DNA from: a virus | Strand: one strand, 5' to 3' | IMG/VR virus record: IMGVR_UViG_3300027857_000024 | Coordinates: 1-51,600 of that record | Length of the DNA stretch: 51,600 bases | Translations under genes and position numbers: made by a program | Shown: in pieces, positions 1 to 51,600 of the stretch | Layout: every line of letters begins with the position of its first letter | How positions within the stretch are numbered: the stretch's first letter is position 1 | Notes under the pieces: model-generated | The model's database searches: none | Seen by the model: only the letters and a program-made list of their open reading frames with translations | What the model was told of the DNA's origin: nothing

Positions 1-3000
1 GCGCGACGGCCTTTTCAAATGGGTCTTTGTCGATTGCGCTCTGTTCCGTCTCCAGCCCGTACGCTTTTCTGCTTGCAGCCAGCTTCGCCTTGGTAGCTTC
101 CGGCGTGACCTTCTCTTGCGCAGAGAATCCTAACGTGGTGCCCGTCTGCGGGTCGTGGAACATTCGGACATGAGTGTTCGCGTCCAACGTCATACGCCCG
201 CCCGGGACGCCGCCGCCAGCTTTGATCGCAGCATCATCCGCCGCGTCGCCCGTGGTGCGTTCTGGCGGAACGGTCTTGCTTATCGGGCTGGCTTCAACTC
301 TTTGTCCAAGTGCTCCCGCAGCTTGGCCTTCTCTTCCGGCGACATCTCCTCTACCTGCTTCGCCACCTTCTCCAGCACCTGCTCTGTTGTTTCTTTCATC
401 TGCTAATCTCCTTGCTGCCTCTTCTCCCATTGCGCGAAGTCTCTCTCCGCTGTAATGGTACTGTCTCGAAAGACCCGGCTCTCGTACTCCTGCATTCTCA
501 TTGATGATATCCGATACCGCTGGCTTTGTCAAGTGCTCTTTAGCCTGATCGACCGCAGTGTGTATCATCTGAGTAATTTCGGGTTCCTGATACCCAGCCG
601 CGCGCAGAATGCGCGTTGCTAACATGCCGTCGCCACTACCTACACGCGGGCTGAAGTTGTTGTTTTGATAGCGAGGGATGTTGGAGAAAACTTCATCCGC
701 AGCCACGCCGCCCATCGCCATCCGCAATAAGGAAGGAATCTTTTCTGCCTTGTACTTTCGGCCTGTTGAATCCACCATATCACTTGTGTCCCAGTGTATT
801 GCCGCATTTGCGAATCGCGGCATATTAGGATGTGTGTGACGCATAACTCCGACCGCAGACATGCCCTCGTTGTGACCAACCATGAAATGGCCTAGTTCGT
901 GCTTCATGGTCTTTTCAACGGGTACGAGTCCCTCTCTGCTGTTCGGTGTATTCAGGTGTTTCTCTTCGGGGACGACATAGCCCTCTTGTCGGGGCAAACC
1001 CTCTCCCTCTTCTCTTGCTAGTTGAAACTCTTGCGCTTGAGGAAACTTCTTTTGCGCAATCTGGAATGCCTCTTTGCGAGAGAAGGCTTCCACAGGCTCA
1101 ACTTTCGATTCGCCGTCTGTGGTTACTTCGATCTTGAACTTCTGTTTGAATTGCTGCTCCGGGGTCTTTCTTATTTCGCTTTCAGCGACCCCACGGGCTG
1201 TTGCAGATTCGCTAACAGGCTCTGGTGCGACTTCTCGCTTTCCTGCTTGATCTCGTCCTGCGTTCTTCTCTTCCCCTTCGGCTGCTGGCTTCTCAGCTTT
1301 CTCGCCGCCTTCCCCAGCCCCTCCCCCATTTGGTCCAGCGTCATTTCCTGTGTATTCTGTGTGGGCATTTCTGATATCCTCCGCAAATTTATTTACGCGG
1401 CCATGACTTGCATGGAGCGTTTGTGCTAGTCCTTCCTCTCGAACCGCCGCATTTGCTCTAATTCTATCAGCAATGTGTGGCTTTGTCAAGAAATCTCGCG
1501 CACGGTCGTATGCTGCGCTTACTACCTCGCTAACCTGCTTCGATGTGAAATCCGGATGAACTTCTCTCACGATGGCGCGCGCATCACGGAAGTCGCCGCG
1601 GGTCGCAGGAGAGTTCTCCACATCTTCTCTCGGCATGCCCTTAAAGACCTCGTGCGATGCAGGACCAGCCATCTTCTGAGTCAGCCACTGCACTTCCTGC
1701 TGGCCTAGTAATTCCGGGTCTACGTTTCCTGCAGCATCACGGATAGATGCCGCGTTGAAGACCGCTGTTGCGCTCGCACCCTTTTTGGACTTCGGATGCA
1801 GATCGGTGCGAATCTCGACTGGCTCTAGTCCATCGACTGCGCCAATTGCCGTATGTGCCCACTCGTGAAGATGTGCATCTTCCGATGTCATGCCTTCCGG
1901 AAGACCTGCGATATCTAGCGGCTTTGCGGTCGCCTTCATTGCAGGAGAATGAGACACGAGCAAGGAATCTTCCCCCTGCCCCTTGTTCACTAGTTCCGGA
2001 TTCAATTCTGCCTTCGGTTTACCGTCTGCCTTTGCTTGAGCGTCCTTCAACAGATCAGCTTCCGCTTCCGCGGGCAGTGTCGGTGTCGGCTTATTGGCCG
2101 CAGCACGGATGCCGCGATCAGCCGCGTCCGCCTTCAACACCTTGTTGAGAAGAGCCTGCTCTTTTGCGTCCGGCTTCATTCCAAGATTTCTCTTGGTTTC
2201 TATGTCATCACGCAAGTCTTGCTCTAACTCTTGATAGCTGGTGCTATCCAGATCGGTGATGCCGTAATGCGCCGCCAAATCTGCGTGCAGATCAGTATTC
2301 TCGCGGGGTGTTAATTGCAGCGGTTCCGGTCCCACGTCTTTCGGCGCAGGCGGAATCGGCTCTTTCGGAATTACAGGCTCGGTACCCTCTCCCTTGATTT
2401 CGACAGGCTTACGCAGCGTTCCCTTCTGTTTCATCGATTTTGCGATATGTTCGTCGCGCGTCAGATCGCCCGGTGCAATATAGTTTTGAACGGGTTCTCC
2501 GATCATCTCTCCTACGGCCCCGCCGCCAACGGCTCCCGCAGGTCCGCCCATCTCTGCGCCCGCCGCGATACCCGCGCCCTTAATTGCCTTGCCTGTAAGC
2601 TTGGCGATCAAATTACGCATTCTGCTTTGGCTTCCGCTGCCGCGAACCTTTGTACCGCCGCGGTTTGCTCTGGTTTGAGCATCAGCCATGTTACGGAAAT
2701 CGACGAGCGCCGCAGTTTCGCCGCGGGCCTCTCGAATTCCTTCCACGCCGTGAGACTCAAACTTGCTGTAAAGCGAGTCGCGCAGTTCGTCAGCTAGAAA
2801 ATAATATGCCGCGAATTTCGGATTTGTTTCAATCTGATTATAGATATCCCAATTGTTAGAAGACTTCTTCATCTGACGAAGGTGATCGTTCAACTTTGTC
2901 AGCGTCTCTTTTGCCTCTCCCACCGTTGGGTCTGTGACGTTGAAGTCATTCAAATAGTCTTCTGCGCCTTCAAAGTTGCCATCTACCGCAGACATCTCTT

Positions 3001-4441
3001 GTAACTTTCGAGTGGCGATATTCTTTGGAGACTTGGAATCTTCCAACTTTGTGTCGGCTGATTCATTTGTCAATGGCTCGGCATCGTACTTATCTGTGTA
3101 ACGCATAACCTTATCTTCGATGCCTTGACGGGCTTCTTCTGCCACATTACGAGCATCTTGGATATTGTCAATTGGCACACCCGCTTCTTTCGCAGCCTCT
3201 AAATGCGAACGGACGATATCGTACTTCGGTGCCGTCCCAGTTTTCTCATCGACGGTATAAAAGTCGCTGCCCTTGGCTGGAATTGCCTTCTTCATCAACT
3301 CCATTGACTTCGGGCCATTTTCTTTTACTTTCTCGGCTTGCACATCCGCGATCTTTTGAAGTTTTCTTTGAACTTGACGAGTACGCTGTTCCACGCTCAA
3401 TGACGCATTTGCATGGGCTTCTTTCGCTTCTGTCACGGCTGCTTCTGCTCGTGTCAAGTTAGCTCGTGCCGCGGATGCGTTTGATGCCGCTGCATCTGCT
3501 TGTTCTTTCGTTGCCTTGCCTGCAATCTGTGCTTCGCGTGTGGCGTCGGCTTGCCCCTCTGCATCTTTTACTTGCTGTACAGCGGTCGCGTGTTCCTTCA
3601 ATCGGCCATCGTACATAACTGCTGCGGCTTCTTGATTTTTGGTTGCTTGAAGAAGCGCCTTCGTGTCGTTTACCGCCAATCGTCCTGCGGCACTTTGAGC
3701 GCTCTCCACGAGGCCGGGACCGAAGTGCTCCGCAGCACCCGGAATCAAAAGAGCAGCCGCAGTTCCCAAGCCTTCGGCATACTCGCCTTTAGCAAAGTGA
3801 TCTTCAATTGCTCCCAACGCAGGACCTGCGAGAGGAACAATTCCTTGAAGATAACGAACTGCCCCAGATGCCTTGTTGAGAATTCCCGGTTGTTGCATTT
3901 GAGAAATTCCCGTGTTCATTTCATGTTGTTGGGCGTCGATAACACTTTTACCAAGACCGACTGCCGCAGCGCCAAGTTTCGCGTATCCCTGCAATTCGGG
4001 AGATAGATTCTTTGCCCAGCCCGGAGGTTGTGATTGAACGAAGTCTGATACTTTCTTTCTCAAATCCTCACCGCTTTCTGTGCCTGTTAACGTCAAGTTA
4101 AAAGCGCTTGCAAATTTCTTCAACGAGGTATATGCGGCATTTTCTGGTTTTTGTTCTACAGGTTTAAATCCAAAATCAAACCCAGAAGCTGGCGACGCAG
4201 ATGCGGCTGGCGCAGCTTGTGCTGGAGCGGCTGTTGGCTTGAATCCAAAATTGAATCCAGACGCTGGCACAGCTTGTGTAGGCGCAGATATCGGTTTTCC
4301 ACTCTCATCAACAGCACCAAGAGGTTTGCCTGCGACATCAAAGGCTTGCCCATTATCTATCTTCGTGGTGCCGGGATATGGTGGTGTGTCGATCTGCTGC
4401 GGCCCCTTATCTTGAACCTGCTGATCTGTTGTTTCGGCCAT
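1..4441 (-). CDS. Giant internal virion (ejection) protein with two M41-like metallopeptidase domains, partial
   Basis: Reading frame open from ATG at 4441 to the left edge (at least 1,480 codons), so the C-terminus is missing. By order and size it corresponds to T7 gp16, the large ejectosome protein. The N-terminus has two copies of a GF[ND]FGFKP motif. A long Ala/Lys/Glu-rich probable coiled coil follows (about residues 270-400), then a Gly/Ala-rich segment near 570. HEWAH (859-863) and HELGH (1181-1185) are zinc-peptidase motifs, each followed by an FtsH-like helix (MAGPASHEVF and MGGVAADEVF) and an Asp 90-91 residues after the first His (D950, D1271). This reproduces the H, H, D ligand set of peptidase family M41. 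The two copies also share an LTKP...VRE.GL tail, so the domain is duplicated. Multi-domain phage 'polyvalent' proteins are a known class. ATG directly follows the TAA of the upstream gene. Confidence 0.85.
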   Translation of the reverse strand, partial: MAETTDQQVQDKGPQQIDTPPYPGTTKIDNGQAFDVAGKPLGAVDESGKPISAPTQAVPASGFNFGFKPTAAPAQAAPAASASPASGFDFGFKPVEQKPENAAYTSLKKFASAFNLTLTGTESGEDLRKKVSDFVQSQPPGWAKNLSPELQGYAKLGAAAVGLGKSVIDAQQHEMNTGISQMQQPGILNKASGAVRYLQGIVPLAGPALGAIEDHFAKGEYAEGLGTAAALLIPGAAEHFGPGLVESAQSAAGRLAVNDTKALLQATKNQEAAAVMYDGRLKEHATAVQQVKDAEGQADATREAQIAGKATKEQADAAASNASAARANLTRAEAAVTEAKEAHANASLSVEQRTRQVQRKLQKIADVQAEKVKENGPKSMELMKKAIPAKGSDFYTVDEKTGTAPKYDIVRSHLEAAKEAGVPIDNIQDARNVAEEARQGIEDKVMRYTDKYDAEPLTNESADTKLEDSKSPKNIATRKLQEMSAVDGNFEGAEDYLNDFNVTDPTVGEAKETLTKLNDHLRQMKKSSNNWDIYNQIETNPKFAAYYFLADELRDSLYSKFESHGVEGIREARGETAALVDFRNMADAQTRANRGGTKVRGSGSQSRMRNLIAKLTGKAIKGAGIAAGAEMGGPAGAVGGGAVGEMIGEPVQNYIAPGDLTRDEHIAKSMKQKGTLRKPVEIKGEGTEPVIPKEPIPPAPKDVGPEPLQLTPRENTDLHADLAAHYGITDLDSTSYQELEQDLRDDIETKRNLGMKPDAKEQALLNKVLKADAADRGIRAAANKPTPTLPAEAEADLLKDAQAKADGKPKAELNPELVNKGQGEDSLLVSHSPAMKATAKPLDIAGLPEGMTSEDAHLHEWAHTAIGAVDGLEPVEIRTDLHPKSKKGASATAVFNAASIRDAAGNVDPELLGQQEVQWLTQKMAGPASHEVFKGMPREDVENSPATRGDFRDARAIVREVHPDFTSKQVSEVVSAAYDRARDFLTKPHIADRIRANAAVREEGLAQTLHASHGRVNKFAEDIRNAHTEYTGNDAGPNGGGAGEGGEKAEKPAAEGEEKNAGRDQAGKREVAPEPVSESATARGVAESEIRKTPEQQFKQKFKIEVTTDGESKVEPVEAFSRKEAFQIAQKKFPQAQEFQLAREEGEGLPRQEGYVVPEEKHLNTPNSREGLVPVEKTMKHELGHFMVGHNEGMSAVGVMRHTHPNMPRFANAAIHWDTSDMVDSTGRKYKAEKIPSLLRMAMGGVAADEVFSNIPRYQNNNFSPRVGSGDGMLATRILRAAGYQEPEITQMIHTAVDQAKEHLTKPAVSDIINENAGVREPGLSRQYHYSGERLRAMGEEAARRLADERNNRAGAGEGGEAGRGDVAGREGQAAGALGQRVEASPISKTVPPERTTGDAADDAAIKAGGGVPGGRMTLDANTHVRMFHDPQTGTTLGFSAQEKVTPEATKAKLAASRKAYGLETEQSAIDKDPFEKAVA

Positions 4442-6622
4442 TTATTGTCTCTTGCCCGTTTGCGGGTTGTACTTGTTGCCTTGTGCGTCTTGAATGGTTC
4501 CGTCCGCCATCGGCCACACGGTTGTGCCATCGGCTGCCTTGCCCGGGGCCATGTTCGGCTTCGCGTTCTTTGGCGGTGCCACATTTTCTAGTGATGCAGA
4601 AAAATCGGAACGGACAAAATCTCCGTATTCTCGCTGCAAGAACTTGTTGTTGCCTATGCGCCCGTGATACTGGGAACTGACGCCGCCCAGCGTACCACGA
4701 ATTGCGTCCACGCGCTGTTTCTGGTTTTGTGCTGCTGCAAACAAGCTGAGAGCATGGTCGCGAGCACTATCTGATGCCGAACCGCCGCCCATAACTTTGC
4801 CGTAGTCATCGGCCACGCCTAAAACAAGCGCGGCGTAACCCGCGAGCGGCCCCTTACCTGCTTTCAACGACACCCAGTCTTCAACGGTGTTGAGAGTCGG
4901 AAGCGTGTTGTCGGGAATTTTCTTACCCCAATCATATAGCTGGTCGAGCGTACCACCCTTCTCCATCAACGAGCGCGCAGAACCGAAGAACACCGCAGCT
5001 TGAGGTGACTTCGCAACATGCTCAAAGTTAACTTCATCCGCAGGGTTGTATGACGGGTCAACCTTGCGCGCTTCTTCCGTAGCTTGCAAAATAAAGTCCG
5101 CAGTCGTTTGGCGGGTACGCAAGTCGGTAAGAGTTACCAGACCTTGTGCTAGGTCTTTTCCAGCGGCGACTGGGTCGCCTTGCTTTGCAACTTGATCGGC
5201 CTTCGCCTTTCGTTGCATATCTGAGAAATAGTTCTCTTGTGCCGTCTTCGCGGTATTGTATGCCGAGGTCAATTTGGCTCTCAATCCCGGCTCTGTTGCT
5301 GCATCGAGCGCCGCCTTGATTTGTGGAAGCGCCGCAGATGCCTTGTCGCCTGATAGAGAGTTCGGGTCATGAAGATACTTGTCGACCCATTCTTCTTGCT
5401 TGTTGCCTTCCTTCTCGTACTTCTCTACTTGTGAAGGGAGAATTGCCGCAGAGGTAAATGTCTTGACCTTTGCTTCTTCTTTCTTGATGTCCGAAATGCC
5501 CTCGCTGATTGCTTGCACGGCATTCTTGTCGCCTGCCTTGGTCGCAGCATCCAATTTCTGCTGCAAGCCATTCAGAAGCGCATCCGCATTTGTTTGGAAC
5601 TGCAGCAGACCTTTGTACGAACTACCCGGTACGGAAGAGATCGCAGCTTGAATTAGGGGGTCAGTCAGATACGGAGATAGCGTTCTCATTTCATCAGGAG
5701 AAAGCTCTTTGCCGTTTGTGTGCTGCAAAATGTTCACGGCATTACGCGTCGAATTCAGTTGAACGTTTATCGCATTCATCTGGTCGCCCGTCAACTTCGT
5801 ACCCTTGGGCATATCCTGTCCCATGTACTTTTTGATGTCGGCGCTAGTTGCCTCATCCACCACCTGATTGTCTGGTTGCCCATCCAACGTGTTGCGCGTA
5901 ATGACCGTGTACACCGGGGCTGATGCCGGGTTTCCGAACTTGTCTTTCAGTGGCTCTCCGTTGGCACCGATCTCTGGCTCCGAGCCAGTTTGACGAACCC
6001 AGTGCTCGTCAGCGAACTTCGGGTCCTGCATTCGCTTCACAAGTTCATCATGATTGATAGTCTCGATCTTGTGATTTGGCTTATTCATGTCCACAAAGCT
6101 TTGGTTGGCCTTGGTTGCCTCGTCTTGAATCTTCTGATCTTGCAAATAAATATTTCGGTGCATCGCAATCGTTTCCGCTTGTGACTTTGCGTGCAAATCT
6201 TCGTCGCGGCCTTGCTGTGCCAAACGCTGGTTGCGCGCGTTCAATGTGTTTGCGATTCCCGACAGCCATCCGCCTTTGGTATCGCTCGCGTGAGCGGCGT
6301 CCCCAAACGCGTTCATAGCGCCTTGTACGACGCCCATAACTTTCTGACCAGTTGATGGTCCCGGCTTCTTCGGCTGGTTCTCCGCAAGATGCTGCAAATA
6401 TGCCTTCGAAATTTTGTCGGCCAAACTGCCCGGGTCATACGTCGGCTCCAAATCGGGCGCAGCAGTATCAGTCAAATCAGCATTCGCTGCAGGAGCGGGC
6501 TGCGTTGGTTGAACAGCATTCGGGTCTCTCAACACCGTGCCTGTGCCGACCGCGGGCGGATTTGTCTTGCCCAGAGATTCGTCCAGCGCTTGTTGTATTC
6601 CTGATGGTAGATCGATTGCCAT
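4442..6622 (-). CDS. Internal virion protein, T7 gp15-like by position (726 aa)
   Basis: A 726-residue Ala/Gln/Lys/Asp-rich protein without signal peptide or membrane segment; much of it looks helical. I do not recognise a domain from sequence alone. The role as an ejectosome protein is inferred from its place between a 224-aa and a more than 1,480-aa protein, the order and size of T7 gp14 (196 aa), gp15 (747 aa) and gp16 (1,318 aa). The start is set by AGAGGATAAC upstream of ATG. The C-terminus (NKYNPQTGKRQ) ends with a TAA touching the ATG of the next gene, which suggests translational coupling. Alternative: another structural or scaffold-like protein. Confidence 0.8.
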   Translation of the reverse strand: MAIDLPSGIQQALDESLGKTNPPAVGTGTVLRDPNAVQPTQPAPAANADLTDTAAPDLEPTYDPGSLADKISKAYLQHLAENQPKKPGPSTGQKVMGVVQGAMNAFGDAAHASDTKGGWLSGIANTLNARNQRLAQQGRDEDLHAKSQAETIAMHRNIYLQDQKIQDEATKANQSFVDMNKPNHKIETINHDELVKRMQDPKFADEHWVRQTGSEPEIGANGEPLKDKFGNPASAPVYTVITRNTLDGQPDNQVVDEATSADIKKYMGQDMPKGTKLTGDQMNAINVQLNSTRNAVNILQHTNGKELSPDEMRTLSPYLTDPLIQAAISSVPGSSYKGLLQFQTNADALLNGLQQKLDAATKAGDKNAVQAISEGISDIKKEEAKVKTFTSAAILPSQVEKYEKEGNKQEEWVDKYLHDPNSLSGDKASAALPQIKAALDAATEPGLRAKLTSAYNTAKTAQENYFSDMQRKAKADQVAKQGDPVAAGKDLAQGLVTLTDLRTRQTTADFILQATEEARKVDPSYNPADEVNFEHVAKSPQAAVFFGSARSLMEKGGTLDQLYDWGKKIPDNTLPTLNTVEDWVSLKAGKGPLAGYAALVLGVADDYGKVMGGGSASDSARDHALSLFAAAQNQKQRVDAIRGTLGGVSSQYHGRIGNNKFLQREYGDFVRSDFSASLENVAPPKNAKPNMAPGKAADGTTVWPMADGTIQDAQGNKYNPQTGKRQ

Positions 6623-6638
6623 GTTATCCTCTTATTAT

Positions 6639-7313
6639 TTAATGCCCAAATGCGCCAGCAAAACCGCTTCCGAAACTCTGACCCGGAGAAGCGTTGATGC
6701 CTCCAGAAATTCCCGGCAACAAGACATTGCTCGCCAGAGAAGTAATACCGCCTGCTATCATCTGATCTTCTTGCTGTTGCTGTTGTTGGATTTGCGACGC
6801 TTGTCCGAATGACTGAGAATTTTCGCCGATTGCCCCGCCCATTTCAGAACTCGGATTGTATCCTGCCGCGAGAGATTGTGCGCCGCCCGCCGCACGCCAG
6901 TAATTTTGAGAACCTAATGCGTAATCGGCTTGTGTGATTTGATTCTGCTGATTGCCTAAATTCTGCGCTTCTTGAGATGCGATAGAACTCTCGATCTGTT
7001 TCGTAATGCCTGATGTGAGTCCGCTGGTGCCACCGCCGCCCTCTCCTGCGCCAAACGTGCGAGCGGCTTGCTCCGCATTCTTAGCCGCCGCGCCTGCCTG
7101 ATTGATCGCCTGCGTCTGGTAGGCAGCTAGCTGTGGGCCAGAGAAGCCATGCTGGTTAGGCCCCGCAGAAAGAATCGGTGAAAGAGAGCGATTGATCGCA
7201 TTCAATACGTCTGTTTGACTAGCGTATCGAGCGGCATAGTTCTTCTGCAGTAGAGACGCAAAATTCATGCTCGATGCTTGTAGTGCTTTTTCTTCTGAAG
7301 TTGGGCCACACAT
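6639..7313 (-). CDS. Internal virion protein, T7 gp14-like by position (224 aa)
   Basis: A 224-residue protein rich in Gln, Ala, Ser and Gly, with a run of seven Gln near residue 178 and a glycine stretch near 95. The opening MCGPTSEEKALQ and the helical N-terminal half followed by a Gly-rich tail resemble small ejection proteins of podoviruses, the first to form a channel in the outer membrane in T7. Assignment rests on order: it follows a GNAT-like gene and precedes 726-aa and giant proteins. The gene directly abuts the upstream ORF that ends at 7314. Confidence 0.75.
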   Translation of the reverse strand: MCGPTSEEKALQASSMNFASLLQKNYAARYASQTDVLNAINRSLSPILSAGPNQHGFSGPQLAAYQTQAINQAGAAAKNAEQAARTFGAGEGGGGTSGLTSGITKQIESSIASQEAQNLGNQQNQITQADYALGSQNYWRAAGGAQSLAAGYNPSSEMGGAIGENSQSFGQASQIQQQQQQEDQMIAGGITSLASNVLLPGISGGINASPGQSFGSGFAGAFGH

Positions 7314-7739
7314 TTATTTCTGTCCCTCAAAATCCAGTCGGTAATCGTTCTCGCCGACTGATTTGAATCCAAATTTTTTATCCATAAAAGATATCAGACT
7401 AGGGTTAACCGAATTAAAAATCAAACCCTTTCGCCCCTCACCAGAAAAAAGAGAAATCAACATATTGATTGCTCCGATCATGCCTACTACGAGTCGACGC
7501 TTCGAGACAACCGCCTCTGGTGCAAACTGTGTGTGGATGCGAACATACTCGCCTTCCGTATCCAAACGAACGTAGGTCAGGGGGCCTCGGTCGTCCATCA
7601 AACAGAAAGCGAGTAAGCTGCCTTCCGCTTCCGTCAACCACCACTCTGGTTGATCTTGGTGAAAGTGATAAGGGTCATGAAGTGTCCACTCTTTAATCTG
7701 CTCTACGTCATCAAGGGTGGAGGCTGTGAATTTAATCAT
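7314..7739 (-). CDS. GNAT-fold-like small protein, T7 gp13-like
   Basis: A 141-residue protein with the look of a degenerate GNAT acetyltransferase: an N-terminal MIKFTASTLDDVEQIKEW strand-helix, a central strand with RIHTQFAP, a helix with RLVVGMIGAINML, and the C-terminal NPSLISFMDKKFGFK motif typical of GNAT families (N..s..f..k.GF). T7 gp13 (138 aa) has the same size, fold type and place just before gp14, so this is probably its counterpart, needed for morphogenesis rather than a classical acetylase. AGGAG lies before the ATG. It could still be an active N-acetyltransferase. Confidence 0.75.
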   Translation of the reverse strand: MIKFTASTLDDVEQIKEWTLHDPYHFHQDQPEWWLTEAEGSLLAFCLMDDRGPLTYVRLDTEGEYVRIHTQFAPEAVVSKRRLVVGMIGAINMLISLFSGEGRKGLIFNSVNPSLISFMDKKFGFKSVGENDYRLDFEGQK

Positions 7740-7748
7740 ATGATCTCC

Positions 7749-9269
7749 TTAGAAATATCTCGACTTTGTAGAAACAGGCGTTCCTGTGCCGCCGCCCACT
7801 CCCGGGTTCCAAACAAGACTGAAGTAATCTATCAATAGAGATGTGCTGGCTGCCACTGGGGTCGCGTGCGTGTCATTAGAAAAAGAAAACAATGGTGTCA
7901 CTCCCGGGAATCCCACGAACTTTCCATTGGTAATCGTAGTCACGCCCGTATTCGCAATCGCAAATACAAACTTCCAAGCAGGGCCTCCGGTAGAATCCAA
8001 CAACGTGACCGTGTTCCCGTTGAGAGCAGTGAAAGGCGCTCCCGCAACGTTAGATATAGCTACTTTGCTTCCTGCTACAAATATCTGTCCGTCTGATGCT
8101 CCCGCCAAACTTCCCGGCTGAACATCCACGAAACCAGAATTTGCAGTAGCTATGCCTGATTCGCCTGCCCCGCCAACCGTTATAGTTGGAACATTAAAAG
8201 TTTGAGGGGTGCTACCATTCAGTGACATCGTTATAACACCAGACTGAATGCACTCAATCTCCAATCTATAAAATTGCCCTACCGTAGGCGTTACGCCAGT
8301 ATCGAACGTGGTGCCTTGTGTGTTGTTTCTGTTTGGCGACGCTACTGCGTTAGGATTAGCAACTACTTCAAAATGAAAAGTAGTATCGCTAATGGCGGGT
8401 GCCGTAGCATCGGTGTCAAATCTAACACCCATAAACGTCAGTGGCCGTCCTGCGCCACCCCAAGTCGTTTCTGGTTTCGGAGTTGCACTCAGTCCCACAT
8501 AAATAGATTTCTGTGTCAAGAACGGCGGATTAAGAGCATTGCTGTTGCTCGCGAATCCTAAGCCGAAAATGAAGATCGCTTTCCATCCGGGATAATCAAA
8601 AAGTGGCATGAAGGGACTCGGAGAAGATGCCGCCGAATTTCCTAAAAATACCGTGGTACCTGCTATAGCCGACACTGTTGCAGCAGTTCCGCTATTCGTA
8701 AGTTGAAAAATTCCAGAGTTAGGAAGGGATGCTCCTCTTGTAACGAGAGAAGGACCGCCATTTGTGGTGACAGTAGCCCAACCTATTTCTCCCACGGCTC
8801 CGGTAGTGGTACTCCCGCCTTGGAAATCGTCACGAAGCCACATATATGCTGGGTCGATTTCCCAGATGGTGTCCCCATGAACCAAACCATCTCCGGTGCC
8901 TGTGGCACTGATGGTATCCGTATTTCCGTTCTGAGTAATTTGAATGCCCGGACCTGCTATAAGATTTAACGAAGGAGACGCCTCTACTACTCGAATAGCC
9001 GTGCTTTGTGCCGCAGCATTAGTAAATCCGCTCGATTGGTTTCCCAACGGCATTAGAGAAAACTTCGGAACTCGCGGAGAGGCAACTTCTGTGCCAACGA
9101 AAGTACCATCGTGCTGTAATTGCGGAGCCATCGAGCCAGAGAAGAACGTAGGCATCTCGTTGGGAAGAGGGGGCGCAGAGCCTTGTGACGGGCCGCTCGA
9201 AACCGGAACCCAGTTCGCAGGAACGTCTTTCTCATCTATCAGGTTCGGATTTTTTGGGTCATCCGCCAT
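7749..9269 (-). CDS. Probable tail fibre or receptor-binding protein (506 aa)
   Basis: A 506-residue protein that starts with a proline-rich segment and continues as Gly/Thr/Ser/Asn-rich, beta-predicted sequence. Near residue 100 it has an AGPGIQITQNGNT segment, common in phage fibre and appendage proteins just before the distal domain, and a W-rich LamG-like part (WLRDDF, WATVTTNGG). No catalytic motif was recognised. ATG overlaps the TAA of the gp12-like gene (TAATG), with GGAG upstream, so it is translationally coupled to the nozzle gene. Function is inferred from composition and place in the tail cluster. Confidence 0.65.
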   Translation of the reverse strand: MADDPKNPNLIDEKDVPANWVPVSSGPSQGSAPPLPNEMPTFFSGSMAPQLQHDGTFVGTEVASPRVPKFSLMPLGNQSSGFTNAAAQSTAIRVVEASPSLNLIAGPGIQITQNGNTDTISATGTGDGLVHGDTIWEIDPAYMWLRDDFQGGSTTTGAVGEIGWATVTTNGGPSLVTRGASLPNSGIFQLTNSGTAATVSAIAGTTVFLGNSAASSPSPFMPLFDYPGWKAIFIFGLGFASNSNALNPPFLTQKSIYVGLSATPKPETTWGGAGRPLTFMGVRFDTDATAPAISDTTFHFEVVANPNAVASPNRNNTQGTTFDTGVTPTVGQFYRLEIECIQSGVITMSLNGSTPQTFNVPTITVGGAGESGIATANSGFVDVQPGSLAGASDGQIFVAGSKVAISNVAGAPFTALNGNTVTLLDSTGGPAWKFVFAIANTGVTTITNGKFVGFPGVTPLFSFSNDTHATPVAASTSLLIDYFSLVWNPGVGGGTGTPVSTKSRYF

Positions 9270-12200
9270 TACGTCTCCACAATCAATCGACCGAAGATGG
9301 TCATGTTATACAATTCGTTCCCGGTTGCGTTCGTTCCAAAATCAATCTTAACCTGCAGATGGCGACAGCGTGCCAACGATTGAGTCGTGTTAAAGTCGTA
9401 TCGATTCGGACTATAACTTGACGGAGCAATCGTGTCGCCGTACAGTGTCGGCGGGTCAAACTGTGGAACGTTATTAGCTTTGTTATTCACGAACGGAGTG
9501 AAGCTGCCGCTTGTCTCATTCAGCAAGTAGCTAACGGTCGGCTGGAAATTGGTACCAGAAAAATCGAATTCGAAAAATTTCACGAGCGCGATCTGGCCCG
9601 GATGAGCTAGCGTGATGCTGCCCATTGTGAAAAATGCGTCGTAAGATACGCCGCTGTCTTGAAAGACAGTTAGATCACGCTGCGAAATGCTGCCGCCCGG
9701 AGCGGTATTTCCCGCAAGCAGTTTCTTTATACCCGGAGAGGTTTCCACACTCTGCACCATTTTAACGCCGCCCGTGATCGCAGCGAATGGAGACCAGATC
9801 GGTTCCGGCCCTTGAGACGCACCCGGAACTTGGTGAGGGTTCAAACGATACCACCCAGTCGAGCCGTCTGCCACGAAGATAGCGTTATCCACGCCACTTT
9901 GGTGAACCGCCACGTAGACCTTAGATGGGTCCCACGTTGCATCCGAACTTCCGAATGCTGGCTGGTTCGCGAACTGATCGCCCAGCGGGAATCCGAAATT
10001 TGAAAGATTCAACGACGGGGTGATAACTTTGAAGCTGTTGTCCGCGGCGAAGAAATAAATCTCGCCCGCATACACGTCGCACGCGTTGAACGACAGCAAG
10101 CCGACGCCCGGTGCCATCGTCACAGAGAAGAACGTCGCCGTAGCTGGGCCACCGCCGATCATTTCGATACTATCGGTCAAGAATGTTACGATGCCTTGCG
10201 GAGTCTTGATAAGGCGAACCACGGGCGCAAGGAACGGCAGTTCATCTGCGGGATTGAATGCCTCGTTCGGATTTCCTGCTCCTACATCCGGCCCGCCTGA
10301 AAAAGGAACGCTCTCGCCGTTCGCACCCCAAATACGCTGATAGTTGTATACCATCGGAAGAAATGTCGAGAGCGGAGGATTGTTCGAACCATCAATCGGC
10401 GCAGGAATAAGAATGTTCAATCCCGGAAACGAGCCTGTCGCGACGCTCGGCAAGAAATCATTAAACTTCCACTTGGTCACACCTGCTTGAGCCGGAATGT
10501 TCGGAATTTCAGTCAACTCGAACATGTTGCCTGCGCCAGCCGCCGAGTCCGCAGAACGCCAAATGACTATAGTATCGACCTGCGGGTCCGGTGAATAATC
10601 GCCCATGATCGTATTCACAGAACCGGAATTTGCTCCGATGATCTGATTCACTGGCGACGCGGTTGAAATTACGTTGGTTTCAGAACCAAGAGGCGGTCCT
10701 AACACAACGCTGCCCGGAGGAACTTGTCCGCCACCCAGTGGTAACGGAGAGAAGAAATCATCTACGGGACGTGCTTTATAACTGTACCCGTACGCAAGAC
10801 CAAAAGACCAAGCAAGAGATTGCGTTGATACCGCAGCCACTTGTTGCCACGTAATCGTGTTATCTGTGGTGGTCGGTGAAGTCCACGTTGGTTCCGGGCC
10901 AGCGCCTGATGTGCCCGAGTTAATTACAGCTTGTATGAAACCATTTGAGCCGTTGACTTCAGAGCCACCAAATGCCTCTGACGGCCCCGGTGGTTGAAAG
11001 CCTACGCTTGGTAAATTCCAAATCTGTGCCGCAGCCCACGCAACGTTTTGCCCAACGCAAGTCCACGTCACATTGTTATCTGTTGTGGTCTGACCGTACG
11101 CAGTTGCCCACGGATTGAAGATGACTGTGGCGCTGTGTGTTTCCGCCACGCCTCCCGCGTTCGCGAGGGTGAGAGTGTTGGTCGTTGCCGAGATAACTTT
11201 GAACGTGCCGTTGTTTACGGTGTTTGTGAATCCGGAAACCACAACTTGGTCGCCCGGTGAAGGAGTGAACGACCAGCTACCCGCACCAAGCGTATAAACT
11301 GTGTTTCCACCTGAAGCGTTGGCTGCAGAAATACTGGTCGCAGTTGCGAGCGCTGTGCCCGGTTGATGCGCGCCGCTCGTTCCGATGCCTACGGTCTTGA
11401 TGCAAACTTGAAAATTTGCGCCGTCGAAGATGCAACCAAAAACCAGACCTTGCGCAACCCACGGCGTGTATACGTGAGAAGCCTGCCACGCGGCTTGTCC
11501 CAAATTCAGCCATTGAACTTGCCCGTCGCTTGCGATTGCGCCGATTGCAGAATTAGGCAAAAACGGTTGATATCCTGAAGCCGATGTTCCACCCGTTGTA
11601 GGAATCATCAAAAAGACAGTGGTGCCTGTTGGGGCCGGAAGATTTCCAGTTAAAACAAAGTCAGGGGTACCGTTAACAGAGTTGGTGCTTCCGCCTGCCT
11701 GCCATCCAGTATATGCGTGCAGTTGCTTCCAACGCATCGTTGCCATCTTTGCTGGAGTTGAATAGCTGCCGATTGCAAACCAGTGAGTGTTATTATCGAA
11801 GTAGCTTGAACCCGGATATGCACCAGAAAATTTAGGCTCGTTCGCTGCAGAGCCAGTGTTACCGAGACTGCCCGAGTTCTTGAAGTTTCCGTAAACAGCA
11901 GTAACGGATGCAACTGCGATTGCTGCCGGGTCCGCAAAAGACGGTCCCGGAGAGTGTCCGAAGAAACCAAGATCGGTGAAGAAGGTGTTTGGAGACCAAT
12001 CGTTCAGCGCGCCCGCGTTCGTCCACGTCACGGTACCGTCGACAACTGTGTTACCTTCCACAGTTGGCCAAGTCGGTTCACCATTTCCGGTGGTACCAAA
12101 CAGCGGTGTTGTTGTGTTGGTGCCATCCGCATTAACGCCGATTACTTGCCAAATTTGTGGCGTAGCGTTCGTGTCCTTCGTTAAGCCCATCGTCGAGAAG

Positions 12201-13042
12201 ACAGTCGTGGCCTGCCACTTGCTGGCCGCGGCTCCTGATGGAGTAAGGGTTACCGTGGGCTGTGTGGTTGGAGCCTTGATGCCCCAATTCCAGATTATGC
12301 CGTTCGGGTTGAGTGGAGTATACTTCTTAGTGTCAACGCCATCGCCCATGTAAAGAACGCCCGCGACTGCGATGAAGTATGTCTGACCTGCGCCGGGACT
12401 CTTCGATACGAGAAGCGTAGCGGTGCCGTCCTGATTATCCTTGTACACGCCGCCCGCAGTGATCGTAGATGCCGCGATAGTTTCAGAAATGCCCGCAGGA
12501 TTCGCAAGCGTGAGTGTAGTGGTGCTCGATGCGGTGCAAACGAACGTGCCGTTGTTGCTGGTGTTCGTTACGAAGCCAGTAACTAGGAATGTCAATCCGA
12601 CGAAGCCGTTCGACCCGCCGCCCGGAAAAACCCCGGTATAAACCGTGTTGCCTGCCGATGCGTTAGCGCAGCTTGTAATTGCGAGCGCGCCGCTCGAACC
12701 CGTATCAATGATTACTTGGATTGTGCCGTCAGATAGTTGGAAGGAAAATGCGCGATCTGGCGCAGTTGCGTATGGCGCTCCGGGACCCGCACCGGGGTTT
12801 GTACGGAATGAAACAAGACCGGGACGACGCTGTAAAGTTAGTCGATTAGTTAGCTCTATGTTACGTCCGCCCAATAGTGCGTCCGGACGACCGCCGTAAT
12901 ATTTTGACGTGATGAGATCAGACGGGTCATGCAGCACCGCGCGCTGGGTATACAAACCCGTGAATGCGCGGTCCATAAAAATCGGGACGTATTTAGGCTG
13001 CTTTTGAGGAGCGCCGCCATGCGATTCTATAAGATTCGGCAT
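9269..13042 (-). CDS. Tail tube / nozzle protein, T7 gp12-like (1,257 aa)
   Basis: The N-terminus (MDRAFTGLYTQRAVLHDPS, LLGGRNIELTNRLTLQRRPG) matches the start of podovirus tail tubular protein B / gp12 nozzle proteins, which form the distal tail tube. At 1,257 residues it is longer than T7 gp12 (794 aa). The excess includes two copies of a beta-rich module (about residues 122-194 and 570-645; GN.VYTG...NNGTF...TLTLAN..G..ET) that also occurs in neighbouring tail genes, and several W-centred repeats in the middle (ATTVFSTMG, AWQASHVYTPW). The C-terminal NMTIFGRLIVET strand is typical of the family. It follows a gp11-like gene by 3 nt. Confidence 0.8.
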   Translation of the reverse strand: MPNLIESHGGAPQKQPKYVPIFMDRAFTGLYTQRAVLHDPSDLITSKYYGGRPDALLGGRNIELTNRLTLQRRPGLVSFRTNPGAGPGAPYATAPDRAFSFQLSDGTIQVIIDTGSSGALAITSCANASAGNTVYTGVFPGGGSNGFVGLTFLVTGFVTNTSNNGTFVCTASSTTTLTLANPAGISETIAASTITAGGVYKDNQDGTATLLVSKSPGAGQTYFIAVAGVLYMGDGVDTKKYTPLNPNGIIWNWGIKAPTTQPTVTLTPSGAAASKWQATTVFSTMGLTKDTNATPQIWQVIGVNADGTNTTTPLFGTTGNGEPTWPTVEGNTVVDGTVTWTNAGALNDWSPNTFFTDLGFFGHSPGPSFADPAAIAVASVTAVYGNFKNSGSLGNTGSAANEPKFSGAYPGSSYFDNNTHWFAIGSYSTPAKMATMRWKQLHAYTGWQAGGSTNSVNGTPDFVLTGNLPAPTGTTVFLMIPTTGGTSASGYQPFLPNSAIGAIASDGQVQWLNLGQAAWQASHVYTPWVAQGLVFGCIFDGANFQVCIKTVGIGTSGAHQPGTALATATSISAANASGGNTVYTLGAGSWSFTPSPGDQVVVSGFTNTVNNGTFKVISATTNTLTLANAGGVAETHSATVIFNPWATAYGQTTTDNNVTWTCVGQNVAWAAAQIWNLPSVGFQPPGPSEAFGGSEVNGSNGFIQAVINSGTSGAGPEPTWTSPTTTDNTITWQQVAAVSTQSLAWSFGLAYGYSYKARPVDDFFSPLPLGGGQVPPGSVVLGPPLGSETNVISTASPVNQIIGANSGSVNTIMGDYSPDPQVDTIVIWRSADSAAGAGNMFELTEIPNIPAQAGVTKWKFNDFLPSVATGSFPGLNILIPAPIDGSNNPPLSTFLPMVYNYQRIWGANGESVPFSGGPDVGAGNPNEAFNPADELPFLAPVVRLIKTPQGIVTFLTDSIEMIGGGPATATFFSVTMAPGVGLLSFNACDVYAGEIYFFAADNSFKVITPSLNLSNFGFPLGDQFANQPAFGSSDATWDPSKVYVAVHQSGVDNAIFVADGSTGWYRLNPHQVPGASQGPEPIWSPFAAITGGVKMVQSVETSPGIKKLLAGNTAPGGSISQRDLTVFQDSGVSYDAFFTMGSITLAHPGQIALVKFFEFDFSGTNFQPTVSYLLNETSGSFTPFVNNKANNVPQFDPPTLYGDTIAPSSYSPNRYDFNTTQSLARCRHLQVKIDFGTNATGNELYNMTIFGRLIVET

Positions 13043-13045
13043 TAC

Positions 13046-13978
13046 TTAAACCGCCCTGCTTCGAGTTCCAAGATCAACCATACTAAGAGTAGCCGCGCGC
13101 TCTACATCACGAGCAAGCCACTGTTGAGCAAAAGCATTCTTCTGCATCTCTGTTAAGCCTGTGGCCTTGGATAGGAGAGCAGCAACGCCGCGCTGACGAT
13201 AAAGTTGGGATTTGGCATCGTCTACAACTGCCATGATCTCTGCCAAAAACAAGTTGTTGTAAACATCTCGATACTGATCTGGAATCGGGTCCCAACTGAA
13301 ATTGTTTGCGAACGCAGATATCGCTTCTGCGACTCCCGCGCCATTCGCTACTACAAGCTGAGTGGTCGAGCAACTTACCACCACGAACGAACCATTGTTG
13401 GCTGGGTTTGTAACAAACCCCGTGATGACCGCCGTCGAGCCTGCCGGGAACGAGAGCGGGTCAAATGTTCCTGTATAAGTTGTGTTGTTGTTGCTGGCTG
13501 CCGACGCGCTCGTAATAAAAAATGGTCCGAACATCGTCGCCATCTTTTGATAAACTACCGTGACAGTATAAACCTTTTCCGGCACACCCATGAAACGAAA
13601 CAAAAACGTGAGTGCGCCGTTAACTATCGAGGTGCTCTCTACAGACATCGCGCTTGGTCTTTGTTGAGAAGAAGACTTCGAGAGAGCAGCGTTGTTGTAC
13701 ACATCCTTCAATTGCCAGATATTTCCTTCGTCATCAAGAAGAGATACATTTTCAACGAAAGCCAAATCAGGAACAGCAATCTGATAATCTTGTAACCCGA
13801 TCTGGGTTGGAAAGGTCTTCTCCGCACGATTGAAATACCACGTCATAGGCGGATTCAGCATAGACGCACGAATCATAGACGCAATAGAGACCGCAGGCTC
13901 TTGACCCAGTCCGGCTGTGGACGGAACATACTGAGAATACGTCTTCGCCCAATTGATAGTTTGTTGTAGATTTCCCAT
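13046..13978 (-). CDS. Tail tube / adaptor protein, T7 gp11-like (310 aa)
   Basis: Starts MGNLQQTINWAKTYSQY and ends with a helical region (DVYNNLFLAEIMAVVDDAKSQ, RQRGVAALLSKATGL) characteristic of podovirus tail tubular protein A, the adaptor ring under the portal. T7 gp11 has 196 residues. The surplus includes one copy of the beta module (about residues 153-226; NNNTTYTG...NNGSFVVVSCSTT) inserted before the C-terminal helices. AAGGATAAGAC precedes the ATG. It sits immediately upstream of the gp12-like gene, as in T7. Confidence 0.75.
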   Translation of the reverse strand: MGNLQQTINWAKTYSQYVPSTAGLGQEPAVSIASMIRASMLNPPMTWYFNRAEKTFPTQIGLQDYQIAVPDLAFVENVSLLDDEGNIWQLKDVYNNAALSKSSSQQRPSAMSVESTSIVNGALTFLFRFMGVPEKVYTVTVVYQKMATMFGPFFITSASAASNNNTTYTGTFDPLSFPAGSTAVITGFVTNPANNGSFVVVSCSTTQLVVANGAGVAEAISAFANNFSWDPIPDQYRDVYNNLFLAEIMAVVDDAKSQLYRQRGVAALLSKATGLTEMQKNAFAQQWLARDVERAATLSMVDLGTRSRAV

Positions 13979-13987
13979 GTCTTATCC

Positions 13988-15322
13988 TTACGGTCTTGGG
14001 TAATTGTAAGGCCAAGCAGCGCCTTGGAAGTTGTTGCGGCTACGGGCTGCTCCAAAGATCGTACGACTCGGAATGAACTTGTTTTCTTCCAACTCTAAAT
14101 CCTCTTTCACGCGCATGTCGTTCAATGCCTTCTGCCACAAATCCCACTCGACCTTGAATTTTGCGAACACAGATTTTTCCGGGGAGCGACGGTAACACTG
14201 CGCAATAAAACCCTCACGAAAGAACGGCTCGAACTCGTCCGGCAGCGGGCCTAGTGTCTGGCTCAAACTGACGAAGCGAACTGGCTTCATTTGCGCAATC
14301 AAATTCATCTGCCACTCGGTGCCCGTTTGAGATGGTACCGGAGAAAACCGGAAGCCCCAGCCGTTCGGGTCGAGCACGGTCCACACGGTTGTTGCGCCTA
14401 ATCCCGAAACAGTGGTGCCGGGGCACGCGTTACGAGGAGCAAGCGGGGCCGCGGAGCCTTCTGTTCCGTACGTCGTCAACAAGAGCAAATTTCCGTTCGA
14501 ATCGATAATCTGCGTGATCGGATTATGTGGCTGAGAATTATTACCTAGCGGCTGCGTATACACGCTGCCCGCAACCGGATTGTTGCCGAGAGAACCTGTG
14601 CCGACATTCGCCGCGCCCCATGTTCCATAATATAGCGTACGATTCGGAAACCAGTTGCAACGGAAGCCCGGGTCACCGAGTCCTGCCGCGCCTGTGTACG
14701 ACGCCGTCATCTGGGGAAGCTGACGCCCACACTCGACGCGGACGAACGGCTTCGGAATTGCCGAATTGTTAATATCAAATGCAACGCCGCGCTCCATCCA
14801 TGATAGATTGATGAGCGGGCCTGCTGCTGAGATCGCGCCCCCGGAAGCTGCCTCGATTGAGCCTGTGTTCTTCAACACGAGAGCATTTGCAGATGAGGCC
14901 ACACACATAAACGTTCCGTTGTTTTCTGGATGATTAAACCCAGTAACTACGAAGGGCACTCCGACGTATCCACCGAAGGCCCCGTCCGGCAATACTCCTG
15001 CATAAGTCGTGGTGTTTGCCGAAACAGAGACTTGAGTTACTCCTGAAAGAGATAAGTCCCCAGACAAACCTGCCGGATTCACCACAGCATAATCTTGTTG
15101 AAAGCTGTTAGTATAAATTGGCGGAATAATGAACTCATTCCACTTGTGAGGGAAGGCAACCGCGCAGATCGCGGTCATGACAGTATTAGCGATTGAAAGA
15201 GCAACTCTCTCTGACTGACCACCTACAATCAAAACAGGTTCGATATCGCCATAAGTCTGAGCCGTATCGACAATGTGTTGAAGAGGAATGGTTGAAAGCG
15301 ATGTGAAAAATCCGAATGCCAT
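13988..15322 (-). CDS. Tail-associated structural protein with inserted beta module (444 aa)
   Basis: Not assigned to a named family. Both ends look globular and tail-like: MAFGFFTSLSTIPLQHIVDTA at the start, and a helical C-terminal part (FIAQCYRRSPEKSVFAKFK, FIPSRTIFGAARSRNN). Residues about 92-165 hold a copy of the shared beta module (TTTYAGVLPDGAF...ENNGTFMCVASS...LVLKN). Its position directly before the gp11-like gene and the shared module suggest an outer tail or adaptor component. No catalytic motif is visible. Confidence 0.7.
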   Translation of the reverse strand: MAFGFFTSLSTIPLQHIVDTAQTYGDIEPVLIVGGQSERVALSIANTVMTAICAVAFPHKWNEFIIPPIYTNSFQQDYAVVNPAGLSGDLSLSGVTQVSVSANTTTYAGVLPDGAFGGYVGVPFVVTGFNHPENNGTFMCVASSANALVLKNTGSIEAASGGAISAAGPLINLSWMERGVAFDINNSAIPKPFVRVECGRQLPQMTASYTGAAGLGDPGFRCNWFPNRTLYYGTWGAANVGTGSLGNNPVAGSVYTQPLGNNSQPHNPITQIIDSNGNLLLLTTYGTEGSAAPLAPRNACPGTTVSGLGATTVWTVLDPNGWGFRFSPVPSQTGTEWQMNLIAQMKPVRFVSLSQTLGPLPDEFEPFFREGFIAQCYRRSPEKSVFAKFKVEWDLWQKALNDMRVKEDLELEENKFIPSRTIFGAARSRNNFQGAAWPYNYPRP

Positions 15323-15325
15323 TTG

Positions 15326-16387
15326 TTATTCTCCCGGCCCGAAAATACCCGGCGTTCTTGAATTTTGTGGAATGATCGACGCAACTCGACAATCAACTGG
15401 CGCTCCCGCAGCACGGCTATCCACGCCCGGGACCGTAGCGTTGTCGCTAGTTTGCACATCGAAAATCTTTGTGCCTTGGACTGTACGACTGGTGTTGGGG
15501 CCGAACGGAGCCACGCGGCAATCGGGAACGCTGTAAGCGCCCGAAGATACCGCTGTTGCGGTAAAATTAACTCCTGTAATATTTGCGCCGCTGACTGTCT
15601 GATTTGAACTCGTCGGAGCAAACGTAAAACCAGTCAAAGACGGCGTGATTGTATAATTGCCATTTGCCAATCCGGAAATTGTGTAGTTGCCCGAGCCATC
15701 CGCTGTCGTACTACCAGACGACGTTCCCGACCAACTAACTGTTGCGCCAGCCGTTCCTGCGTTTCCAGATATACTAAAAGTGGCAGCTTGAAAAGCGGCT
15801 CCTGCGTAACTCCAACCAGTAGCCCCCGAATTTGTTGAACTTCCAGACGCAAAGGCCCCCGCTGATGCGGCATTTCCGTCAAAAGCTTGCGCCGAACTTG
15901 GCGCTCCTATTTCAATTGTATTATTCGCTAGAGGAGTAAGAGTCAATCCCCCCGTCATTGCAACCATTCCCACCACTAACTCATTTGCTATGGCGGTAGT
16001 TACGTTTACACCGGGAGCAGCATTTCCATTTGAAAACGTCGTATTAGAAGAATCAAAAGCCGTAGCTCCTGTAGGAGAAGAATACTCAGTTAAAGCCAAT
16101 GCACAAGAAGTTCCGGCATTTGCAATTGTTACAGTATTGGCTCCTGCTTTACAGGATAGACAATAAAATAAATCCGCACGAGATGTAGAGGCCACCCCAC
16201 CTGCGTGTATAGGGCCTACCCAAACATTTCCTTGAGTATCAGAGATAGTTATAGTCGCAACGTTGAACTCGCTGCAAAACGCCACCAATAAATTTCCCGC
16301 AGTGTTGTTGCTTGCAAAAGCTTTAGCTACTGTAGATGCCGATGCAGTAGCAAAACCGGCGGATTTCTGAACTATCGTAAATGCCAT
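15326..16387 (-). CDS. Ser/Gly/Thr-rich virion surface protein with carboxypeptidase-regulatory-like domain (353 aa)
   Basis: Low-complexity Ala/Ser/Thr/Asn/Gly protein. The first ~190 residues form a beta-rich domain (NLLVAFCSEF, LALTEYSSP). Residues about 205-285 form a carboxypeptidase-regulatory-like or Cna-B-like beta sandwich (GATVSWSGTSSGSTTADG, GNYTISGLANGNYTITPS). The C-terminal 70 residues repeat DCRVAPFGPNTSRTVQG / DCRVASIIPQNSRTPG, a short anchor-like repeat. Such domains mediate adhesion or display on phage and cell surfaces. AAGAGGATAG precedes the ATG. Substrate unknown. Confidence 0.65.
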   Translation of the reverse strand: MAFTIVQKSAGFATASASTVAKAFASNNTAGNLLVAFCSEFNVATITISDTQGNVWVGPIHAGGVASTSRADLFYCLSCKAGANTVTIANAGTSCALALTEYSSPTGATAFDSSNTTFSNGNAAPGVNVTTAIANELVVGMVAMTGGLTLTPLANNTIEIGAPSSAQAFDGNAASAGAFASGSSTNSGATGWSYAGAAFQAATFSISGNAGTAGATVSWSGTSSGSTTADGSGNYTISGLANGNYTITPSLTGFTFAPTSSNQTVSGANITGVNFTATAVSSGAYSVPDCRVAPFGPNTSRTVQGTKIFDVQTSDNATVPGVDSRAAGAPVDCRVASIIPQNSRTPGIFGPGE

Positions 16388-16395
16388 CTATCCTC

Positions 16396-18753
16396 TTAGT
16401 TACAAACCCAAATTCCATTTAATCTTTTTGCGAATGCTCCAGTTCCTCCACCAGCACACGGATTGGCAATTGTGCAATCAGGACAAAAAGCAAGAGTTCC
16501 ATTAGCCGGGGTTCCGAGTGTTGCAAAAGTTAAAGCAGTAGTCGTTTGCAACACAGATACATTTTGCCCCGAACCGCCGTCTTGTGTTAGTCCCAGTTTT
16601 CCGGTAATATGCCCAAAACCACTGGAAGGGCCTTCTCCAGCGGCCCCTCTTATTGTAACAGTACCCGCCACACCGCTCGCGTTACCTGCTAAAACAGCAA
16701 ATAAAGGATGAGGCATGGTATCCAATTCAACATCGTTAAAGCTGTAACTTCCTCCCACTGTTCCTATTACAGTAGAACCTAGAGAGAAAAAAGGAGTGAT
16801 GCCCCCTTGAATTCTCGTCATCTCCGAAAAAGTAATATTCGCACCGGAAGCACTTGGAATATAGTATATACCACGACGGTTCATCGAAATATTTTTGAGA
16901 GCCAAGTTCCCTACACCATTGAAAAATAAGGCGGGGGTCGCCGAGGAGCCGTTCACGTCAGTTGGGCCACATATAAAAGCCACATGGTCAAATCCCGTCA
17001 AGAAATCCATGTTTCTAATTATCAGCGGAATTCCCATAAAATCTGTTCCGCCACCAGCAAAATTCACAAAGCGGAAAAAGCTAGCTGTTGGATTGTCCAG
17101 TGTAGCTGAAATAGAGCAGTTTCCATTTGGAGAAAACTGAATCCCATCAAACATAAGACCAACACCCGCCGAATAAATACCGGGATTAGCTCTATTTATC
17201 GAAATGAAGGCTCCTACATCAAAACCAAACGCTAATTGACTGTTAGTTTGAGCGCCGAGCATCCCGAAAATTTTATCGCTACCACCCAACTCCATTGTGT
17301 CATTCAAGAACAGAGTTGCGCCTGCTAGATGAATCGCTACGCTGCCGGGAATTGTGAGATACGAATTTACTACGTACGTATTGCCGGGGAAATATAGTAA
17401 ACTGGTGTTCGTCGTGTGAGACGCTGCGGTTGCAATATTTGGAGCGTTATCAAAAAGAATCGTAGCTCCGCTAACCGATGTTCCCGCTGTATTGGCCAAC
17501 GTCAGAGATGTTGTTCCCGCGCCAGATAAAATAGTTGTTACAAGAGAATCGCTGGTAGCAGAAACTGGCGGCGTGGATGGAGCGATGTATGGAAGCAATA
17601 TGCCGTCCATCATCGGGGACCCAAAATCGTCCCACGTCGTATCTAGCGTCTGTCCGTTTACGGTACTTTGAACTTTGCTAACTCCGAGAAGAGTCAAACT
17701 TCCGCCTGCCCGACCGTAAATATAATACTCAAATGCTCCGGTTACTGGGGTCCATGAAAGATGGTTGCAGTTGAACCAGTTTGCTGTTCCACCACCAGCC
17801 GAAACCGATAATGCCCCTGCTGCCGTATCGCGCCCTGTTGGATATGTGAAATGGGTGTTGTCTGCGACGGTGGCAACAATGTACCATCCACCAAAGTTCA
17901 AATTATCCGTTCCGCCGACAGTCGTGAAAATATAAACCATCGAGCCAATAGACAAGCCATGTGGCGCAGATGTGGTAGCTGTAACTGTGGTTCCCGAACG
18001 AGTAAATCCCGATACTGCGACAGACTGCGCACCCAAAGCTGCCGCACCCGCTGCAGTCGTCGCTACCGAGCTAGCCGCAGTTAAGCCACCTTGTTTATCT
18101 CTAGCAACAATCTGGTAATTATAAGTTGTTGCGCCGCCTGCAGGGCCATTAACAACGATGCCCGTTCCAGTTCCAAACGCTGCTACGCTAGGCGTTACAG
18201 TAAGCCCTGTCGGCGTAGTCATTGAATGTGCTGCGCCTGCGCCAAAGATAACCACCCCATCTCCGTTTTGAAACGTGCTGGCCGAAGATATCGTGGCTGC
18301 CGCAGAACCGGAATTTATAATTACAGTGATGCCCGGAACAGCAGGAGCGACGTTTGTGTTTACCGCTCGAACTCCGTATCTCGTAACATCTGTGTACGGA
18401 GTCGGGCCTTTGAACGCGAGATTCACATCGAAAGCTAGAGGGCTAGGAGACGTTACCGGACTGACCAATGAGCCTGCGGTCGGCCCTATCAGTGTCCAAG
18501 AGCCGTTTTGACAAGAATAAAAATCTCCTGTCAAACTGTTGACTGCTGTTTGCTGAGGAGCGCAAGGCCCGGTTGGGGCACCAATAAATGCTTGGGTTTG
18601 AATAACGGACGTAATGAGATTTCCTTGCAGCGCCCCAGTAGAGTCTATCCACCCAAGAACTCCTCCGGTTCTGTCTGTAAGTTGGAGAAAGTCCGAACCG
18701 CCGTCGTACTTTTCCCATTTCAGATACGACTTATTGCTCGGCGTTTGGCCCAT
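16396..18753 (-). CDS. Tail spike / fibre with probable right-handed beta-helix (785 aa)
   Basis: A 785-residue Gly/Ser/Thr/Asn-rich protein. The N-terminus (YLKWEKYDGGSDFLQLTDRT, GVLGWIDSTGALQG) is a virion-anchoring type segment. About residues 230-310 resemble the beta module of the other tail proteins. Residues about 420-740 have the spacing of a pectate-lyase-like beta-helix (TYVVNSYLTIPGSVAIHLAG, ALKNISMNRRGIYYIP, SYSFNDVELD). The C-terminus has a Cys-bearing FCPDC..ANPC segment and ends in WVCN. Phage beta-helix spikes often bind or cleave capsular or O-polysaccharide; no catalytic residues can be assigned. Confidence 0.7.
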   Translation of the reverse strand: MGQTPSNKSYLKWEKYDGGSDFLQLTDRTGGVLGWIDSTGALQGNLITSVIQTQAFIGAPTGPCAPQQTAVNSLTGDFYSCQNGSWTLIGPTAGSLVSPVTSPSPLAFDVNLAFKGPTPYTDVTRYGVRAVNTNVAPAVPGITVIINSGSAAATISSASTFQNGDGVVIFGAGAAHSMTTPTGLTVTPSVAAFGTGTGIVVNGPAGGATTYNYQIVARDKQGGLTAASSVATTAAGAAALGAQSVAVSGFTRSGTTVTATTSAPHGLSIGSMVYIFTTVGGTDNLNFGGWYIVATVADNTHFTYPTGRDTAAGALSVSAGGGTANWFNCNHLSWTPVTGAFEYYIYGRAGGSLTLLGVSKVQSTVNGQTLDTTWDDFGSPMMDGILLPYIAPSTPPVSATSDSLVTTILSGAGTTSLTLANTAGTSVSGATILFDNAPNIATAASHTTNTSLLYFPGNTYVVNSYLTIPGSVAIHLAGATLFLNDTMELGGSDKIFGMLGAQTNSQLAFGFDVGAFISINRANPGIYSAGVGLMFDGIQFSPNGNCSISATLDNPTASFFRFVNFAGGGTDFMGIPLIIRNMDFLTGFDHVAFICGPTDVNGSSATPALFFNGVGNLALKNISMNRRGIYYIPSASGANITFSEMTRIQGGITPFFSLGSTVIGTVGGSYSFNDVELDTMPHPLFAVLAGNASGVAGTVTIRGAAGEGPSSGFGHITGKLGLTQDGGSGQNVSVLQTTTALTFATLGTPANGTLAFCPDCTIANPCAGGGTGAFAKRLNGIWVCN

Positions 18754-18765
18754 GTCTTTCCTTAA

Positions 18766-18885
18766 TTACGAAATTTGTTTCGCCTTCTCTAACTCGGCGA
18801 TCTTCTTTTGTAGCTCTTCTATGATGCGATTTTTCAAGTCGCATTGCTGTAGAAGATAAGTAATGATCTGCTCTCGCTCGCTCAT
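18766..18885 (-). CDS. Small coiled-coil protein (39 aa)
   Basis: MSEREQIITYLLQQCDLKNR followed by a charged heptad-like helix (IIEELQKKIAELEKAKQ). An upstream in-frame ATG exists, but the start at 18885 is preferred: AGGA lies 8 nt before it and its ATG overlaps the TGA of the preceding gene (ATGA). The sequence predicts a short parallel coiled coil, perhaps an oligomerisation peptide or chaperone for the spike encoded next. Function unknown. Confidence 0.6.
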   Translation of the reverse strand: MSEREQIITYLLQQCDLKNRIIEELQKKIAELEKAKQIS

Positions 18886-19079
18886 TGAGAATCCTTTTCT
18901 CCGGAATATCCCGGCTCTAACTGTCTTTTCACTGCGGCCTTTAAACGGCGAGGCCAGTTGTTGAAATCTGCTTGACAAATCCAAGCATCACACACAGAAC
19001 AATACACACACGCTTTTGATGTGGTATCAAAATCCAATAATCTGCAAACATCACACATTCTAAATTGCTGCGTTCTCAT
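18882..19079 (-). CDS. Small Cys-rich zinc-finger-like protein (65 aa)
   Basis: A 65-residue protein with two Cys pairs, CDVC (9-12) and CVYCSVC (24-30), plus a later Cys in WICQADF, fitting one or two zinc knuckles. The basic C-terminal part (PRRLKAAVKRQLEPG) could bind nucleic acid or protein. No clear Shine-Dalgarno site is visible at 19079. The stop overlaps the ATG of the coiled-coil gene. Confidence 0.55.
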   Translation of the reverse strand: MRTQQFRMCDVCRLLDFDTTSKACVYCSVCDAWICQADFNNWPRRLKAAVKRQLEPGYSGEKDSQ

Positions 19080-19183
19080 AATTTTTCGCGCAGATAGGAG
19101 GGGCGCTTGAAATGAGTTGGGATGCAGCCAAAGGTAGTAGATTGAGAGGTCTGAGTCGAAGATACGGTTGTCATCTTTTCCCT

Positions 19184-19209
19184 GAAAAGTGGGGCGGAAC
19201 CGCCGCCCC
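19184..19209 (-). terminator. Hairpin terminator after the 185-aa gene
   Basis: On the minus strand a perfect 7-bp stem GGGGCGG/CCGCCCC with a 5-nt loop is followed by ACTTTTC. It lies just downstream of the stop at 19221 and fits an intrinsic terminator with a short U tract. Confidence 0.65.
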
Positions 19210-19220
19210 TCGGAAGGAGA

Positions 19221-19778
19221 TTAAATCTGGAAGTTGACTGGTATTTCGCCGCGATCTGTCTTCGGCGCTGGACTTTGTTCGTTTTGCGGGAAGCGTTCTG
19301 ATGACGAAGACTTGTTGCTGCTGTCCTCGCACATCTCCTTCGCGTGACGCCATCCGATTCCCGTCCAGTTTGGAATCTTACTGCCATTGCGAGTCAGATA
19401 TTCGTCCGTGTCGCCCGGAAGCCATCTGGCTTTGCAAAGAGTACATCTAATCTGGACTTTGCCGTCCGTAAAAGTGTGATGATAAACGGCTGGGTCGCGT
19501 TGCTGATTACGCTGACGACCTTTACCGCCTTTCAAATGTCGGCAAGCCTTCTGTGTTTCAATAATTGAGACTGTGTAGTTTTCCGAATCTCTACGGCGCG
19601 CCTCATCGCGTGCCTTTAATGCTTGCTCCAACAGCGCTTCTTTCTCCGCAATACGCGCTTCCTTTGCGGCCATGATAGACAAAAGAGCCATGAGACTTTC
19701 TTCCGAGACGCTCTTGCCTTTTGCTATTCCAAGCGTTTGTAGCGCTTTGACTTCTTCGTTCTTCTGATCGTTAGACAT
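19221..19778 (-). CDS. Hypothetical protein with coiled coil and zinc-ribbon-like C-terminal part (185 aa)
   Basis: The start at 19778 (MSNDQKNEEVKALQTLG) is preferred over an ATG 11 codons upstream because AAGGGTG precedes it. Residues about 25-75 are a charged helix (AAKEARIAEKEALLEQALKA). A CRHLKGGKGR segment, then QIRCTLCKARW with a CxxC pair and a later Cys, suggests a zinc-binding fold (His/Cys ligands). A disordered Ser-rich tail ends the protein. It lies between tail and head genes. Function unknown. Confidence 0.65.
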   Translation of the reverse strand: MSNDQKNEEVKALQTLGIAKGKSVSEESLMALLSIMAAKEARIAEKEALLEQALKARDEARRRDSENYTVSIIETQKACRHLKGGKGRQRNQQRDPAVYHHTFTDGKVQIRCTLCKARWLPGDTDEYLTRNGSKIPNWTGIGWRHAKEMCEDSSNKSSSSERFPQNEQSPAPKTDRGEIPVNFQI

Positions 19779-19889
19779 TGTACACCCTTGAGGTTGGCAA
19801 AACTTCTTCAACCGCCCTGTTTATGCCCGGGGTCAGGCGAATTTTGAGTAACGTGTTCGGATAACGTCCTTCTAGTCCGACAACACCCG

Positions 19890-20579
19890 TTACTCTTGTC
19901 CGAGTGCTTCCTGATCTTCGAGGTCCGAGTAACGTTTGCCGTTTCTCTTTTCCCAAAGACTGCGGAAGTATCTTGCGGAGATTGCGTTCGGCGATGGTAC
20001 GCCGAAAATTTTGTGACACTGTGCTTCTGTGATAATTTCTTTTTCAACTAGCTGGATAGCAACCGTGCGCCACCCGCGAGACTTCTCTCCGTTCGGGATG
20101 CCGTGGCCGTCCAAAAGAAGAACGCTCCACTCCCACATTGTAGGCACGTCCATATAACAAACAGGACGTAGCTTCTTGCTGTTGGCCGGGGGAACACAGA
20201 ATAATCCGACTGTCGGAATACCGCCCGGGCCTTTCCAGCCGTTATCAAAGATCGTAGCCTTGATGCCGTTGTCGTTCAACTTCTTCAAAAAATCTCGTGT
20301 AGTAATTCTGTTAACTTTGCGCGCGACCTCGTTTGTGAGGTCTTCTTGGTCATCCCACTTGTAAGCGGACGCCATATTATCGGAGATTTCTTTCTCCGCG
20401 GCAAAGCACTCTTTCGCATATGCCTTATACTCGTGGGGCCACTTGACCCAGTTCGGAGTCCCGCCTGCCAGCATCTGCTGGATAGCTTCGTGCGTAGCAT
20501 CCACGTCATGACGCTCTTTAATTACGTCTTGATCTTTTCCCTTCAAGTACGGTTGACCCGGAAGTTGGATAGTGCTCAT
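19890..20579 (-). CDS. Hypothetical phage protein (229 aa)
   Basis: The start at 20579 (MSTIQLPGQPYLKGKDQD) follows AAAGGGGTATC and overlaps the TGA of the HNH gene (ATGA). The protein is mixed charge with WPHEYKAYAKECF, a W-rich GWKGPGGIPTVGLFCVPP segment and MWEWSVLLLDGHGIPNG; the C-terminus is polar (RYFRSLWEKRNGKRYSD). It appears globular and cytoplasmic. It sits between the capsid block and the spike region. No family was recognised. Confidence 0.65.
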   Translation of the reverse strand: MSTIQLPGQPYLKGKDQDVIKERHDVDATHEAIQQMLAGGTPNWVKWPHEYKAYAKECFAAEKEISDNMASAYKWDDQEDLTNEVARKVNRITTRDFLKKLNDNGIKATIFDNGWKGPGGIPTVGLFCVPPANSKKLRPVCYMDVPTMWEWSVLLLDGHGIPNGEKSRGWRTVAIQLVEKEIITEAQCHKIFGVPSPNAISARYFRSLWEKRNGKRYSDLEDQEALGQE

Positions 20580-21004
20580 TTTTGATACCCCTTTAGATAT
20601 TCGATTGCGTTGCTGAGGATTTGCTCTGATTCTCTGAGCAAGCCGATTGCTGTATTGCATGAGCGGCACAAAAGGCCGCGATTACATTTGCCGCACGTTT
20701 TATACTTCGCTCGACTTTTTCGAGGTGGACAACATTTATGATTATGGTCCACTACTAGCAAATCAGTTTCTTGTCGGCAGATAGCACACTTATTATGCTG
20801 TTCTGCCTTCTTGCGCTCGTACTCTTCTGGTGAGATGTTGTATTCGTAACGACGAGATGCAGCACGACGTTTCTCTATATTTTTCTCTGCCCATGTTTTG
20901 TACTTATCTGGGTTATCTTGACGCCACTTCTTCGCGCGAGCCTTCTCGGTTTCTTTGTTATTTTCGTAGTAACGACGACTTGCTGCTTTTGTTGCTTCTG
21001 ACAT
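20576..21004 (-). CDS. Recombination endonuclease VII-like HNH nuclease (142 aa)
   Basis: The N-terminal half is an Arg/Lys/Tyr-rich helical segment (AASRRYYENNKETEKARAKK) common in free-standing phage nucleases. From about residue 70 comes the endonuclease VII pattern: CAICRQ zinc half-site, LLVVDHNHKC with the catalytic His, then CGKCNRGLLCRSCNTAIGLL. T4 endonuclease VII resolves branched DNA before packaging; genes of this shape also behave as selfish homing nucleases. GGAGATTAAAA precedes ATG. It sits next to the capsid gene, where either role is plausible. Confidence 0.85.
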   Translation of the reverse strand: MSEATKAASRRYYENNKETEKARAKKWRQDNPDKYKTWAEKNIEKRRAASRRYEYNISPEEYERKKAEQHNKCAICRQETDLLVVDHNHKCCPPRKSRAKYKTCGKCNRGLLCRSCNTAIGLLRESEQILSNAIEYLKGYQK

Positions 21005-21030
21005 TTTTAATCTCCAAGAAAGATAATCTA

Positions 21031-21084
21031 GGGAGTGTTCTTGGCACTCCCCTGATTAGTATGCCTCGGGTAATTAAGCCGAGG
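21031..21084 (-). terminator. Tandem hairpins downstream of the major capsid gene
   Basis: Two stem-loops follow the capsid stop on the minus strand: CCTCGG/CCGAGG (21064-21084) and GGGAGTG/CACTCCC (21031-21051). Neither has a strong U tract in this direction, so they may be weak terminators or mRNA-stabilising or processing structures between the highly expressed capsid gene and the HNH gene. Confidence 0.5.
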
Positions 21085-21113
21085 GAATTTTGTTTATAAA
21101 CTCGTCAACTATC

Positions 21114-22139
21114 TTATTGGATAGCCGGAACCGAGTCTATGTATCTTATGCGCTGAGTGTTCACACCAGTTGCTGGCGGTAGGGTTACCGTCTGGTGGAA
21201 CTTGTACGAGCACCATCCCCCGATTGTGCTAACTGGGTCGAAGCTTGATGCTGGCGCGTCAGTTACGACACGGCAGTCAATCGTCTTCCAGTCGCCCTCA
21301 TCGAGGTCGGTGTCGCCCGGGACCTGCAACCACACACCGATCATCGCGTAATTGCCGAAGACGTAAGTGCGGTAGCCGATCTTGCCGCTGCCCTGATAGT
21401 TGGCAGTGGTGGTTACGAACGGGGTCTGCATGAAGCCGATGTTCGTGCCCGGTAGGACAATGACCTTGTTCTGGTCGCTGCCTGCCATCGCGTCGAACTT
21501 CTCCATGTTTTCGTACTTCCACAAATCCGCGATGCTGTTGTTCACAGTCGTGGCGTTATAGATGTCGCCCAACACGTTCGGACTGATTGCGCCCAAGAAC
21601 ATGCCACGCTTGCAAGACAACACGTTCTTTGAAACAAGCTGCTGCTTCAATTCACGAATGGTGCCCAAATCAAGTGTGAACGGAGAAGATAGCAAGCTGC
21701 TCTGGTTAACATTGCTGTCAACCGAGTTTGCGCTATCCGCTACCGCGCTGTACAACTCGCTGATCGACTGTCCGGCTTGATAGCCCAACTCGACTGCGCT
21801 GTTGCCAACCAATTCGTCGATAGCCGATGCAATTGCGAACGAGCTAAAGTTCGAATAGTTGTTCCACTCGCCAATCTGCGCTGGGGCGCTCAACTGGCTA
21901 ATGGCTTCCGGGTTGCCCACGGTACCGTCGCTGTTCTGCACAACGTCACCCGTAAGTGTGTTGTACTGGAAGAACGTACGGTTTACGCCCATGTTCAGTC
22001 CCTGCACACGGCGCTCTGCTGCTCCAACGAATGCGTTGGTGTTGCCCTTTAGGTTAGGAATCAGTTCCTTATCGAAAACGATTGCCTGTGCTGTTAGGAC
22101 GTTTGCTACGTTTCCTGCTGAGGGATTTGGTCCACTCAT
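21114..22139 (-). CDS. Major capsid protein (341 aa)
   Basis: The N-terminus (TAQAIVFDKELIPNLKGNT), the NYSNFSSFAIASAIDELVGN...ELGYQAG segment (E-loop and spine-helix region), and the later KVIVLPGTNIGFMQTPF and GYRTYVFGNYAMIGVW segments match the pattern of HK97-fold major capsid proteins of podoviruses. It lies in the classic order terminase, portal, scaffold, capsid. Only AGAG precedes the ATG, a weak ribosome site for such a gene. Confidence 0.8.
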   Translation of the reverse strand: MSGPNPSAGNVANVLTAQAIVFDKELIPNLKGNTNAFVGAAERRVQGLNMGVNRTFFQYNTLTGDVVQNSDGTVGNPEAISQLSAPAQIGEWNNYSNFSSFAIASAIDELVGNSAVELGYQAGQSISELYSAVADSANSVDSNVNQSSLLSSPFTLDLGTIRELKQQLVSKNVLSCKRGMFLGAISPNVLGDIYNATTVNNSIADLWKYENMEKFDAMAGSDQNKVIVLPGTNIGFMQTPFVTTTANYQGSGKIGYRTYVFGNYAMIGVWLQVPGDTDLDEGDWKTIDCRVVTDAPASSFDPVSTIGGWCSYKFHQTVTLPPATGVNTQRIRYIDSVPAIQ

Positions 22140-22161
22140 GTTAATGCTCTAGTCTTAAACT

Positions 22162-22176
22162 CCCGCGATGCGGGGC
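22162..22176 (-). other. Hairpin after the scaffold gene
   Basis: A short CCCGC/GCGGG stem with a 3-nt loop lies between the scaffold stop and the capsid start. It has no U tract, so it may be an RNA processing or stabilising hairpin rather than a terminator. Confidence 0.35.
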
Positions 22177-22181
22177 GAACG

Positions 22182-23495
22182 TTATTGAACTTTAATGCCG
22201 TAAGCTTGAAGTTGCTTGACGAATTGAGGGTCCGTCTTCAACTTGTGCTTCATTGTTGCGGCATCCATCTTTCTCACGTTCTGTAGGAATTCCTTCCTCG
22301 CGAGTGCTGGCTCTGGCGCTCCCGGACGTTGTGCGCTCAACGTGCCCGGAGGTAGACTTCCATTCACTCCCGGACGACGGGCCGCTGGTTGCACATTGGG
22401 TGCGGCGGCAGGCGTCGGTACCGTTGCTTCAACCACAGGCTGACTAGGCGCTACTGGTTGGGCTGGTGCTGCTGATGCTGGTACTGCGGCAGGCGGCTCC
22501 GCGACCGGGATTGCCGGGGCTGCGGGCGCTGCTACAGTAGCTTCTGCAGTCGGATTAACGACCACAGTAGCTTGTTCCTCTGCCCGGTGTTTTGACACTG
22601 GGACAAGTTTACCTTGCTCGGTGAGATCGACAAATGCGGCCTCAAGGTTGTCAAGGGTAAATTCCATCTGCTCCTCTTTCAAATACTCAAGGAGTTGCTT
22701 CGTGTTTGCTTCACACGAATTAAAATCATAAAGGTGCTTGGCTCTGAAATCGTTGCCAATCTTCAAGCCGTCCAAATAATCCTTGCGCTCTTGCAAGGTT
22801 AATTCCTGCTTTCCGAATTCGGTTCGAACAATCTCACGAACCACTTCTTGTGCTTTGTTCGGGTCCTTCTCTTGCAGAGCCGTCGCGGCTGCCGCCGAGA
22901 TTTGTTCCGGCGTCAACAACTGCTTGGCTTCCTGATTCTTGAACGACAGCTTCTGCTGCTTCAAGCGGTGGAAAGCACGCGTGGCCTGTGTGTGAACTTC
23001 GCGTTTCTTCGAGAAAAATTCTGGGAGCGTCTTCGCTTCCAAGTGAGTCGGGCGACCAATAGGTCTGCCGTCTTCGCCGATGACCTGATACTCTTCGATG
23101 TAGCGAACTACTTTATCGCTCGCGTCGCGAACAACGGTAATACCAATCTTCTTCAACTCCGCATCTTCCGCTTCGTATGGCTTAACCGGAGACGCCGGGG
23201 GCGTTGCGGGAGCGGCAGGCTCCAGCGGGGCTGTTGCGGCAGCGGGCGGGGCTTCTGCGGCCATCGCCTGCGCTTGCGCTGCAAGTTCTTCCGTGGTGGG
23301 AGGAACCACGCGACTAATCTCTGCGTCTACGGCGTTCTCTCGGGTCTGCGCTTCCAGCATCAGTTCCGATACACGCGAGACAACTTGGCGGTCTCTCAAA
23401 AGATTCTGCATCTCGGCAGATGTCTTCGGGTCTTTTACCGCCGCATGAATGGACTTCAAGTCCATCTTCAAAACTTCTTCTTTAGTAATAGCCAT
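22182..23495 (-). CDS. Capsid scaffolding protein candidate (437 aa)
   Basis: Highly charged, Ala/Pro-rich protein with helical segments (RTEFGKQELTLQERKDYLDG) and two long Pro/Ala linkers (about residues 80-105 and 320-385). The C-terminus is a basic helix (RKMDAATMKHKLKTDPQF). Composition and position directly before the capsid gene fit a phage scaffold, which binds capsid protein through a basic C-terminal helix. AGAGGACC precedes the ATG. No enzymatic motif is visible. Confidence 0.65.
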   Translation of the reverse strand: MAITKEEVLKMDLKSIHAAVKDPKTSAEMQNLLRDRQVVSRVSELMLEAQTRENAVDAEISRVVPPTTEELAAQAQAMAAEAPPAAATAPLEPAAPATPPASPVKPYEAEDAELKKIGITVVRDASDKVVRYIEEYQVIGEDGRPIGRPTHLEAKTLPEFFSKKREVHTQATRAFHRLKQQKLSFKNQEAKQLLTPEQISAAAATALQEKDPNKAQEVVREIVRTEFGKQELTLQERKDYLDGLKIGNDFRAKHLYDFNSCEANTKQLLEYLKEEQMEFTLDNLEAAFVDLTEQGKLVPVSKHRAEEQATVVVNPTAEATVAAPAAPAIPVAEPPAAVPASAAPAQPVAPSQPVVEATVPTPAAAPNVQPAARRPGVNGSLPPGTLSAQRPGAPEPALARKEFLQNVRKMDAATMKHKLKTDPQFVKQLQAYGIKVQ

Positions 23496-23516
23496 TTGGT
23501 CCTCTGTATTCGATTG

Positions 23517-23882
23517 TTACTGCTGCCCCTCGGGGGATTTCGGTATAGGCATCTGGAATCTCTTTGGCGGCTCTACAACCGTCGAAGGATTCTCTCTTTC
23601 CTGTGCCTCTTTAACTGCATTACGCTGATGTACCTTGACGGAGTCAAGAACATCGGCGGTGAACTTATTCATAGCTCGCGCGGTCGTTTGTAAGCCCGCG
23701 AGAACTTCTTGATAACGGGGGGATGTCGGATTCAATTTAATGACTCCCTCAGTTGCCTCCCGGCAAGCTTCTGCCATGATGCGAACCAAGATTTTCCACC
23801 CCGGCTGATTTGTTAATTGCGCGAGTGCAATGCGCTCTTCAAAATTCAGCTTCTCGCCTAACAACTTACGTTCCTCTGACAT
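23517..23882 (-). CDS. Small virion-assembly protein candidate (121 aa)
   Basis: Helical protein (NFEERIALAQLTNQPGWKIL, EVLAGLQTTARAMNKFTADV) with a Pro-rich tail. The QLTNQPGWKIL motif recurs in small phage proteins encoded between portal and scaffold genes. GGACGGAG precedes the ATG. Function unknown; a head-completion or scaffold-partner role is inferred only from position. Confidence 0.65.
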   Translation of the reverse strand: MSEERKLLGEKLNFEERIALAQLTNQPGWKILVRIMAEACREATEGVIKLNPTSPRYQEVLAGLQTTARAMNKFTADVLDSVKVHQRNAVKEAQERENPSTVVEPPKRFQMPIPKSPEGQQ

Positions 23883-23916
23883 TGTTTACTCCGTCCCTTT
23901 CAGGTATTGTGTCCGA

Positions 23917-23934
23917 GGCCGGATTTTTCCGGCC
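23917..23934 (-). other. Hairpin after the portal gene
   Basis: GGCCGG/CCGGCC stem, extended by A-T pairs, in the 57-nt gap between the portal stop and the next start. It lacks a U tract, like the hairpins after the scaffold and terminase genes. Confidence 0.35.
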
Positions 23935-23939
23935 CCAGA

Positions 23940-26048
23940 TTATAGTGCCGTTGTGGCTCCGAAACCTTGCGTTTGATCTGTTGGACCAACGCCCATTCCG
24001 GGTTGTGTCGACTTCTGAATAGAAGCACGGAAGGCTTCGTTACCTGCCTTGCCAAGCTGCTTCTGGTTTTCCATCGTCTGATCTTGCTGGAACTTTGCTA
24101 GCTGCATTCTTTCCGCTGATGCTGCTTGCGCTGCCTGCAATGCTGCTGGACTGTTGGCTTGATGACGTTGCTTCTCTTCCGGAGTCATCTCACGTAGGAA
24201 GTCCTGACTGAACTTCCAACCAGCCGCGTCTACGAATGCTTGGAAGATCGCGACTGCGTCGAACTGATAGCCCGCGTCATTTGCGTTCGATACGAAAGTC
24301 GGGTTATTCAAAAGCTGAATCATGATCGGGAGCGCTTGCGCCATTTCTTTCTTAGCGCCGAGACTTGCTCCCGCGAGAACTTCATATTCGATCTTCGCGT
24401 TACGATAATCGATGTGATCGATCTTGAAATCGTTTCCGACTTTTTCCCCGAGGATGTCCTTGATGACCGAAGTCGGCAACAGATCGTTGTCCAATTCATC
24501 CATCTGGTGCAGCCACGGCTCCATGCACTGGCGGACAAAACGTCCGGTCGGGCCGTCGAGACGGCTCGCATTAGCTTGAATAACCGCCGCTGCGCCCGTT
24601 CCGCTTCTCATGCCCGTCGTACTGATGCCTGCGTGTCCCGCGCCTTGAACAACCTGCTCGTTCGCGCCGGATGTTGCTGCGCCTGCGCTCTGTGATTGCT
24701 GGATGAATGCGAACGCCTCTTGAGGAGGTGTCGGCATTTGTAGGAACTTGAAAGCTTTCTCAACGTCTTCTTCAACGTCGATGATGCCGCCTTGCTCCCA
24801 ACGCGTGTTCTGAGTCGGAGCATTGAAACCCTTCTTACGAAGCGCGACAGGCTGCAAACAGTAAGCTAGCAGGTCGAGCGCGAGGTTCGTGACCCCTTGT
24901 TCGACGATTTGCTCGCTGCCGATTAGCAGTCCGAGTCCCTGCCCGTAAAACGAATCAGGGATATTGCGCCAGTTAGCTGAGTAGAACGGAATCTTCGCGA
25001 ACGGATTGGCTTCATTACGAATCAAAATACAGTGGCCGTTGTAGATTAGGACGACGATAACCTTCTCGTTATCCCAATATTCCAATAACTCAAGCGGCGC
25101 GCGGTTCGGGTCGGCGCTAGTCTTGTAGCTTCTCGGCTTCGAGTGCTGCAAGTAGCCCATCATCCCTTCCGGGATGGTCATAGTGATGTTGTCCGGACCC
25201 GGTGAGTTCGTGTTCATGAACATCTGTCGAAGGACTTCTTCTGACGGAATTTCATAACCATCAAAGCCGCGCAATTTCTCAAGGTCCTGATACGTTGCGT
25301 AATCGCGGAAAACAACCCACTTCGCGGCACGAATGTCGCCCACTCGACAGCCCGGGTCTACGAGAACCGTACGGATGTCGCAATACTTCAACCAAGGATG
25401 AGAGACCGTCTTTTTATAAAACTCGATCTCGAAATCATCTGAGTCCGGCGTGTCGATTGGCGCAGTCGCGATGCCAAGCGGAGCAGGAACTTTTGTCGCA
25501 TAACGCTTGTATTTCTTTTCTGTTGTCTGATACTCGGTGTAGCCCCATTTCCAGATTGCTGTTCCCAGCAAAGCCATCTGTTCCAATCCACGCTCGATCT
25601 CTTCTTCGAAGCGCATCGAGGATAATTGAAACGAGAACATCGCCGTCTTCGCACGAATGACATCTTCAGATACGCCCGGACTAGGACGCAACAAGAAGCA
25701 CGGATTCTCATAAAAAATTCCGCCCATGATCTTGGGCACAATCGAACTGATGTGGTTCGAAACCATGAACTTCGGCACTGCAGAATTTGCTACGTCAGTT
25801 CCGCTACCCGCGTTATTGGTTGACATCGGAGACTGATACAGCAAGTCCGACATTGTCCAACCGCTAGCCCACTGATTGATATTTATGAAGTTGTCTGCAA
25901 GTTCCGTATTGTCAAGAACGAGTTTAATTGCAGCCGTGTCATTAAATTGGACTGTACCAGTCTCTGAGTCGATGTACGTGTTGTCCATCGTAATCTCAGC
26001 ATCGGGTACTGTCTCCAAATTTGCTATCTGTACATCAACGTCGCTCAT
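23940..26048 (-). CDS. Portal protein (702 aa)
   Basis: The start at 26048 (MSDVDVQIANLETVPD) is preferred to a TTG or ATG 8 codons upstream because AAGGATAAAA precedes it. The segment FYGQGLGLLIGSEQIVEQG and the following helix, then GMRSGTGAAAVIQANASRL, are typical of podovirus portal proteins. The C-terminus is Gln/Ala-rich helical (LQAAQAASAERMQLAKFQQD), forming the portal barrel. It lies directly downstream of the large terminase. The portal dodecamer is the DNA channel and the docking site for the terminase and the gp11-like adaptor. Confidence 0.9.
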   Translation of the reverse strand: MSDVDVQIANLETVPDAEITMDNTYIDSETGTVQFNDTAAIKLVLDNTELADNFININQWASGWTMSDLLYQSPMSTNNAGSGTDVANSAVPKFMVSNHISSIVPKIMGGIFYENPCFLLRPSPGVSEDVIRAKTAMFSFQLSSMRFEEEIERGLEQMALLGTAIWKWGYTEYQTTEKKYKRYATKVPAPLGIATAPIDTPDSDDFEIEFYKKTVSHPWLKYCDIRTVLVDPGCRVGDIRAAKWVVFRDYATYQDLEKLRGFDGYEIPSEEVLRQMFMNTNSPGPDNITMTIPEGMMGYLQHSKPRSYKTSADPNRAPLELLEYWDNEKVIVVLIYNGHCILIRNEANPFAKIPFYSANWRNIPDSFYGQGLGLLIGSEQIVEQGVTNLALDLLAYCLQPVALRKKGFNAPTQNTRWEQGGIIDVEEDVEKAFKFLQMPTPPQEAFAFIQQSQSAGAATSGANEQVVQGAGHAGISTTGMRSGTGAAAVIQANASRLDGPTGRFVRQCMEPWLHQMDELDNDLLPTSVIKDILGEKVGNDFKIDHIDYRNAKIEYEVLAGASLGAKKEMAQALPIMIQLLNNPTFVSNANDAGYQFDAVAIFQAFVDAAGWKFSQDFLREMTPEEKQRHQANSPAALQAAQAASAERMQLAKFQQDQTMENQKQLGKAGNEAFRASIQKSTQPGMGVGPTDQTQGFGATTAL

Positions 26049-26091
26049 TTTTATCCTTGACCTGCGTGCCACCGATTAAGGTGTCTGCGCG

Positions 26092-26108
26092 TGTCCCGGC
26101 GCGGGACA
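26092..26108 (-). other. Hairpin after the terminase gene
   Basis: TGTCCCG/CGGGACA stem with a 3-nt loop directly after the terminase stop; no U tract. Confidence 0.35.
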
Positions 26109-26113
26109 GTCAG

Positions 26114-28423
26114 TTAAAGTCTCCAAGGTCCCTTGTTGCCAAAAATTCGCATACGCGGGTCTTGGGGTTTTGGCGGCTCTGGCTCCGGTTCAGGCGGTTT
26201 TACCTCGCCTGTTTCTCCCCGTTGCCATTGTTTCCATGTTGGTGCCTGCGTATTAGGCAGGGCCGAATGCAATCGCGTGCCAGAATATCGAGTTCCAAAA
26301 TATGCCTCGTAGTGGCGCGCTTTGCGGTAATTCTTATCCTGTTCTTCCGCGAGTCTTTTTTCTTCCTCTGGGTCAATGTTCTCAACCAGAGGTCTTGCCT
26401 CTGCCGGAAGTATGTACAACAAGTACGAGATGGCGTCCGGGATATCGTCCTTGCGCCCTTTATTCTTTTTCTCGCCTGTGTACAGTACGAACTGTTTTAT
26501 CGTCTCATCAATCCACGGACCTAGCACAAAGTGCAAACGGTGTTCCGCGAGAAGAAGTTCAATGCTCTTAATTCGGTTGCGCTTCGCGTTTTCTTGGCGC
26601 GATGGCTGCTTCCAATAAATGTACGGCTGATATCCGAATCGCTGACCAACGCGCTTAATTTCTTCACTCAAGAAATCCGCGGCATTGGATTGCTCGATCA
26701 TCGTTACTTTCGGACCCCAGCGCTTCGAGAGCGCCACGATTTGAAAGGCGAGTTCGGAATGCTTCCATTTGTCGTACACAATTTCCAAGATTACGAACGC
26801 CCATTCATTTGCGTCATTCTTGTACAGTCGTGCGACCACACCTACTGAATAATCCGATGTCTTCTTATCTGACAACGCCCAATCCCAGACGATGTAAATA
26901 TCGCCCGCCTTGGGAGCCGCCTCACGCTGATACATGTGCGCGCGAAGATCGGACTCAGTAAAGCTGATTTTGAAACCGCTGTCCTCTGCTGCGTCAGTCG
27001 GCTGATTTAACTGCTGATTCTTAAACTCACGCTCGCCCTTCTTTAAAAGAAGACGACGAAGCTTATTGAATGTCCACTTTTGAGGAAAATGCAGATTGAC
27101 CATACCTTCGGTCAGTTGCATAATCGGGACTTCTGCAAATTCCGGCTTTACAGTCCAAGCACCTCGACAATGATACTTGATTGGTGCAATAGAAGATTCA
27201 CCTTCTTGTGGTGTTAGCCGCGTGCCGTACCAATCATTTGTAAAATAGCGCGTGCCGATGTGATCGCTGAACCCGTGCGGGTCCAACAAATCGTCGGTAC
27301 CGTCGTAATCTTTCTTGATCTTTTCACGAGTCTCTTCTGTATTTGAGTTTGCGTTGGTGACAACGTCGTCGCCTTTCTTGATATCGCAGTGCCAACCTGA
27401 TATGTTAGCAACGATTGAATTAACCCATATCGAACCTTGACGCTGCGTGATGATGCGCGCCGGGGAGAAAAGAGGTTCCTTCGACGTTCCGTCTACGCCT
27501 GTTACGACGTACTCAGGAAACAATAGATGAAACGCAGTCGGGTCTTGTCCCTCTGCCAAACAAAAATAGCCTTTAATTTCAAGCAAGAATGACAGCGCCA
27601 GCTTATACTCGCCTGTGATGATGAGGATGCGGATGTCTGGACATGCCAACAACCACTGAGTCGCATCCACCCCATCAATCGTCGACTTGTAAAAGCCGCG
27701 ACTGTCGAGCAGCATCATTTCTTTGGTCGGAACACCACTTTCGTCGAAGCGCTCTTGCACATCCAAAGCGTCATGAAAATCTTTCAGCTTGTAATCCTCA
27801 AAATACATCGAGTCTACAGCCGGACGAGTCTTATCTTCAGTTCCGTCTAAATTTAGCCACGGCCCGCCAAAATTTTTCTTTACGAACTGATCGCAGGTAA
27901 TCTGGTGAACACTACGATACCAACCCCAACCAAGTAAACGGCCCAGCCAAAATAAGTCCTTGCGCGCGCGATCTCTGAGATCGAGCCAACGCCAGAAACC
28001 TACAACGTCATCAACTTCGTAATCGACGTTTTCACTTTTCCCTTTCTTCCCTTTGACTCGCTCCGGAGGGTCGATCTGGCTGTTCTCGATTCTGATCTTA
28101 GTCTCGGAAGGATTTGGGCGCTTGTTCTTTTTCGCCTTCTTGGCCTTCTCAAGTGCGCCGCCGACTTCCTCGTCCGCGTCGCCAGTTTCTGGCTGTCCAT
28201 AATACAGACGCACCAATTTAGTATAACTGCGAGCCTCGCCTTTATATCTCAAGCCTTCTCTGTCAAGAGAAATAACCTCTTCGAGAAGTCGTTGAAGGTC
28301 CGCTTCTTTTTCGGCACGAGATGCTTGCTGCGCTGCGACTTCTGCTGGGTCAAAAGGAAGAATGGCATCTCCCCTCAACTTTGCTCGTCTTCTAGCCTGC
28401 TTTTGCGCGTCAGTAAGTGCCAT
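26114..28423 (-). CDS. terL: Terminase large subunit (769 aa)
   Basis: DNA-packaging motor. The ATPase P-loop is SRGFYKST (241-248), followed by the RILIITGE strand. The nuclease domain shows the RNase H-like acidic set: D513 in IVWDWALSD, E577 in TMIEQSNAADF, and D663 in GRKDDIPDAISYLL. It is longer than T7 gp19 (586 aa), with a charged N-terminal extension (KKAKKNKRPNPSETK) and a Pro/Glu C-terminal tail (PPEPEPEPPKPQ) that may contact the portal. No small terminase was recognised nearby. Confidence 0.95.
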   Translation of the reverse strand: MALTDAQKQARRRAKLRGDAILPFDPAEVAAQQASRAEKEADLQRLLEEVISLDREGLRYKGEARSYTKLVRLYYGQPETGDADEEVGGALEKAKKAKKNKRPNPSETKIRIENSQIDPPERVKGKKGKSENVDYEVDDVVGFWRWLDLRDRARKDLFWLGRLLGWGWYRSVHQITCDQFVKKNFGGPWLNLDGTEDKTRPAVDSMYFEDYKLKDFHDALDVQERFDESGVPTKEMMLLDSRGFYKSTIDGVDATQWLLACPDIRILIITGEYKLALSFLLEIKGYFCLAEGQDPTAFHLLFPEYVVTGVDGTSKEPLFSPARIITQRQGSIWVNSIVANISGWHCDIKKGDDVVTNANSNTEETREKIKKDYDGTDDLLDPHGFSDHIGTRYFTNDWYGTRLTPQEGESSIAPIKYHCRGAWTVKPEFAEVPIMQLTEGMVNLHFPQKWTFNKLRRLLLKKGEREFKNQQLNQPTDAAEDSGFKISFTESDLRAHMYQREAAPKAGDIYIVWDWALSDKKTSDYSVGVVARLYKNDANEWAFVILEIVYDKWKHSELAFQIVALSKRWGPKVTMIEQSNAADFLSEEIKRVGQRFGYQPYIYWKQPSRQENAKRNRIKSIELLLAEHRLHFVLGPWIDETIKQFVLYTGEKKNKGRKDDIPDAISYLLYILPAEARPLVENIDPEEEKRLAEEQDKNYRKARHYEAYFGTRYSGTRLHSALPNTQAPTWKQWQRGETGEVKPPEPEPEPPKPQDPRMRIFGNKGPWRL

Positions 28424-28459
28424 ACCGGAACCCCTATTGGATACTACGATTTGTTTCTA

Positions 28460-28705
28460 TTAGTACGTCGGGTGAAGTGCCTTCTCCGCTTCCGCGTGTG
28501 ATTGATCGGCTGCCTTCAATTCCGGTCCTTGATCTGCCTGTACTCCCATAAAACTTCCGGCGCTCTTGCGTTGCGAACGAGCGTGAGAGTAATTGGTCTT
28601 CGGAGCAAACGCGCTAGGCTTTCCGCCTGTTACGCTGCTCGTAAATTTGTTTGCGTTATCAAGGGCTTTTCTTGCACCCTCTAAAACACGAGGTACTGAA
28701 CTCAT
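28460..28705 (-). CDS. Small hypothetical protein (81 aa)
   Basis: The start at 28705 (MSSVPRVLEGARKALDNANK) follows AAGGAAAATG. The frame is open further upstream, but that part lacks a ribosome site and overlaps the membrane-protein gene. The protein is basic and polar (SHARSQRKSAGSFMG) and ends ALHPTY. Possibly a virion or terminase accessory protein. Confidence 0.6.
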   Translation of the reverse strand: MSSVPRVLEGARKALDNANKFTSSVTGGKPSAFAPKTNYSHARSQRKSAGSFMGVQADQGPELKAADQSHAEAEKALHPTY

Positions 28706-28718
28706 ATCATTTTCCTTA

Positions 28719-28985
28719 TTACGAAGCGCCAACGTCCGGCGCTGGTGCGGGGTCTGGGTCCTTATCTTTTCCGAACATCTTAGATGCGCGATTAACCGCG
28801 TACGGAGATGCCGCAAAGCCGCCCAATCCCATAAGCGCGGTCCCGTCTGGTAAATGCCAAGTCTTGAAAACCACGGCCAGCAATGCAACTACAGATGATA
28901 AAGTCGTCACTGCCGTTAACAAACGAGAACTAGACGGAGTCCCGTTGTCACAAAAGGCTAGCTTTAAAAATTCTTTCGCGCCCAT
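28719..28985 (-). CDS. Small membrane protein, holin candidate (88 aa)
   Basis: Two hydrophobic stretches (about 22-41, LLTAVTTLSSVVALLAVVF, and 48-62, TALMGLGGFAASPYA) separated by KTWHLPDG, with a charged Asp/Pro-rich tail. Size and two-segment topology fit a class II holin, and lysis genes often sit near the terminase. No endolysin is seen next to it. ATG overlaps the TAA of the preceding gene (TAATG). Confidence 0.6.
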   Translation of the reverse strand: MGAKEFLKLAFCDNGTPSSSRLLTAVTTLSSVVALLAVVFKTWHLPDGTALMGLGGFAASPYAVNRASKMFGKDKDPDPAPAPDVGAS

Positions 28986-29179
28986 TACTTGTTGAAGCCG
29001 CCCATTGTATGAGCGAAGTTCGCCATGTGAGCAACGTGTGAATTTTTTGAATTACGCGCTTTTTCCAAACGATCTGCCGGAATTTTTTCGTCTTCCGGAA
29101 TATGCAGCGCGCGATGAAGACCGCCCTTACGCAAGTGATGCATTGCACGATAAAGTGATGGATTTTTTGCTTTAGCCAT
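28985..29179 (-). CDS. Small basic protein (64 aa)
   Basis: KNPSLYRAMHHLRKGGLHRA...PEDEKIPADRLEKA: a short basic protein of a type frequent in podovirus small-gene clusters. The sequence suggests helices and no membrane segment. TAATG overlaps at both ends couple it to its neighbours. Function unknown. Confidence 0.65.
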   Translation of the reverse strand: MAKAKNPSLYRAMHHLRKGGLHRALHIPEDEKIPADRLEKARNSKNSHVAHMANFAHTMGGFNK

Positions 29180-29412
29180 TATTCTGAATCCTTGCGCGCG
29201 GTACGCGCTACGCCATAATCACCGCCGCGAGTAACTCCTGAGCCATGACCCGCCGTCTTGTTAGCCCAGTGTTCGACTTCCTTCCCAGACATACGAGTTT
29301 GACTACCGGGTGCCTCGTTCGCTGGAGCGTGATCTAATCCTGCGGCCTTAGCTTTTATTTCTAGCGCGGAGCGTCCGGCTACTACGTTGGCAAGATTAGG
29401 TAGCTCTGCCAT
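29179..29412 (-). CDS. Small hypothetical protein (77 aa)
   Basis: Polar, Gly/Ala-rich protein (SQTRMSGKEVEHWANKTAGH) with a likely disordered C-terminus. GGGAGCCTAAG precedes the ATG, and its TAA overlaps the ATG of the next gene. Function unknown. Confidence 0.6.
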   Translation of the reverse strand: MAELPNLANVVAGRSALEIKAKAAGLDHAPANEAPGSQTRMSGKEVEHWANKTAGHGSGVTRGGDYGVARTARKDSE

Positions 29413-29413
29413 C

Positions 29414-29686
29414 TTAGGCTCCCTGCGGAGCGCCGCCGCCCGCTTGCGCTACTGCTGAATGGACGCCCGGAGCCAACTTCTCTTCCAAAGCTTCTTCATT
29501 CTCGTCGTGCCCCTCGCCCGGGTTCGGTTCCGACGTGTGGTCCATGATGTGGTCAATCATGGCGTCGTGATCTCCCGCTGCACCTTTCACGTCCTTATGA
29601 GGTCCTTCCTCGTGAACGTGGTGAACGGTGTGAGAGCCGTCCTTGTGGTGCTCGATATGCGTGTGTGTAAACTTATGCTTTTTCAT
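29414..29686 (-). CDS. His/Asp-rich small protein (90 aa)
   Basis: The first 35 residues contain about a dozen His (THTHIEHHKDGSHTVHHVHE), followed by DHDAMIDHIMDH and an acidic tail. Metal binding is plausible but not shown. AAGGATTCAAA precedes the ATG. Similar His-rich peptides occur in phage small-gene clusters. Function unknown. Confidence 0.65.
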   Translation of the reverse strand: MKKHKFTHTHIEHHKDGSHTVHHVHEEGPHKDVKGAAGDHDAMIDHIMDHTSEPNPGEGHDENEEALEEKLAPGVHSAVAQAGGGAPQGA

Positions 29687-29695
29687 TTTGAATCC

Positions 29696-30610
29696 TTAAC
29701 TCATCATGTACTTATCTTTCTGGCTCTTGCTCTCGTTTAAGAGGGCTTGAGCGTAATGGGTTCCGTTCGGGCGTTTGAATACTCCGACAATGCCTCCCGG
29801 TGTGACCTTGACCAAGTTGTGATCGCCGTGAAGCAGGTGACTCACTTGGTGAATGGTTGAACTGTGAACGAAGGATATTGATGGTCGGCCTGTCTTCTCA
29901 CCGCTTTGAATTGCCATCTTGATCTCGGGATTCGTTCGTGCTCTAAAATCGTTGATGCGCTCCCCGCCCGGAATCTTCTGGTCCGGGTTCTTCTGGTAGT
30001 GCATGATGGCTTTCATGTTCTCATCGTTCTTCGGTTGTCCGGCAAAATCACCAACATTCAAAGGGTCAAAATTCTTAACCACCTTGGCTTTGTCTGGTCC
30101 GAGTGCGATGTCCGCGGTCTGTGCTGTGCGGTCCTTGCTGCTTCTAAATGCTTCACCCAGCGGCTTCCCGTTTAAATATCCCGCCAAGAATCGACGAGCA
30201 TCCAGCGCTTGCTGCATTCCAGTGATATCTAGTGGAACATTCAGCGGGCCGCGAAATTCGCCCTTCTTGTTTGCTTCCGTCTGACCATGACGCATGAACA
30301 GTGCAACCAGCTTCGGGCCTTGCGGTTCTTCCTGCTTTGATTCGTCTTCTGGCTCCACGAACTCGCAACACTGGTGCTCTGGGTCAGTGATGATTGCTCG
30401 ACCTTTTTCATCGTGTTGAACTTCCGGGTCCGCCATCATGACTTCTTGATTACAGCGATTACGATCATCATTTAGATATTCGCAATCTGCGCAATGATAA
30501 GGACCGTCAGATGCAAATCCGGCCAACTTTGTGCTCTTCGGCCAGATCGGCCCGACTCGTCCGATCAACTCGCTCAAGCCCTCGATAATTATTGGCCAAT
30601 TTTTAGCCAT
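29696..30610 (-). CDS. Histidine phosphatase-fold protein with Cys-rich N-terminal domain (304 aa)
   Basis: The start at 30610 (MAKNWPIIIEGLSELIGR) follows AAAGGCGCGC; an in-frame ATG 26 codons upstream lies inside the preceding gene. C40, C43, C53 and C81/C82 form a small zinc- or iron-binding module. From residue 101 a phosphoglycerate-mutase-like domain begins: LFMRHGQTEANKKG (RHG at 107-109, His nucleophile), PLDITGMQQALDARRF, SSKDRTAQTA with the catalytic Arg, and SFVHSSTIHQVSHLL with a second His. Substrate unknown; a phosphomonoesterase or a structural use are both possible. Confidence 0.8.
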   Translation of the reverse strand: MAKNWPIIIEGLSELIGRVGPIWPKSTKLAGFASDGPYHCADCEYLNDDRNRCNQEVMMADPEVQHDEKGRAIITDPEHQCCEFVEPEDESKQEEPQGPKLVALFMRHGQTEANKKGEFRGPLNVPLDITGMQQALDARRFLAGYLNGKPLGEAFRSSKDRTAQTADIALGPDKAKVVKNFDPLNVGDFAGQPKNDENMKAIMHYQKNPDQKIPGGERINDFRARTNPEIKMAIQSGEKTGRPSISFVHSSTIHQVSHLLHGDHNLVKVTPGGIVGVFKRPNGTHYAQALLNESKSQKDKYMMS

Positions 30611-30770
30611 TCTTGCGCGCCTTTCGAGCCTGCTTGTACGACGGCTTCTTAACGTGCTCTGGTACGTGCTGCCCTTTGGACGCAGCATCCCACTCAGCTA
30701 GTGCCTTCTTCCCGAGAATTTCCGGGTGGGCATGTAAATAGCCACGCTGGGCCGCGGATTTAAAAGGCAT
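30603..30770 (-). CDS. Small basic protein (55 aa)
   Basis: MPFKSAAQRGYLHAHPEILG...WDAASKGQ and a Lys/Arg C-terminus. The 'FKS.aQr.yL.a..Pe' opening is recurrent among small phage proteins. GGAG lies 7 nt before the ATG and the TAA overlaps the ATG of the phosphatase-fold gene. Function unknown; nucleic-acid binding is possible from charge. Confidence 0.7.
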   Translation of the reverse strand: MPFKSAAQRGYLHAHPEILGKKALAEWDAASKGQHVPEHVKKPSYKQARKARKNG

Positions 30771-30771
30771 C

Positions 30772-31086
30772 TTAAATCTCCGAGACGTTCTTCTCTTCGT
30801 AGTTCGCTAGCTCGACGTAGTCTGCTTGCTCGGCTGCGGTCGCACGAACTTGATGTTGTGTCATGCTTCTTAAATCTGTTTCGATGTGGGCTAGGTGATT
30901 ATTGAGAAGGGTACTCATTCCTTGTTCCATAATCTGCATATGCGTCGTCAAACGCTCAAAGAAATTCTTTGCTGCTTCATACACGCCGCGCGACTTCCAC
31001 GAGATCGTTAGAAGAAATCCGATTACAGTCAGGTCTCTGAGGGCCGAGGATACCTGCCCCAACGTAATGCTGGCTGGGTCAAACAT
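30772..31086 (-). CDS. Single-span membrane protein with coiled coil (104 aa)
   Basis: A short hydrophobic span (about 17-30, LRDLTVIGFLLTISW), then a helical, charged cytoplasmic part (THMQIMEQGMSTLLNNHLAH). This could be a holin-like or spanin-like lysis component or another inner-membrane protein. AAGGACACC precedes the ATG. Confidence 0.6.
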   Translation of the reverse strand: MFDPASITLGQVSSALRDLTVIGFLLTISWKSRGVYEAAKNFFERLTTHMQIMEQGMSTLLNNHLAHIETDLRSMTQHQVRATAAEQADYVELANYEEKNVSEI

Positions 31087-31197
31087 GGTGTCCTTAAAAA
31101 ATTTAGAATCGGCTATGACGATTCAATGCCGGGGATTTCGCCCGATGCCCGTGGTGGTCGCGTTTGTGTTTGCGTCCCAGCCAACAGGGAAGAACGA

Positions 31198-31210
31198 GGC
31201 GACTTTCGCC
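31198..31210 (-). other. Hairpin after the 201-aa gene
   Basis: GGCGA/TCGCC stem with a 3-nt loop, 12 nt downstream of the stop at 31223 and followed by GTTCTT. Weak terminator or processing hairpin. Confidence 0.35.
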
Positions 31211-31222
31211 GCCCCTAAGTTT

Positions 31223-31828
31223 TTACGACTCGACTGTGAATTCGTTCAAGGTTGCAGTGTTCGTTGCGTCCGAGGTTCCGAACGTTGCGCCGATCACAAA
31301 ACCTAGCACTGCGCCTTGCTGCAACGCGGGGTTTCCTGCGTTGAAATCAAGACCAGTTACGATGCTGGTTACAGTCGTCGGTGCAACTACCGAGCCACGA
31401 AGGAAGCCCTGATATGCACCAATCAACAAGCCGTTTGCGCCGTTAACCGATGCGCCTACGAGTTCTGCGTTAATGCCCCAAGGCTGAATTGCGTAGAACG
31501 GCGTCATTGCACCTGTGGTTGCAATCGATGTGTAAGTCGGGCTGCTCAAAGAGCCAGTTACCGCATACAACTGAACGGTTACAGTACCTGATGGGTCACC
31601 GGAATCCGAACCGAAGCTACCAGATGCAGCCACATTGAACTGCTGTCCATTGAACACGTTCTGTGCCGGGAGGAACAAAGCGCCGACTGCGCTAGTCGAA
31701 GACGGTGTTGCTGGTGCTACACCGATGCTAGGACCTAGTGGGCGAGGAAAGTACTTAACCGAAGTACCGAGACCGCCGACCTTAGAACCGAATTGTCCAT
31801 TTACTCCAAAATCTAATACGTTACTCAT
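31223..31828 (-). CDS. Probable virion decoration / structural protein (201 aa)
   Basis: Gly/Ala/Ser/Thr-rich, beta-predicted protein (GTVTVQLYAVTGSLSSPTYT, NAELVGASVNGANGLLIGAY) with few charged residues. AAAAGGTGACAC precedes the ATG. Composition resembles head-decoration or fibre-cap proteins; the assignment is by composition and place only. Confidence 0.6.
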   Translation of the reverse strand: MSNVLDFGVNGQFGSKVGGLGTSVKYFPRPLGPSIGVAPATPSSTSAVGALFLPAQNVFNGQQFNVAASGSFGSDSGDPSGTVTVQLYAVTGSLSSPTYTSIATTGAMTPFYAIQPWGINAELVGASVNGANGLLIGAYQGFLRGSVVAPTTVTSIVTGLDFNAGNPALQQGAVLGFVIGATFGTSDATNTATLNEFTVES

Positions 31829-31929
31829 GTGTCACCTTTTAGTGTACGCCAACCTGACGATATTGCTTCGCCGGGAAGACGCTGTTATTGGCGACACACT
31901 TAGAACGTGCTGTGTGCCGCACAAAATTT

Positions 31930-32199
31930 TTAATTGTGGGCTTGCGCTTTAATCGCGCTTGACTGCGTGCCGCATGTGATCGTGGTGTTGCCGCCCGGAG
32001 GGTCGCCGATGTACGGAGTGTACGGAGGCCACGACGGTATCGTGTTCGGGGCCGGAACATGGCTCGGGTCCGTATTTGGAACCGTGATCGGAACAAAAGT
32101 GTATCCGCCGCGAAGAGACAAAGTTAGAAGTTGCGATTGCAATTCCATCACCCTCTTCTCAAGCTGCGCGATGCGCTCTTCCATCTGTTTCTTTGTCAT
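31930..32199 (-). CDS. Coiled-coil / Pro-rich small protein (89 aa)
   Basis: A short N-terminal coiled coil (QMEERIAQLEKRVMELQSQL) followed by a Pro/Thr-rich extension (PNTDPSHVPAPNTIPSWPPY) and one Cys. The start at 32199 overlaps the TAA of the upstream gene (TAATG). Trimeric fibre stems and whiskers have this layout. Function unknown. Confidence 0.6.
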   Translation of the reverse strand: MTKKQMEERIAQLEKRVMELQSQLLTLSLRGGYTFVPITVPNTDPSHVPAPNTIPSWPPYTPYIGDPPGGNTTITCGTQSSAIKAQAHN

Positions 32200-32579
32200 T
32201 AGATATAGCTCACTGTTACCTTGCACGCACTCGCGGGCGATGTTACGCCGCCTGTTCCACCTGTGGTTACTGCCGCCGCGGTGAGTCCGGTGCCGAAGGT
32301 CTTTCCAACTGTTGCGCCCGTGTAAAGAACATGTGTTACTACGACGCCTGCCGGAACATAAATGATCTCGTCCGGGTCCGTGGTGCCTACCGTGACAGAA
32401 CCAGACGCGAGATTCCACAACTTCACGTAGGTCGCTGCGACGTTTGCCGAGTTGTCGACGATCACATTATTGACTACCGCGGAAGATGACTTGATGCCTT
32501 CCTTGGTGCCACCCATCGCAGACGAGGTGTAAAGAATCTCGTTCGACGGAGACGATACGTTTACTGTTGAAATAGCCAT
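32199..32579 (-). CDS. Small structural protein (126 aa)
   Basis: Beta-predicted, Ser/Val/Thr-rich (NVIVDNSANVAATYVKLWNL, EIIYVPAGVVVTHVLYTG) and almost without Lys or Arg. This composition is common in phage head-fibre or decoration proteins. ATG overlaps the TAA of the upstream gene. Confidence 0.6.
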   Translation of the reverse strand: MAISTVNVSSPSNEILYTSSAMGGTKEGIKSSSAVVNNVIVDNSANVAATYVKLWNLASGSVTVGTTDPDEIIYVPAGVVVTHVLYTGATVGKTFGTGLTAAAVTTGGTGGVTSPASACKVTVSYI

Positions 32580-32872
32580 TAAAAGTTACCTGCTTGCGCG
32601 CTAACATTCGATGCGTTCAACGCGGTCGGATTCAAGTTGATGCCGCTGAATGTTGCAATACCATCGACGACGACTTGGACTGGGTGATAGTAAACTTTAG
32701 ATGCGAGAGTCGCGCTAATCACGTACGTGCCTGCTGCTAGATTCGGAATAGAGTAGTTGCCTGAACCGTCGCCTGCACCATAACTGATTGCTTTGGTCAG
32801 AACGTTCAAACATTGAACTTGCGCACCAGATGCTGCCGCGCCGCCGACGTTGCCGCTGATTGTACTTGACAT
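32579..32872 (-). CDS. Carboxypeptidase-regulatory-like domain protein (97 aa)
   Basis: One beta-sandwich domain of the carboxypeptidase-regulatory or Cna-B-like type: ISGNVGGAAASGAQVQCLNV, then GDGSGNYSIPNLAAGTYVIS. The same domain type is in the 353-aa protein at 15326-16387. GGAGATAAG precedes the ATG. Probably displayed on the virion. Confidence 0.65.
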   Translation of the reverse strand: MSSTISGNVGGAAASGAQVQCLNVLTKAISYGAGDGSGNYSIPNLAAGTYVISATLASKVYYHPVQVVVDGIATFSGINLNPTALNASNVSAQAGNF

Positions 32873-32875
32873 CTC

Positions 32876-32971
32876 TTATCTCCAAATCCATCCGCATAAA
32901 CACACGATGATGTCTATCGGGTTTTTCTTTTTCAATTCACGACCACATCGAGGACAGCGACGCTGCCACAC
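32876..32971 (-). CDS. Tiny zinc-ribbon protein (31 aa)
   Basis: GTG start, MWQRRCPRCGRELKKKNPID then IIVCLCGWIWR: two Cys pairs (CxxC and CxC) 15 residues apart, a minimal zinc ribbon. Fills the gap between two structural genes. No strong ribosome site, so the start is uncertain. Confidence 0.4.
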   Translation of the reverse strand: MWQRRCPRCGRELKKKNPIDIIVCLCGWIWR

Positions 32972-32987
32972 GCGCGCTCACGCAGCC

Positions 32988-33353
32988 TTAGTGCGAGACG
33001 CCGAGATAGTCTAGGTACTTTACTACAGAACCACCTGTGGGACTGATGACTTGAAGGATATCAACGAGGGAAGGATTTGCGAATGCGTTGGCGAAATAGT
33101 GCGCGGTTGTATCGCCGGAAGCCAGATTAGTTTCAAACACGCCGACTCGGGTGCCATTCGTGGCGCTGCTGGCCGGATTATGTACGACACCTGCATGATC
33201 TACGTTTACAAGAACAGATTGCCCATTATTATCTACGATCTGCAAAAGATCGAGATTCTGAGAAGCAACGCCGTTCGGCGTGACTTGAGGCCATGCGTTA
33301 TCCCAGCTTGTGCCGGGTTGTGATGCGATCAGTGCTGTGCCAGTTGCGGCCAT
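32988..33353 (-). CDS. Small structural protein (121 aa)
   Basis: The start at 33353 (MAATGTALIASQPGTSWDNA) follows ACGGAGACAAC; the frame is open 6 codons further. It contains two similar units: DLLQIVDNNGQSVLVNVDHAG and DILQVISPTGGSVVKYLDYLG. Such L.Qi....G..v...d..G repeats are common in tail-fibre or virion decoration proteins. It is the first gene read after the tRNA array terminator. Confidence 0.65.
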   Translation of the reverse strand: MAATGTALIASQPGTSWDNAWPQVTPNGVASQNLDLLQIVDNNGQSVLVNVDHAGVVHNPASSATNGTRVGVFETNLASGDTTAHYFANAFANPSLVDILQVISPTGGSVVKYLDYLGVSH

Positions 33354-33365
33354 GTTGTCTCCGTA

Positions 33366-33392
33366 AAACAAAAAGCCCCGCGTTTGCGAGGC
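33366..33392 (-). terminator. Strong intrinsic terminator ending the tRNA array
   Basis: On the minus strand a stem GCCTCGC/GCGGGGC (one T-G pair) with AAAC loop is followed by TTTTTGTTTT. It lies directly after the last tRNA gene and separates the stable-RNA array from the late structural genes. Confidence 0.85.
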
Positions 33393-33399
33393 GTAAGAT

Positions 33400-33474
33400 T
33401 GGTTGGAGGCGAAGGACTCGAACCTTCACCGACACTTTCAGAGAGTGCCGTGCTACCGATTACACTAGCTTCCA
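33400..33474 (-). tRNA. tRNA-Gln(CTG)
   Basis: Cloverleaf with acceptor TGGAAGC/GCCTCCA (one A-C mismatch at pair 5-68), anticodon stem GCACT/AGTGT, loop CTCTGAA, T arm GAAGG/CCTTC, and encoded 3' ACCA. Reads CAG codons. Last tRNA of the array before the terminator. Confidence 0.9.
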
Positions 33475-33573
33475 ACAGAAATAAAAGTCGTCCCCTCTAG
33501 GGCGATGGGGTCCTTTTCCTTCAAGGATTGCGTCTAGCCGCTTTCTTGAAGTACCTGACCGACGACACGAGAT

Positions 33574-33648
33574 TGGTTGGCGGACTAGGATTCGAACCTA
33601 GATAGACGGATTCAAAGTCCGTCGTCCTACCGATTAAACGATCTGCCA
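33574..33648 (-). tRNA. tRNA-Gln(TTG)
   Basis: Anticodon arm ACGGA-CTTTGAA-TCCGT reads CAA. Acceptor TGGCAGA/TCCGCCA has the same A5-C68 mismatch as the Gln(CTG) gene, so the pair probably arose by duplication. CCA encoded. Confidence 0.9.
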
Positions 33649-33657
33649 ACAGAAAAT

Positions 33658-33732
33658 TGGTCCTGCACCGTGGAATCGAACCACGCACGCCTGCGGTTTC
33701 AACACAGCGCTCTACCAATGAGCTAGAGCAGG
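33658..33732 (-). tRNA. tRNA-Phe(GAA)
   Basis: Anticodon arm CTGTG-TTGAAAC-CGCAG, D stem GCTC/GAGC, T arm CGTGG/CCACG, discriminator A and encoded CCA. The 5' end lies one nucleotide from the CCA of the next gene upstream. Confidence 0.9.
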
Positions 33733-33733
33733 A

Positions 33734-33820
33734 TGGAGGAAGAGAACTGAATTGAACAGTTACCCGTTTCCGGGTAGCACGGTGTTCGAAACCGTTTGCA
33801 GGCCGTCTGCGCTGTCTTCC
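33734..33820 (-). tRNA. tRNA-Ser(CGA)
   Basis: Class II tRNA with long variable arm (TACCCG/CGGGTA), anticodon arm ACGGT-TTCGAAC-ACCGT, T loop TTCAATT and encoded CCA. Reads TCG. Confidence 0.88.
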
Positions 33821-33954
33821 GAAACTCTTAAATTCTTTCTGGCTTTTCTGCCTCTGCCATTATTCAAACTACAGTATGTCTTCAAGATCGCGGTTGGCTT
33901 CTTCGGGGAGCATGGGCTCCATGGAAGCAATATCGATATCGGGGATACTCATAT

Positions 33955-34040
33955 TTTGCCGATCTTTTTGCCGCTCTAAGTCCAATTGATTGAAAGTACT
34001 ATATAACAAAACCCCTCTAGATTTGCCGATCTTTTTGCCG
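33955..34040. repeat. 19-nt direct repeat pair
   Basis: TTTGCCGATCTTTTTGCCG occurs at 33955-33973 and 34022-34040, separated by 48 nt. Probably a replication-slippage or recombination scar inside a small gene region. Confidence 0.8.
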
Positions 34041-34125
34041 ATGTTAAAGCACAATGCTCATCACAATAAGATTTTCTATCTACTCGGCCTTCTAGTTCTT
34101 TGCCACAGTTCTTACAAACTTTCAT
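33976..34125 (-). CDS. Small zinc-ribbon protein (49 aa)
   Basis: MKVCKNCGKELEGRVDRKSY then CDEHCALTSAK: CxxC plus CxxHC, a compact zinc-binding motif. GCGGAGAG precedes the ATG. The C-terminal quarter overlaps a 19-nt direct repeat (34022-34040 and 33955-33973), so the gene end may have been altered by a repeat-mediated rearrangement. Lies in the gap between tRNA-Ser(CGA) and tRNA-Ser(TGA). Confidence 0.5.
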   Translation of the reverse strand: MKVCKNCGKELEGRVDRKSYCDEHCALTSAKRSANLEGFCYIVLSINWT

Positions 34126-34189
34126 TGGACTCTCCGCAATAGAGTGGCCGGGGGTGATTGCGGCACCCCCAACCGATGTAGCTACAAAC

Positions 34190-34274
34190 TGGAGGAAGAA
34201 TGACGACTCGAACGCCCTACCTCTCGGTAGTCTCCGGGTTCAAACCGGATTGCCCGCCACGGGCGAAATCTTCC
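34190..34274 (-). tRNA. tRNA-Ser(TGA)
   Basis: Class II tRNA, anticodon arm TCCGG-TTTGAAC-CCGGA, variable arm CTACC/GGTAG, acceptor GGAAGA/TCTTCC shared with Ser(CGA), encoded CCA. Reads TCA. Confidence 0.85.
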
Positions 34275-34283
34275 TTTGAAAAT

Positions 34284-34370
34284 TGGCGGATGAGAGAGGA
34301 CTTGAACCTCTACAACCTTTTGAGTTGCGAGTTTAGCAAACTCGTGCGTCTACCGTTTCGCCACCCATCC
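34284..34370 (-). tRNA. tRNA-Ser(GCT)
   Basis: Class II tRNA, acceptor GGATGGG/CTCATCC, anticodon arm CGAGT-TTGCTAA-ACTCG, variable arm CAAC/GTTG, discriminator G and encoded CCA. Reads AGC/AGT. Confidence 0.9.
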
Positions 34371-34378
34371 GTAAAAAT

Positions 34379-34471
34379 TTACTTAATGATTTTCTTCGCG
34401 AGTTGAAAGCCGATTCCGAATAAGAATCCGAAAACCAACATCAACACAAAAGCTGCTGCCGTCAAAAGCAT
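34379..34471 (-). CDS. Tiny single-span membrane peptide (30 aa)
   Basis: MLLTAAAFVLMLVFGFLFGI then GFQLAKKIIK: one hydrophobic helix with a basic C-terminus. GAGG lies about 10 nt before the ATG. It follows the secreted protease gene and may act in the inner membrane. Function unknown. Confidence 0.5.
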   Translation of the reverse strand: MLLTAAAFVLMLVFGFLFGIGFQLAKKIIK

Positions 34472-34488
34472 GGGATTCTTACCTCGCT

Positions 34489-35226
34489 TTACTCGCTTTG
34501 TTCGTTTTTTGATTCGGCCTTTACTGCGTGACCTGCTTTCGCGTAATAGCTTTGAATCGATGGCGAGGGAACAACGACCACGCCGTTTTCAAAAACGTGT
34601 CCTTCTAAAATTCCGATTACTTTCCCGGTGCGCTCGCTAATGATCGGAGAGCCGCTTGCTCCGGGTCCGCCGCCTGTTTGCACCAAAATTCGACCAATAC
34701 AAATGTCGCACGGGTCGTGAGGGTCGGCGATACTTTGAAGAATGTTGCTTCCGACTCGACCTGTGTAAACTGCTTGTCCGACAATCTCCGGATATCCTAC
34801 ATAAAAAACTCTATCGTCAATCTTCGCTAGCTTGTCATCTAGTTCGAGGATTGGATATTTCTTCTCGGTCTTCAAATGGAGTTCTGCCACATCTATCTTG
34901 CCATCGTCGATGTAATTCAAAACCTCGACTGGTTGAAGAACCGGATTATCCACCGCTTGTCCATCGGCTACTAAATAGATCGCATCGCTTGGTGCGCCGC
35001 CATCAGCAAAACAATGTCCCGCGGTCATCAAGTAGTATCCGTCTTCCGCTTTCTTATAAACGAATGCCGTACAAAGCGGAGTGTGATCTACTCTTCGTTC
35101 CACAGAGCGTCCGTACAAAACGAACGTGGACTTCATCGCTATCTGATGCTTTTTATTTACTGCACCCATCGGCTGAGTAGCTAAAATCAAACATGCCGCC
35201 AACAATAATCCGCGAAGAACCTTCAT
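34489..35226 (-). CDS. Secreted trypsin-like serine protease (245 aa)
   Basis: N-terminal signal peptide (MKVLRGLLLAACLILATQ, cleavage likely near A22). Chymotrypsin-fold triad: H71 in LMTAGHCF, D112 in KIDVAELHL, and S191 in GGGPGASGSPI. Cys pairs C52/C72 and C173/C176 could form disulfides. The protein should be exported to the periplasm, where it may cleave envelope or host defence proteins or process phage proteins. GGAGAAGCAAC precedes the ATG. Its setting inside a tRNA array is unusual. Confidence 0.85.
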   Translation of the reverse strand: MKVLRGLLLAACLILATQPMGAVNKKHQIAMKSTFVLYGRSVERRVDHTPLCTAFVYKKAEDGYYLMTAGHCFADGGAPSDAIYLVADGQAVDNPVLQPVEVLNYIDDGKIDVAELHLKTEKKYPILELDDKLAKIDDRVFYVGYPEIVGQAVYTGRVGSNILQSIADPHDPCDICIGRILVQTGGGPGASGSPIISERTGKVIGILEGHVFENGVVVVPSPSIQSYYAKAGHAVKAESKNEQSE

Positions 35227-35310
35227 GTTGCTTCTCCGTGGACGGCCCTTGACAGAGCACCACCGTTCACACGCTGTTCCCGATTGGGGGACCCTCTGTT
35301 CAGCGTAAGC

Positions 35311-35727
35311 TTATACACCCAGCATTTTGCTGAGTTGTGCAACGCGCGACTTCGCTCTTTCCAGATCGCCACTCGCTGCTTTGAAACCATGATCGGGCTG
35401 AAAACCGTTCAGCCATTTGCACATCATCTTGCCCCACAACTTTCCTTCTTGTTGGGCGCGCCACGAGTGCGTCGAAATCGTTTCATCTTGCTGGCCGCGA
35501 AGAACAATCACATTGAACGCGATATCGAAAGCCACGAGCATGCGATGAAGCCAGCCCTCTTGAGAGGCCCGCTGCTCTTGCACCAGAACTTGAGAAGAAC
35601 TCCACACAGGCGATCTGCCTGCGATCATCGAGCGAATAGTCGCCATCATGAACGAGATCGCAAGAAGTCCCGCAATCGTTGCGCCAGCAATTTCACCTGT
35701 CAGCAACAGCTTATGGAGTACGTCCAT
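35311..35727 (-). CDS. Membrane protein, lysis or hypothetical (138 aa)
   Basis: One hydrophobic span near the N-terminus (EIAGATIAGLLAISFMMATI), then a soluble part with RGQQDETISTHSWRAQQEG and a Trp-rich KLWGKMMCKWLNGFQPDHG. This latter block recurs in phage proteins of unknown function. AGGTGA precedes the ATG. An endolysin role is not supported by visible catalytic motifs. Confidence 0.65.
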   Translation of the reverse strand: MDVLHKLLLTGEIAGATIAGLLAISFMMATIRSMIAGRSPVWSSSQVLVQEQRASQEGWLHRMLVAFDIAFNVIVLRGQQDETISTHSWRAQQEGKLWGKMMCKWLNGFQPDHGFKAASGDLERAKSRVAQLSKMLGV

Positions 35728-35740
35728 AGTTCACCTAAAT

Positions 35741-35814
35741 TGGCAGGCCGCGTAGGAATTGAACCCACTCTCGCCGGGTTGGAGCCGGATGTGCTACCGT
35801 AACACTTGCAACCT
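35741..35814 (-). tRNA. tRNA-Trp(CCA)
   Basis: A1-T72 acceptor AGGTTGC/GCGGCCT, anticodon arm CCGG-CTCCAAC-CCGG, discriminator G and encoded CCA, as in bacterial Trp tRNAs. Confidence 0.88.
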
Positions 35815-35823
35815 GTAGAAAAT

Positions 35824-35911
35824 TGGTGGATGATGAAGGACTCGAACCTTCGAAGCCCGCAAGGGGCGGCTGGTTTACAGCCAGCAGTAATTGCCGCTAT
35901 ACGAACCATCC
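35824..35911 (-). tRNA. tRNA-Tyr(GTA)
   Basis: Class II tRNA, acceptor GGATGGT/ATCATCC, anticodon arm GCTGG-CTGTAAA-CCAGC, long variable arm, discriminator A and encoded CCA. Confidence 0.9.
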
Positions 35912-35919
35912 ACGAAAAT

Positions 35920-35993
35920 TGGAGCACCGCACAGGAATCGAACCTATGCTTCGGCCTTACGAGGGGCGCGTCCTGCCACTGGACCAGCAGTGC
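35920..35993 (-). tRNA. tRNA-Thr(CGT)
   Basis: Acceptor GCACTGC/GCGGTGC, D stem GTCC/GGAC, anticodon loop CTCGTAA with one mismatch in the stem, T loop TTCGATT, encoded CCA. Reads ACG. Confidence 0.8.
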
Positions 35994-36100
35994 TCAAAAA
36001 TTATTTGTGTTTGCTCTGAACCACAGAGATTACCGCGCCTTGCAACCCGGCAGTCTAGGACTGGTTGGAGTCGGCGAAGGACTTGACGCGACACAAAACT

Positions 36101-36174
36101 TGGAGCGAAGTGCGGGAGTCGAACCCGCGCCCGAACCTTGGCAAGGTCCAGTTCTACCGTTAAACTAACCACGC
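36101..36174 (-). tRNA. tRNA-Gly(GCC)
   Basis: Anticodon arm GGACC-TTGCCAA-GGTTC, T arm GCGGG/CCCGC, discriminator T and encoded CCA, as in E. coli Gly tRNA. The acceptor has one T-T mismatch. Reads GGC/GGT. Confidence 0.88.
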
Positions 36175-36181
36175 TCGGAAA

Positions 36182-36262
36182 TCATCCGCCTTTTTTCTTG
36201 AACATGCAGTAAATCACTACTGCCGAAAGAATAAAACCTAAGACGGTAGCTACCGTTACCAT
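36182..36262 (-). CDS. Tiny single-span membrane peptide (26 aa)
   Basis: MVTVATVLGFILSAVVIYCM then FKKKGG: a hydrophobic helix with a Lys-rich end. GAGGAT lies just before the ATG. It sits between two tRNA genes. Similar in layout to the 30-aa peptide at 34379. Function unknown. Confidence 0.5.
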   Translation of the reverse strand: MVTVATVLGFILSAVVIYCMFKKKGG

Positions 36263-36275
36263 ATATCCTCAAAAT

Positions 36276-36350
36276 TGGAGCAGCGACTGTGAATCGAACA
36301 CAGGCGTTCGCATTACAAGTGCGACATCATAACCACTAGATCATCACTGC
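36276..36350 (-). tRNA. tRNA-Thr(TGT)
   Basis: Acceptor GCAGTGA/TCGCTGC, anticodon arm TCGCA-CTTGTAA-TGCGA, T loop TTCGATT, discriminator T and encoded CCA. Reads ACA. Confidence 0.88.
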
Positions 36351-36357
36351 TCAAAAC

Positions 36358-36431
36358 TGGAGCCGAAGGCAGGAATCGGACCTGCGCTTGTTCTTTACCA
36401 AAGAACTGTTCTACCACTATACTACATCGAC
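36358..36431 (-). tRNA. tRNA-Thr(GGT)
   Basis: Anticodon arm GTTCT-TTGGTAA-AGAAC, T loop TCCGATT (C instead of T at position 55), encoded CCA. Reads ACC/ACT. Confidence 0.85.
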
Positions 36432-36443
36432 TCAGAAATTTGT

Positions 36444-36881
36444 TTAAGCGTGATCGCCTTTGTCACCCTTGTCACCCTTGTCGCCTTTATCGCCCTTGTC
36501 GCCCTTCAATCCTTGCGCGCCATCCTTGCCGTTTGCGCCATCGTTTCCGTGGGCACCGTCGCGACCGGGGTTGCCATCTTTGCCGTCATTACCGTGGGCA
36601 CCATCGGCACCATTATCGCCTTTGTCGCCCTTCAAACCGTGTTCACCATTATTGCCGCTGTCGCCTTTGTCTCCCTTGTCACCTTTTCCACCTAAGACTC
36701 CTGCGTCGCCTTTCAAGCCTTGCGGGCCTGCGGCACCTGCGGGACCAACGGCTCCACGAGGACCAACCGGACCTGCTACGCCTGCGGGACCTTGTGCGCC
36801 TTTCTTCACAAAACCAAAAACTAGTGCGGCTGCGGAAACTCCTAATGCAACAAAAGAAACTAACTCTGCGGGGGCAATCAT
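36444..36881 (-). CDS. Membrane-anchored collagen-like protein (145 aa)
   Basis: N-terminal hydrophobic helix (ELVSFVALGVSAAALVFGFV) followed by uninterrupted Gly-X-Y triplets to residue ~143. It starts GPAGVAGPVGPRG and changes to charged KGD/NGA triplets (KGDKGDKGDSG). Such triplets form a collagen triple helix. Collagen repeats are known in phage tail fibres, but here the N-terminal helix points to a membrane-anchored rod. GAGGAGATACTG precedes the ATG. Role unknown; surface exclusion or host-surface change is a guess. Confidence 0.85.
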   Translation of the reverse strand: MIAPAELVSFVALGVSAAALVFGFVKKGAQGPAGVAGPVGPRGAVGPAGAAGPQGLKGDAGVLGGKGDKGDKGDSGNNGEHGLKGDKGDNGADGAHGNDGKDGNPGRDGAHGNDGANGKDGAQGLKGDKGDKGDKGDKGDKGDHA

Positions 36882-36911
36882 CAGTATCTCCTCATTTAAC
36901 TTCTACAAAAC

Positions 36912-36985
36912 TGGAGCGGCGTCACGGACTCGAACCGAGACGAGCAGTTTGGAAAACTGCGATGCTACCATTACATCAACACCGC
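36912..36985 (-). tRNA. tRNA-Gly(TCC)
   Basis: Acceptor GCGGTGT/ACGCCGC, anticodon arm GCAGT-TTTCCAA-ACTGC, discriminator T and encoded CCA. Reads GGA/GGG. Confidence 0.9.
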
Positions 36986-36994
36986 TTTGAAAAT

Positions 36995-37083
36995 TGGTTG
37001 CAGGGGTGGGATTCGGACCCACGGTGTGCTTTCGCATCGGGCTTATGAGACCCGCGATATCGGCCAGCCTAATCGACCCTACA
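36995..37083 (-). tRNA. tRNA with CAT anticodon (Met or lysidine Ile2), with class II variable arm
   Basis: Acceptor TGTAGGG/CCCTGCA, anticodon arm CGGGT-CTCATAA-GCCCG, T loop TCCGAAT (T55C), encoded CCA. T1-A72 pairing and the T-G closing pair of the anticodon stem argue against an initiator. The variable region of ~15 nt can form TGC-GAAA-GCA, unusual for a CAT tRNA. Whether it carries Met or, after lysidine modification, Ile cannot be told from sequence. Confidence 0.8.
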
Positions 37084-37092
37084 ATTGAAAAA

Positions 37093-37167
37093 TGGTACCC
37101 AGGGTTTGAATCGAACAAACGACCTCTCCCTTATCAGAGGAGCATTCTACCACTGAACTACCCGGAT
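37093..37167 (-). tRNA. tRNA-Ile(GAT)
   Basis: Acceptor ATCCGGG/CCTGGGT, anticodon arm CTCCT-CTGATAA-GGGAG, T loop TTCGATT, discriminator A and encoded CCA. Confidence 0.9.
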
Positions 37168-37174
37168 ACAAAAA

Positions 37175-37525
37175 TCATTTACGTGCTAGATACTCCATCC
37201 ACTCATCATCCCGCTGCTTACGCTCGTTCCAGCGCTCGATGATTTCATTTTGTGTCATCCACGTTGGACTACACACATAAGCGAACGGATTATCGTACTG
37301 CTGACTTCTCTCACAAAGACGCTGATTTCCATCGCGGCCCCATGAGTACACTTCATTAAAACTTGCTTCCAAGCGTTTTGGAATGACTAGGTCTTCCCAG
37401 TCACGGCAATCTCGGATTGCCTGTTCCTGCACTCTGCGCCAGCATCGACGAGCGATTAACTTGTCGTACTTCGCACTACGCGTACCAGTGACGGCGGCGT
37501 AAGGCTTACGATATGACTTTCCCAT
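37175..37525 (-). CDS. Conserved-looking basic phage protein (116 aa)
   Basis: MGKSYRKPYAAVTGTRSAKY, then helical Arg/Trp-rich sequence (CWRRVQEQAIRDCRDWEDL) and RDGNQRLCERSQQYDNPF. Basic, soluble and probably nucleic-acid-associated; the KRPYAAVTGTRSA-type opening recurs in phage small proteins near tRNA genes. Strong GGAGGG before the ATG. Function unknown. Confidence 0.7.
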   Translation of the reverse strand: MGKSYRKPYAAVTGTRSAKYDKLIARRCWRRVQEQAIRDCRDWEDLVIPKRLEASFNEVYSWGRDGNQRLCERSQQYDNPFAYVCSPTWMTQNEIIERWNERKQRDDEWMEYLARK

Positions 37526-37583
37526 TATAACCCTCCGGTTACCTAATGTGGAATTGTAACTGTCATATCACTCTCCTATAAAT

Positions 37584-37659
37584 TGGTGGACCGTGCCGGA
37601 TTCGAACCCGCGACTCTTCGGTGCAAACGAAGCGTTTTGCCAGTTATCACTAACAGCCC
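37584..37659 (-). tRNA. tRNA-Ala(TGC)
   Basis: Anticodon arm CTTCG-TTTGCAC-CGAAG, T arm GCGGG with TTCGAAT loop, discriminator A and encoded CCA. Acceptor GGGCTGT/ACGGTCC pairs throughout using G-T. Reads GCA/GCG. Confidence 0.87.
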
Positions 37660-37668
37660 ACTGAAAAT

Positions 37669-37744
37669 TGGTAGCGTCGGCGGGATTTGAACCCGCGTTC
37701 TTGGCTTGAAAGGCCAGCGTCCTAAGCCTCTAGACGACATCGCC
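37669..37744 (-). tRNA. tRNA-Glu(TTC)
   Basis: D arm TCGTCTAGAGG as in bacterial Glu tRNAs, anticodon arm TGGC-CTTTCAA-GCCA, T arm GCGGG/CCCGC, encoded CCA. The acceptor has one A-A mismatch. Confidence 0.88.
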
Positions 37745-37754
37745 ACTGAAACTT

Positions 37755-38114
37755 TTACAAAGGTTTTATAATATCGTAAGCTCGGTGGTCCGTAACTTGG
37801 TACCCCTCGTATCTTGCGAAAAATTTTTCAGGGTCTTCATCTTTTCCTACCTGAAAAACCTCTCCGATATCCAACTTGAAATCCTCAATCAACTTATCGC
37901 CAACTTGTTTCTTAATTGGTCGAAGTCTCCCGATGTTCAAAACAATCGGCTTCCCAAGAAGTTCGCCACTATTTTTTCGTTTCAAATACAAATGGGCCGT
38001 GCCGTCCTTGAAAACATAAATAGCCCAAGAAGGTTCAAATTTTTTATCAGTCGGAAAAATGTAAGTTCCGTCTTCCTGTTCTTGAACTTCTATCAAACCG
38101 TCATTTGTAATCAT
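37755..38114 (-). CDS. Hypothetical protein (119 aa)
   Basis: Mixed alpha/beta soluble protein: a beta-rich N-terminal half (GTYIFPTDKKFEPSWAIYVF, GTAHLYLKRKNSG) and a charged C-terminal half (FKLDIGEVFQVGKDEDPEKF). GGAGAGTAAC precedes the ATG. Lies between two Glu tRNA genes. No family recognised. Confidence 0.65.
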   Translation of the reverse strand: MITNDGLIEVQEQEDGTYIFPTDKKFEPSWAIYVFKDGTAHLYLKRKNSGELLGKPIVLNIGRLRPIKKQVGDKLIEDFKLDIGEVFQVGKDEDPEKFFARYEGYQVTDHRAYDIIKPL

Positions 38115-38163
38115 GTTACTCTCCGTTGCTCATCGAGCATTTACTCTACGGTACTTCAAAACT

Positions 38164-38237
38164 TGGTCGCCCTGCGGGGTATCGAACCCCGGTTAATTGG
38201 TTGAGAACCAATCCTCTTGCCATTAAAGGACAAGGCG
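38164..38237 (-). tRNA. tRNA-Glu(CTC)
   Basis: Acceptor CGCCTTG/CAGGGCG, anticodon arm ATTGG-TTCTCAA-CCAAT, T arm GGGG/CCCC, discriminator A and encoded CCA. Reads GAG. C1-G72 is unusual for a Glu tRNA. Confidence 0.85.
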
Positions 38238-38245
38238 ATTTAAAA

Positions 38246-38332
38246 TGGTCCGGCCTGTCTCGTCGCTGTGGGCTTAGAGAGGGGCGCATCCCGTGCCGCA
38301 TACACGGCTAACTCACGAGGTAACTCGGCCAG
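38246..38332 (-). ncRNA. tRNA-like degenerate element
   Basis: 87 nt, the length of a class II tRNA. Ends pair (CTGGCC/GGCCGG) and are followed by ACCA. A 5-bp, 7-nt-loop arm CCGTG-TATGCGG-CACGG lies where the anticodon arm would be, but position 33 is A and no standard T arm (TTCGA) follows. Probably a decayed tRNA or a tRNA-like RNA. Spacing to neighbours is like that of the real tRNAs. Confidence 0.35.
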
Positions 38333-38340
38333 ATAGAAAA

Positions 38341-38414
38341 TGGTCGACCGTGGCAGAATCGAACTGCCATCGAGCCCTTATAAGGAGGCCATCCTACCAT
38401 TGAACGAACGGTCA
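38341..38414 (-). tRNA. tRNA-Ile(TAT)
   Basis: Acceptor TGACCGT/ACGGTCG, anticodon loop CTTATAA in a stem with one C-C mismatch, T loop TTCGATT, discriminator A and encoded CCA. Reads ATA. Confidence 0.8.
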
Positions 38415-38419
38415 ACTGA

Positions 38420-38632
38420 AAGGCTGGGACATCGCGGAATTTCACCACTCATCTACAGGCAGTCGCGACTGCGCTGTAGAGCCGAGCGTTGCTCGGGACG
38501 GCCCACAGAAATTGGTGAGTCGGGCTAGTTGACCAACATTTCAGTTGGGGCCTTAGAGGATTACCGCCCCCTTGGCTCGCGTGCGTACTCACGCGCTCAC
38601 CTCTATCGAGTAGAGGCTTACCGCTCATAGAA
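38420..38632 (-). ncRNA. Structured non-coding stretch between tRNA-Val and tRNA-Ile
   Basis: No ORF with a ribosome site. Several strong hairpins: CCTCTA/TAGAGG, CGCGTG/CACGCG, CTACAG/CTGTAG and CCAAC/GTTGG with a TGAAAT loop; the same loop recurs in GTGG/CCGC. A 38515-38632 sub-element ends in CTCACCA and its ends can pair as TGAG-CGG/CCG-A-CTCA. Perhaps one or two small RNAs or decayed tRNAs. Identity unknown. Confidence 0.35.
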
Positions 38633-38635
38633 AAT

Positions 38636-38711
38636 TGGTAGCCCGTAACAGAATCGAACTGTTCCGGCCTCTTTGTAGGAGAGGTGCATACAACCAGTTT
38701 GCTAACAGGCT
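38636..38711 (-). tRNA. tRNA-Val(TAC)
   Basis: Acceptor AGCCTGT/ACGGGCT, anticodon stem CCTCT/AGAGG with loop CCTACAA, T loop TTCGATT, encoded CCA. The loop has C instead of the nearly universal T at position 33. Reads GTA. Confidence 0.82.
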
Positions 38712-38716
38712 AAAAT

Positions 38717-38792
38717 TGGTGGACCGCTCGCGGCTCGAACGCGAACTCATGGGCTTAAAAGGCCCCGCTACTGCCTCTCGTATTCGCAGTCC
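38717..38792 (-). tRNA. tRNA-Lys(TTT)
   Basis: Acceptor GGACTGC/GCGGTCC, anticodon arm GGGC-CTTTTAA-GCCC, T loop TTCGAGC, discriminator A and encoded CCA. Confidence 0.88.
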
Positions 38793-38801
38793 ACAGAAAT
38801 T

Positions 38802-38877
38802 TGGTGGGTTGCGCGGGACTTGAACCCGCAACTCGCTCCTTAAGAGGGAGGAATGTTGCCGCTAACACCTGCGACCC
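38802..38877 (-). tRNA. tRNA-Lys(CTT)
   Basis: Acceptor GGGTCGC/GCAACCC (one mismatch), anticodon arm CTCC-CTCTTAA-GGAG, T arm GCGGG/CCCGC, discriminator A and encoded CCA. Confidence 0.88.
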
Positions 38878-38951
38878 ACGTTACCGTACGGGAATATCGT
38901 GGCCGTGTTAATTATCATGGCCGTGTTATGTTCCCGCTCGGGAGTAAAAAT

Positions 38952-39241
38952 TGGTTGCGCTGTAGCCCGGTTTCTGTCTAGGACGAACATTCATCTTAGC
39001 CTGCTACCCGACTCTCGTCGCGCTCAACAAGCGCTCAAGTCCTATTTGCAGTTGCACCTGTGTGGAGTGCCCGACCTCGAATTGATTACGTCGGCCTTAC
39101 CCGTGCGCTCGCGCGCCCCGCAACTTCCACGGCACAGTGTTGAGTTGTGACCGGAACTTCCTCGACCTCCGACGCTTTAGTGTATCACACGCTTGCGCGC
39201 TCGTTACCTTCTCGTCAGTGCCGCGTTCGTCTACGCTACCA
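38952..39241 (-). ncRNA. rnpB: RNase P RNA, shortened form
   Basis: Catalytic RNA that trims tRNA 5' leaders. The minus strand holds the conserved bacterial elements in order: P1 TGGTAGCGT pairing with GCGCAACCA at the 3' end (one A-A mismatch), P2 GACGAA/TTCGTC, the P4 5' strand in GAGGAAGTTCCGGT (39150-39163), CAAATAGG (39041-39048), CGGGTAG (the loop that pairs with tRNA CCA), AGATGAATG (38988-38996), and ACAGAAACCGGGCT (38964-38977). P4 pairs AGT-CCGGT with ACCGGGCT around a bulged T, with a G-to-T/C-to-A compensatory change from E. coli. The specificity domain is about 100 nt against about 180 nt in E. coli. It lies inside the tRNA array, 62 nt from tRNA-Lys and 75 nt from tRNA-Cys. Confidence 0.92.
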
Positions 39242-39316
39242 AAAGGCGCAGTTTGGTTTTCGTTACCATGCTGCCAGAAACGACTCGCGGTAATCCCTGC
39301 CGGGACCGGAGAAAAT

Positions 39317-39390
39317 TGGAGCACTGTGTTGGAATCGAACCAACGATGACTGTTTTGCAGACAGGTAGCTTACCACTTGCCTAACAGTGC
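39317..39390 (-). tRNA. tRNA-Cys(GCA)
   Basis: Perfect acceptor GCACTGT/ACAGTGC, anticodon arm CCTGT-CTGCAAA-ACAGT, T arm GTTGG/CCAAC, discriminator T and encoded CCA. Confidence 0.92.
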
Positions 39391-39472
39391 AAACTCAGTC
39401 CACGCCCGAGTAACATTAAGGTGACAGCGGCTTACGTGGTTACGCCTCTGACCAGTTTACTCAGTACAAGCT

Positions 39473-39560
39473 TGGTGCGCTAGGTGGGAGTCGAACCCAC
39501 AATGCCTGTGAGGGCCGTGAGGGTTTAAGCCCCACGCGTATACCGTTCCGCCACACGCGC
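39473..39560 (-). tRNA. tRNA-Leu(TAA)
   Basis: Class II tRNA, anticodon arm TGGGG-CTTAAAC-CCTCA, long variable arm, D loop with AACGGTA, T arm GTGGG/CCCAC, discriminator A and encoded CCA. The acceptor has two inner mismatches. Reads TTA. Confidence 0.85.
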
Positions 39561-39565
39561 AAAAT

Positions 39566-39650
39566 TGGTCGGCCACGAAGGATTTGAACCTTCACGCCAC
39601 TAGGACGCTCGCTCTTGAGGCGAGTGTGTCTGCCGTTCCACCAGTAGCCG
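39566..39650 (-). tRNA. tRNA-Leu(CAA)
   Basis: Class II tRNA, acceptor CGGCTAC/GTGGCCG, anticodon arm CTCGC-CTCAAGA-GCGAG, discriminator A and encoded CCA. The reading frame of the upstream HNH gene runs through most of this tRNA and stops at 39592. Confidence 0.9.
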
Positions 39651-40125
39651 ATAAACTCTTATTCTTTCCTCTGCCTGCAAAATCATCCGTTTGCGAATGG
39701 CAGTTAGGGCACTCGAAATGTAGATTCATTCTCTCATTATTCAATGAGTCACCGTCCTTGTGACTTATTTGCAGTACGAGTTCTCTGCCGTTCCACACAG
39801 GACTGATGCCGCAAGTACCGCAAACATGCGCAATTCCCGAATCAATCATTGCTCTTCTTAGTCGTGCCGTTGCTTCCTTACGGTTGTTGTTTCTGTTGTT
39901 TACTAAAATCTTTTGCCAATGAATTCTACCGGGCTTATGTTCGATACCTCGGTTTCTGGTGCTACCTAAAAAATGCGATGTATCAATTCCAAACTTTTTA
40001 ATTCTTCTCGAAACGTGCTGTTGAGTGCCGCCGTTCGGATTCTTTAATCCTAGTTTTCTGGTAACTTCTGCAACACTTAAACTCGACTCGACAACAGGCG
40101 TTAAAGACTCCTTAGTGTATTTCAC
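39592..40125 (-). CDS. HNH homing-type endonuclease ending inside tRNA-Leu (177 aa)
   Basis: GTG start at 40125, overlapping the TGA of the 62-aa ORF (GTGA). The N-terminal half is a helix-turn-helix-like DNA-binding segment (SLSVAEVTRKLGLKNPNGGT, VSRRIKKFGIDTSHF). The nuclease part has CGTCGISPVW, LQISHKDGDSLNNERMNLHF with the catalytic His and Asn, and FECPNCHSQT. The natural end is probably near RGKNK; the last ~20 codons are read through tRNA-Leu(CAA). A truncated tRNA-Leu 5' half lies upstream (40369-40402), pointing to insertion into a tRNA-Leu locus. Confidence 0.85.
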   Translation of the reverse strand: MKYTKESLTPVVESSLSVAEVTRKLGLKNPNGGTQQHVSRRIKKFGIDTSHFLGSTRNRGIEHKPGRIHWQKILVNNRNNNRKEATARLRRAMIDSGIAHVCGTCGISPVWNGRELVLQISHKDGDSLNNERMNLHFECPNCHSQTDDFAGRGKNKSLSATGGTADTLASRASVLVA

Positions 40126-40310
40126 TGAGCACCGGAGCGAGGACGAACCTCCAATCTCATACGTTCTCTGGAAGACGCTATATCCACCCACGGAGCAGAA
40201 AAACCTGCCTTCTCTATGGCTCTTACCGTCTTAAGTAGTGCATCAAGTTCGAGATGATACTGACTCATCAACTGCCCGATTTGCTGCGCTTCCGCTGTGC
40301 TGTAGTTCAT
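40122..40310 (-). CDS. Small helical protein coupled to the HNH gene (62 aa)
   Basis: MNYSTAEAQQIGQLMSQYHL then ELDALLKTVRAIEKAG: a helical protein with a basic C-terminus. Strong GAGGAAGG before the ATG. Its TGA overlaps the GTG of the HNH gene, so both are probably one cassette. Function unknown. Confidence 0.65.
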   Translation of the reverse strand: MNYSTAEAQQIGQLMSQYHLELDALLKTVRAIEKAGFSAPWVDIASSRERMRLEVRPRSGAQ

Positions 40311-40368
40311 TTTTCCTTCCTCTTGTGGTCACATAGTGACTAAGGAATTTTACACATAAACTTGGGGA

Positions 40369-40402
40369 CAATCCAGCGCGTCTGCCATTCCACCAGCAGG
40401 GC
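40369..40402 (-). pseudogene. tRNA-Leu 5' half (truncated)
   Basis: The minus strand reads GCCCTGC-TG-GTGGAATGGCAGAC then GCTGG, matching the acceptor strand and D arm of bacterial Leu tRNAs and of the intact Leu(CAA) gene (CTGGTGGAACGGCAGAC). The sequence diverges within the anticodon stem, and no 3' half is next to it. The HNH cassette follows. Confidence 0.7.
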
Positions 40403-40408
40403 AAAAAT

Positions 40409-40484
40409 TGGAAGGCCACCGGGGAGTCCAACCCCGCTCTCAACGTTCGTAGCGTTGCGCATTATGCGATATACGAGCAGCCCT
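40409..40484 (-). tRNA. tRNA-Arg(ACG), atypical
   Basis: Perfect anticodon arm CAACG-CTACGAA-CGTTG and T stem CGGGG/CCCCG, encoded CCA. T loop is TTGGACT (G at 56) and the D loop has GC instead of GG at 18-19, restoring a C19-G56 pair. The acceptor pairs poorly (about three mismatches), so functionality is uncertain. Confidence 0.7.
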
Positions 40485-40542
40485 CAAAACTTTTCGGTGC
40501 CCCGAGGTGCTAGCAATATGCCTCGATATGTGCACCGAATAT

Positions 40543-40617
40543 TGGAAGCCCCACTCGGAATCCAACCGAGATAAGCGCCTTAGAAGTGCGCCGTCCTGTG
40601 CATTGAACGACAGGGCC
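40543..40617 (-). tRNA. tRNA-Arg(TCT), atypical
   Basis: Acceptor GGCCCTG/TGGGGCT (with G-T pairs), D stem GTTC/GGAC, anticodon loop CTTCTAA, T arm CTCGG/CCGAG with loop TTGGATT (G56). D loop AATGCACA has C at 19. Encoded CCA. Reads AGA. Confidence 0.82.
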
Positions 40618-40624
40618 ACAAAAT

Positions 40625-40709
40625 TGGTACCCGAGGTGGGACTTGGACCCACAATCTCTTTCGAGCGACGCGGTCTAAACGCGTTACGTATGCATTCCGC
40701 CACTCGGGT
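40625..40709 (-). tRNA. tRNA-Leu(TAG)
   Basis: Class II tRNA, perfect acceptor ACCCGAG/CTCGGGT, anticodon arm ACGCG-TTTAGAC-CGCGT, variable arm, T loop TCCAAGT (T55C), encoded CCA. Reads CTA. Confidence 0.9.
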
Positions 40710-40737
40710 ACAGAAAATTAAATGCCGATATTTCTAT

Positions 40738-40834
40738 GAACGCCTCGGCTTTACGCGGACTTGAACCGCGAGGGCGCTCTTCTGCTCGCTGGTGTTTCAT
40801 GCGAGACTTAAATCCGGGCGATATTTATCAACGC
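40738..40834 (-). ncRNA. tRNA-like element with perfect T arm
   Basis: T-arm-like hairpin CGCGG-TTCAAGT-CCGCG (40759-40775), flanked by a long closing stem CGCC-CGG-A-TTTA/TAAA-G-CCG-A-GGCG. There is no D arm and the central arm CTCGC/GCGAG has an 11-nt loop. No CCA follows. Either a decayed tRNA or the tRNA-like end of the structured RNA just upstream. Confidence 0.4.
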
Positions 40835-41180
40835 GCGTCGCCGTCGCGCTTTGGGTGTTCTAAGAACACCGAGAGTAGTTGCCCCTTACCAGTCGACGAG
40901 GCCAATCACCGGGAGCTACCCGGGAGTGTTTCACTCTCTGTTGCAACATCTTTTGCCCGCCGCGAAGAACAACGTCGCAACGCTTTTGTCGGCAGCGTGT
41001 CCTCGATGTTTAGTCGAGTACCTTGTAAGCCTCAGCAAACTCTATGTGGTAGGCGCGCGTTCGTCGCCTCGTTCAAGTCCGTTAGCGCCCGCTGGGTATC
41101 GGCACGCGCTCTCCCGGGAGGGAGTGCCTTGCCGACCCCATTTCGGGAATCGTCTGTGGATTTACCTAACGGCTCCACAA
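40835..41180 (-). ncRNA. Large structured non-coding region, unidentified
   Basis: About 345 nt without a credible ORF, lying between tRNA-Pro and the tRNA-like element. On the minus strand there are strong nested pairings: CCGTTAG/CTAACGG enclosing TCGGCA/TGCCGA and CTCCC/GGGAG; CTCGA/TCGAG; TTGCGACG-type and TTGCAAC segments; and GGTGTTC/GAACACC with a 3-nt loop. Length and branching fit a structured RNA; no group I intron core or tmRNA tag was recognised. Confidence 0.5.
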
Positions 41181-41184
41181 AAAT

Positions 41185-41272
41185 TGGTCGGGCTGGCAGG
41201 AATTGAACCTGCAAGGTCATAGACACTCCCTTCCGAAGGGAGACCGCTGCCAGATTACGGAACTACAACCCG
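41185..41272 (-). tRNA. tRNA-Pro(CGG)
   Basis: Acceptor CGGGTTG/CAGCCCG, anticodon arm CTCCC-TTCGGAA-GGGAG, T arm GCAGG/CCTGC, discriminator A and encoded CCA. The variable region is about 13 nt, longer than the usual 4-5. Confidence 0.85.
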
Positions 41273-41280
41273 ATTAAAAT

Positions 41281-41356
41281 TGGCTGTGGACCTCAGATTC
41301 GAACTGAGACCCTTCCCATTAACAGTGGGACGTACTACCAGTTATACTAATCCACA
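41281..41356 (-). tRNA. tRNA-Asn(GTT)
   Basis: Acceptor TGTGGAT/GTCCACA, anticodon arm TCCCA-CTGTTAA-TGGGA, T arm CTCAG/CTGAG, discriminator G and encoded CCA. The stop codon of the upstream HNH gene (41347) lies within its first ten nucleotides. Confidence 0.9.
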
Positions 41357-41793
41357 GCAGAAACTTTCTTTGCGTGATTCTGTCGAGTGTCTTTCTCTCG
41401 ACGGCACGCCTTACAATAGTCATCCAATCCATCGTCCTTGCAACTTCTTGCAAAGAACTCATTGACTGATAAAGCTCTTTGATGTTTCGAACACCACGCC
41501 GTTCCTTCTGGCGTTTGAATCTTTGAACTGCCTAAACGATGCGGTCTATTGCATCGCATGTGGGAAAATGAAATATTATTCAAATCCCAAAATAGCGCAG
41601 CGCTTATTCCTTCCCACGGCTCTATGTGCTCAACACTTAATTCTTCGACCGATGAAATTGTTGCCCTGCATCTATAACAGACGTTCTCTCCTAGACGATA
41701 CAAAAGAGAAAACATAATATTTTTTCTCAATCTGTTTGACGCCGTGCCGTGAGACATACCTAGCGTTGCATTTTTCTTCTCGTTGCTTGACAT
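41347..41793 (-). CDS. HNH endonuclease overlapping tRNA-Asn (148 aa)
   Basis: HNH motif CYRCRATISS, LSVEHIEPWEGISAALFWDL, NNISFSHMRCNRPHR: Cys pair, catalytic His in EHI, Asn pair, second Cys. A second zinc module follows (WCSKHQRALSVNEF, DDYCKACRREKD), like that seen in group I intron and free-standing phage HNH proteins. GGGAGG precedes the ATG. The last codons and the stop are inside the 5' end of tRNA-Asn, the same arrangement as the HNH gene at 39592. Confidence 0.88.
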   Translation of the reverse strand: MSSNEKKNATLGMSHGTASNRLRKNIMFSLLYRLGENVCYRCRATISSVEELSVEHIEPWEGISAALFWDLNNISFSHMRCNRPHRLGSSKIQTPEGTAWCSKHQRALSVNEFFARSCKDDGLDDYCKACRREKDTRQNHAKKVSAVD

Positions 41794-41830
41794 AATCGTT
41801 GACCTCCCGGTCGTTGATTAAATCCTAAAT

Positions 41831-41908
41831 TGGCAGTCCCGACGAGATTTGAACTCGCGGTCTTCTCCGTGACAGGGAGACGGCCACTCCGGGCTGGCCC
41901 ACGAGACT
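41831..41908 (-). tRNA. tRNA-Asp(GTC)
   Basis: Acceptor AGTCTCG/CGGGACT, D stem GGCC/GGCC, anticodon arm TCTCC-CTGTCAC-GGAGA, discriminator G (typical of Asp) and encoded CCA. Confidence 0.9.
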
Positions 41909-41910
41909 GT

Positions 41911-42020
41911 AGAAAATTTGAGGACGATGCTTCTCTCGTTCCTCGCTTATGCGCTATCGTCACCGTTACCAGCGTCGACTCGCGGAAGCCATTGGTACCC
42001 TCACCCTAAGTGGTCGGGTA
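41911..42020. other. Non-coding gap with hairpins
   Basis: No ORF with a ribosome site. Contains GACGAT/ATCGTC and TACCA/TGGTA pairings. Possibly a small RNA or spacer; nothing recognisable. Confidence 0.3.
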
Positions 42021-42024
42021 AACT

Positions 42025-42113
42025 TGGTCGAGATGGAAGGATTTGAACCTCCAAGGCGTTGCCGCACTGGTTTCCAAAACCAGACCGCTGCCAGATTACG
42101 GACCTACACCTCG
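42025..42113 (-). tRNA. tRNA-Pro(TGG) with extended variable arm
   Basis: Acceptor CGAGGTG/CATCTCG, anticodon arm CTGGT-TTTGGAA-ACCAG, T loop TTCAAAT, encoded CCA. The variable region is ~14 nt and forms GCG-GCAA-CGC, a class II-like arm not normal for Pro. D arm is nearly identical to Pro(CGG). Confidence 0.87.
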
Positions 42114-42275
42114 ACTGAAAATTGTATGACGGTTGGCCCAACGCTCCGTCAAGGCGGTTGTGATAACCCATGAGCCTTGTTCACAACAAGCATCTTTTGT
42201 CAGTTCGGTCGGGAGTTCCGTTTCCGGATTCTCGCTTCCGCCGAAGGATAGCGAGTACTCACCTCTGACAAACTC
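42114..42275. other. Non-coding gap of 160 nt with hairpins
   Basis: No supported gene. On the minus strand CTCGC/GCGAG around a TTCGGCGG loop region and GTTGTG/CACAAC can pair, so a structured spacer RNA is possible. Nothing recognised. Confidence 0.3.
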
Positions 42276-42461
42276 TTAAACTTTTCGATGTTCGAGCGGC
42301 GTCATGTCCAACGTCGTCTCGGTTCCGCATCCTTCACAGACATATCGATGGCCGGGTCTTCGACTCATGTTTCCGCCGCACTCGGGACACTCAAGACTTC
42401 TTGGCGGGATGCCGACTCCGTTCTTTGCCGGAATCCACATCTCTGTCTCTCGCGTCTCCAT
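42276..42461 (-). CDS. Zinc-ribbon protein (61 aa)
   Basis: METRETEMWIPAKNGVGIPP, then LECPECGGNMSRRPGHRYVC and EGCGTETT: two CxxC pairs 16 residues apart, a classic zinc ribbon. Its own promoter (TTGACA-17-TAGGAT) ends 9 nt before the ATG. Possibly a transcription or RNA-associated accessory protein; no family assigned. Confidence 0.75.
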   Translation of the reverse strand: METRETEMWIPAKNGVGIPPRSLECPECGGNMSRRPGHRYVCEGCGTETTLDMTPLEHRKV

Positions 42462-42470
42462 CGTGGAACC

Positions 42471-42499
42471 ATCCTACCATAACTTCGAAAACCTGTCAA
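42471..42499 (-). promoter_or_regulatory. Sigma-70 promoter for the zinc-ribbon gene
   Basis: TTGACA (42499-42494), 17-nt spacer, TAGGAT (42476-42471). The predicted start leaves only about 3 nt before the ATG at 42461. Confidence 0.75.
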
Positions 42500-42520
42500 G
42501 CACTATTTTCAACTATTTTT

Positions 42521-42597
42521 TGGGGTGAAGTATGGGGGTCGAACCCATGCTGCCGGATTCACAGTCCAGCGTGCTACCACTACACCAACGACACCAC
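42521..42597 (-). tRNA. tRNA-His(GTG)
   Basis: Anticodon arm CTGGA-CTGTGAA-TCCGG, T arm ATGGG, C73 as in His tRNAs, encoded CCA. The nucleotide before G1 is T, not the usual encoded G-1. First tRNA read from the promoter at 42612-42640. Confidence 0.87.
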
Positions 42598-42611
42598 AGT
42601 TGAACAAGAGC

Positions 42612-42640
42612 ATACTACCACAAACCGCGGTGTTTGTCAA
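42612..42640 (-). promoter_or_regulatory. Sigma-70 promoter facing the tRNA array
   Basis: TTGACA (42640-42635), 17-nt spacer containing the CCGCGG centre, TAGTAT (42617-42612). Predicted start about 42605, 8 nt before tRNA-His. Consensus-like, so host RNA polymerase should use it. Confidence 0.8.
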
Positions 42641-42648
42641 GAGCTATT

Positions 42649-42783
42649 TTAGATGCTCTTTGCCTTCGCCTTCGCTGCGTCGACATCTGCGGCGAACTTG
42701 GCCTCCGCGGCCTTGAAGTTCTTGATGCGGCCCAAGCCGAATCCGATTGCGAGAACTATCAAATACGAAACGAAATGCAACAT
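42649..42783 (-). CDS. Small single-span membrane protein (44 aa)
   Basis: MLHFVSYLIVLAIGFGLGRI then an Ala/Lys-rich helix (KNFKAAEAKFAADVDAAKAK). The start at 42783 follows AAGGAGAATGCC. One transmembrane helix with a cytoplasmic helical tail. Function unknown. Confidence 0.65.
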   Translation of the reverse strand: MLHFVSYLIVLAIGFGLGRIKNFKAAEAKFAADVDAAKAKAKSI

Positions 42784-42793
42784 GGCATTCTCC

Positions 42794-42985
42794 TTAGTTG
42801 TTCGGGCCGTGATGCTTCTCTTTGGCCTCGTGCTCATTAATCGGGTAACGGTTCTCGCCCGTCTGTTGACGCGCGCACTTTACCGTGGTGCCCGGATTAT
42901 CCTTCGCGTTCGGCACATCGTTGTTGACCGGAGGCAACGGACGCCCCGGGTATCCTTCTGCGTGTGCTGCTGAATTCTCACTCAT
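42794..42985 (-). CDS. Small polar protein (63 aa)
   Basis: Pro/Asn/His-rich, probably disordered (AEGYPGRPLPPVNNDVPNAK, NEHEAKEKHHGPNN). AAGAGGATTCC precedes the ATG. Part of the 42,649-44,170 operon. Function unknown. Confidence 0.6.
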   Translation of the reverse strand: MSENSAAHAEGYPGRPLPPVNNDVPNAKDNPGTTVKCARQQTGENRYPINEHEAKEKHHGPNN

Positions 42986-43167
42986 GGAATCCTCTTGTGC
43001 TCCACGAGCCTTCCGCCCGTCAAGCCTTGCGGGTCCCGCCCGCGCAAGACTGCTCTTGCGCTGGAACCGCGGTACTCGTAAACTCTGTGACCATCCGGAT
43101 TCTCAAAAGTTACGCGGACGGTGTTGTTGTCGATTTTCTCTTTCGACAGAATGTTCTTCTTGCTCAT
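42982..43167 (-). CDS. Small KTSC-like protein (61 aa)
   Basis: The start at 43167 overlaps the TAA of the upstream gene (TAATG). The core NNTVRVTFENPDGHRVYEYR, then GSSARAVLRGRDPQG, resembles KTSC-type small domains (a beta hairpin with VYEY followed by a helix). Basic ends suggest nucleic-acid contact. Function unproven. Confidence 0.6.
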   Translation of the reverse strand: MSKKNILSKEKIDNNTVRVTFENPDGHRVYEYRGSSARAVLRGRDPQGLTGGRLVEHKRIP

Positions 43168-43430
43168 TAGTGATTTACCGGATACGCGCTTTGATACCAC
43201 ACGAACCACTTCGTAATCTTTGGCTCCGCGCCGTCCTTCGATTTGTACACGAAGGTCTCGGAGGGACTGACAACATACATCGCCTTGCCCGCGCTAACTT
43301 CCACGGGAAAGTATCCGAAGTTGCGGAACTCGAAAATCTTCTTGAAGTCCCTCGGGTCCATCGTCACGACGCACTGGACGCCCGCGTCGGTACAAATGCG
43401 GTTCAATTCCGCGCTAACGTAGTTGGGCAT
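43167..43430 (-). CDS. Small beta-rich protein (87 aa)
   Basis: MPNYVSAELNRICTDAGVQC, then VTMDPRDFKKIFEFRNFGYF and ETFVYKSKDG. The pattern (N-terminal helix, 'F.N.g...v.v.ag', then a 'P.E....KS' turn) is also seen in the next gene upstream, so both may share a fold. ATG overlaps the upstream TGA (TGATG). Confidence 0.6.
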   Translation of the reverse strand: MPNYVSAELNRICTDAGVQCVVTMDPRDFKKIFEFRNFGYFPVEVSAGKAMYVVSPSETFVYKSKDGAEPKITKWFVWYQSAYPVNH

Positions 43431-43702
43431 CACGACACCCCATTGTTGAGCGGAGTAACGACTGGAAGCTCTGCATCCAAACCGCTGTGCACTTTGATGT
43501 GGACTATCTCTTTCGGTTCCAGAAATTCAATCTTGTCGCGGTACGTGATGCGAACTAGTTTGTCGCTGACGTTCTCGAAGGTGATGATGCTGCCGTATTC
43601 TGATGGGTCGGGAGAAATCACGACCTTGACTTCCTTCGGATAATACGGCTGCGCGCCAAAGTCGGCATACGAGAAGTGCTGATAGTTTTTGCCGAGGCTC
43701 AT
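43430..43702 (-). CDS. Small beta-rich protein, possibly related to its neighbours (90 aa)
   Basis: VKVVISPDPSEYGSIITFEN, VSDKLVRITYRDKIEFLEPK, EIVHIKVHS. Alternating strands with a 'P.e....' turn resemble the 87-aa protein downstream and the C-terminal part of the gene at 43974. These three may form a small paralogous set. ATG overlaps the upstream TGA. Confidence 0.6.
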   Translation of the reverse strand: MSLGKNYQHFSYADFGAQPYYPKEVKVVISPDPSEYGSIITFENVSDKLVRITYRDKIEFLEPKEIVHIKVHSGLDAELPVVTPLNNGVS

Positions 43703-43974
43703 GACTGCACCAATCGGTCGATTCGAAGAGCAGCGGCGTTAGCCAATTCTGCGGCGGCGTTTGCTACCACCTCATCGAATGCTCCCGAGATGGCTAGCTG
43801 AGAGAAGTTGGTGTAATCGCCGTACGTGGTGCCGTATTCGGCCAAGTCACAAATCAGGCCCCCGTTCTTCAATGTGTCAAACGAGGCGGGTCCCTCCGCA
43901 AAGAGGGCCATTGGGGCGACCGCGGCTACCGCAGTGCCGACCCCTAGCCATGAAAGAAACTTGCGGCGGTTCAT
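43699..43974 (-). CDS. Tat-signal protein with capsid-like segment (91 aa)
   Basis: The N-terminus MNRRKFLSWLGVGTAVAAVA has the twin-arginine export pattern (RRKFL plus hydrophobic core, PMALFA cleavage region). The mature part GDYTNFSQLAISGAFDEVVA...AAAEL closely resembles the NYSNFSSFAIASAIDELVGN...AVELG segment of the major capsid protein at 21114. The combination is odd. It may be a derived small protein that kept a capsid helix, or the match may be convergent. TGATG overlap with the upstream gene. Confidence 0.65.
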   Translation of the reverse strand: MNRRKFLSWLGVGTAVAAVAPMALFAEGPASFDTLKNGGLICDLAEYGTTYGDYTNFSQLAISGAFDEVVANAAAELANAAALRIDRLVQS

Positions 43975-44135
43975 CACGCCTTCTTATAAAAATTCAAGAA
44001 CATCATCTCGGGATTCGGTCCACCGCAAATGATGTACTGGTCGCCGCCGTCCACCGTGACGAGTATTCCGTACGGTCTCAATTCAATGCCGACGATGTCT
44101 AGCGCGAAAGTGAATGTCTCTTTGCCGACGTAAAC
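43974..44135 (-). CDS. Small beta-rich protein, start uncertain (about 54 aa)
   Basis: The frame VGKETFTFALDIVGIELRPY, GILVTVDGGDQYIICGGPNP is coding-like and runs to the TGA at 43974. The longer frame upstream crosses the promoter at 44142-44170 and is Pro/Met-rich noise. No ATG or GTG follows the predicted transcription start; GTT at 44135 lies exactly 6 nt after the -10, where the leaderless start codons of this phage lie. The true start cannot be fixed. Confidence 0.5.
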   Translation of the reverse strand, partial: VYVGKETFTFALDIVGIELRPYGILVTVDGGDQYIICGGPNPEMMFLNFYKKA

Positions 44136-44141
44136 TTCAAA

Positions 44142-44170
44142 ATTGTACCACACTACTGCCGCCGTGTCAA
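44142..44170 (-). promoter_or_regulatory. Sigma-70 promoter of the minus-strand small-gene operon
   Basis: TTGACA (44170-44165), 17-nt spacer, TACAAT (44147-44142), facing 44135 to 42649. The best consensus match in the window. Confidence 0.8.
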
Positions 44171-44359
44171 GTAGAAAGGCGGGTGGGTCTGTGACTACCC
44201 CGTGCCGCTGCCGGGGGTACCTGTTGGGTCCCATCCGGCTAGGTGACATACCGGGTAGCGCGTCCGCTTTTGGGACGCAAACGTGCACGGGCACGAAACA
44301 GGGTATTGGGGCGGGTACGGCATGGCCCATGCCCGGAGGCATGCTTTGGCCCTCGGCGT

Positions 44360-44625
44360 GCTGGGGGAGCAAACTCGCTTCCAAACATTAAGCCTATGAA
44401 AACAAAAGACTTAACGTTTCGCCTTCTAATCGCTGCCAGCGCGAGCCGACAGTTCGTTGCATCGTTGCAATCGTTGCTCGGAGGGTTGGCAATTAATAGA
44501 GCATTAATTGACAAACGACCAGATCGAGGCTAACTCATTGATTCTAATGCCTTTATTGTTTGGCACGCTGATTGCTGGGGGAGCAAATTCGCTTCCAAAC
44601 CCGAAAACCGTTGAAAACAAACGAC
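44360..44625 (+). repeat. Pair of ~60-bp imperfect direct repeats
   Basis: GCTGGGGGAGCAAA then TCGCTTCCAAAC, followed after ~12 nt by GAAAACAAA and GACTTA, at 44360-44415 and again at 44572-44625. Confidence 0.85.
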
Positions 44626-44868
44626 TTACGAGATAAAAAATCTCATCTAGGAAAAATCTGACAACTCCTCGACTGATTCGAGATTGTTATTGTGCTTGTA
44701 ACTTGTTGATATTGCTCGACTTATACGAGGTGAGCGGTGTTTGCTTTGGGTTGATTCTGATCGAATCGTCACCGCGAGTCATCACTCGAATGTGTGCAAA
44801 AGAGGTCTGATTGGATGCATTTATTTGCTTGGTGGCTCTTATATCATTGATTTCATTAGTGTTACGAG

Positions 44869-45272
44869 AATTGTGTCATACAAAATAGAGCAAAACAGCG
44901 TCCGATGATTGACACATTTTGTCCACGCGCCCGGTCACCGAATGCTGTCATTTTGGTGTATGACACAATTTTTCGCTCCCATCTTATTGATTCAATTGAT
45001 CTTACACGAATTGTGTCATACGAAAAGGTGGGGACTGAGAGAGAGGCGCAATAATTCAATTATTCCATAGGTGTATTTATAGTAACATCTGATTTCTCTA
45101 TTATTTATCTAGTTACTAGATTTTGCCTTCGCGCGTGAGTCTTGCTACAAACCGCATGCGCTTTTACATCTCCTCTCTCTGTCAGCCCCTCTGTTTTTTA
45201 TGACACAATTTGCACATCTTCGTGATAATAAAGGATTTAACCCCTAAAAATTGTGTCATAAATTGTGTCATA
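44869..45272. repeat. Six AATTGTGTCATA repeats, both orientations
   Basis: AATTGTGTCATA at 44869-44880, 45009-45020, 45249-45260 and 45261-45272; the inverse TATGACACAATT at 44959-44970 and 45199-45210. The first two forward copies sit in a longer ~50-bp imperfect repeat (44838-44885 and 44979-45026). Spacing suggests binding sites of one protein. Confidence 0.85.
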
Positions 45273-45467
45273 ACCTACCCCTTTTTGGCCGATTCAACCT
45301 ATTTCGTCGTGAAAAGCGCATGCGCTTTGTTACATTTGGCTGCAAACCGCATGCGCTTTTCACACGGCCAGATGCAAACCGCATGCGCTTTTACATAATT
45401 CTCCCAACAGGGAAATGTTGCCACAACCGCATGCGCTTTTCACTTTGTGCTTGACAAACCGCATGCG
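45153..45467. repeat. Six CGCATGCG palindromic sites
   Basis: CGCATGCG at 45153, 45317, 45348, 45380, 45428 and 45460; four read AACCGCATGCGCTTTT, one is a full palindrome AAAGCGCATGCGCTTT, and the last, AACCGCATGCGGTT, lies inside the spacer of the promoter of the RHH gene. Iteron or operator array. Confidence 0.88.
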
Positions 45468-45479
45468 GTTGTGCAATTC
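45451..45479 (+). promoter_or_regulatory. Promoter of the RHH regulator with embedded operator
   Basis: TTGACA (45451-45456), 17-nt spacer that is the AACCGCATGCGGTT palindrome plus GTG, then CAATTC (45474-45479). The -10 is weak. A protein on this palindrome would block RNA polymerase. Confidence 0.6.
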
Positions 45480-45487
45480 TCAGGATT

Positions 45488-45658
45488 GTGAAACAGAAAC
45501 TCGATATTCGGCTCGACCCAGATCAGCGCGCCGCCCTCGACGCACTCGCGGCAAAGTCCGGTCAGTCGGTCGCGGCGCTGATTCGCTGGTGTATCAAAAA
45601 CTCCCTTCCTGTGCTTGCGGAGAATATCGAGGCTAATCTCCGCGCCCGCCAGTCCTAG
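45488..45658 (+). CDS. Ribbon-helix-helix DNA-binding regulator (56 aa)
   Basis: GTG start. The sequence begins MKQKLDIRLDPDQRAALDAL and continues AAKSGQSVAALIRWCIKNSL: a short basic strand followed by two helices, the Arc/MetJ ribbon-helix-helix pattern, with a helical tail. RHH dimers bind palindromes through the strand pair. The gene lies directly behind the CGCATGCG array, whose last copy sits in its own promoter, so autoregulation is likely. Its TAG stop is the first three bases of the first AGTACT box set. Size is typical for phage RHH repressors. Confidence 0.8.
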   Translation: MKQKLDIRLDPDQRAALDALAAKSGQSVAALIRWCIKNSLPVLAENIEANLRARQS

Positions 45659-45715
45659 TACTGTAGTACCGATTTTATTTCAGTACTTGACGCAGATCGG
45701 CGCGCGTGAGACCAT
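45656..45715 (+). promoter_or_regulatory. Promoter 1: AGTACT boxes, TTGACG-17-GACCAT, leaderless
   Basis: AGTAC[CT] boxes at 45657-45662, 45665-45670 and 45682-45687; -35 TTGACG (45687-45692), 17-nt spacer, -10 GACCAT (45710-45715), then 6 nt to the ATG at 45722. The -10 is weak but spacing equals that of the stronger copies. Confidence 0.65.
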
Positions 45716-45721
45716 CAATAT

Positions 45722-47143
45722 ATGGACACCACACTTAAGACGTACCGAGTTCCCGAGTCCAACTTAGAAGTTCTCAAATCCCGAATGGTGAAGCTGGTCC
45801 GTCGCTGTGCGCGCATCAAAGTCGATGCACCTGTGCTGACGGTTGGCTCATTCGAGGAGATCACGTATAAAAACGATGCGGGATTTGATCGCGTTCGCCG
45901 CGTATACACTGTCACGCTGGAATCTGCAGGCCGTCCCAAGATCAACGGTTACGAGTTTGCTGCTGTCATTTCACCTGTCACTGATGAAGACGGCAAACTG
46001 ATCGGCAACGTCATGCGCCGCGTTCCCGGATTCGAAGGTGATATCCCTCAGCGCTTCCGCGATGCCACCAACTACTGCGACCACTGCAAGACAGATCGTC
46101 GACGGCTGGAAACTTTTGTGATAGCCAATGCAGATGGATACAGGCAAATCGGTCGCAACTGCCTCGCGAATTATCTTGGACTCACGAACCCGGAGACGCT
46201 CGCGGCCATCGCCGAGATTCTGATTGATGCTGATGAATTGGCTGGAATGGCTGAAGAGAGCGATGGATTCGGTGGCGGTCGCGTGATGGAGCGCATTCCG
46301 ATGGACGACGTGCTCACAGTCGCCGCGTCCGCCATCAGACTGTACGGATGGCTCTCCAATAAGTCTGCAATGGAATTTGGCAAGACCTCGACCAGCATGC
46401 GCGTACGTGAGTGGATATACGGCAACGCCAAGACCAGAGAGGCATTTGAGTTTCCTCTCACAGCGACCGAAGAAGACAAGACCCTCGCGAATAACACCTA
46501 CGAATGGCTGCAATCGCTTTCTATTCACACTCAAGACGATTACCGATACAACCTCGCGCTGCTAGCACAATCCATATCAGTGAGCAGCAAGAATTTTGGC
46601 GTCGCAGTTTCCGCAATCAATGCGTACTCGAAGGAAAAGGAATTCGAGATCAGGCGGAACGCGCGCATCGAGGCAGACAGCAAATCGGAATTCATCGGCG
46701 TAGTTGGCGAGCGCATCACAATCGAGAATGCGACCGTGTTGTACACCACAACATTTGAATCGCAGTTTGGCGTCTCACACTTTTACAAGATGAAGGCAGG
46801 TGACAATATCCTCGTGTACTTCGCGTCCACCCAGATGTTCGAACAAGGTGAAGTCATTCCTCGAATGACAGCACGCGTCAAGAAGCACGAGAATCGCGTG
46901 GACAAGTACAATCCGGAAGGCGTGAAGCAAACCGTTATTACGCGTGCTACGCTGCCGAAGCCAGAGCCGACCGAGGAACAGAAGGCAGCCAAGAAGGTAA
47001 TCGCGAAGCTTCGCAGGGTCGCGAAGACGCTGCCACACACTGCGGAAGATCAGCGCAATGGCATAGGTGACTATAACGACTATCAAGCATGGGTAGAAGT
47101 GAATGACTTAATCTGGCAGATTGAAAGAGAGGCGAAACTATAA
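45722..47143 (+). CDS. Large conserved-type phage early protein with Cys motif (473 aa)
   Basis: The N-terminal domain (RVPESNLEVLKSRMVKLVRR) is followed at about 115-150 by YCDHCKTDRRRLETFVI and QIGRNCLANYLGL: a CxxC plus later Cys, a zinc module that recurs in phage early proteins of unknown function. The middle is helical, and the C-terminal part (ITIENATVLYTTTFESQFG, DNILVYFAST) looks like an OB or beta-barrel fold. A DNA-associated role is possible. The ATG is 6 nt after the -10, with no ribosome site, so the mRNA is probably leaderless. The last base of its stop is shared with the ATG of the SprT gene. Confidence 0.8.
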   Translation: MDTTLKTYRVPESNLEVLKSRMVKLVRRCARIKVDAPVLTVGSFEEITYKNDAGFDRVRRVYTVTLESAGRPKINGYEFAAVISPVTDEDGKLIGNVMRRVPGFEGDIPQRFRDATNYCDHCKTDRRRLETFVIANADGYRQIGRNCLANYLGLTNPETLAAIAEILIDADELAGMAEESDGFGGGRVMERIPMDDVLTVAASAIRLYGWLSNKSAMEFGKTSTSMRVREWIYGNAKTREAFEFPLTATEEDKTLANNTYEWLQSLSIHTQDDYRYNLALLAQSISVSSKNFGVAVSAINAYSKEKEFEIRRNARIEADSKSEFIGVVGERITIENATVLYTTTFESQFGVSHFYKMKAGDNILVYFASTQMFEQGEVIPRMTARVKKHENRVDKYNPEGVKQTVITRATLPKPEPTEEQKAAKKVIAKLRRVAKTLPHTAEDQRNGIGDYNDYQAWVEVNDLIWQIEREAKL

Positions 47144-47604
47144 TGGAACTGACGGCAGCATTCCGAATAATCTGGAAGGCGATGGTAGACCATAAGCTGT
47201 TTGACAAGGGCTGGTCGTTTCAATGGGACAACGCGAAGTCACGCTGCGGTCAATGCCGATTCGAAGGCCGAATAATCACGATTAGTCGACATTACGCCGC
47301 CGTGAACGATGAAGCGAATATTCGTGACACCATCTTGCACGAGATCGCGCACGCGCTGGTTGGACCCGGCCACCATCATGATTGGGTTTGGCAATCGATG
47401 GCGCGGCAGATCGGCGCAAGGCCAGAGCGCTGCGCTACCACCGATGCGCAAGTGAGAGGGAATTACATCGGGCAGTGTGTAGGGTGCAATAAAGAGATAC
47501 ACAGGTACCGCAGGCCGCGATATCTCGACATTCCGGGATTCTACTCCCATACCGCGTGCAAGCGCGCTGGAAAGCCATCAGATATCAAATGGACGCGTGC
47601 TTAG
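47143..47604 (+). CDS. SprT-like zinc metalloprotein (153 aa)
   Basis: SprT/Spartan-type fold: HEIAH at 66-70 (TILHEIAHALVGPGHHHDWV), with a third His in the GHHHD motif (77-79) and the following WQSMARQIGA helix, then a C-terminal zinc-ribbon-like part (CVGCNKEIHRYRRPRY, TACKRAG). Spartan proteases cut DNA-protein crosslinks; phage members are widespread but their substrates are unknown. It overlaps the previous gene (TAATG). Its TAG stop begins the AGTACT box set of promoter 2. Confidence 0.88.
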   Translation: MELTAAFRIIWKAMVDHKLFDKGWSFQWDNAKSRCGQCRFEGRIITISRHYAAVNDEANIRDTILHEIAHALVGPGHHHDWVWQSMARQIGARPERCATTDAQVRGNYIGQCVGCNKEIHRYRRPRYLDIPGFYSHTACKRAGKPSDIKWTRA

Positions 47605-47663
47605 TACTAGGACAAAAGTACCAGACGAGTACTATTGACACATTTTCGAAGGCATGAGAGAGT
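47602..47663 (+). promoter_or_regulatory. Promoter 2: AGTACT boxes, TTGACA-17-GAGAGT, driving an RNA
   Basis: AGTACT at 47603-47608, AGTACC at 47617-47622 and AGTACT at 47629-47634; -35 TTGACA (47635-47640), 17-nt spacer, -10 GAGAGT (47658-47663) preceded by ATGA. Predicted start 47670/47671 coincides with the first base of the structured RNA. Confidence 0.65.
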
Positions 47664-47670
47664 GTTTGTA

Positions 47671-47801
47671 GAGGGTAACACCTTAACCGGGATTCAACAG
47701 GTGGCTCCCGGACGTTGCTAGAAGAACTAATCAGGCGCAACGTTGGATGCGGCGTACGATTCTAGATGCGTACAGTTACACGTTCGAATCCCGCTACCCT
47801 C
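47671..47801 (+). ncRNA. Structured small RNA with tRNA-acceptor-like ends
   Basis: Starts GAGGGTA at the predicted transcription start and ends TACCCTC (perfect 7-bp terminal pairing), followed by AAATTTTT. TTCGAATCCCGC just before the 3' strand looks like a T-loop half. CGGGATTC (47689-47696) can pair either with GAATCCCG (47785-47792) or, as CCGGGA, with TCCCGG (47706-47711), giving alternative folds. Internal hairpins ACGTTGC/GCAACGT and GTACG/CGTAC. No ORF with a ribosome site. It is not a standard tRNA: no D arm or usable anticodon. Its promoter belongs to the early promoter family. Confidence 0.7.
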
Positions 47802-47806
47802 AAATT

Positions 47807-47892
47807 TTTAGGCGGCGCATCGGGTATCACTATCAACGGCGGCGGAAGCCGATTAAAAACGTTTCGATGTAGCCCCTCATGACCGCCTAAGC
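47807..47892 (+). ncRNA. Second structured element before the 76-aa gene
   Basis: TTAGGCGG (47808-47815) pairs with CCGCCTAA about 70 nt later (47884-47891) and encloses the GGCGGCGGAAGCCG hairpin region. Together with 47893-48030, which has no gene, it may be a leader RNA or extension of the upstream small RNA. Confidence 0.45.
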
Positions 47893-48038
47893 AGTTTTGC
47901 AGTAACCGCCGACCCACGGGATATAAAATGCCGCAGACACGGCAGAGGGTCACCTATTCGGCGGCGTCAGGCGCAAGTACCTGAAACGGATTGCCCCGTT
48001 GCCAAGCGAGCACCGCCGAGGCATTTTGAGAGGTAAAC

Positions 48039-48269
48039 ATGACCGACACATTCATCTTCGCTAACACCGAGGCCGGACGCGCGCAACGTACTCACGTCGC
48101 GAATGTGTTTAATCTCGCGGGGCGCACGGTGCGCGAATTCGAGGAAGACTTTACCACAGGTAATATGACAACTCACCTGCTCAAGCTGGAAGTAGGCAAG
48201 CGGGTTGACGAAGGGAAGATCGCCGCCGACATGCGAGAACGTGCGGAAATGAAAGCGAGGAAACAATGA
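48039..48269 (+). CDS. Small hypothetical early protein (76 aa)
   Basis: MTDTFIFANTEAGRAQRTHV, then FNLAGRTVREFEEDFTTGN; a helical, charged C-terminus. GAGAGGTAAAC precedes the ATG, so this one has a normal ribosome site. The stop overlaps the next start. Confidence 0.65.
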   Translation: MTDTFIFANTEAGRAQRTHVANVFNLAGRTVREFEEDFTTGNMTTHLLKLEVGKRVDEGKIAADMRERAEMKARKQ

Positions 48270-48541
48270 CACTCTGCTCCAATTGTCAAGTCAAGCTGCC
48301 TAGTCTCGCCCAGCGCTTGCGCCGGGTGAATTCGGAATTGCAAGCGCTGGGATTGAAGTATCATCGCGTCGTGCCGTTCGATCAAATCACGAGCGCGCTG
48401 GAGGCGCATGGTTTTACCGCGCCACTGTTCCAAGCAGTAGGCACGCGATACAACGAGGCGGTCGGAGAAGGGAAGTACATCAGCATTAACCTTCACCGCA
48501 TGGAGTCCGGAAATTGGGAAGTTGTTGCGTATGTCAACTAG
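48266..48541 (+). CDS. Small hypothetical early protein (91 aa)
   Basis: Begins MTLCSNCQVKLPSLAQRLRR with a CxxC pair. A helical middle and a beta C-terminus (YISINLHRMESGNWEVVAYV) suggest a compact alpha/beta fold. Coupled to the previous gene by an ATGA overlap. Function unknown. Confidence 0.65.
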   Translation: MTLCSNCQVKLPSLAQRLRRVNSELQALGLKYHRVVPFDQITSALEAHGFTAPLFQAVGTRYNEAVGEGKYISINLHRMESGNWEVVAYVN

Positions 48542-48612
48542 TAAGATCGTCACGCTGTTGTTCTTTTTCAAGTTAGTAGCAATCACAATTCTAAAGAAAG
48601 TGAGAGGCTAAC

Positions 48613-49041
48613 ATGGAATTCGAAGTCAACGGTTTCATCGGTTCGATCAAGTGCAAGATCACATCCAACAGCAAAGAAGAAGAGATCAAGCGTGTATTCA
48701 ATTATGGTAATTGCCACTCGCTTGCCCTCGCTATAAATAAACTCACCGGATGGCCGTTGTATGGCGTGTACCGCGCCGCAGACATGGAAGATGGCCTGCC
48801 GAGCCACGTCGCTGTCAAAGACCCGCAAGGTAGACTCGTCGATATTGAGGGATTCAGATCGCAAGAAGAGTTTGAGCAAGATTGGCACTTTGCAGAACTC
48901 AAGCCTGTTAACCCGTGGCATATACGCGCGTGGATTCGCCGCAGGAATCAAACAGGCATCGGATACAGGAAGACCCGCGTCAAAGACTCTATACCATTCG
49001 CACAGAAAGTTTTGGAGAGCGTACCAGTACAAAAGTCCTAG
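48613..49041 (+). CDS. Papain-like-fold protein candidate (142 aa)
   Basis: NYGNCHSLALAINKLTGWPL, then GLPSHVAVKDPQGRLVDIEG: Cys34 at the start of a helix, His65 in a strand and Asp77 in the next strand, the Cys-His-Asp order of papain-like hydrolases (proteases, deamidases or amidases). GAGAGGCTAAC precedes the ATG. If active, it might modify a host protein early in infection. Its TAG stop starts the TAGTAC box of promoter 3. Confidence 0.65.
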   Translation: MEFEVNGFIGSIKCKITSNSKEEEIKRVFNYGNCHSLALAINKLTGWPLYGVYRAADMEDGLPSHVAVKDPQGRLVDIEGFRSQEEFEQDWHFAELKPVNPWHIRAWIRRRNQTGIGYRKTRVKDSIPFAQKVLESVPVQKS

Positions 49042-49083
49042 TACGTTTTTGTTCTTGACATTCGGAGGAGGTCGCGGTACACT
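49039..49083 (+). promoter_or_regulatory. Promoter 3: TAGTAC box, TTGACA-17-TACACT, leaderless
   Basis: TAGTAC at 49039-49044, with an AGTAC also at 49026-49030; -35 TTGACA (49055-49060), 17-nt spacer, -10 TACACT (49078-49083), 6 nt, ATG at 49090. Strongest member of the family. Confidence 0.8.
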
Positions 49084-49089
49084 TTGAAC

Positions 49090-49323
49090 ATGAGAGTTAA
49101 AGCGCCATTCACCTTCGAGCCGTGGTCCAAGACCACCAAGGTATTCGGTCGGCAATGCCGACGCCACTTTTACATGTGGGACGCGCTGCGCAAGCGCTGC
49201 GCGATTCTAACCTTCTGGCCTATCGGTTGGCACGCAGGCAACACCACGCCGGACGGAGTTTATCACAGCGGGTGGAACGCGTGGCAGGTTCACGAGAAAG
49301 GATTACTACGTGACAGTCTATAA
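49090..49323 (+). CDS. Small basic aromatic protein (77 aa)
   Basis: MRVKAPFTFEPWSKTTKVFG, then HFYMWDALRKRCAILTFWPI. Basic and Trp-rich. ATG lies 6 nt after the -10 with no ribosome site, so it is probably translated from a leaderless mRNA. The next gene overlaps its end. Function unknown. Confidence 0.7.
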   Translation: MRVKAPFTFEPWSKTTKVFGRQCRRHFYMWDALRKRCAILTFWPIGWHAGNTTPDGVYHSGWNAWQVHEKGLLRDSL

Positions 49324-49654
49324 GCATCTGAATTTCGAGTACCACTTTGAGCGCCGCCGTTATGGCGTCGCGAAGTTCTTCACTTGGGTATTGTACCGCG
49401 AGGTAGGCACGACGGAGTGGAAGTCTTACGGCGACCCGTGGCCTAAGTCTCGATTGAACAAGAAAGAGGTGGGCGAGGTCCTCGGCAATATCACGTTGCG
49501 AATTCTCCCAGCAGGCACACGCGTACAGACGCATAATGGACCTGCAACTATCCTCGGCACTCAAGAGCACGGGCTGTTCACCGCCAAGCTGGATTATTTT
49601 AGCCAGCAAACTCTAGGTCTTAGTCCACACATGATTGAGGGTATACTTCGATGA
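49310..49654 (+). CDS. Hypothetical early protein (114 aa)
   Basis: GTG start (MTVYKHLNFEYHFERRRYGV) with AAAGGATTACTAC upstream, overlapping the previous gene. A beta-rich domain (SYGDPWPKSRLNKKEVGEVL, GTRVQTHNGPATILG). Possibly an SH3-like fold in the C-terminal half (ILPAGTRVQTHNGPATI). Function unknown. Confidence 0.65.
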   Translation: MTVYKHLNFEYHFERRRYGVAKFFTWVLYREVGTTEWKSYGDPWPKSRLNKKEVGEVLGNITLRILPAGTRVQTHNGPATILGTQEHGLFTAKLDYFSQQTLGLSPHMIEGILR

Positions 49655-49857
49655 ACATCACAGGACCTGCTAACCAGATACTTCTCAGAAGCATGGAGAA
49701 AGACTTAATCCAAAAGGACACGCGGCAGTTTCAGATAGTCCTCGTGGAGGACGCGGTCTCCGAGATTATTAATCACCCGCTCACACCCGCACTAGATGAT
49801 GGCGCGAGTCTTCGATTCAAAAACATAATTCTGCGTCACCTCGCGAGGATGGTATGA
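49651..49857 (+). CDS. Small helical protein (68 aa)
   Basis: MNITGPANQILLRSMEKDLI, then QFQIVLVEDAVSEIINHPLT and a basic end. Overlaps both neighbours by ATGA (49651-49654 and 49854-49857). Function unknown. Confidence 0.65.
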   Translation: MNITGPANQILLRSMEKDLIQKDTRQFQIVLVEDAVSEIINHPLTPALDDGASLRFKNIILRHLARMV

Positions 49858-50240
49858 TAGACACCAGCAGACCCGTCAAGGTCTACCGCAACCTGAAACA
49901 CGGCAAGAATGCCCAACCGCTGTACTCAATCGTGCAAGGCGGTCGAGTTGTGGAGCGCCGCCACAGCGTGATTCTATTCTACGTCAAGTTCAAGGTCTCC
50001 GAGGCCGGGCGACAGCGCGTGATTAAGCAAGGACGGAAGAACGTGCACGCGTTCGCGGTCGGTTATTTGAGAGAAGAGCCAGCTTGGTTTCGTCGACAAG
50101 CGAATGTTCGAGTCAGCTATAATCCTTACAAGTACGGGCACTTTTATTCGACCAGTGCGTGGGGCAACGATTTGAAACTGCACGGCGCTAACGCGGCATC
50201 GTTCGACGAGAATGGTGTGACCGCCGCGTGCGCGTACTAG
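49854..50240 (+). CDS. Conserved-type phage early protein (128 aa)
   Basis: The pattern VKVYRNLKHGKNAQPLYSI, GGRVVERRHSVILFYVKFKV, EAGRQRVIKQGRKNVHAFAV occurs in a widespread family of small phage proteins of unknown function ('R.NL......S....GRV...' and 'GR..V...grKNVHA...G'). Basic. The stop TAG (50238-50240) opens the AGTACT set of promoter 4. Confidence 0.75.
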   Translation: MIDTSRPVKVYRNLKHGKNAQPLYSIVQGGRVVERRHSVILFYVKFKVSEAGRQRVIKQGRKNVHAFAVGYLREEPAWFRRQANVRVSYNPYKYGHFYSTSAWGNDLKLHGANAASFDENGVTAACAY

Positions 50241-50297
50241 TACTAAAGTACTGAATTAAAATCGGTACTTGACTTCAAATCGAGATCGCGTGATAAT
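50238..50297 (+). promoter_or_regulatory. Promoter 4: AGTACT boxes, TTGACT-17-GATAAT, leaderless
   Basis: AGTACT at 50239-50244 and 50247-50252, GGTACT at 50264-50269; -35 TTGACT (50269-50274), 17-nt spacer, -10 GATAAT (50292-50297), 6 nt, ATG at 50304. Confidence 0.78.
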
Positions 50298-50303
50298 TTG
50301 AGC

Positions 50304-50579
50304 ATGGAGACCAACACAATGCTTCAAGGACAAGCGATTTGCAAGGACTGCGGCAACGGCACTCTCAACAATGCCATTAACGAGCAGTTTGTTCTCTGCG
50401 ATTTTAACGACGATGGCAATGAAGTCGCGGTTTGCAAGCAGTGCGGCGGGACCCACATCGACGGCGAGTTGTACCTCGACGACCTAGAACAGTTCGACCC
50501 GGAATTGGCCGCAGAACAAACAGCCGACGACGAGGAAGAGCCTCGCTGGTCAGAACTGACTGAAAGGGTGAGTGAGTAA
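50304..50579 (+). CDS. Acidic zinc-binding protein (91 aa)
   Basis: METNTMLQGQAICKDCGNGT, then VLCDFNDDG, VAVCKQCGGTH: CxxC pairs flank a beta segment, a zinc ribbon, followed by an acidic tail (EEEPRWSELTERVSE). The frame is open two codons upstream, but the ATG at 50304 is chosen because it lies 6 nt after the -10. Possibly interacts with nucleic acid-binding or transcription proteins; acidic tail suggests a DNA mimic or regulator. Unproven. Confidence 0.7.
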   Translation: METNTMLQGQAICKDCGNGTLNNAINEQFVLCDFNDDGNEVAVCKQCGGTHIDGELYLDDLEQFDPELAAEQTADDEEEPRWSELTERVSE

Positions 50580-50580
50580 C

Positions 50581-50742
50581 ATGTCACGCGTCGAACGTTA
50601 CCAGATTCGAGCGAAGATTAGCATGCTGTACCGCGAGGCGAACCTCTTCGAGGACCGCCAGAGTGAGGAAGGCCGCGTGAAGGCGCAAGCGCTACGCGCG
50701 GAGGCAAACGATTTGAACGAAAATTTACGGAGGACAAAATGA
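50581..50742 (+). CDS. Small helical protein (53 aa)
   Basis: MSRVERYQIRAKISMLYREA, then QSEEGRVKAQALRAEANDLN: one or two charged helices, likely a coiled coil. It follows the acidic zinc-ribbon gene directly and its TGA overlaps the next ATG (ATGA). Confidence 0.65.
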   Translation: MSRVERYQIRAKISMLYREANLFEDRQSEEGRVKAQALRAEANDLNENLRRTK

Positions 50743-51122
50743 GCACGATTGAGAACGCACCCGCACTGGAACTGGACAAGATTCTGTACAAAGATCGCCC
50801 GATGTTGCCCCACGTTCGCAGGGAGCGCCGCATCGTGTGGAACCTCTTCAACCACCTACTCGTGAATGGACTTTGGAAAGTTTACAGAGTTTGGGACGGC
50901 GACGAGTACGTCAAGGTCGACAGTTCGAAGGCCGCGATGGAGATCATCTTCAATTTGGACGACGCCGTCGTTTACATGAAATCTCCCTCTGGAGCAACTC
51001 ACTCTATCTCTTTAGTGCTGGGTAACGATATGGATATCGTCAGTGACTGGTCTTACACTGACGGCGACCCGGACGGTTTCAGTGCAGCTATGGACAAGTT
51101 CGACCCGGAAGCATTTGCATGA
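50739..51122 (+). CDS. Hypothetical early protein (127 aa)
   Basis: ACGGAGGACAAA precedes the ATG. VWNLFNHLLVNGLWKVYRVW, VYMKSPSGATHSISLVLGND, MDIVSDWSYTDGDPDGF; alpha/beta with an acidic C-terminus. Type frequent among early phage genes with no known role. Confidence 0.68.
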   Translation: MSTIENAPALELDKILYKDRPMLPHVRRERRIVWNLFNHLLVNGLWKVYRVWDGDEYVKVDSSKAAMEIIFNLDDAVVYMKSPSGATHSISLVLGNDMDIVSDWSYTDGDPDGFSAAMDKFDPEAFA

Positions 51123-51247
51123 TTGAGCGCAGGCAGATACCGAGACCACGACCCGGCAGCACATTACGCCGCATTCTCGATATCACGTTCGAACAGATCA
51201 GGAAGACGGAGGCAAAGAAAAATGAGCAAGCTGTTAAGAGCAATTGA
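51119..51247 (+). CDS. Tiny basic protein (42 aa)
   Basis: MIERRQIPRPRPGSTLRRIL, then ITFEQIRKTEAKKNEQ. Overlaps the upstream stop (ATGA) and runs 26 nt into the next gene. Coding status rests on the overlap and composition only. Confidence 0.5.
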   Translation: MIERRQIPRPRPGSTLRRILDITFEQIRKTEAKKNEQAVKSN

Positions 51248-51518
51248 AATTCTGGAAGCGATCAACGAGCACTTTCAAGAACACGACGGTCAGGCCGTGC
51301 TGTACAGCGACGCGCAGATTCTGGACGGCGAGATCAGCATCAAGGACGCCATCGCGGAGTGCCTTGGACAGGAAGAAGAGTCAGTAATAATTTTACCTCG
51401 TAATAAACAACGTCGTATAGTTCACAATCCGTATACCGGATGGTCTGGTTGGATTGGAAAAAGAAAAGTTTGTAAGTTCGAAGATGAAGATACCGCAAAC
51501 GCGTGGCTGCAGCAATAA
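51222..51518 (+). CDS. Hypothetical early protein (98 aa)
   Basis: The start at 51222 (MSKLLRAIEILEAINEHFQE) follows ACGGAGGCAAAG; a longer frame upstream lacks a ribosome site. The C-terminal half (HNPYTGWSGWIGKRKVCKFE, DEDTANAWLQQ) is more A/T-rich in codons than its neighbours. Function unknown. Confidence 0.65.
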   Translation: MSKLLRAIEILEAINEHFQEHDGQAVLYSDAQILDGEISIKDAIAECLGQEEESVIILPRNKQRRIVHNPYTGWSGWIGKRKVCKFEDEDTANAWLQQ

Positions 51519-51522
51519 GGAC

Positions 51523-51567
51523 TAGTACGAAGGTACCATTGACCCAAAACCGTGTTGGTGAGACACT
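51523..51567 (+). promoter_or_regulatory. Promoter 5: TAGTAC box, TTGACC-17-GACACT
   Basis: TAGTAC at 51523-51528, GGTACC at 51532-51537; -35 TTGACC (51539-51544), 17-nt spacer, -10 GACACT (51562-51567). Unlike promoters 1, 3 and 4, the following gene has AGGAGG and a short leader. Confidence 0.65.
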
Positions 51568-51586
51568 TCGATAGGAGGAAACACCG

Positions 51587-51600
51587 ATGATGGGAGCAAG
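51587..51600 (+). CDS. Start of a further early gene, partial
   Basis: AGGAGG (51573-51578) lies 8 nt before ATG at 51587; a second in-frame ATG follows. Only the first codons (M M G A) are in the window. Confidence 0.5.

Follow-up and report, generated by a model that had tools for sequence, protein, structure and literature searches.

The window, a stretch of 51,600 nucleotides (positions 1 to 51,600 of the IMG/VR virus record IMGVR_UViG_3300027857_000024), carries genes for a large terminase (26114–28423, minus strand; phrog_38, E = 1.4e-43) and a portal protein (23940–26072, minus strand; phrog_1216, E = 3.2e-24), and the contig is therefore assigned to a tailed phage. An array of tRNA genes occupies 33400–42594, all on the minus strand and all encoding the 3′ CCA. 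The initial annotation had counted 33 genes in this array; the array is present, but the count is 30 with ARAGORN and 25 with Rfam. The tRNA spacers are often only 5–9 nt long and an AUUUUC-like sequence stands directly after the CCA, 14 of the 30 trailers starting with AUUUU; it is possibly a processing signal. Genes for a trypsin-like protease (34489–35226, minus strand), a collagen-repeat protein (36444–36881, minus strand) and a SprT-like protein (47143–47604, plus strand) lie between or near the tRNAs.

An RNase P RNA gene of about 294 nt, with a class A core and a reduced specificity domain, is located inside this array at 38949–39242 on the minus strand, where the ARAGORN predictions tRNA-Cys(GCA) (39317–39390) and tRNA-Lys(CUU) (38802–38877), both also on the minus strand, are its 5′ and 3′ neighbours. 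We observed by cmscan a complete class A RNase P RNA (RF00010, 84.3 bits, E = 3.3e-26), the match itself spanning 38947–39242 and model positions 1–367 of 367. RF00010 was the best of the clan models on the window, and the archaeal RF00373 was not better. The comparison with Rfam models that had been proposed as a check thus gave a significant match, at a score that, owing to the shortness of the RNA, falls under the RF00010 gathering threshold of 100 bits, and the gene is not listed there. Such sub-threshold scores may be the reason why phage genes of this kind stay unannotated. A chance match is excluded, since the window reaches 121.1 bits (E = 3.1e-30) with model R1, which was built from phage relatives and not from the window itself. 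Artefact and host contamination were considered as sources of the window RNA and rejected. Minimum-energy folding of the RNA alone, a procedure that ignores the P4 and P6 pseudoknots, was no better than that of shuffled sequences (z = −0.83). The spacer between the RNA and tRNA-Lys (38880–38945) has an inverted repeat and repeats an element like ACGGCCATGATAATTAACACGGCC; at another locus, L079, the RNA is followed by a similar ATGGCCATGATAATTAA.

The helices of the catalytic core were located on the minus strand as follows. P1, which ends at 39242 and about 38949, pairs UUGGUAGCGU (39233–39242) with GCGCAACCAA (38951–38960). The 5′ strand of P4, AGU-U-CCGGU (39150–39158), carries a bulged U at 39155, equivalent to E. 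coli U69, and its 3′ strand, ACCGGGCU (38964–38971), was placed by alignment and covariation. The P6 pseudoknot joins UCAACA of J5/7 (39138–39143) to UGUUGA of L17 (39024–39029). Together with P15, P16 and P17, this pseudoknot is a hallmark of type A. J5/15 reads GCAA (39052–39055) and contains the equivalents of A248 and A249, and L15 reads CGGGU (39006–39010) with the GGU that pairs with the 3′ RCC of tRNAs. Class A features are thus found in the P4 with its bulged U built from conserved regions I and V, in P6 with P15–P17, and in the L15 GGU and J5/15 adenines.

We then examined pairing in an alignment (A5) of 31 sequences, window included, made with one alignment program and covering P1–P11, P15–P17 and the P4 and P6 pseudoknots. 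Standard pairs filled 94.3% of 2116 cells, against 72.4% in shuffles and 34–40% when partners were slid by 1–3 columns, and changes on both sides occurred in 58 of the 69 pairs. Contrasts with shuffles are inflated by related sequences, a weakness from which the slid controls and the comparisons between sister phages are free. In 12 relatives without the window, with the P12 stem included, 96.4% of cells were paired and 48 of 72 pairs covaried. P4 was paired in 100% of cells with covariation at six of its eight pairs, P6 covaried at all six, and P15, P16 and P17 were paired in 100%, 96% and 93% of cells, respectively. Pairing in this RNA family is under purifying selection. All 31 sequences have the bulged U of P4, both J5/15 adenines and the L15 GGU; the positions of substrate contact and of the metal site are invariant. 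All the modelled helices form in the window too, P11 (CCGAC/GUCGG) being misplaced by the aligner in A5 yet present by sequence. The pairings P1, P2 and P4 on which the initial annotation relied are clearly kept by the homologues, and P3, P5–P11 and P15–P17 can be added to them; the compensatory change that it had noticed in P4 is real, AGU(U)/GCU in the window replacing the AAG(U)/CUU of bacteria.

At the 3′ end of the RNA, the 3′ strand of P1 contains NCCA, which ends this strand in 30 of 31 members of the family, the inner pairs of P1 being variable. CCA is also encoded by the tRNAs of the NCCA-bearing phages; in Zooman, a cultured phage described below, and in G005, a 190.7-kb tRNA-rich viral contig, the RNA has no CCA and only 1 of 10 and 1 of 8 neighbouring tRNAs, respectively, encode it. 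The phage RNA may thus be matured at its 3′ end in the manner of a tRNA.

The specificity domain of the window RNA runs from P7 to P7′ (39058–39137). It keeps P7, P8 with GUGGAAGUUGC (GUGGAAGYUGC in the family), P9 with a GNRA-type loop, P10 and a 5-bp P11, and P7–P11 covary. P13 and P14 are gone from the whole family, and the window is also devoid of a P12 stem and of P18, so that the complete domain of P7–P14 with J11/12–J12/11 is not present in the phage RNAs. Most members have a variable P12 stem, with an asymmetric loop of conserved sequence, UA / CAUUCRAG, between it and P11; in the window, the P11 hairpin CCGAC/GUCGG (39071–39094) closes the loop GUAAUCAAUUCGAG alone in place of this stem. 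Among the members read, only L080 and L115 show a near-bacterial J11/12–J12/11 pattern (ACAG...GUGAAAC or ACAG...AUGAAAC), and intermediates therefore exist. The reduction is visible in length: GAGGAA and AATAGG are 116 nt apart in the window versus 191 nt in L009, a class A RNA of full length, and P4 and CAAATAGG are separated by about 102 nt, in agreement with the 100 nt or so given before. The earlier statement that most of the specificity domain is missing holds for its reduction, with the loss of P13, P14 and the P12 stem of the window, but goes too far for P7–P11, which are kept and covary. The deletion does not imply the relaxed leader recognition that had been suggested, since the parts that touch the substrate are largely kept: substrate positions of the catalytic domain are invariant and P9–P11 are present.

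Compared with bacterial class A RNA (RF00010), the phage RNAs share P1–P6 and P15–P17, the order of conserved regions, the bulged U of P4, the L15 GGU, the J5/15 GCAA and P7–P11. They differ in being phage-encoded and shorter (as a rule about 255–350 nt), in the absence of P13/P14 and mostly of P18, in their P4 (AGU/GCU) and P8/L8 (GUGGAAGYUGC), and, for most of them, in the UA/CAUUCRAG loop that replaces J11/12–J12/11. Archaeal type A RNAs are likewise without P13/P14 and P18 (PMC4919922), but the bacterial class A model fits the window better and archaeal RNAs work with four or more proteins. In Pyrobaculum, nearly the whole specificity domain was lost from the RNase P RNA (PMC4919922); this minimal type P/T RNA is another natural reduction, whereas the phage RNAs keep a covarying P7–P11. 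As these archaeal and Pyrobaculum RNAs lack such parts and yet count as RNase P RNA, we limit the claim to a reduced class A variant.

Relatives of the window RNA were sought with a DNA pattern combining conserved region I and the phage-type P8, derived from the window and the first relatives. It matched 52 IMG/VR stretches, about 40 of which display the full RNase P motif order. Model R1, a covariance model restricted to conserved region I to J5/15 and built from 12 relatives with the window left out, found the window and 35 other phage loci, and gave only about 30 bits to a full-length class A RNA (L060) and to a host-like stretch (L248). On RF00010, eight relatives scored 85–132 bits, three of them above 100. 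In G005, a 207-nt RNase P RNA-like gene (L066, 1501–1707; 118.5 bits) is apparently without P12 to P15, including the CAAAUAGG region, and may reflect additional reduction, decay of the copy or a gap in the assembly. An apparently identical full-length class A RNA of 247 bits occurs in a 372-kb (G001, L060) and a 497-kb (G008, L061) viral contig; a search for 16S rRNA gave no match in either, and a huge-phage RNase P RNA of ordinary size and bacterial contamination are both possible.

Four cultured Microbacterium foliorum phages, among them Zooman, Big4 and A3Wally, have a more divergent form of 214–221 nt inside their tRNA arrays, and it is unannotated in all four records. Three of the four match RF00010 with 51–72 bits (E = 5e-16 to 5e-23), and the RNAs are 85–99.5% identical to that of Zooman. 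Every change in P1–P6 among these phages keeps the pairing, with double changes in P3, P4, P5 and P6. P4 varies as a set, AGU(U)CCGGG/CCCGGGCU in Zooman versus AAG(U)CCGGG/CCCGGCUU in A3Wally. Genes with the annotations ADP-ribosyltransferase and RtcB-like RNA ligase also lie in the tRNA region of Zooman (L002, 7436–9361); close to the RNase P RNA, they may constitute a module for tRNA repair or defence.

Could the gene be a functionless host copy, passively acquired, or an assembly chimera? Some viral contigs do contain RNase P RNAs that are full-length and host-like (L059–L064, L248), but forms specific to phages are common to about 40 contigs and four cultured genomes, the DNA pattern gave no true member in bacterial and archaeal genomes among the matches listed, and the pervasive compensatory evolution contradicts such an origin, which we consider hardly conceivable. 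The reduced form is not a trait of the phylum Acidobacteria, since the RNase P RNAs of the acidobacterial hosts read (L263, L266) are canonical and full-size (about 460–500 nt). A search of 297 acidobacterial genomes, in which the first look scored few candidates per genome, yielded only a single weak match, which looks like an ordinary RNase P RNA of full length. The nearest cultured terminase to that of the window belongs to the acidobacterial phage Tunturi_3 (27% identity), and no RNase P RNA was found in the Tunturi_3 genome. By homology and fold, the gene encodes an RNase P RNA, of a reduced type that is confined to phages as far as tested. Two further candidates were set aside: a blastn match in Acinetobacter phage MD-2021a, which is probably host rnpB since coaD and a gene for a ferredoxin share its host-like stretch, and short megablast matches of the window region to phage records, mostly of mycobacteriophages, which fall under tail-gene annotations away from the RNA.

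The RNA gene was missed in every phage annotation that we read, cultured phages included. We found no published account of a phage-encoded RNase P RNA in the open-access literature, and RNase P goes unmentioned in the main text of the 2020 huge-phage survey.

The position of the gene bears on its substrate. In 36 loci (the family, Zooman and G005), all 533 of the 533 tRNA genes within 3 kb share the strand of the RNA, and co-transcription with these neighbours is therefore likely. In terminase-related records, which are fragments of genomes, the RNA was present in 6 of 6 with 21–27 tRNAs versus 0 of 5 with 2–9 tRNAs, a correlation that is supportive rather than proof. Nine cultured phages with large genomes or many tRNAs, searched with somewhat stricter filters, gave no such RNA (KVP40, XacN1, CcrColossus, G, Atu_ph07, Jay2Jay, RaK2, PhiW-14 and Aeh1), so a tRNA array does not require it. 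The same-strand clusters and short spacers resemble those of other phage tRNA arrays (T4, mycobacteriophages, KVP40); in T4, however, tRNAs are processed by the host RNase P (PMC11143913), and the nine phages above have no RNA of their own. In the window, U is the commonest base at N(−1) of the tRNAs (18 of 30). This base is preferred by RNase P. The CCA encoded in all 30 is the partner of the L15 GGU.

An RNase P of altered specificity, aimed mainly at other phage RNAs such as mRNAs or tRNA-like elements and not at tRNAs, could be imagined from a specificity domain without P13 and P14 and with a new conserved J11/12 loop, the bacterial enzyme having non-tRNA substrates as well (PMC4919922). 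We nevertheless find it very improbable, as the RNA lies inside tRNA arrays and on the tRNA strand at all loci, its presence correlates with tRNA number, and the GGU is retained for the CCA that every tRNA of the window encodes.

The protein partner was also examined. RnpA (PF00825) was not detected in 21 phage records, including the complete genomes of Zooman and Big4, by a search that found it in 10 of 14 control genomes; a very divergent RnpA could escape it and most contigs are fragments. With no RnpA gene in these records, the host would have to supply the protein. Bacterial type A RNase P RNAs are catalytic in vitro without protein at high Mg2+, and this, with the missing RnpA gene, could point to an enzyme that acts as bare RNA or has a so far unrecognised phage protein as its partner. 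To be efficient, however, the bacterial enzyme needs both subunits, and RnpA proteins are interchangeable between species (PMC4919922); the infected cell contains host RnpA, and we regard independence from it as unlikely. The same lack of phage RnpA in the tested records, together with the reduced specificity domain, could suit a decoy, a non-catalytic mimic that would compete with the host RNase P RNA for RnpA, soaking up this protein or pre-tRNAs and shutting down host RNase P. Such a decoy would have no need of the P4 bulged U, the L15 GGU and the J5/15 adenines, all kept in 31 of 31 sequences, or of a fully paired and covarying P4, and the shutdown would harm the phage's own tRNAs, among which the RNA sits. 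This is improbable too, if a little less so than an enzyme aimed away from tRNAs.

The most probable reading, to which we give good though not full confidence, is that of a class A RNase P RNA encoded by the phage and active as a ribozyme, transcribed together with the tRNAs and using host RnpA on phage pre-tRNAs. The Rfam consensus shows high conservation of the P4 pairs adjoining the bulged U, and these differ in the phage RNA, which counts against this reading. According to this scheme, the RNA would probably be transcribed within the phage tRNA operon, adopt the normal fold of an RNase P catalytic core, its specificity domain being trimmed, and borrow host RnpA to form a hybrid holoenzyme that would remove the short leaders of the phage's own pre-tRNAs. 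The benefit would be that tRNA maturation continues while phage tRNAs are being made by the dozen and host RNase P RNA is perhaps limiting or lost. A bolder and rather doubtful extension is to see in the phage RNAs a separate subclass of RNase P with a rebuilt specificity domain, where the UA/CAUUCRAG loop between P11 and a variable or absent P12 replaces J11/12–J12/11 and P13/P14; with the altered P4 and P8, the enzyme might be tuned to phage pre-tRNAs and compete with host RNase P for the shared RnpA during infection.

RNase P RNA is among the few ribozymes kept almost everywhere in life. A tRNA-maturation ribozyme of their own would extend the take-over of translation by phages from tRNAs to the enzyme that matures them. 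The family also amounts to an evolution experiment, in which P4, the most conserved helix of RNase P, changes by paired substitutions between sister phages, and in which the specificity domain is seen shrinking. Since the gene is carried by cultured M. foliorum phages, its function is open to direct testing at the bench.
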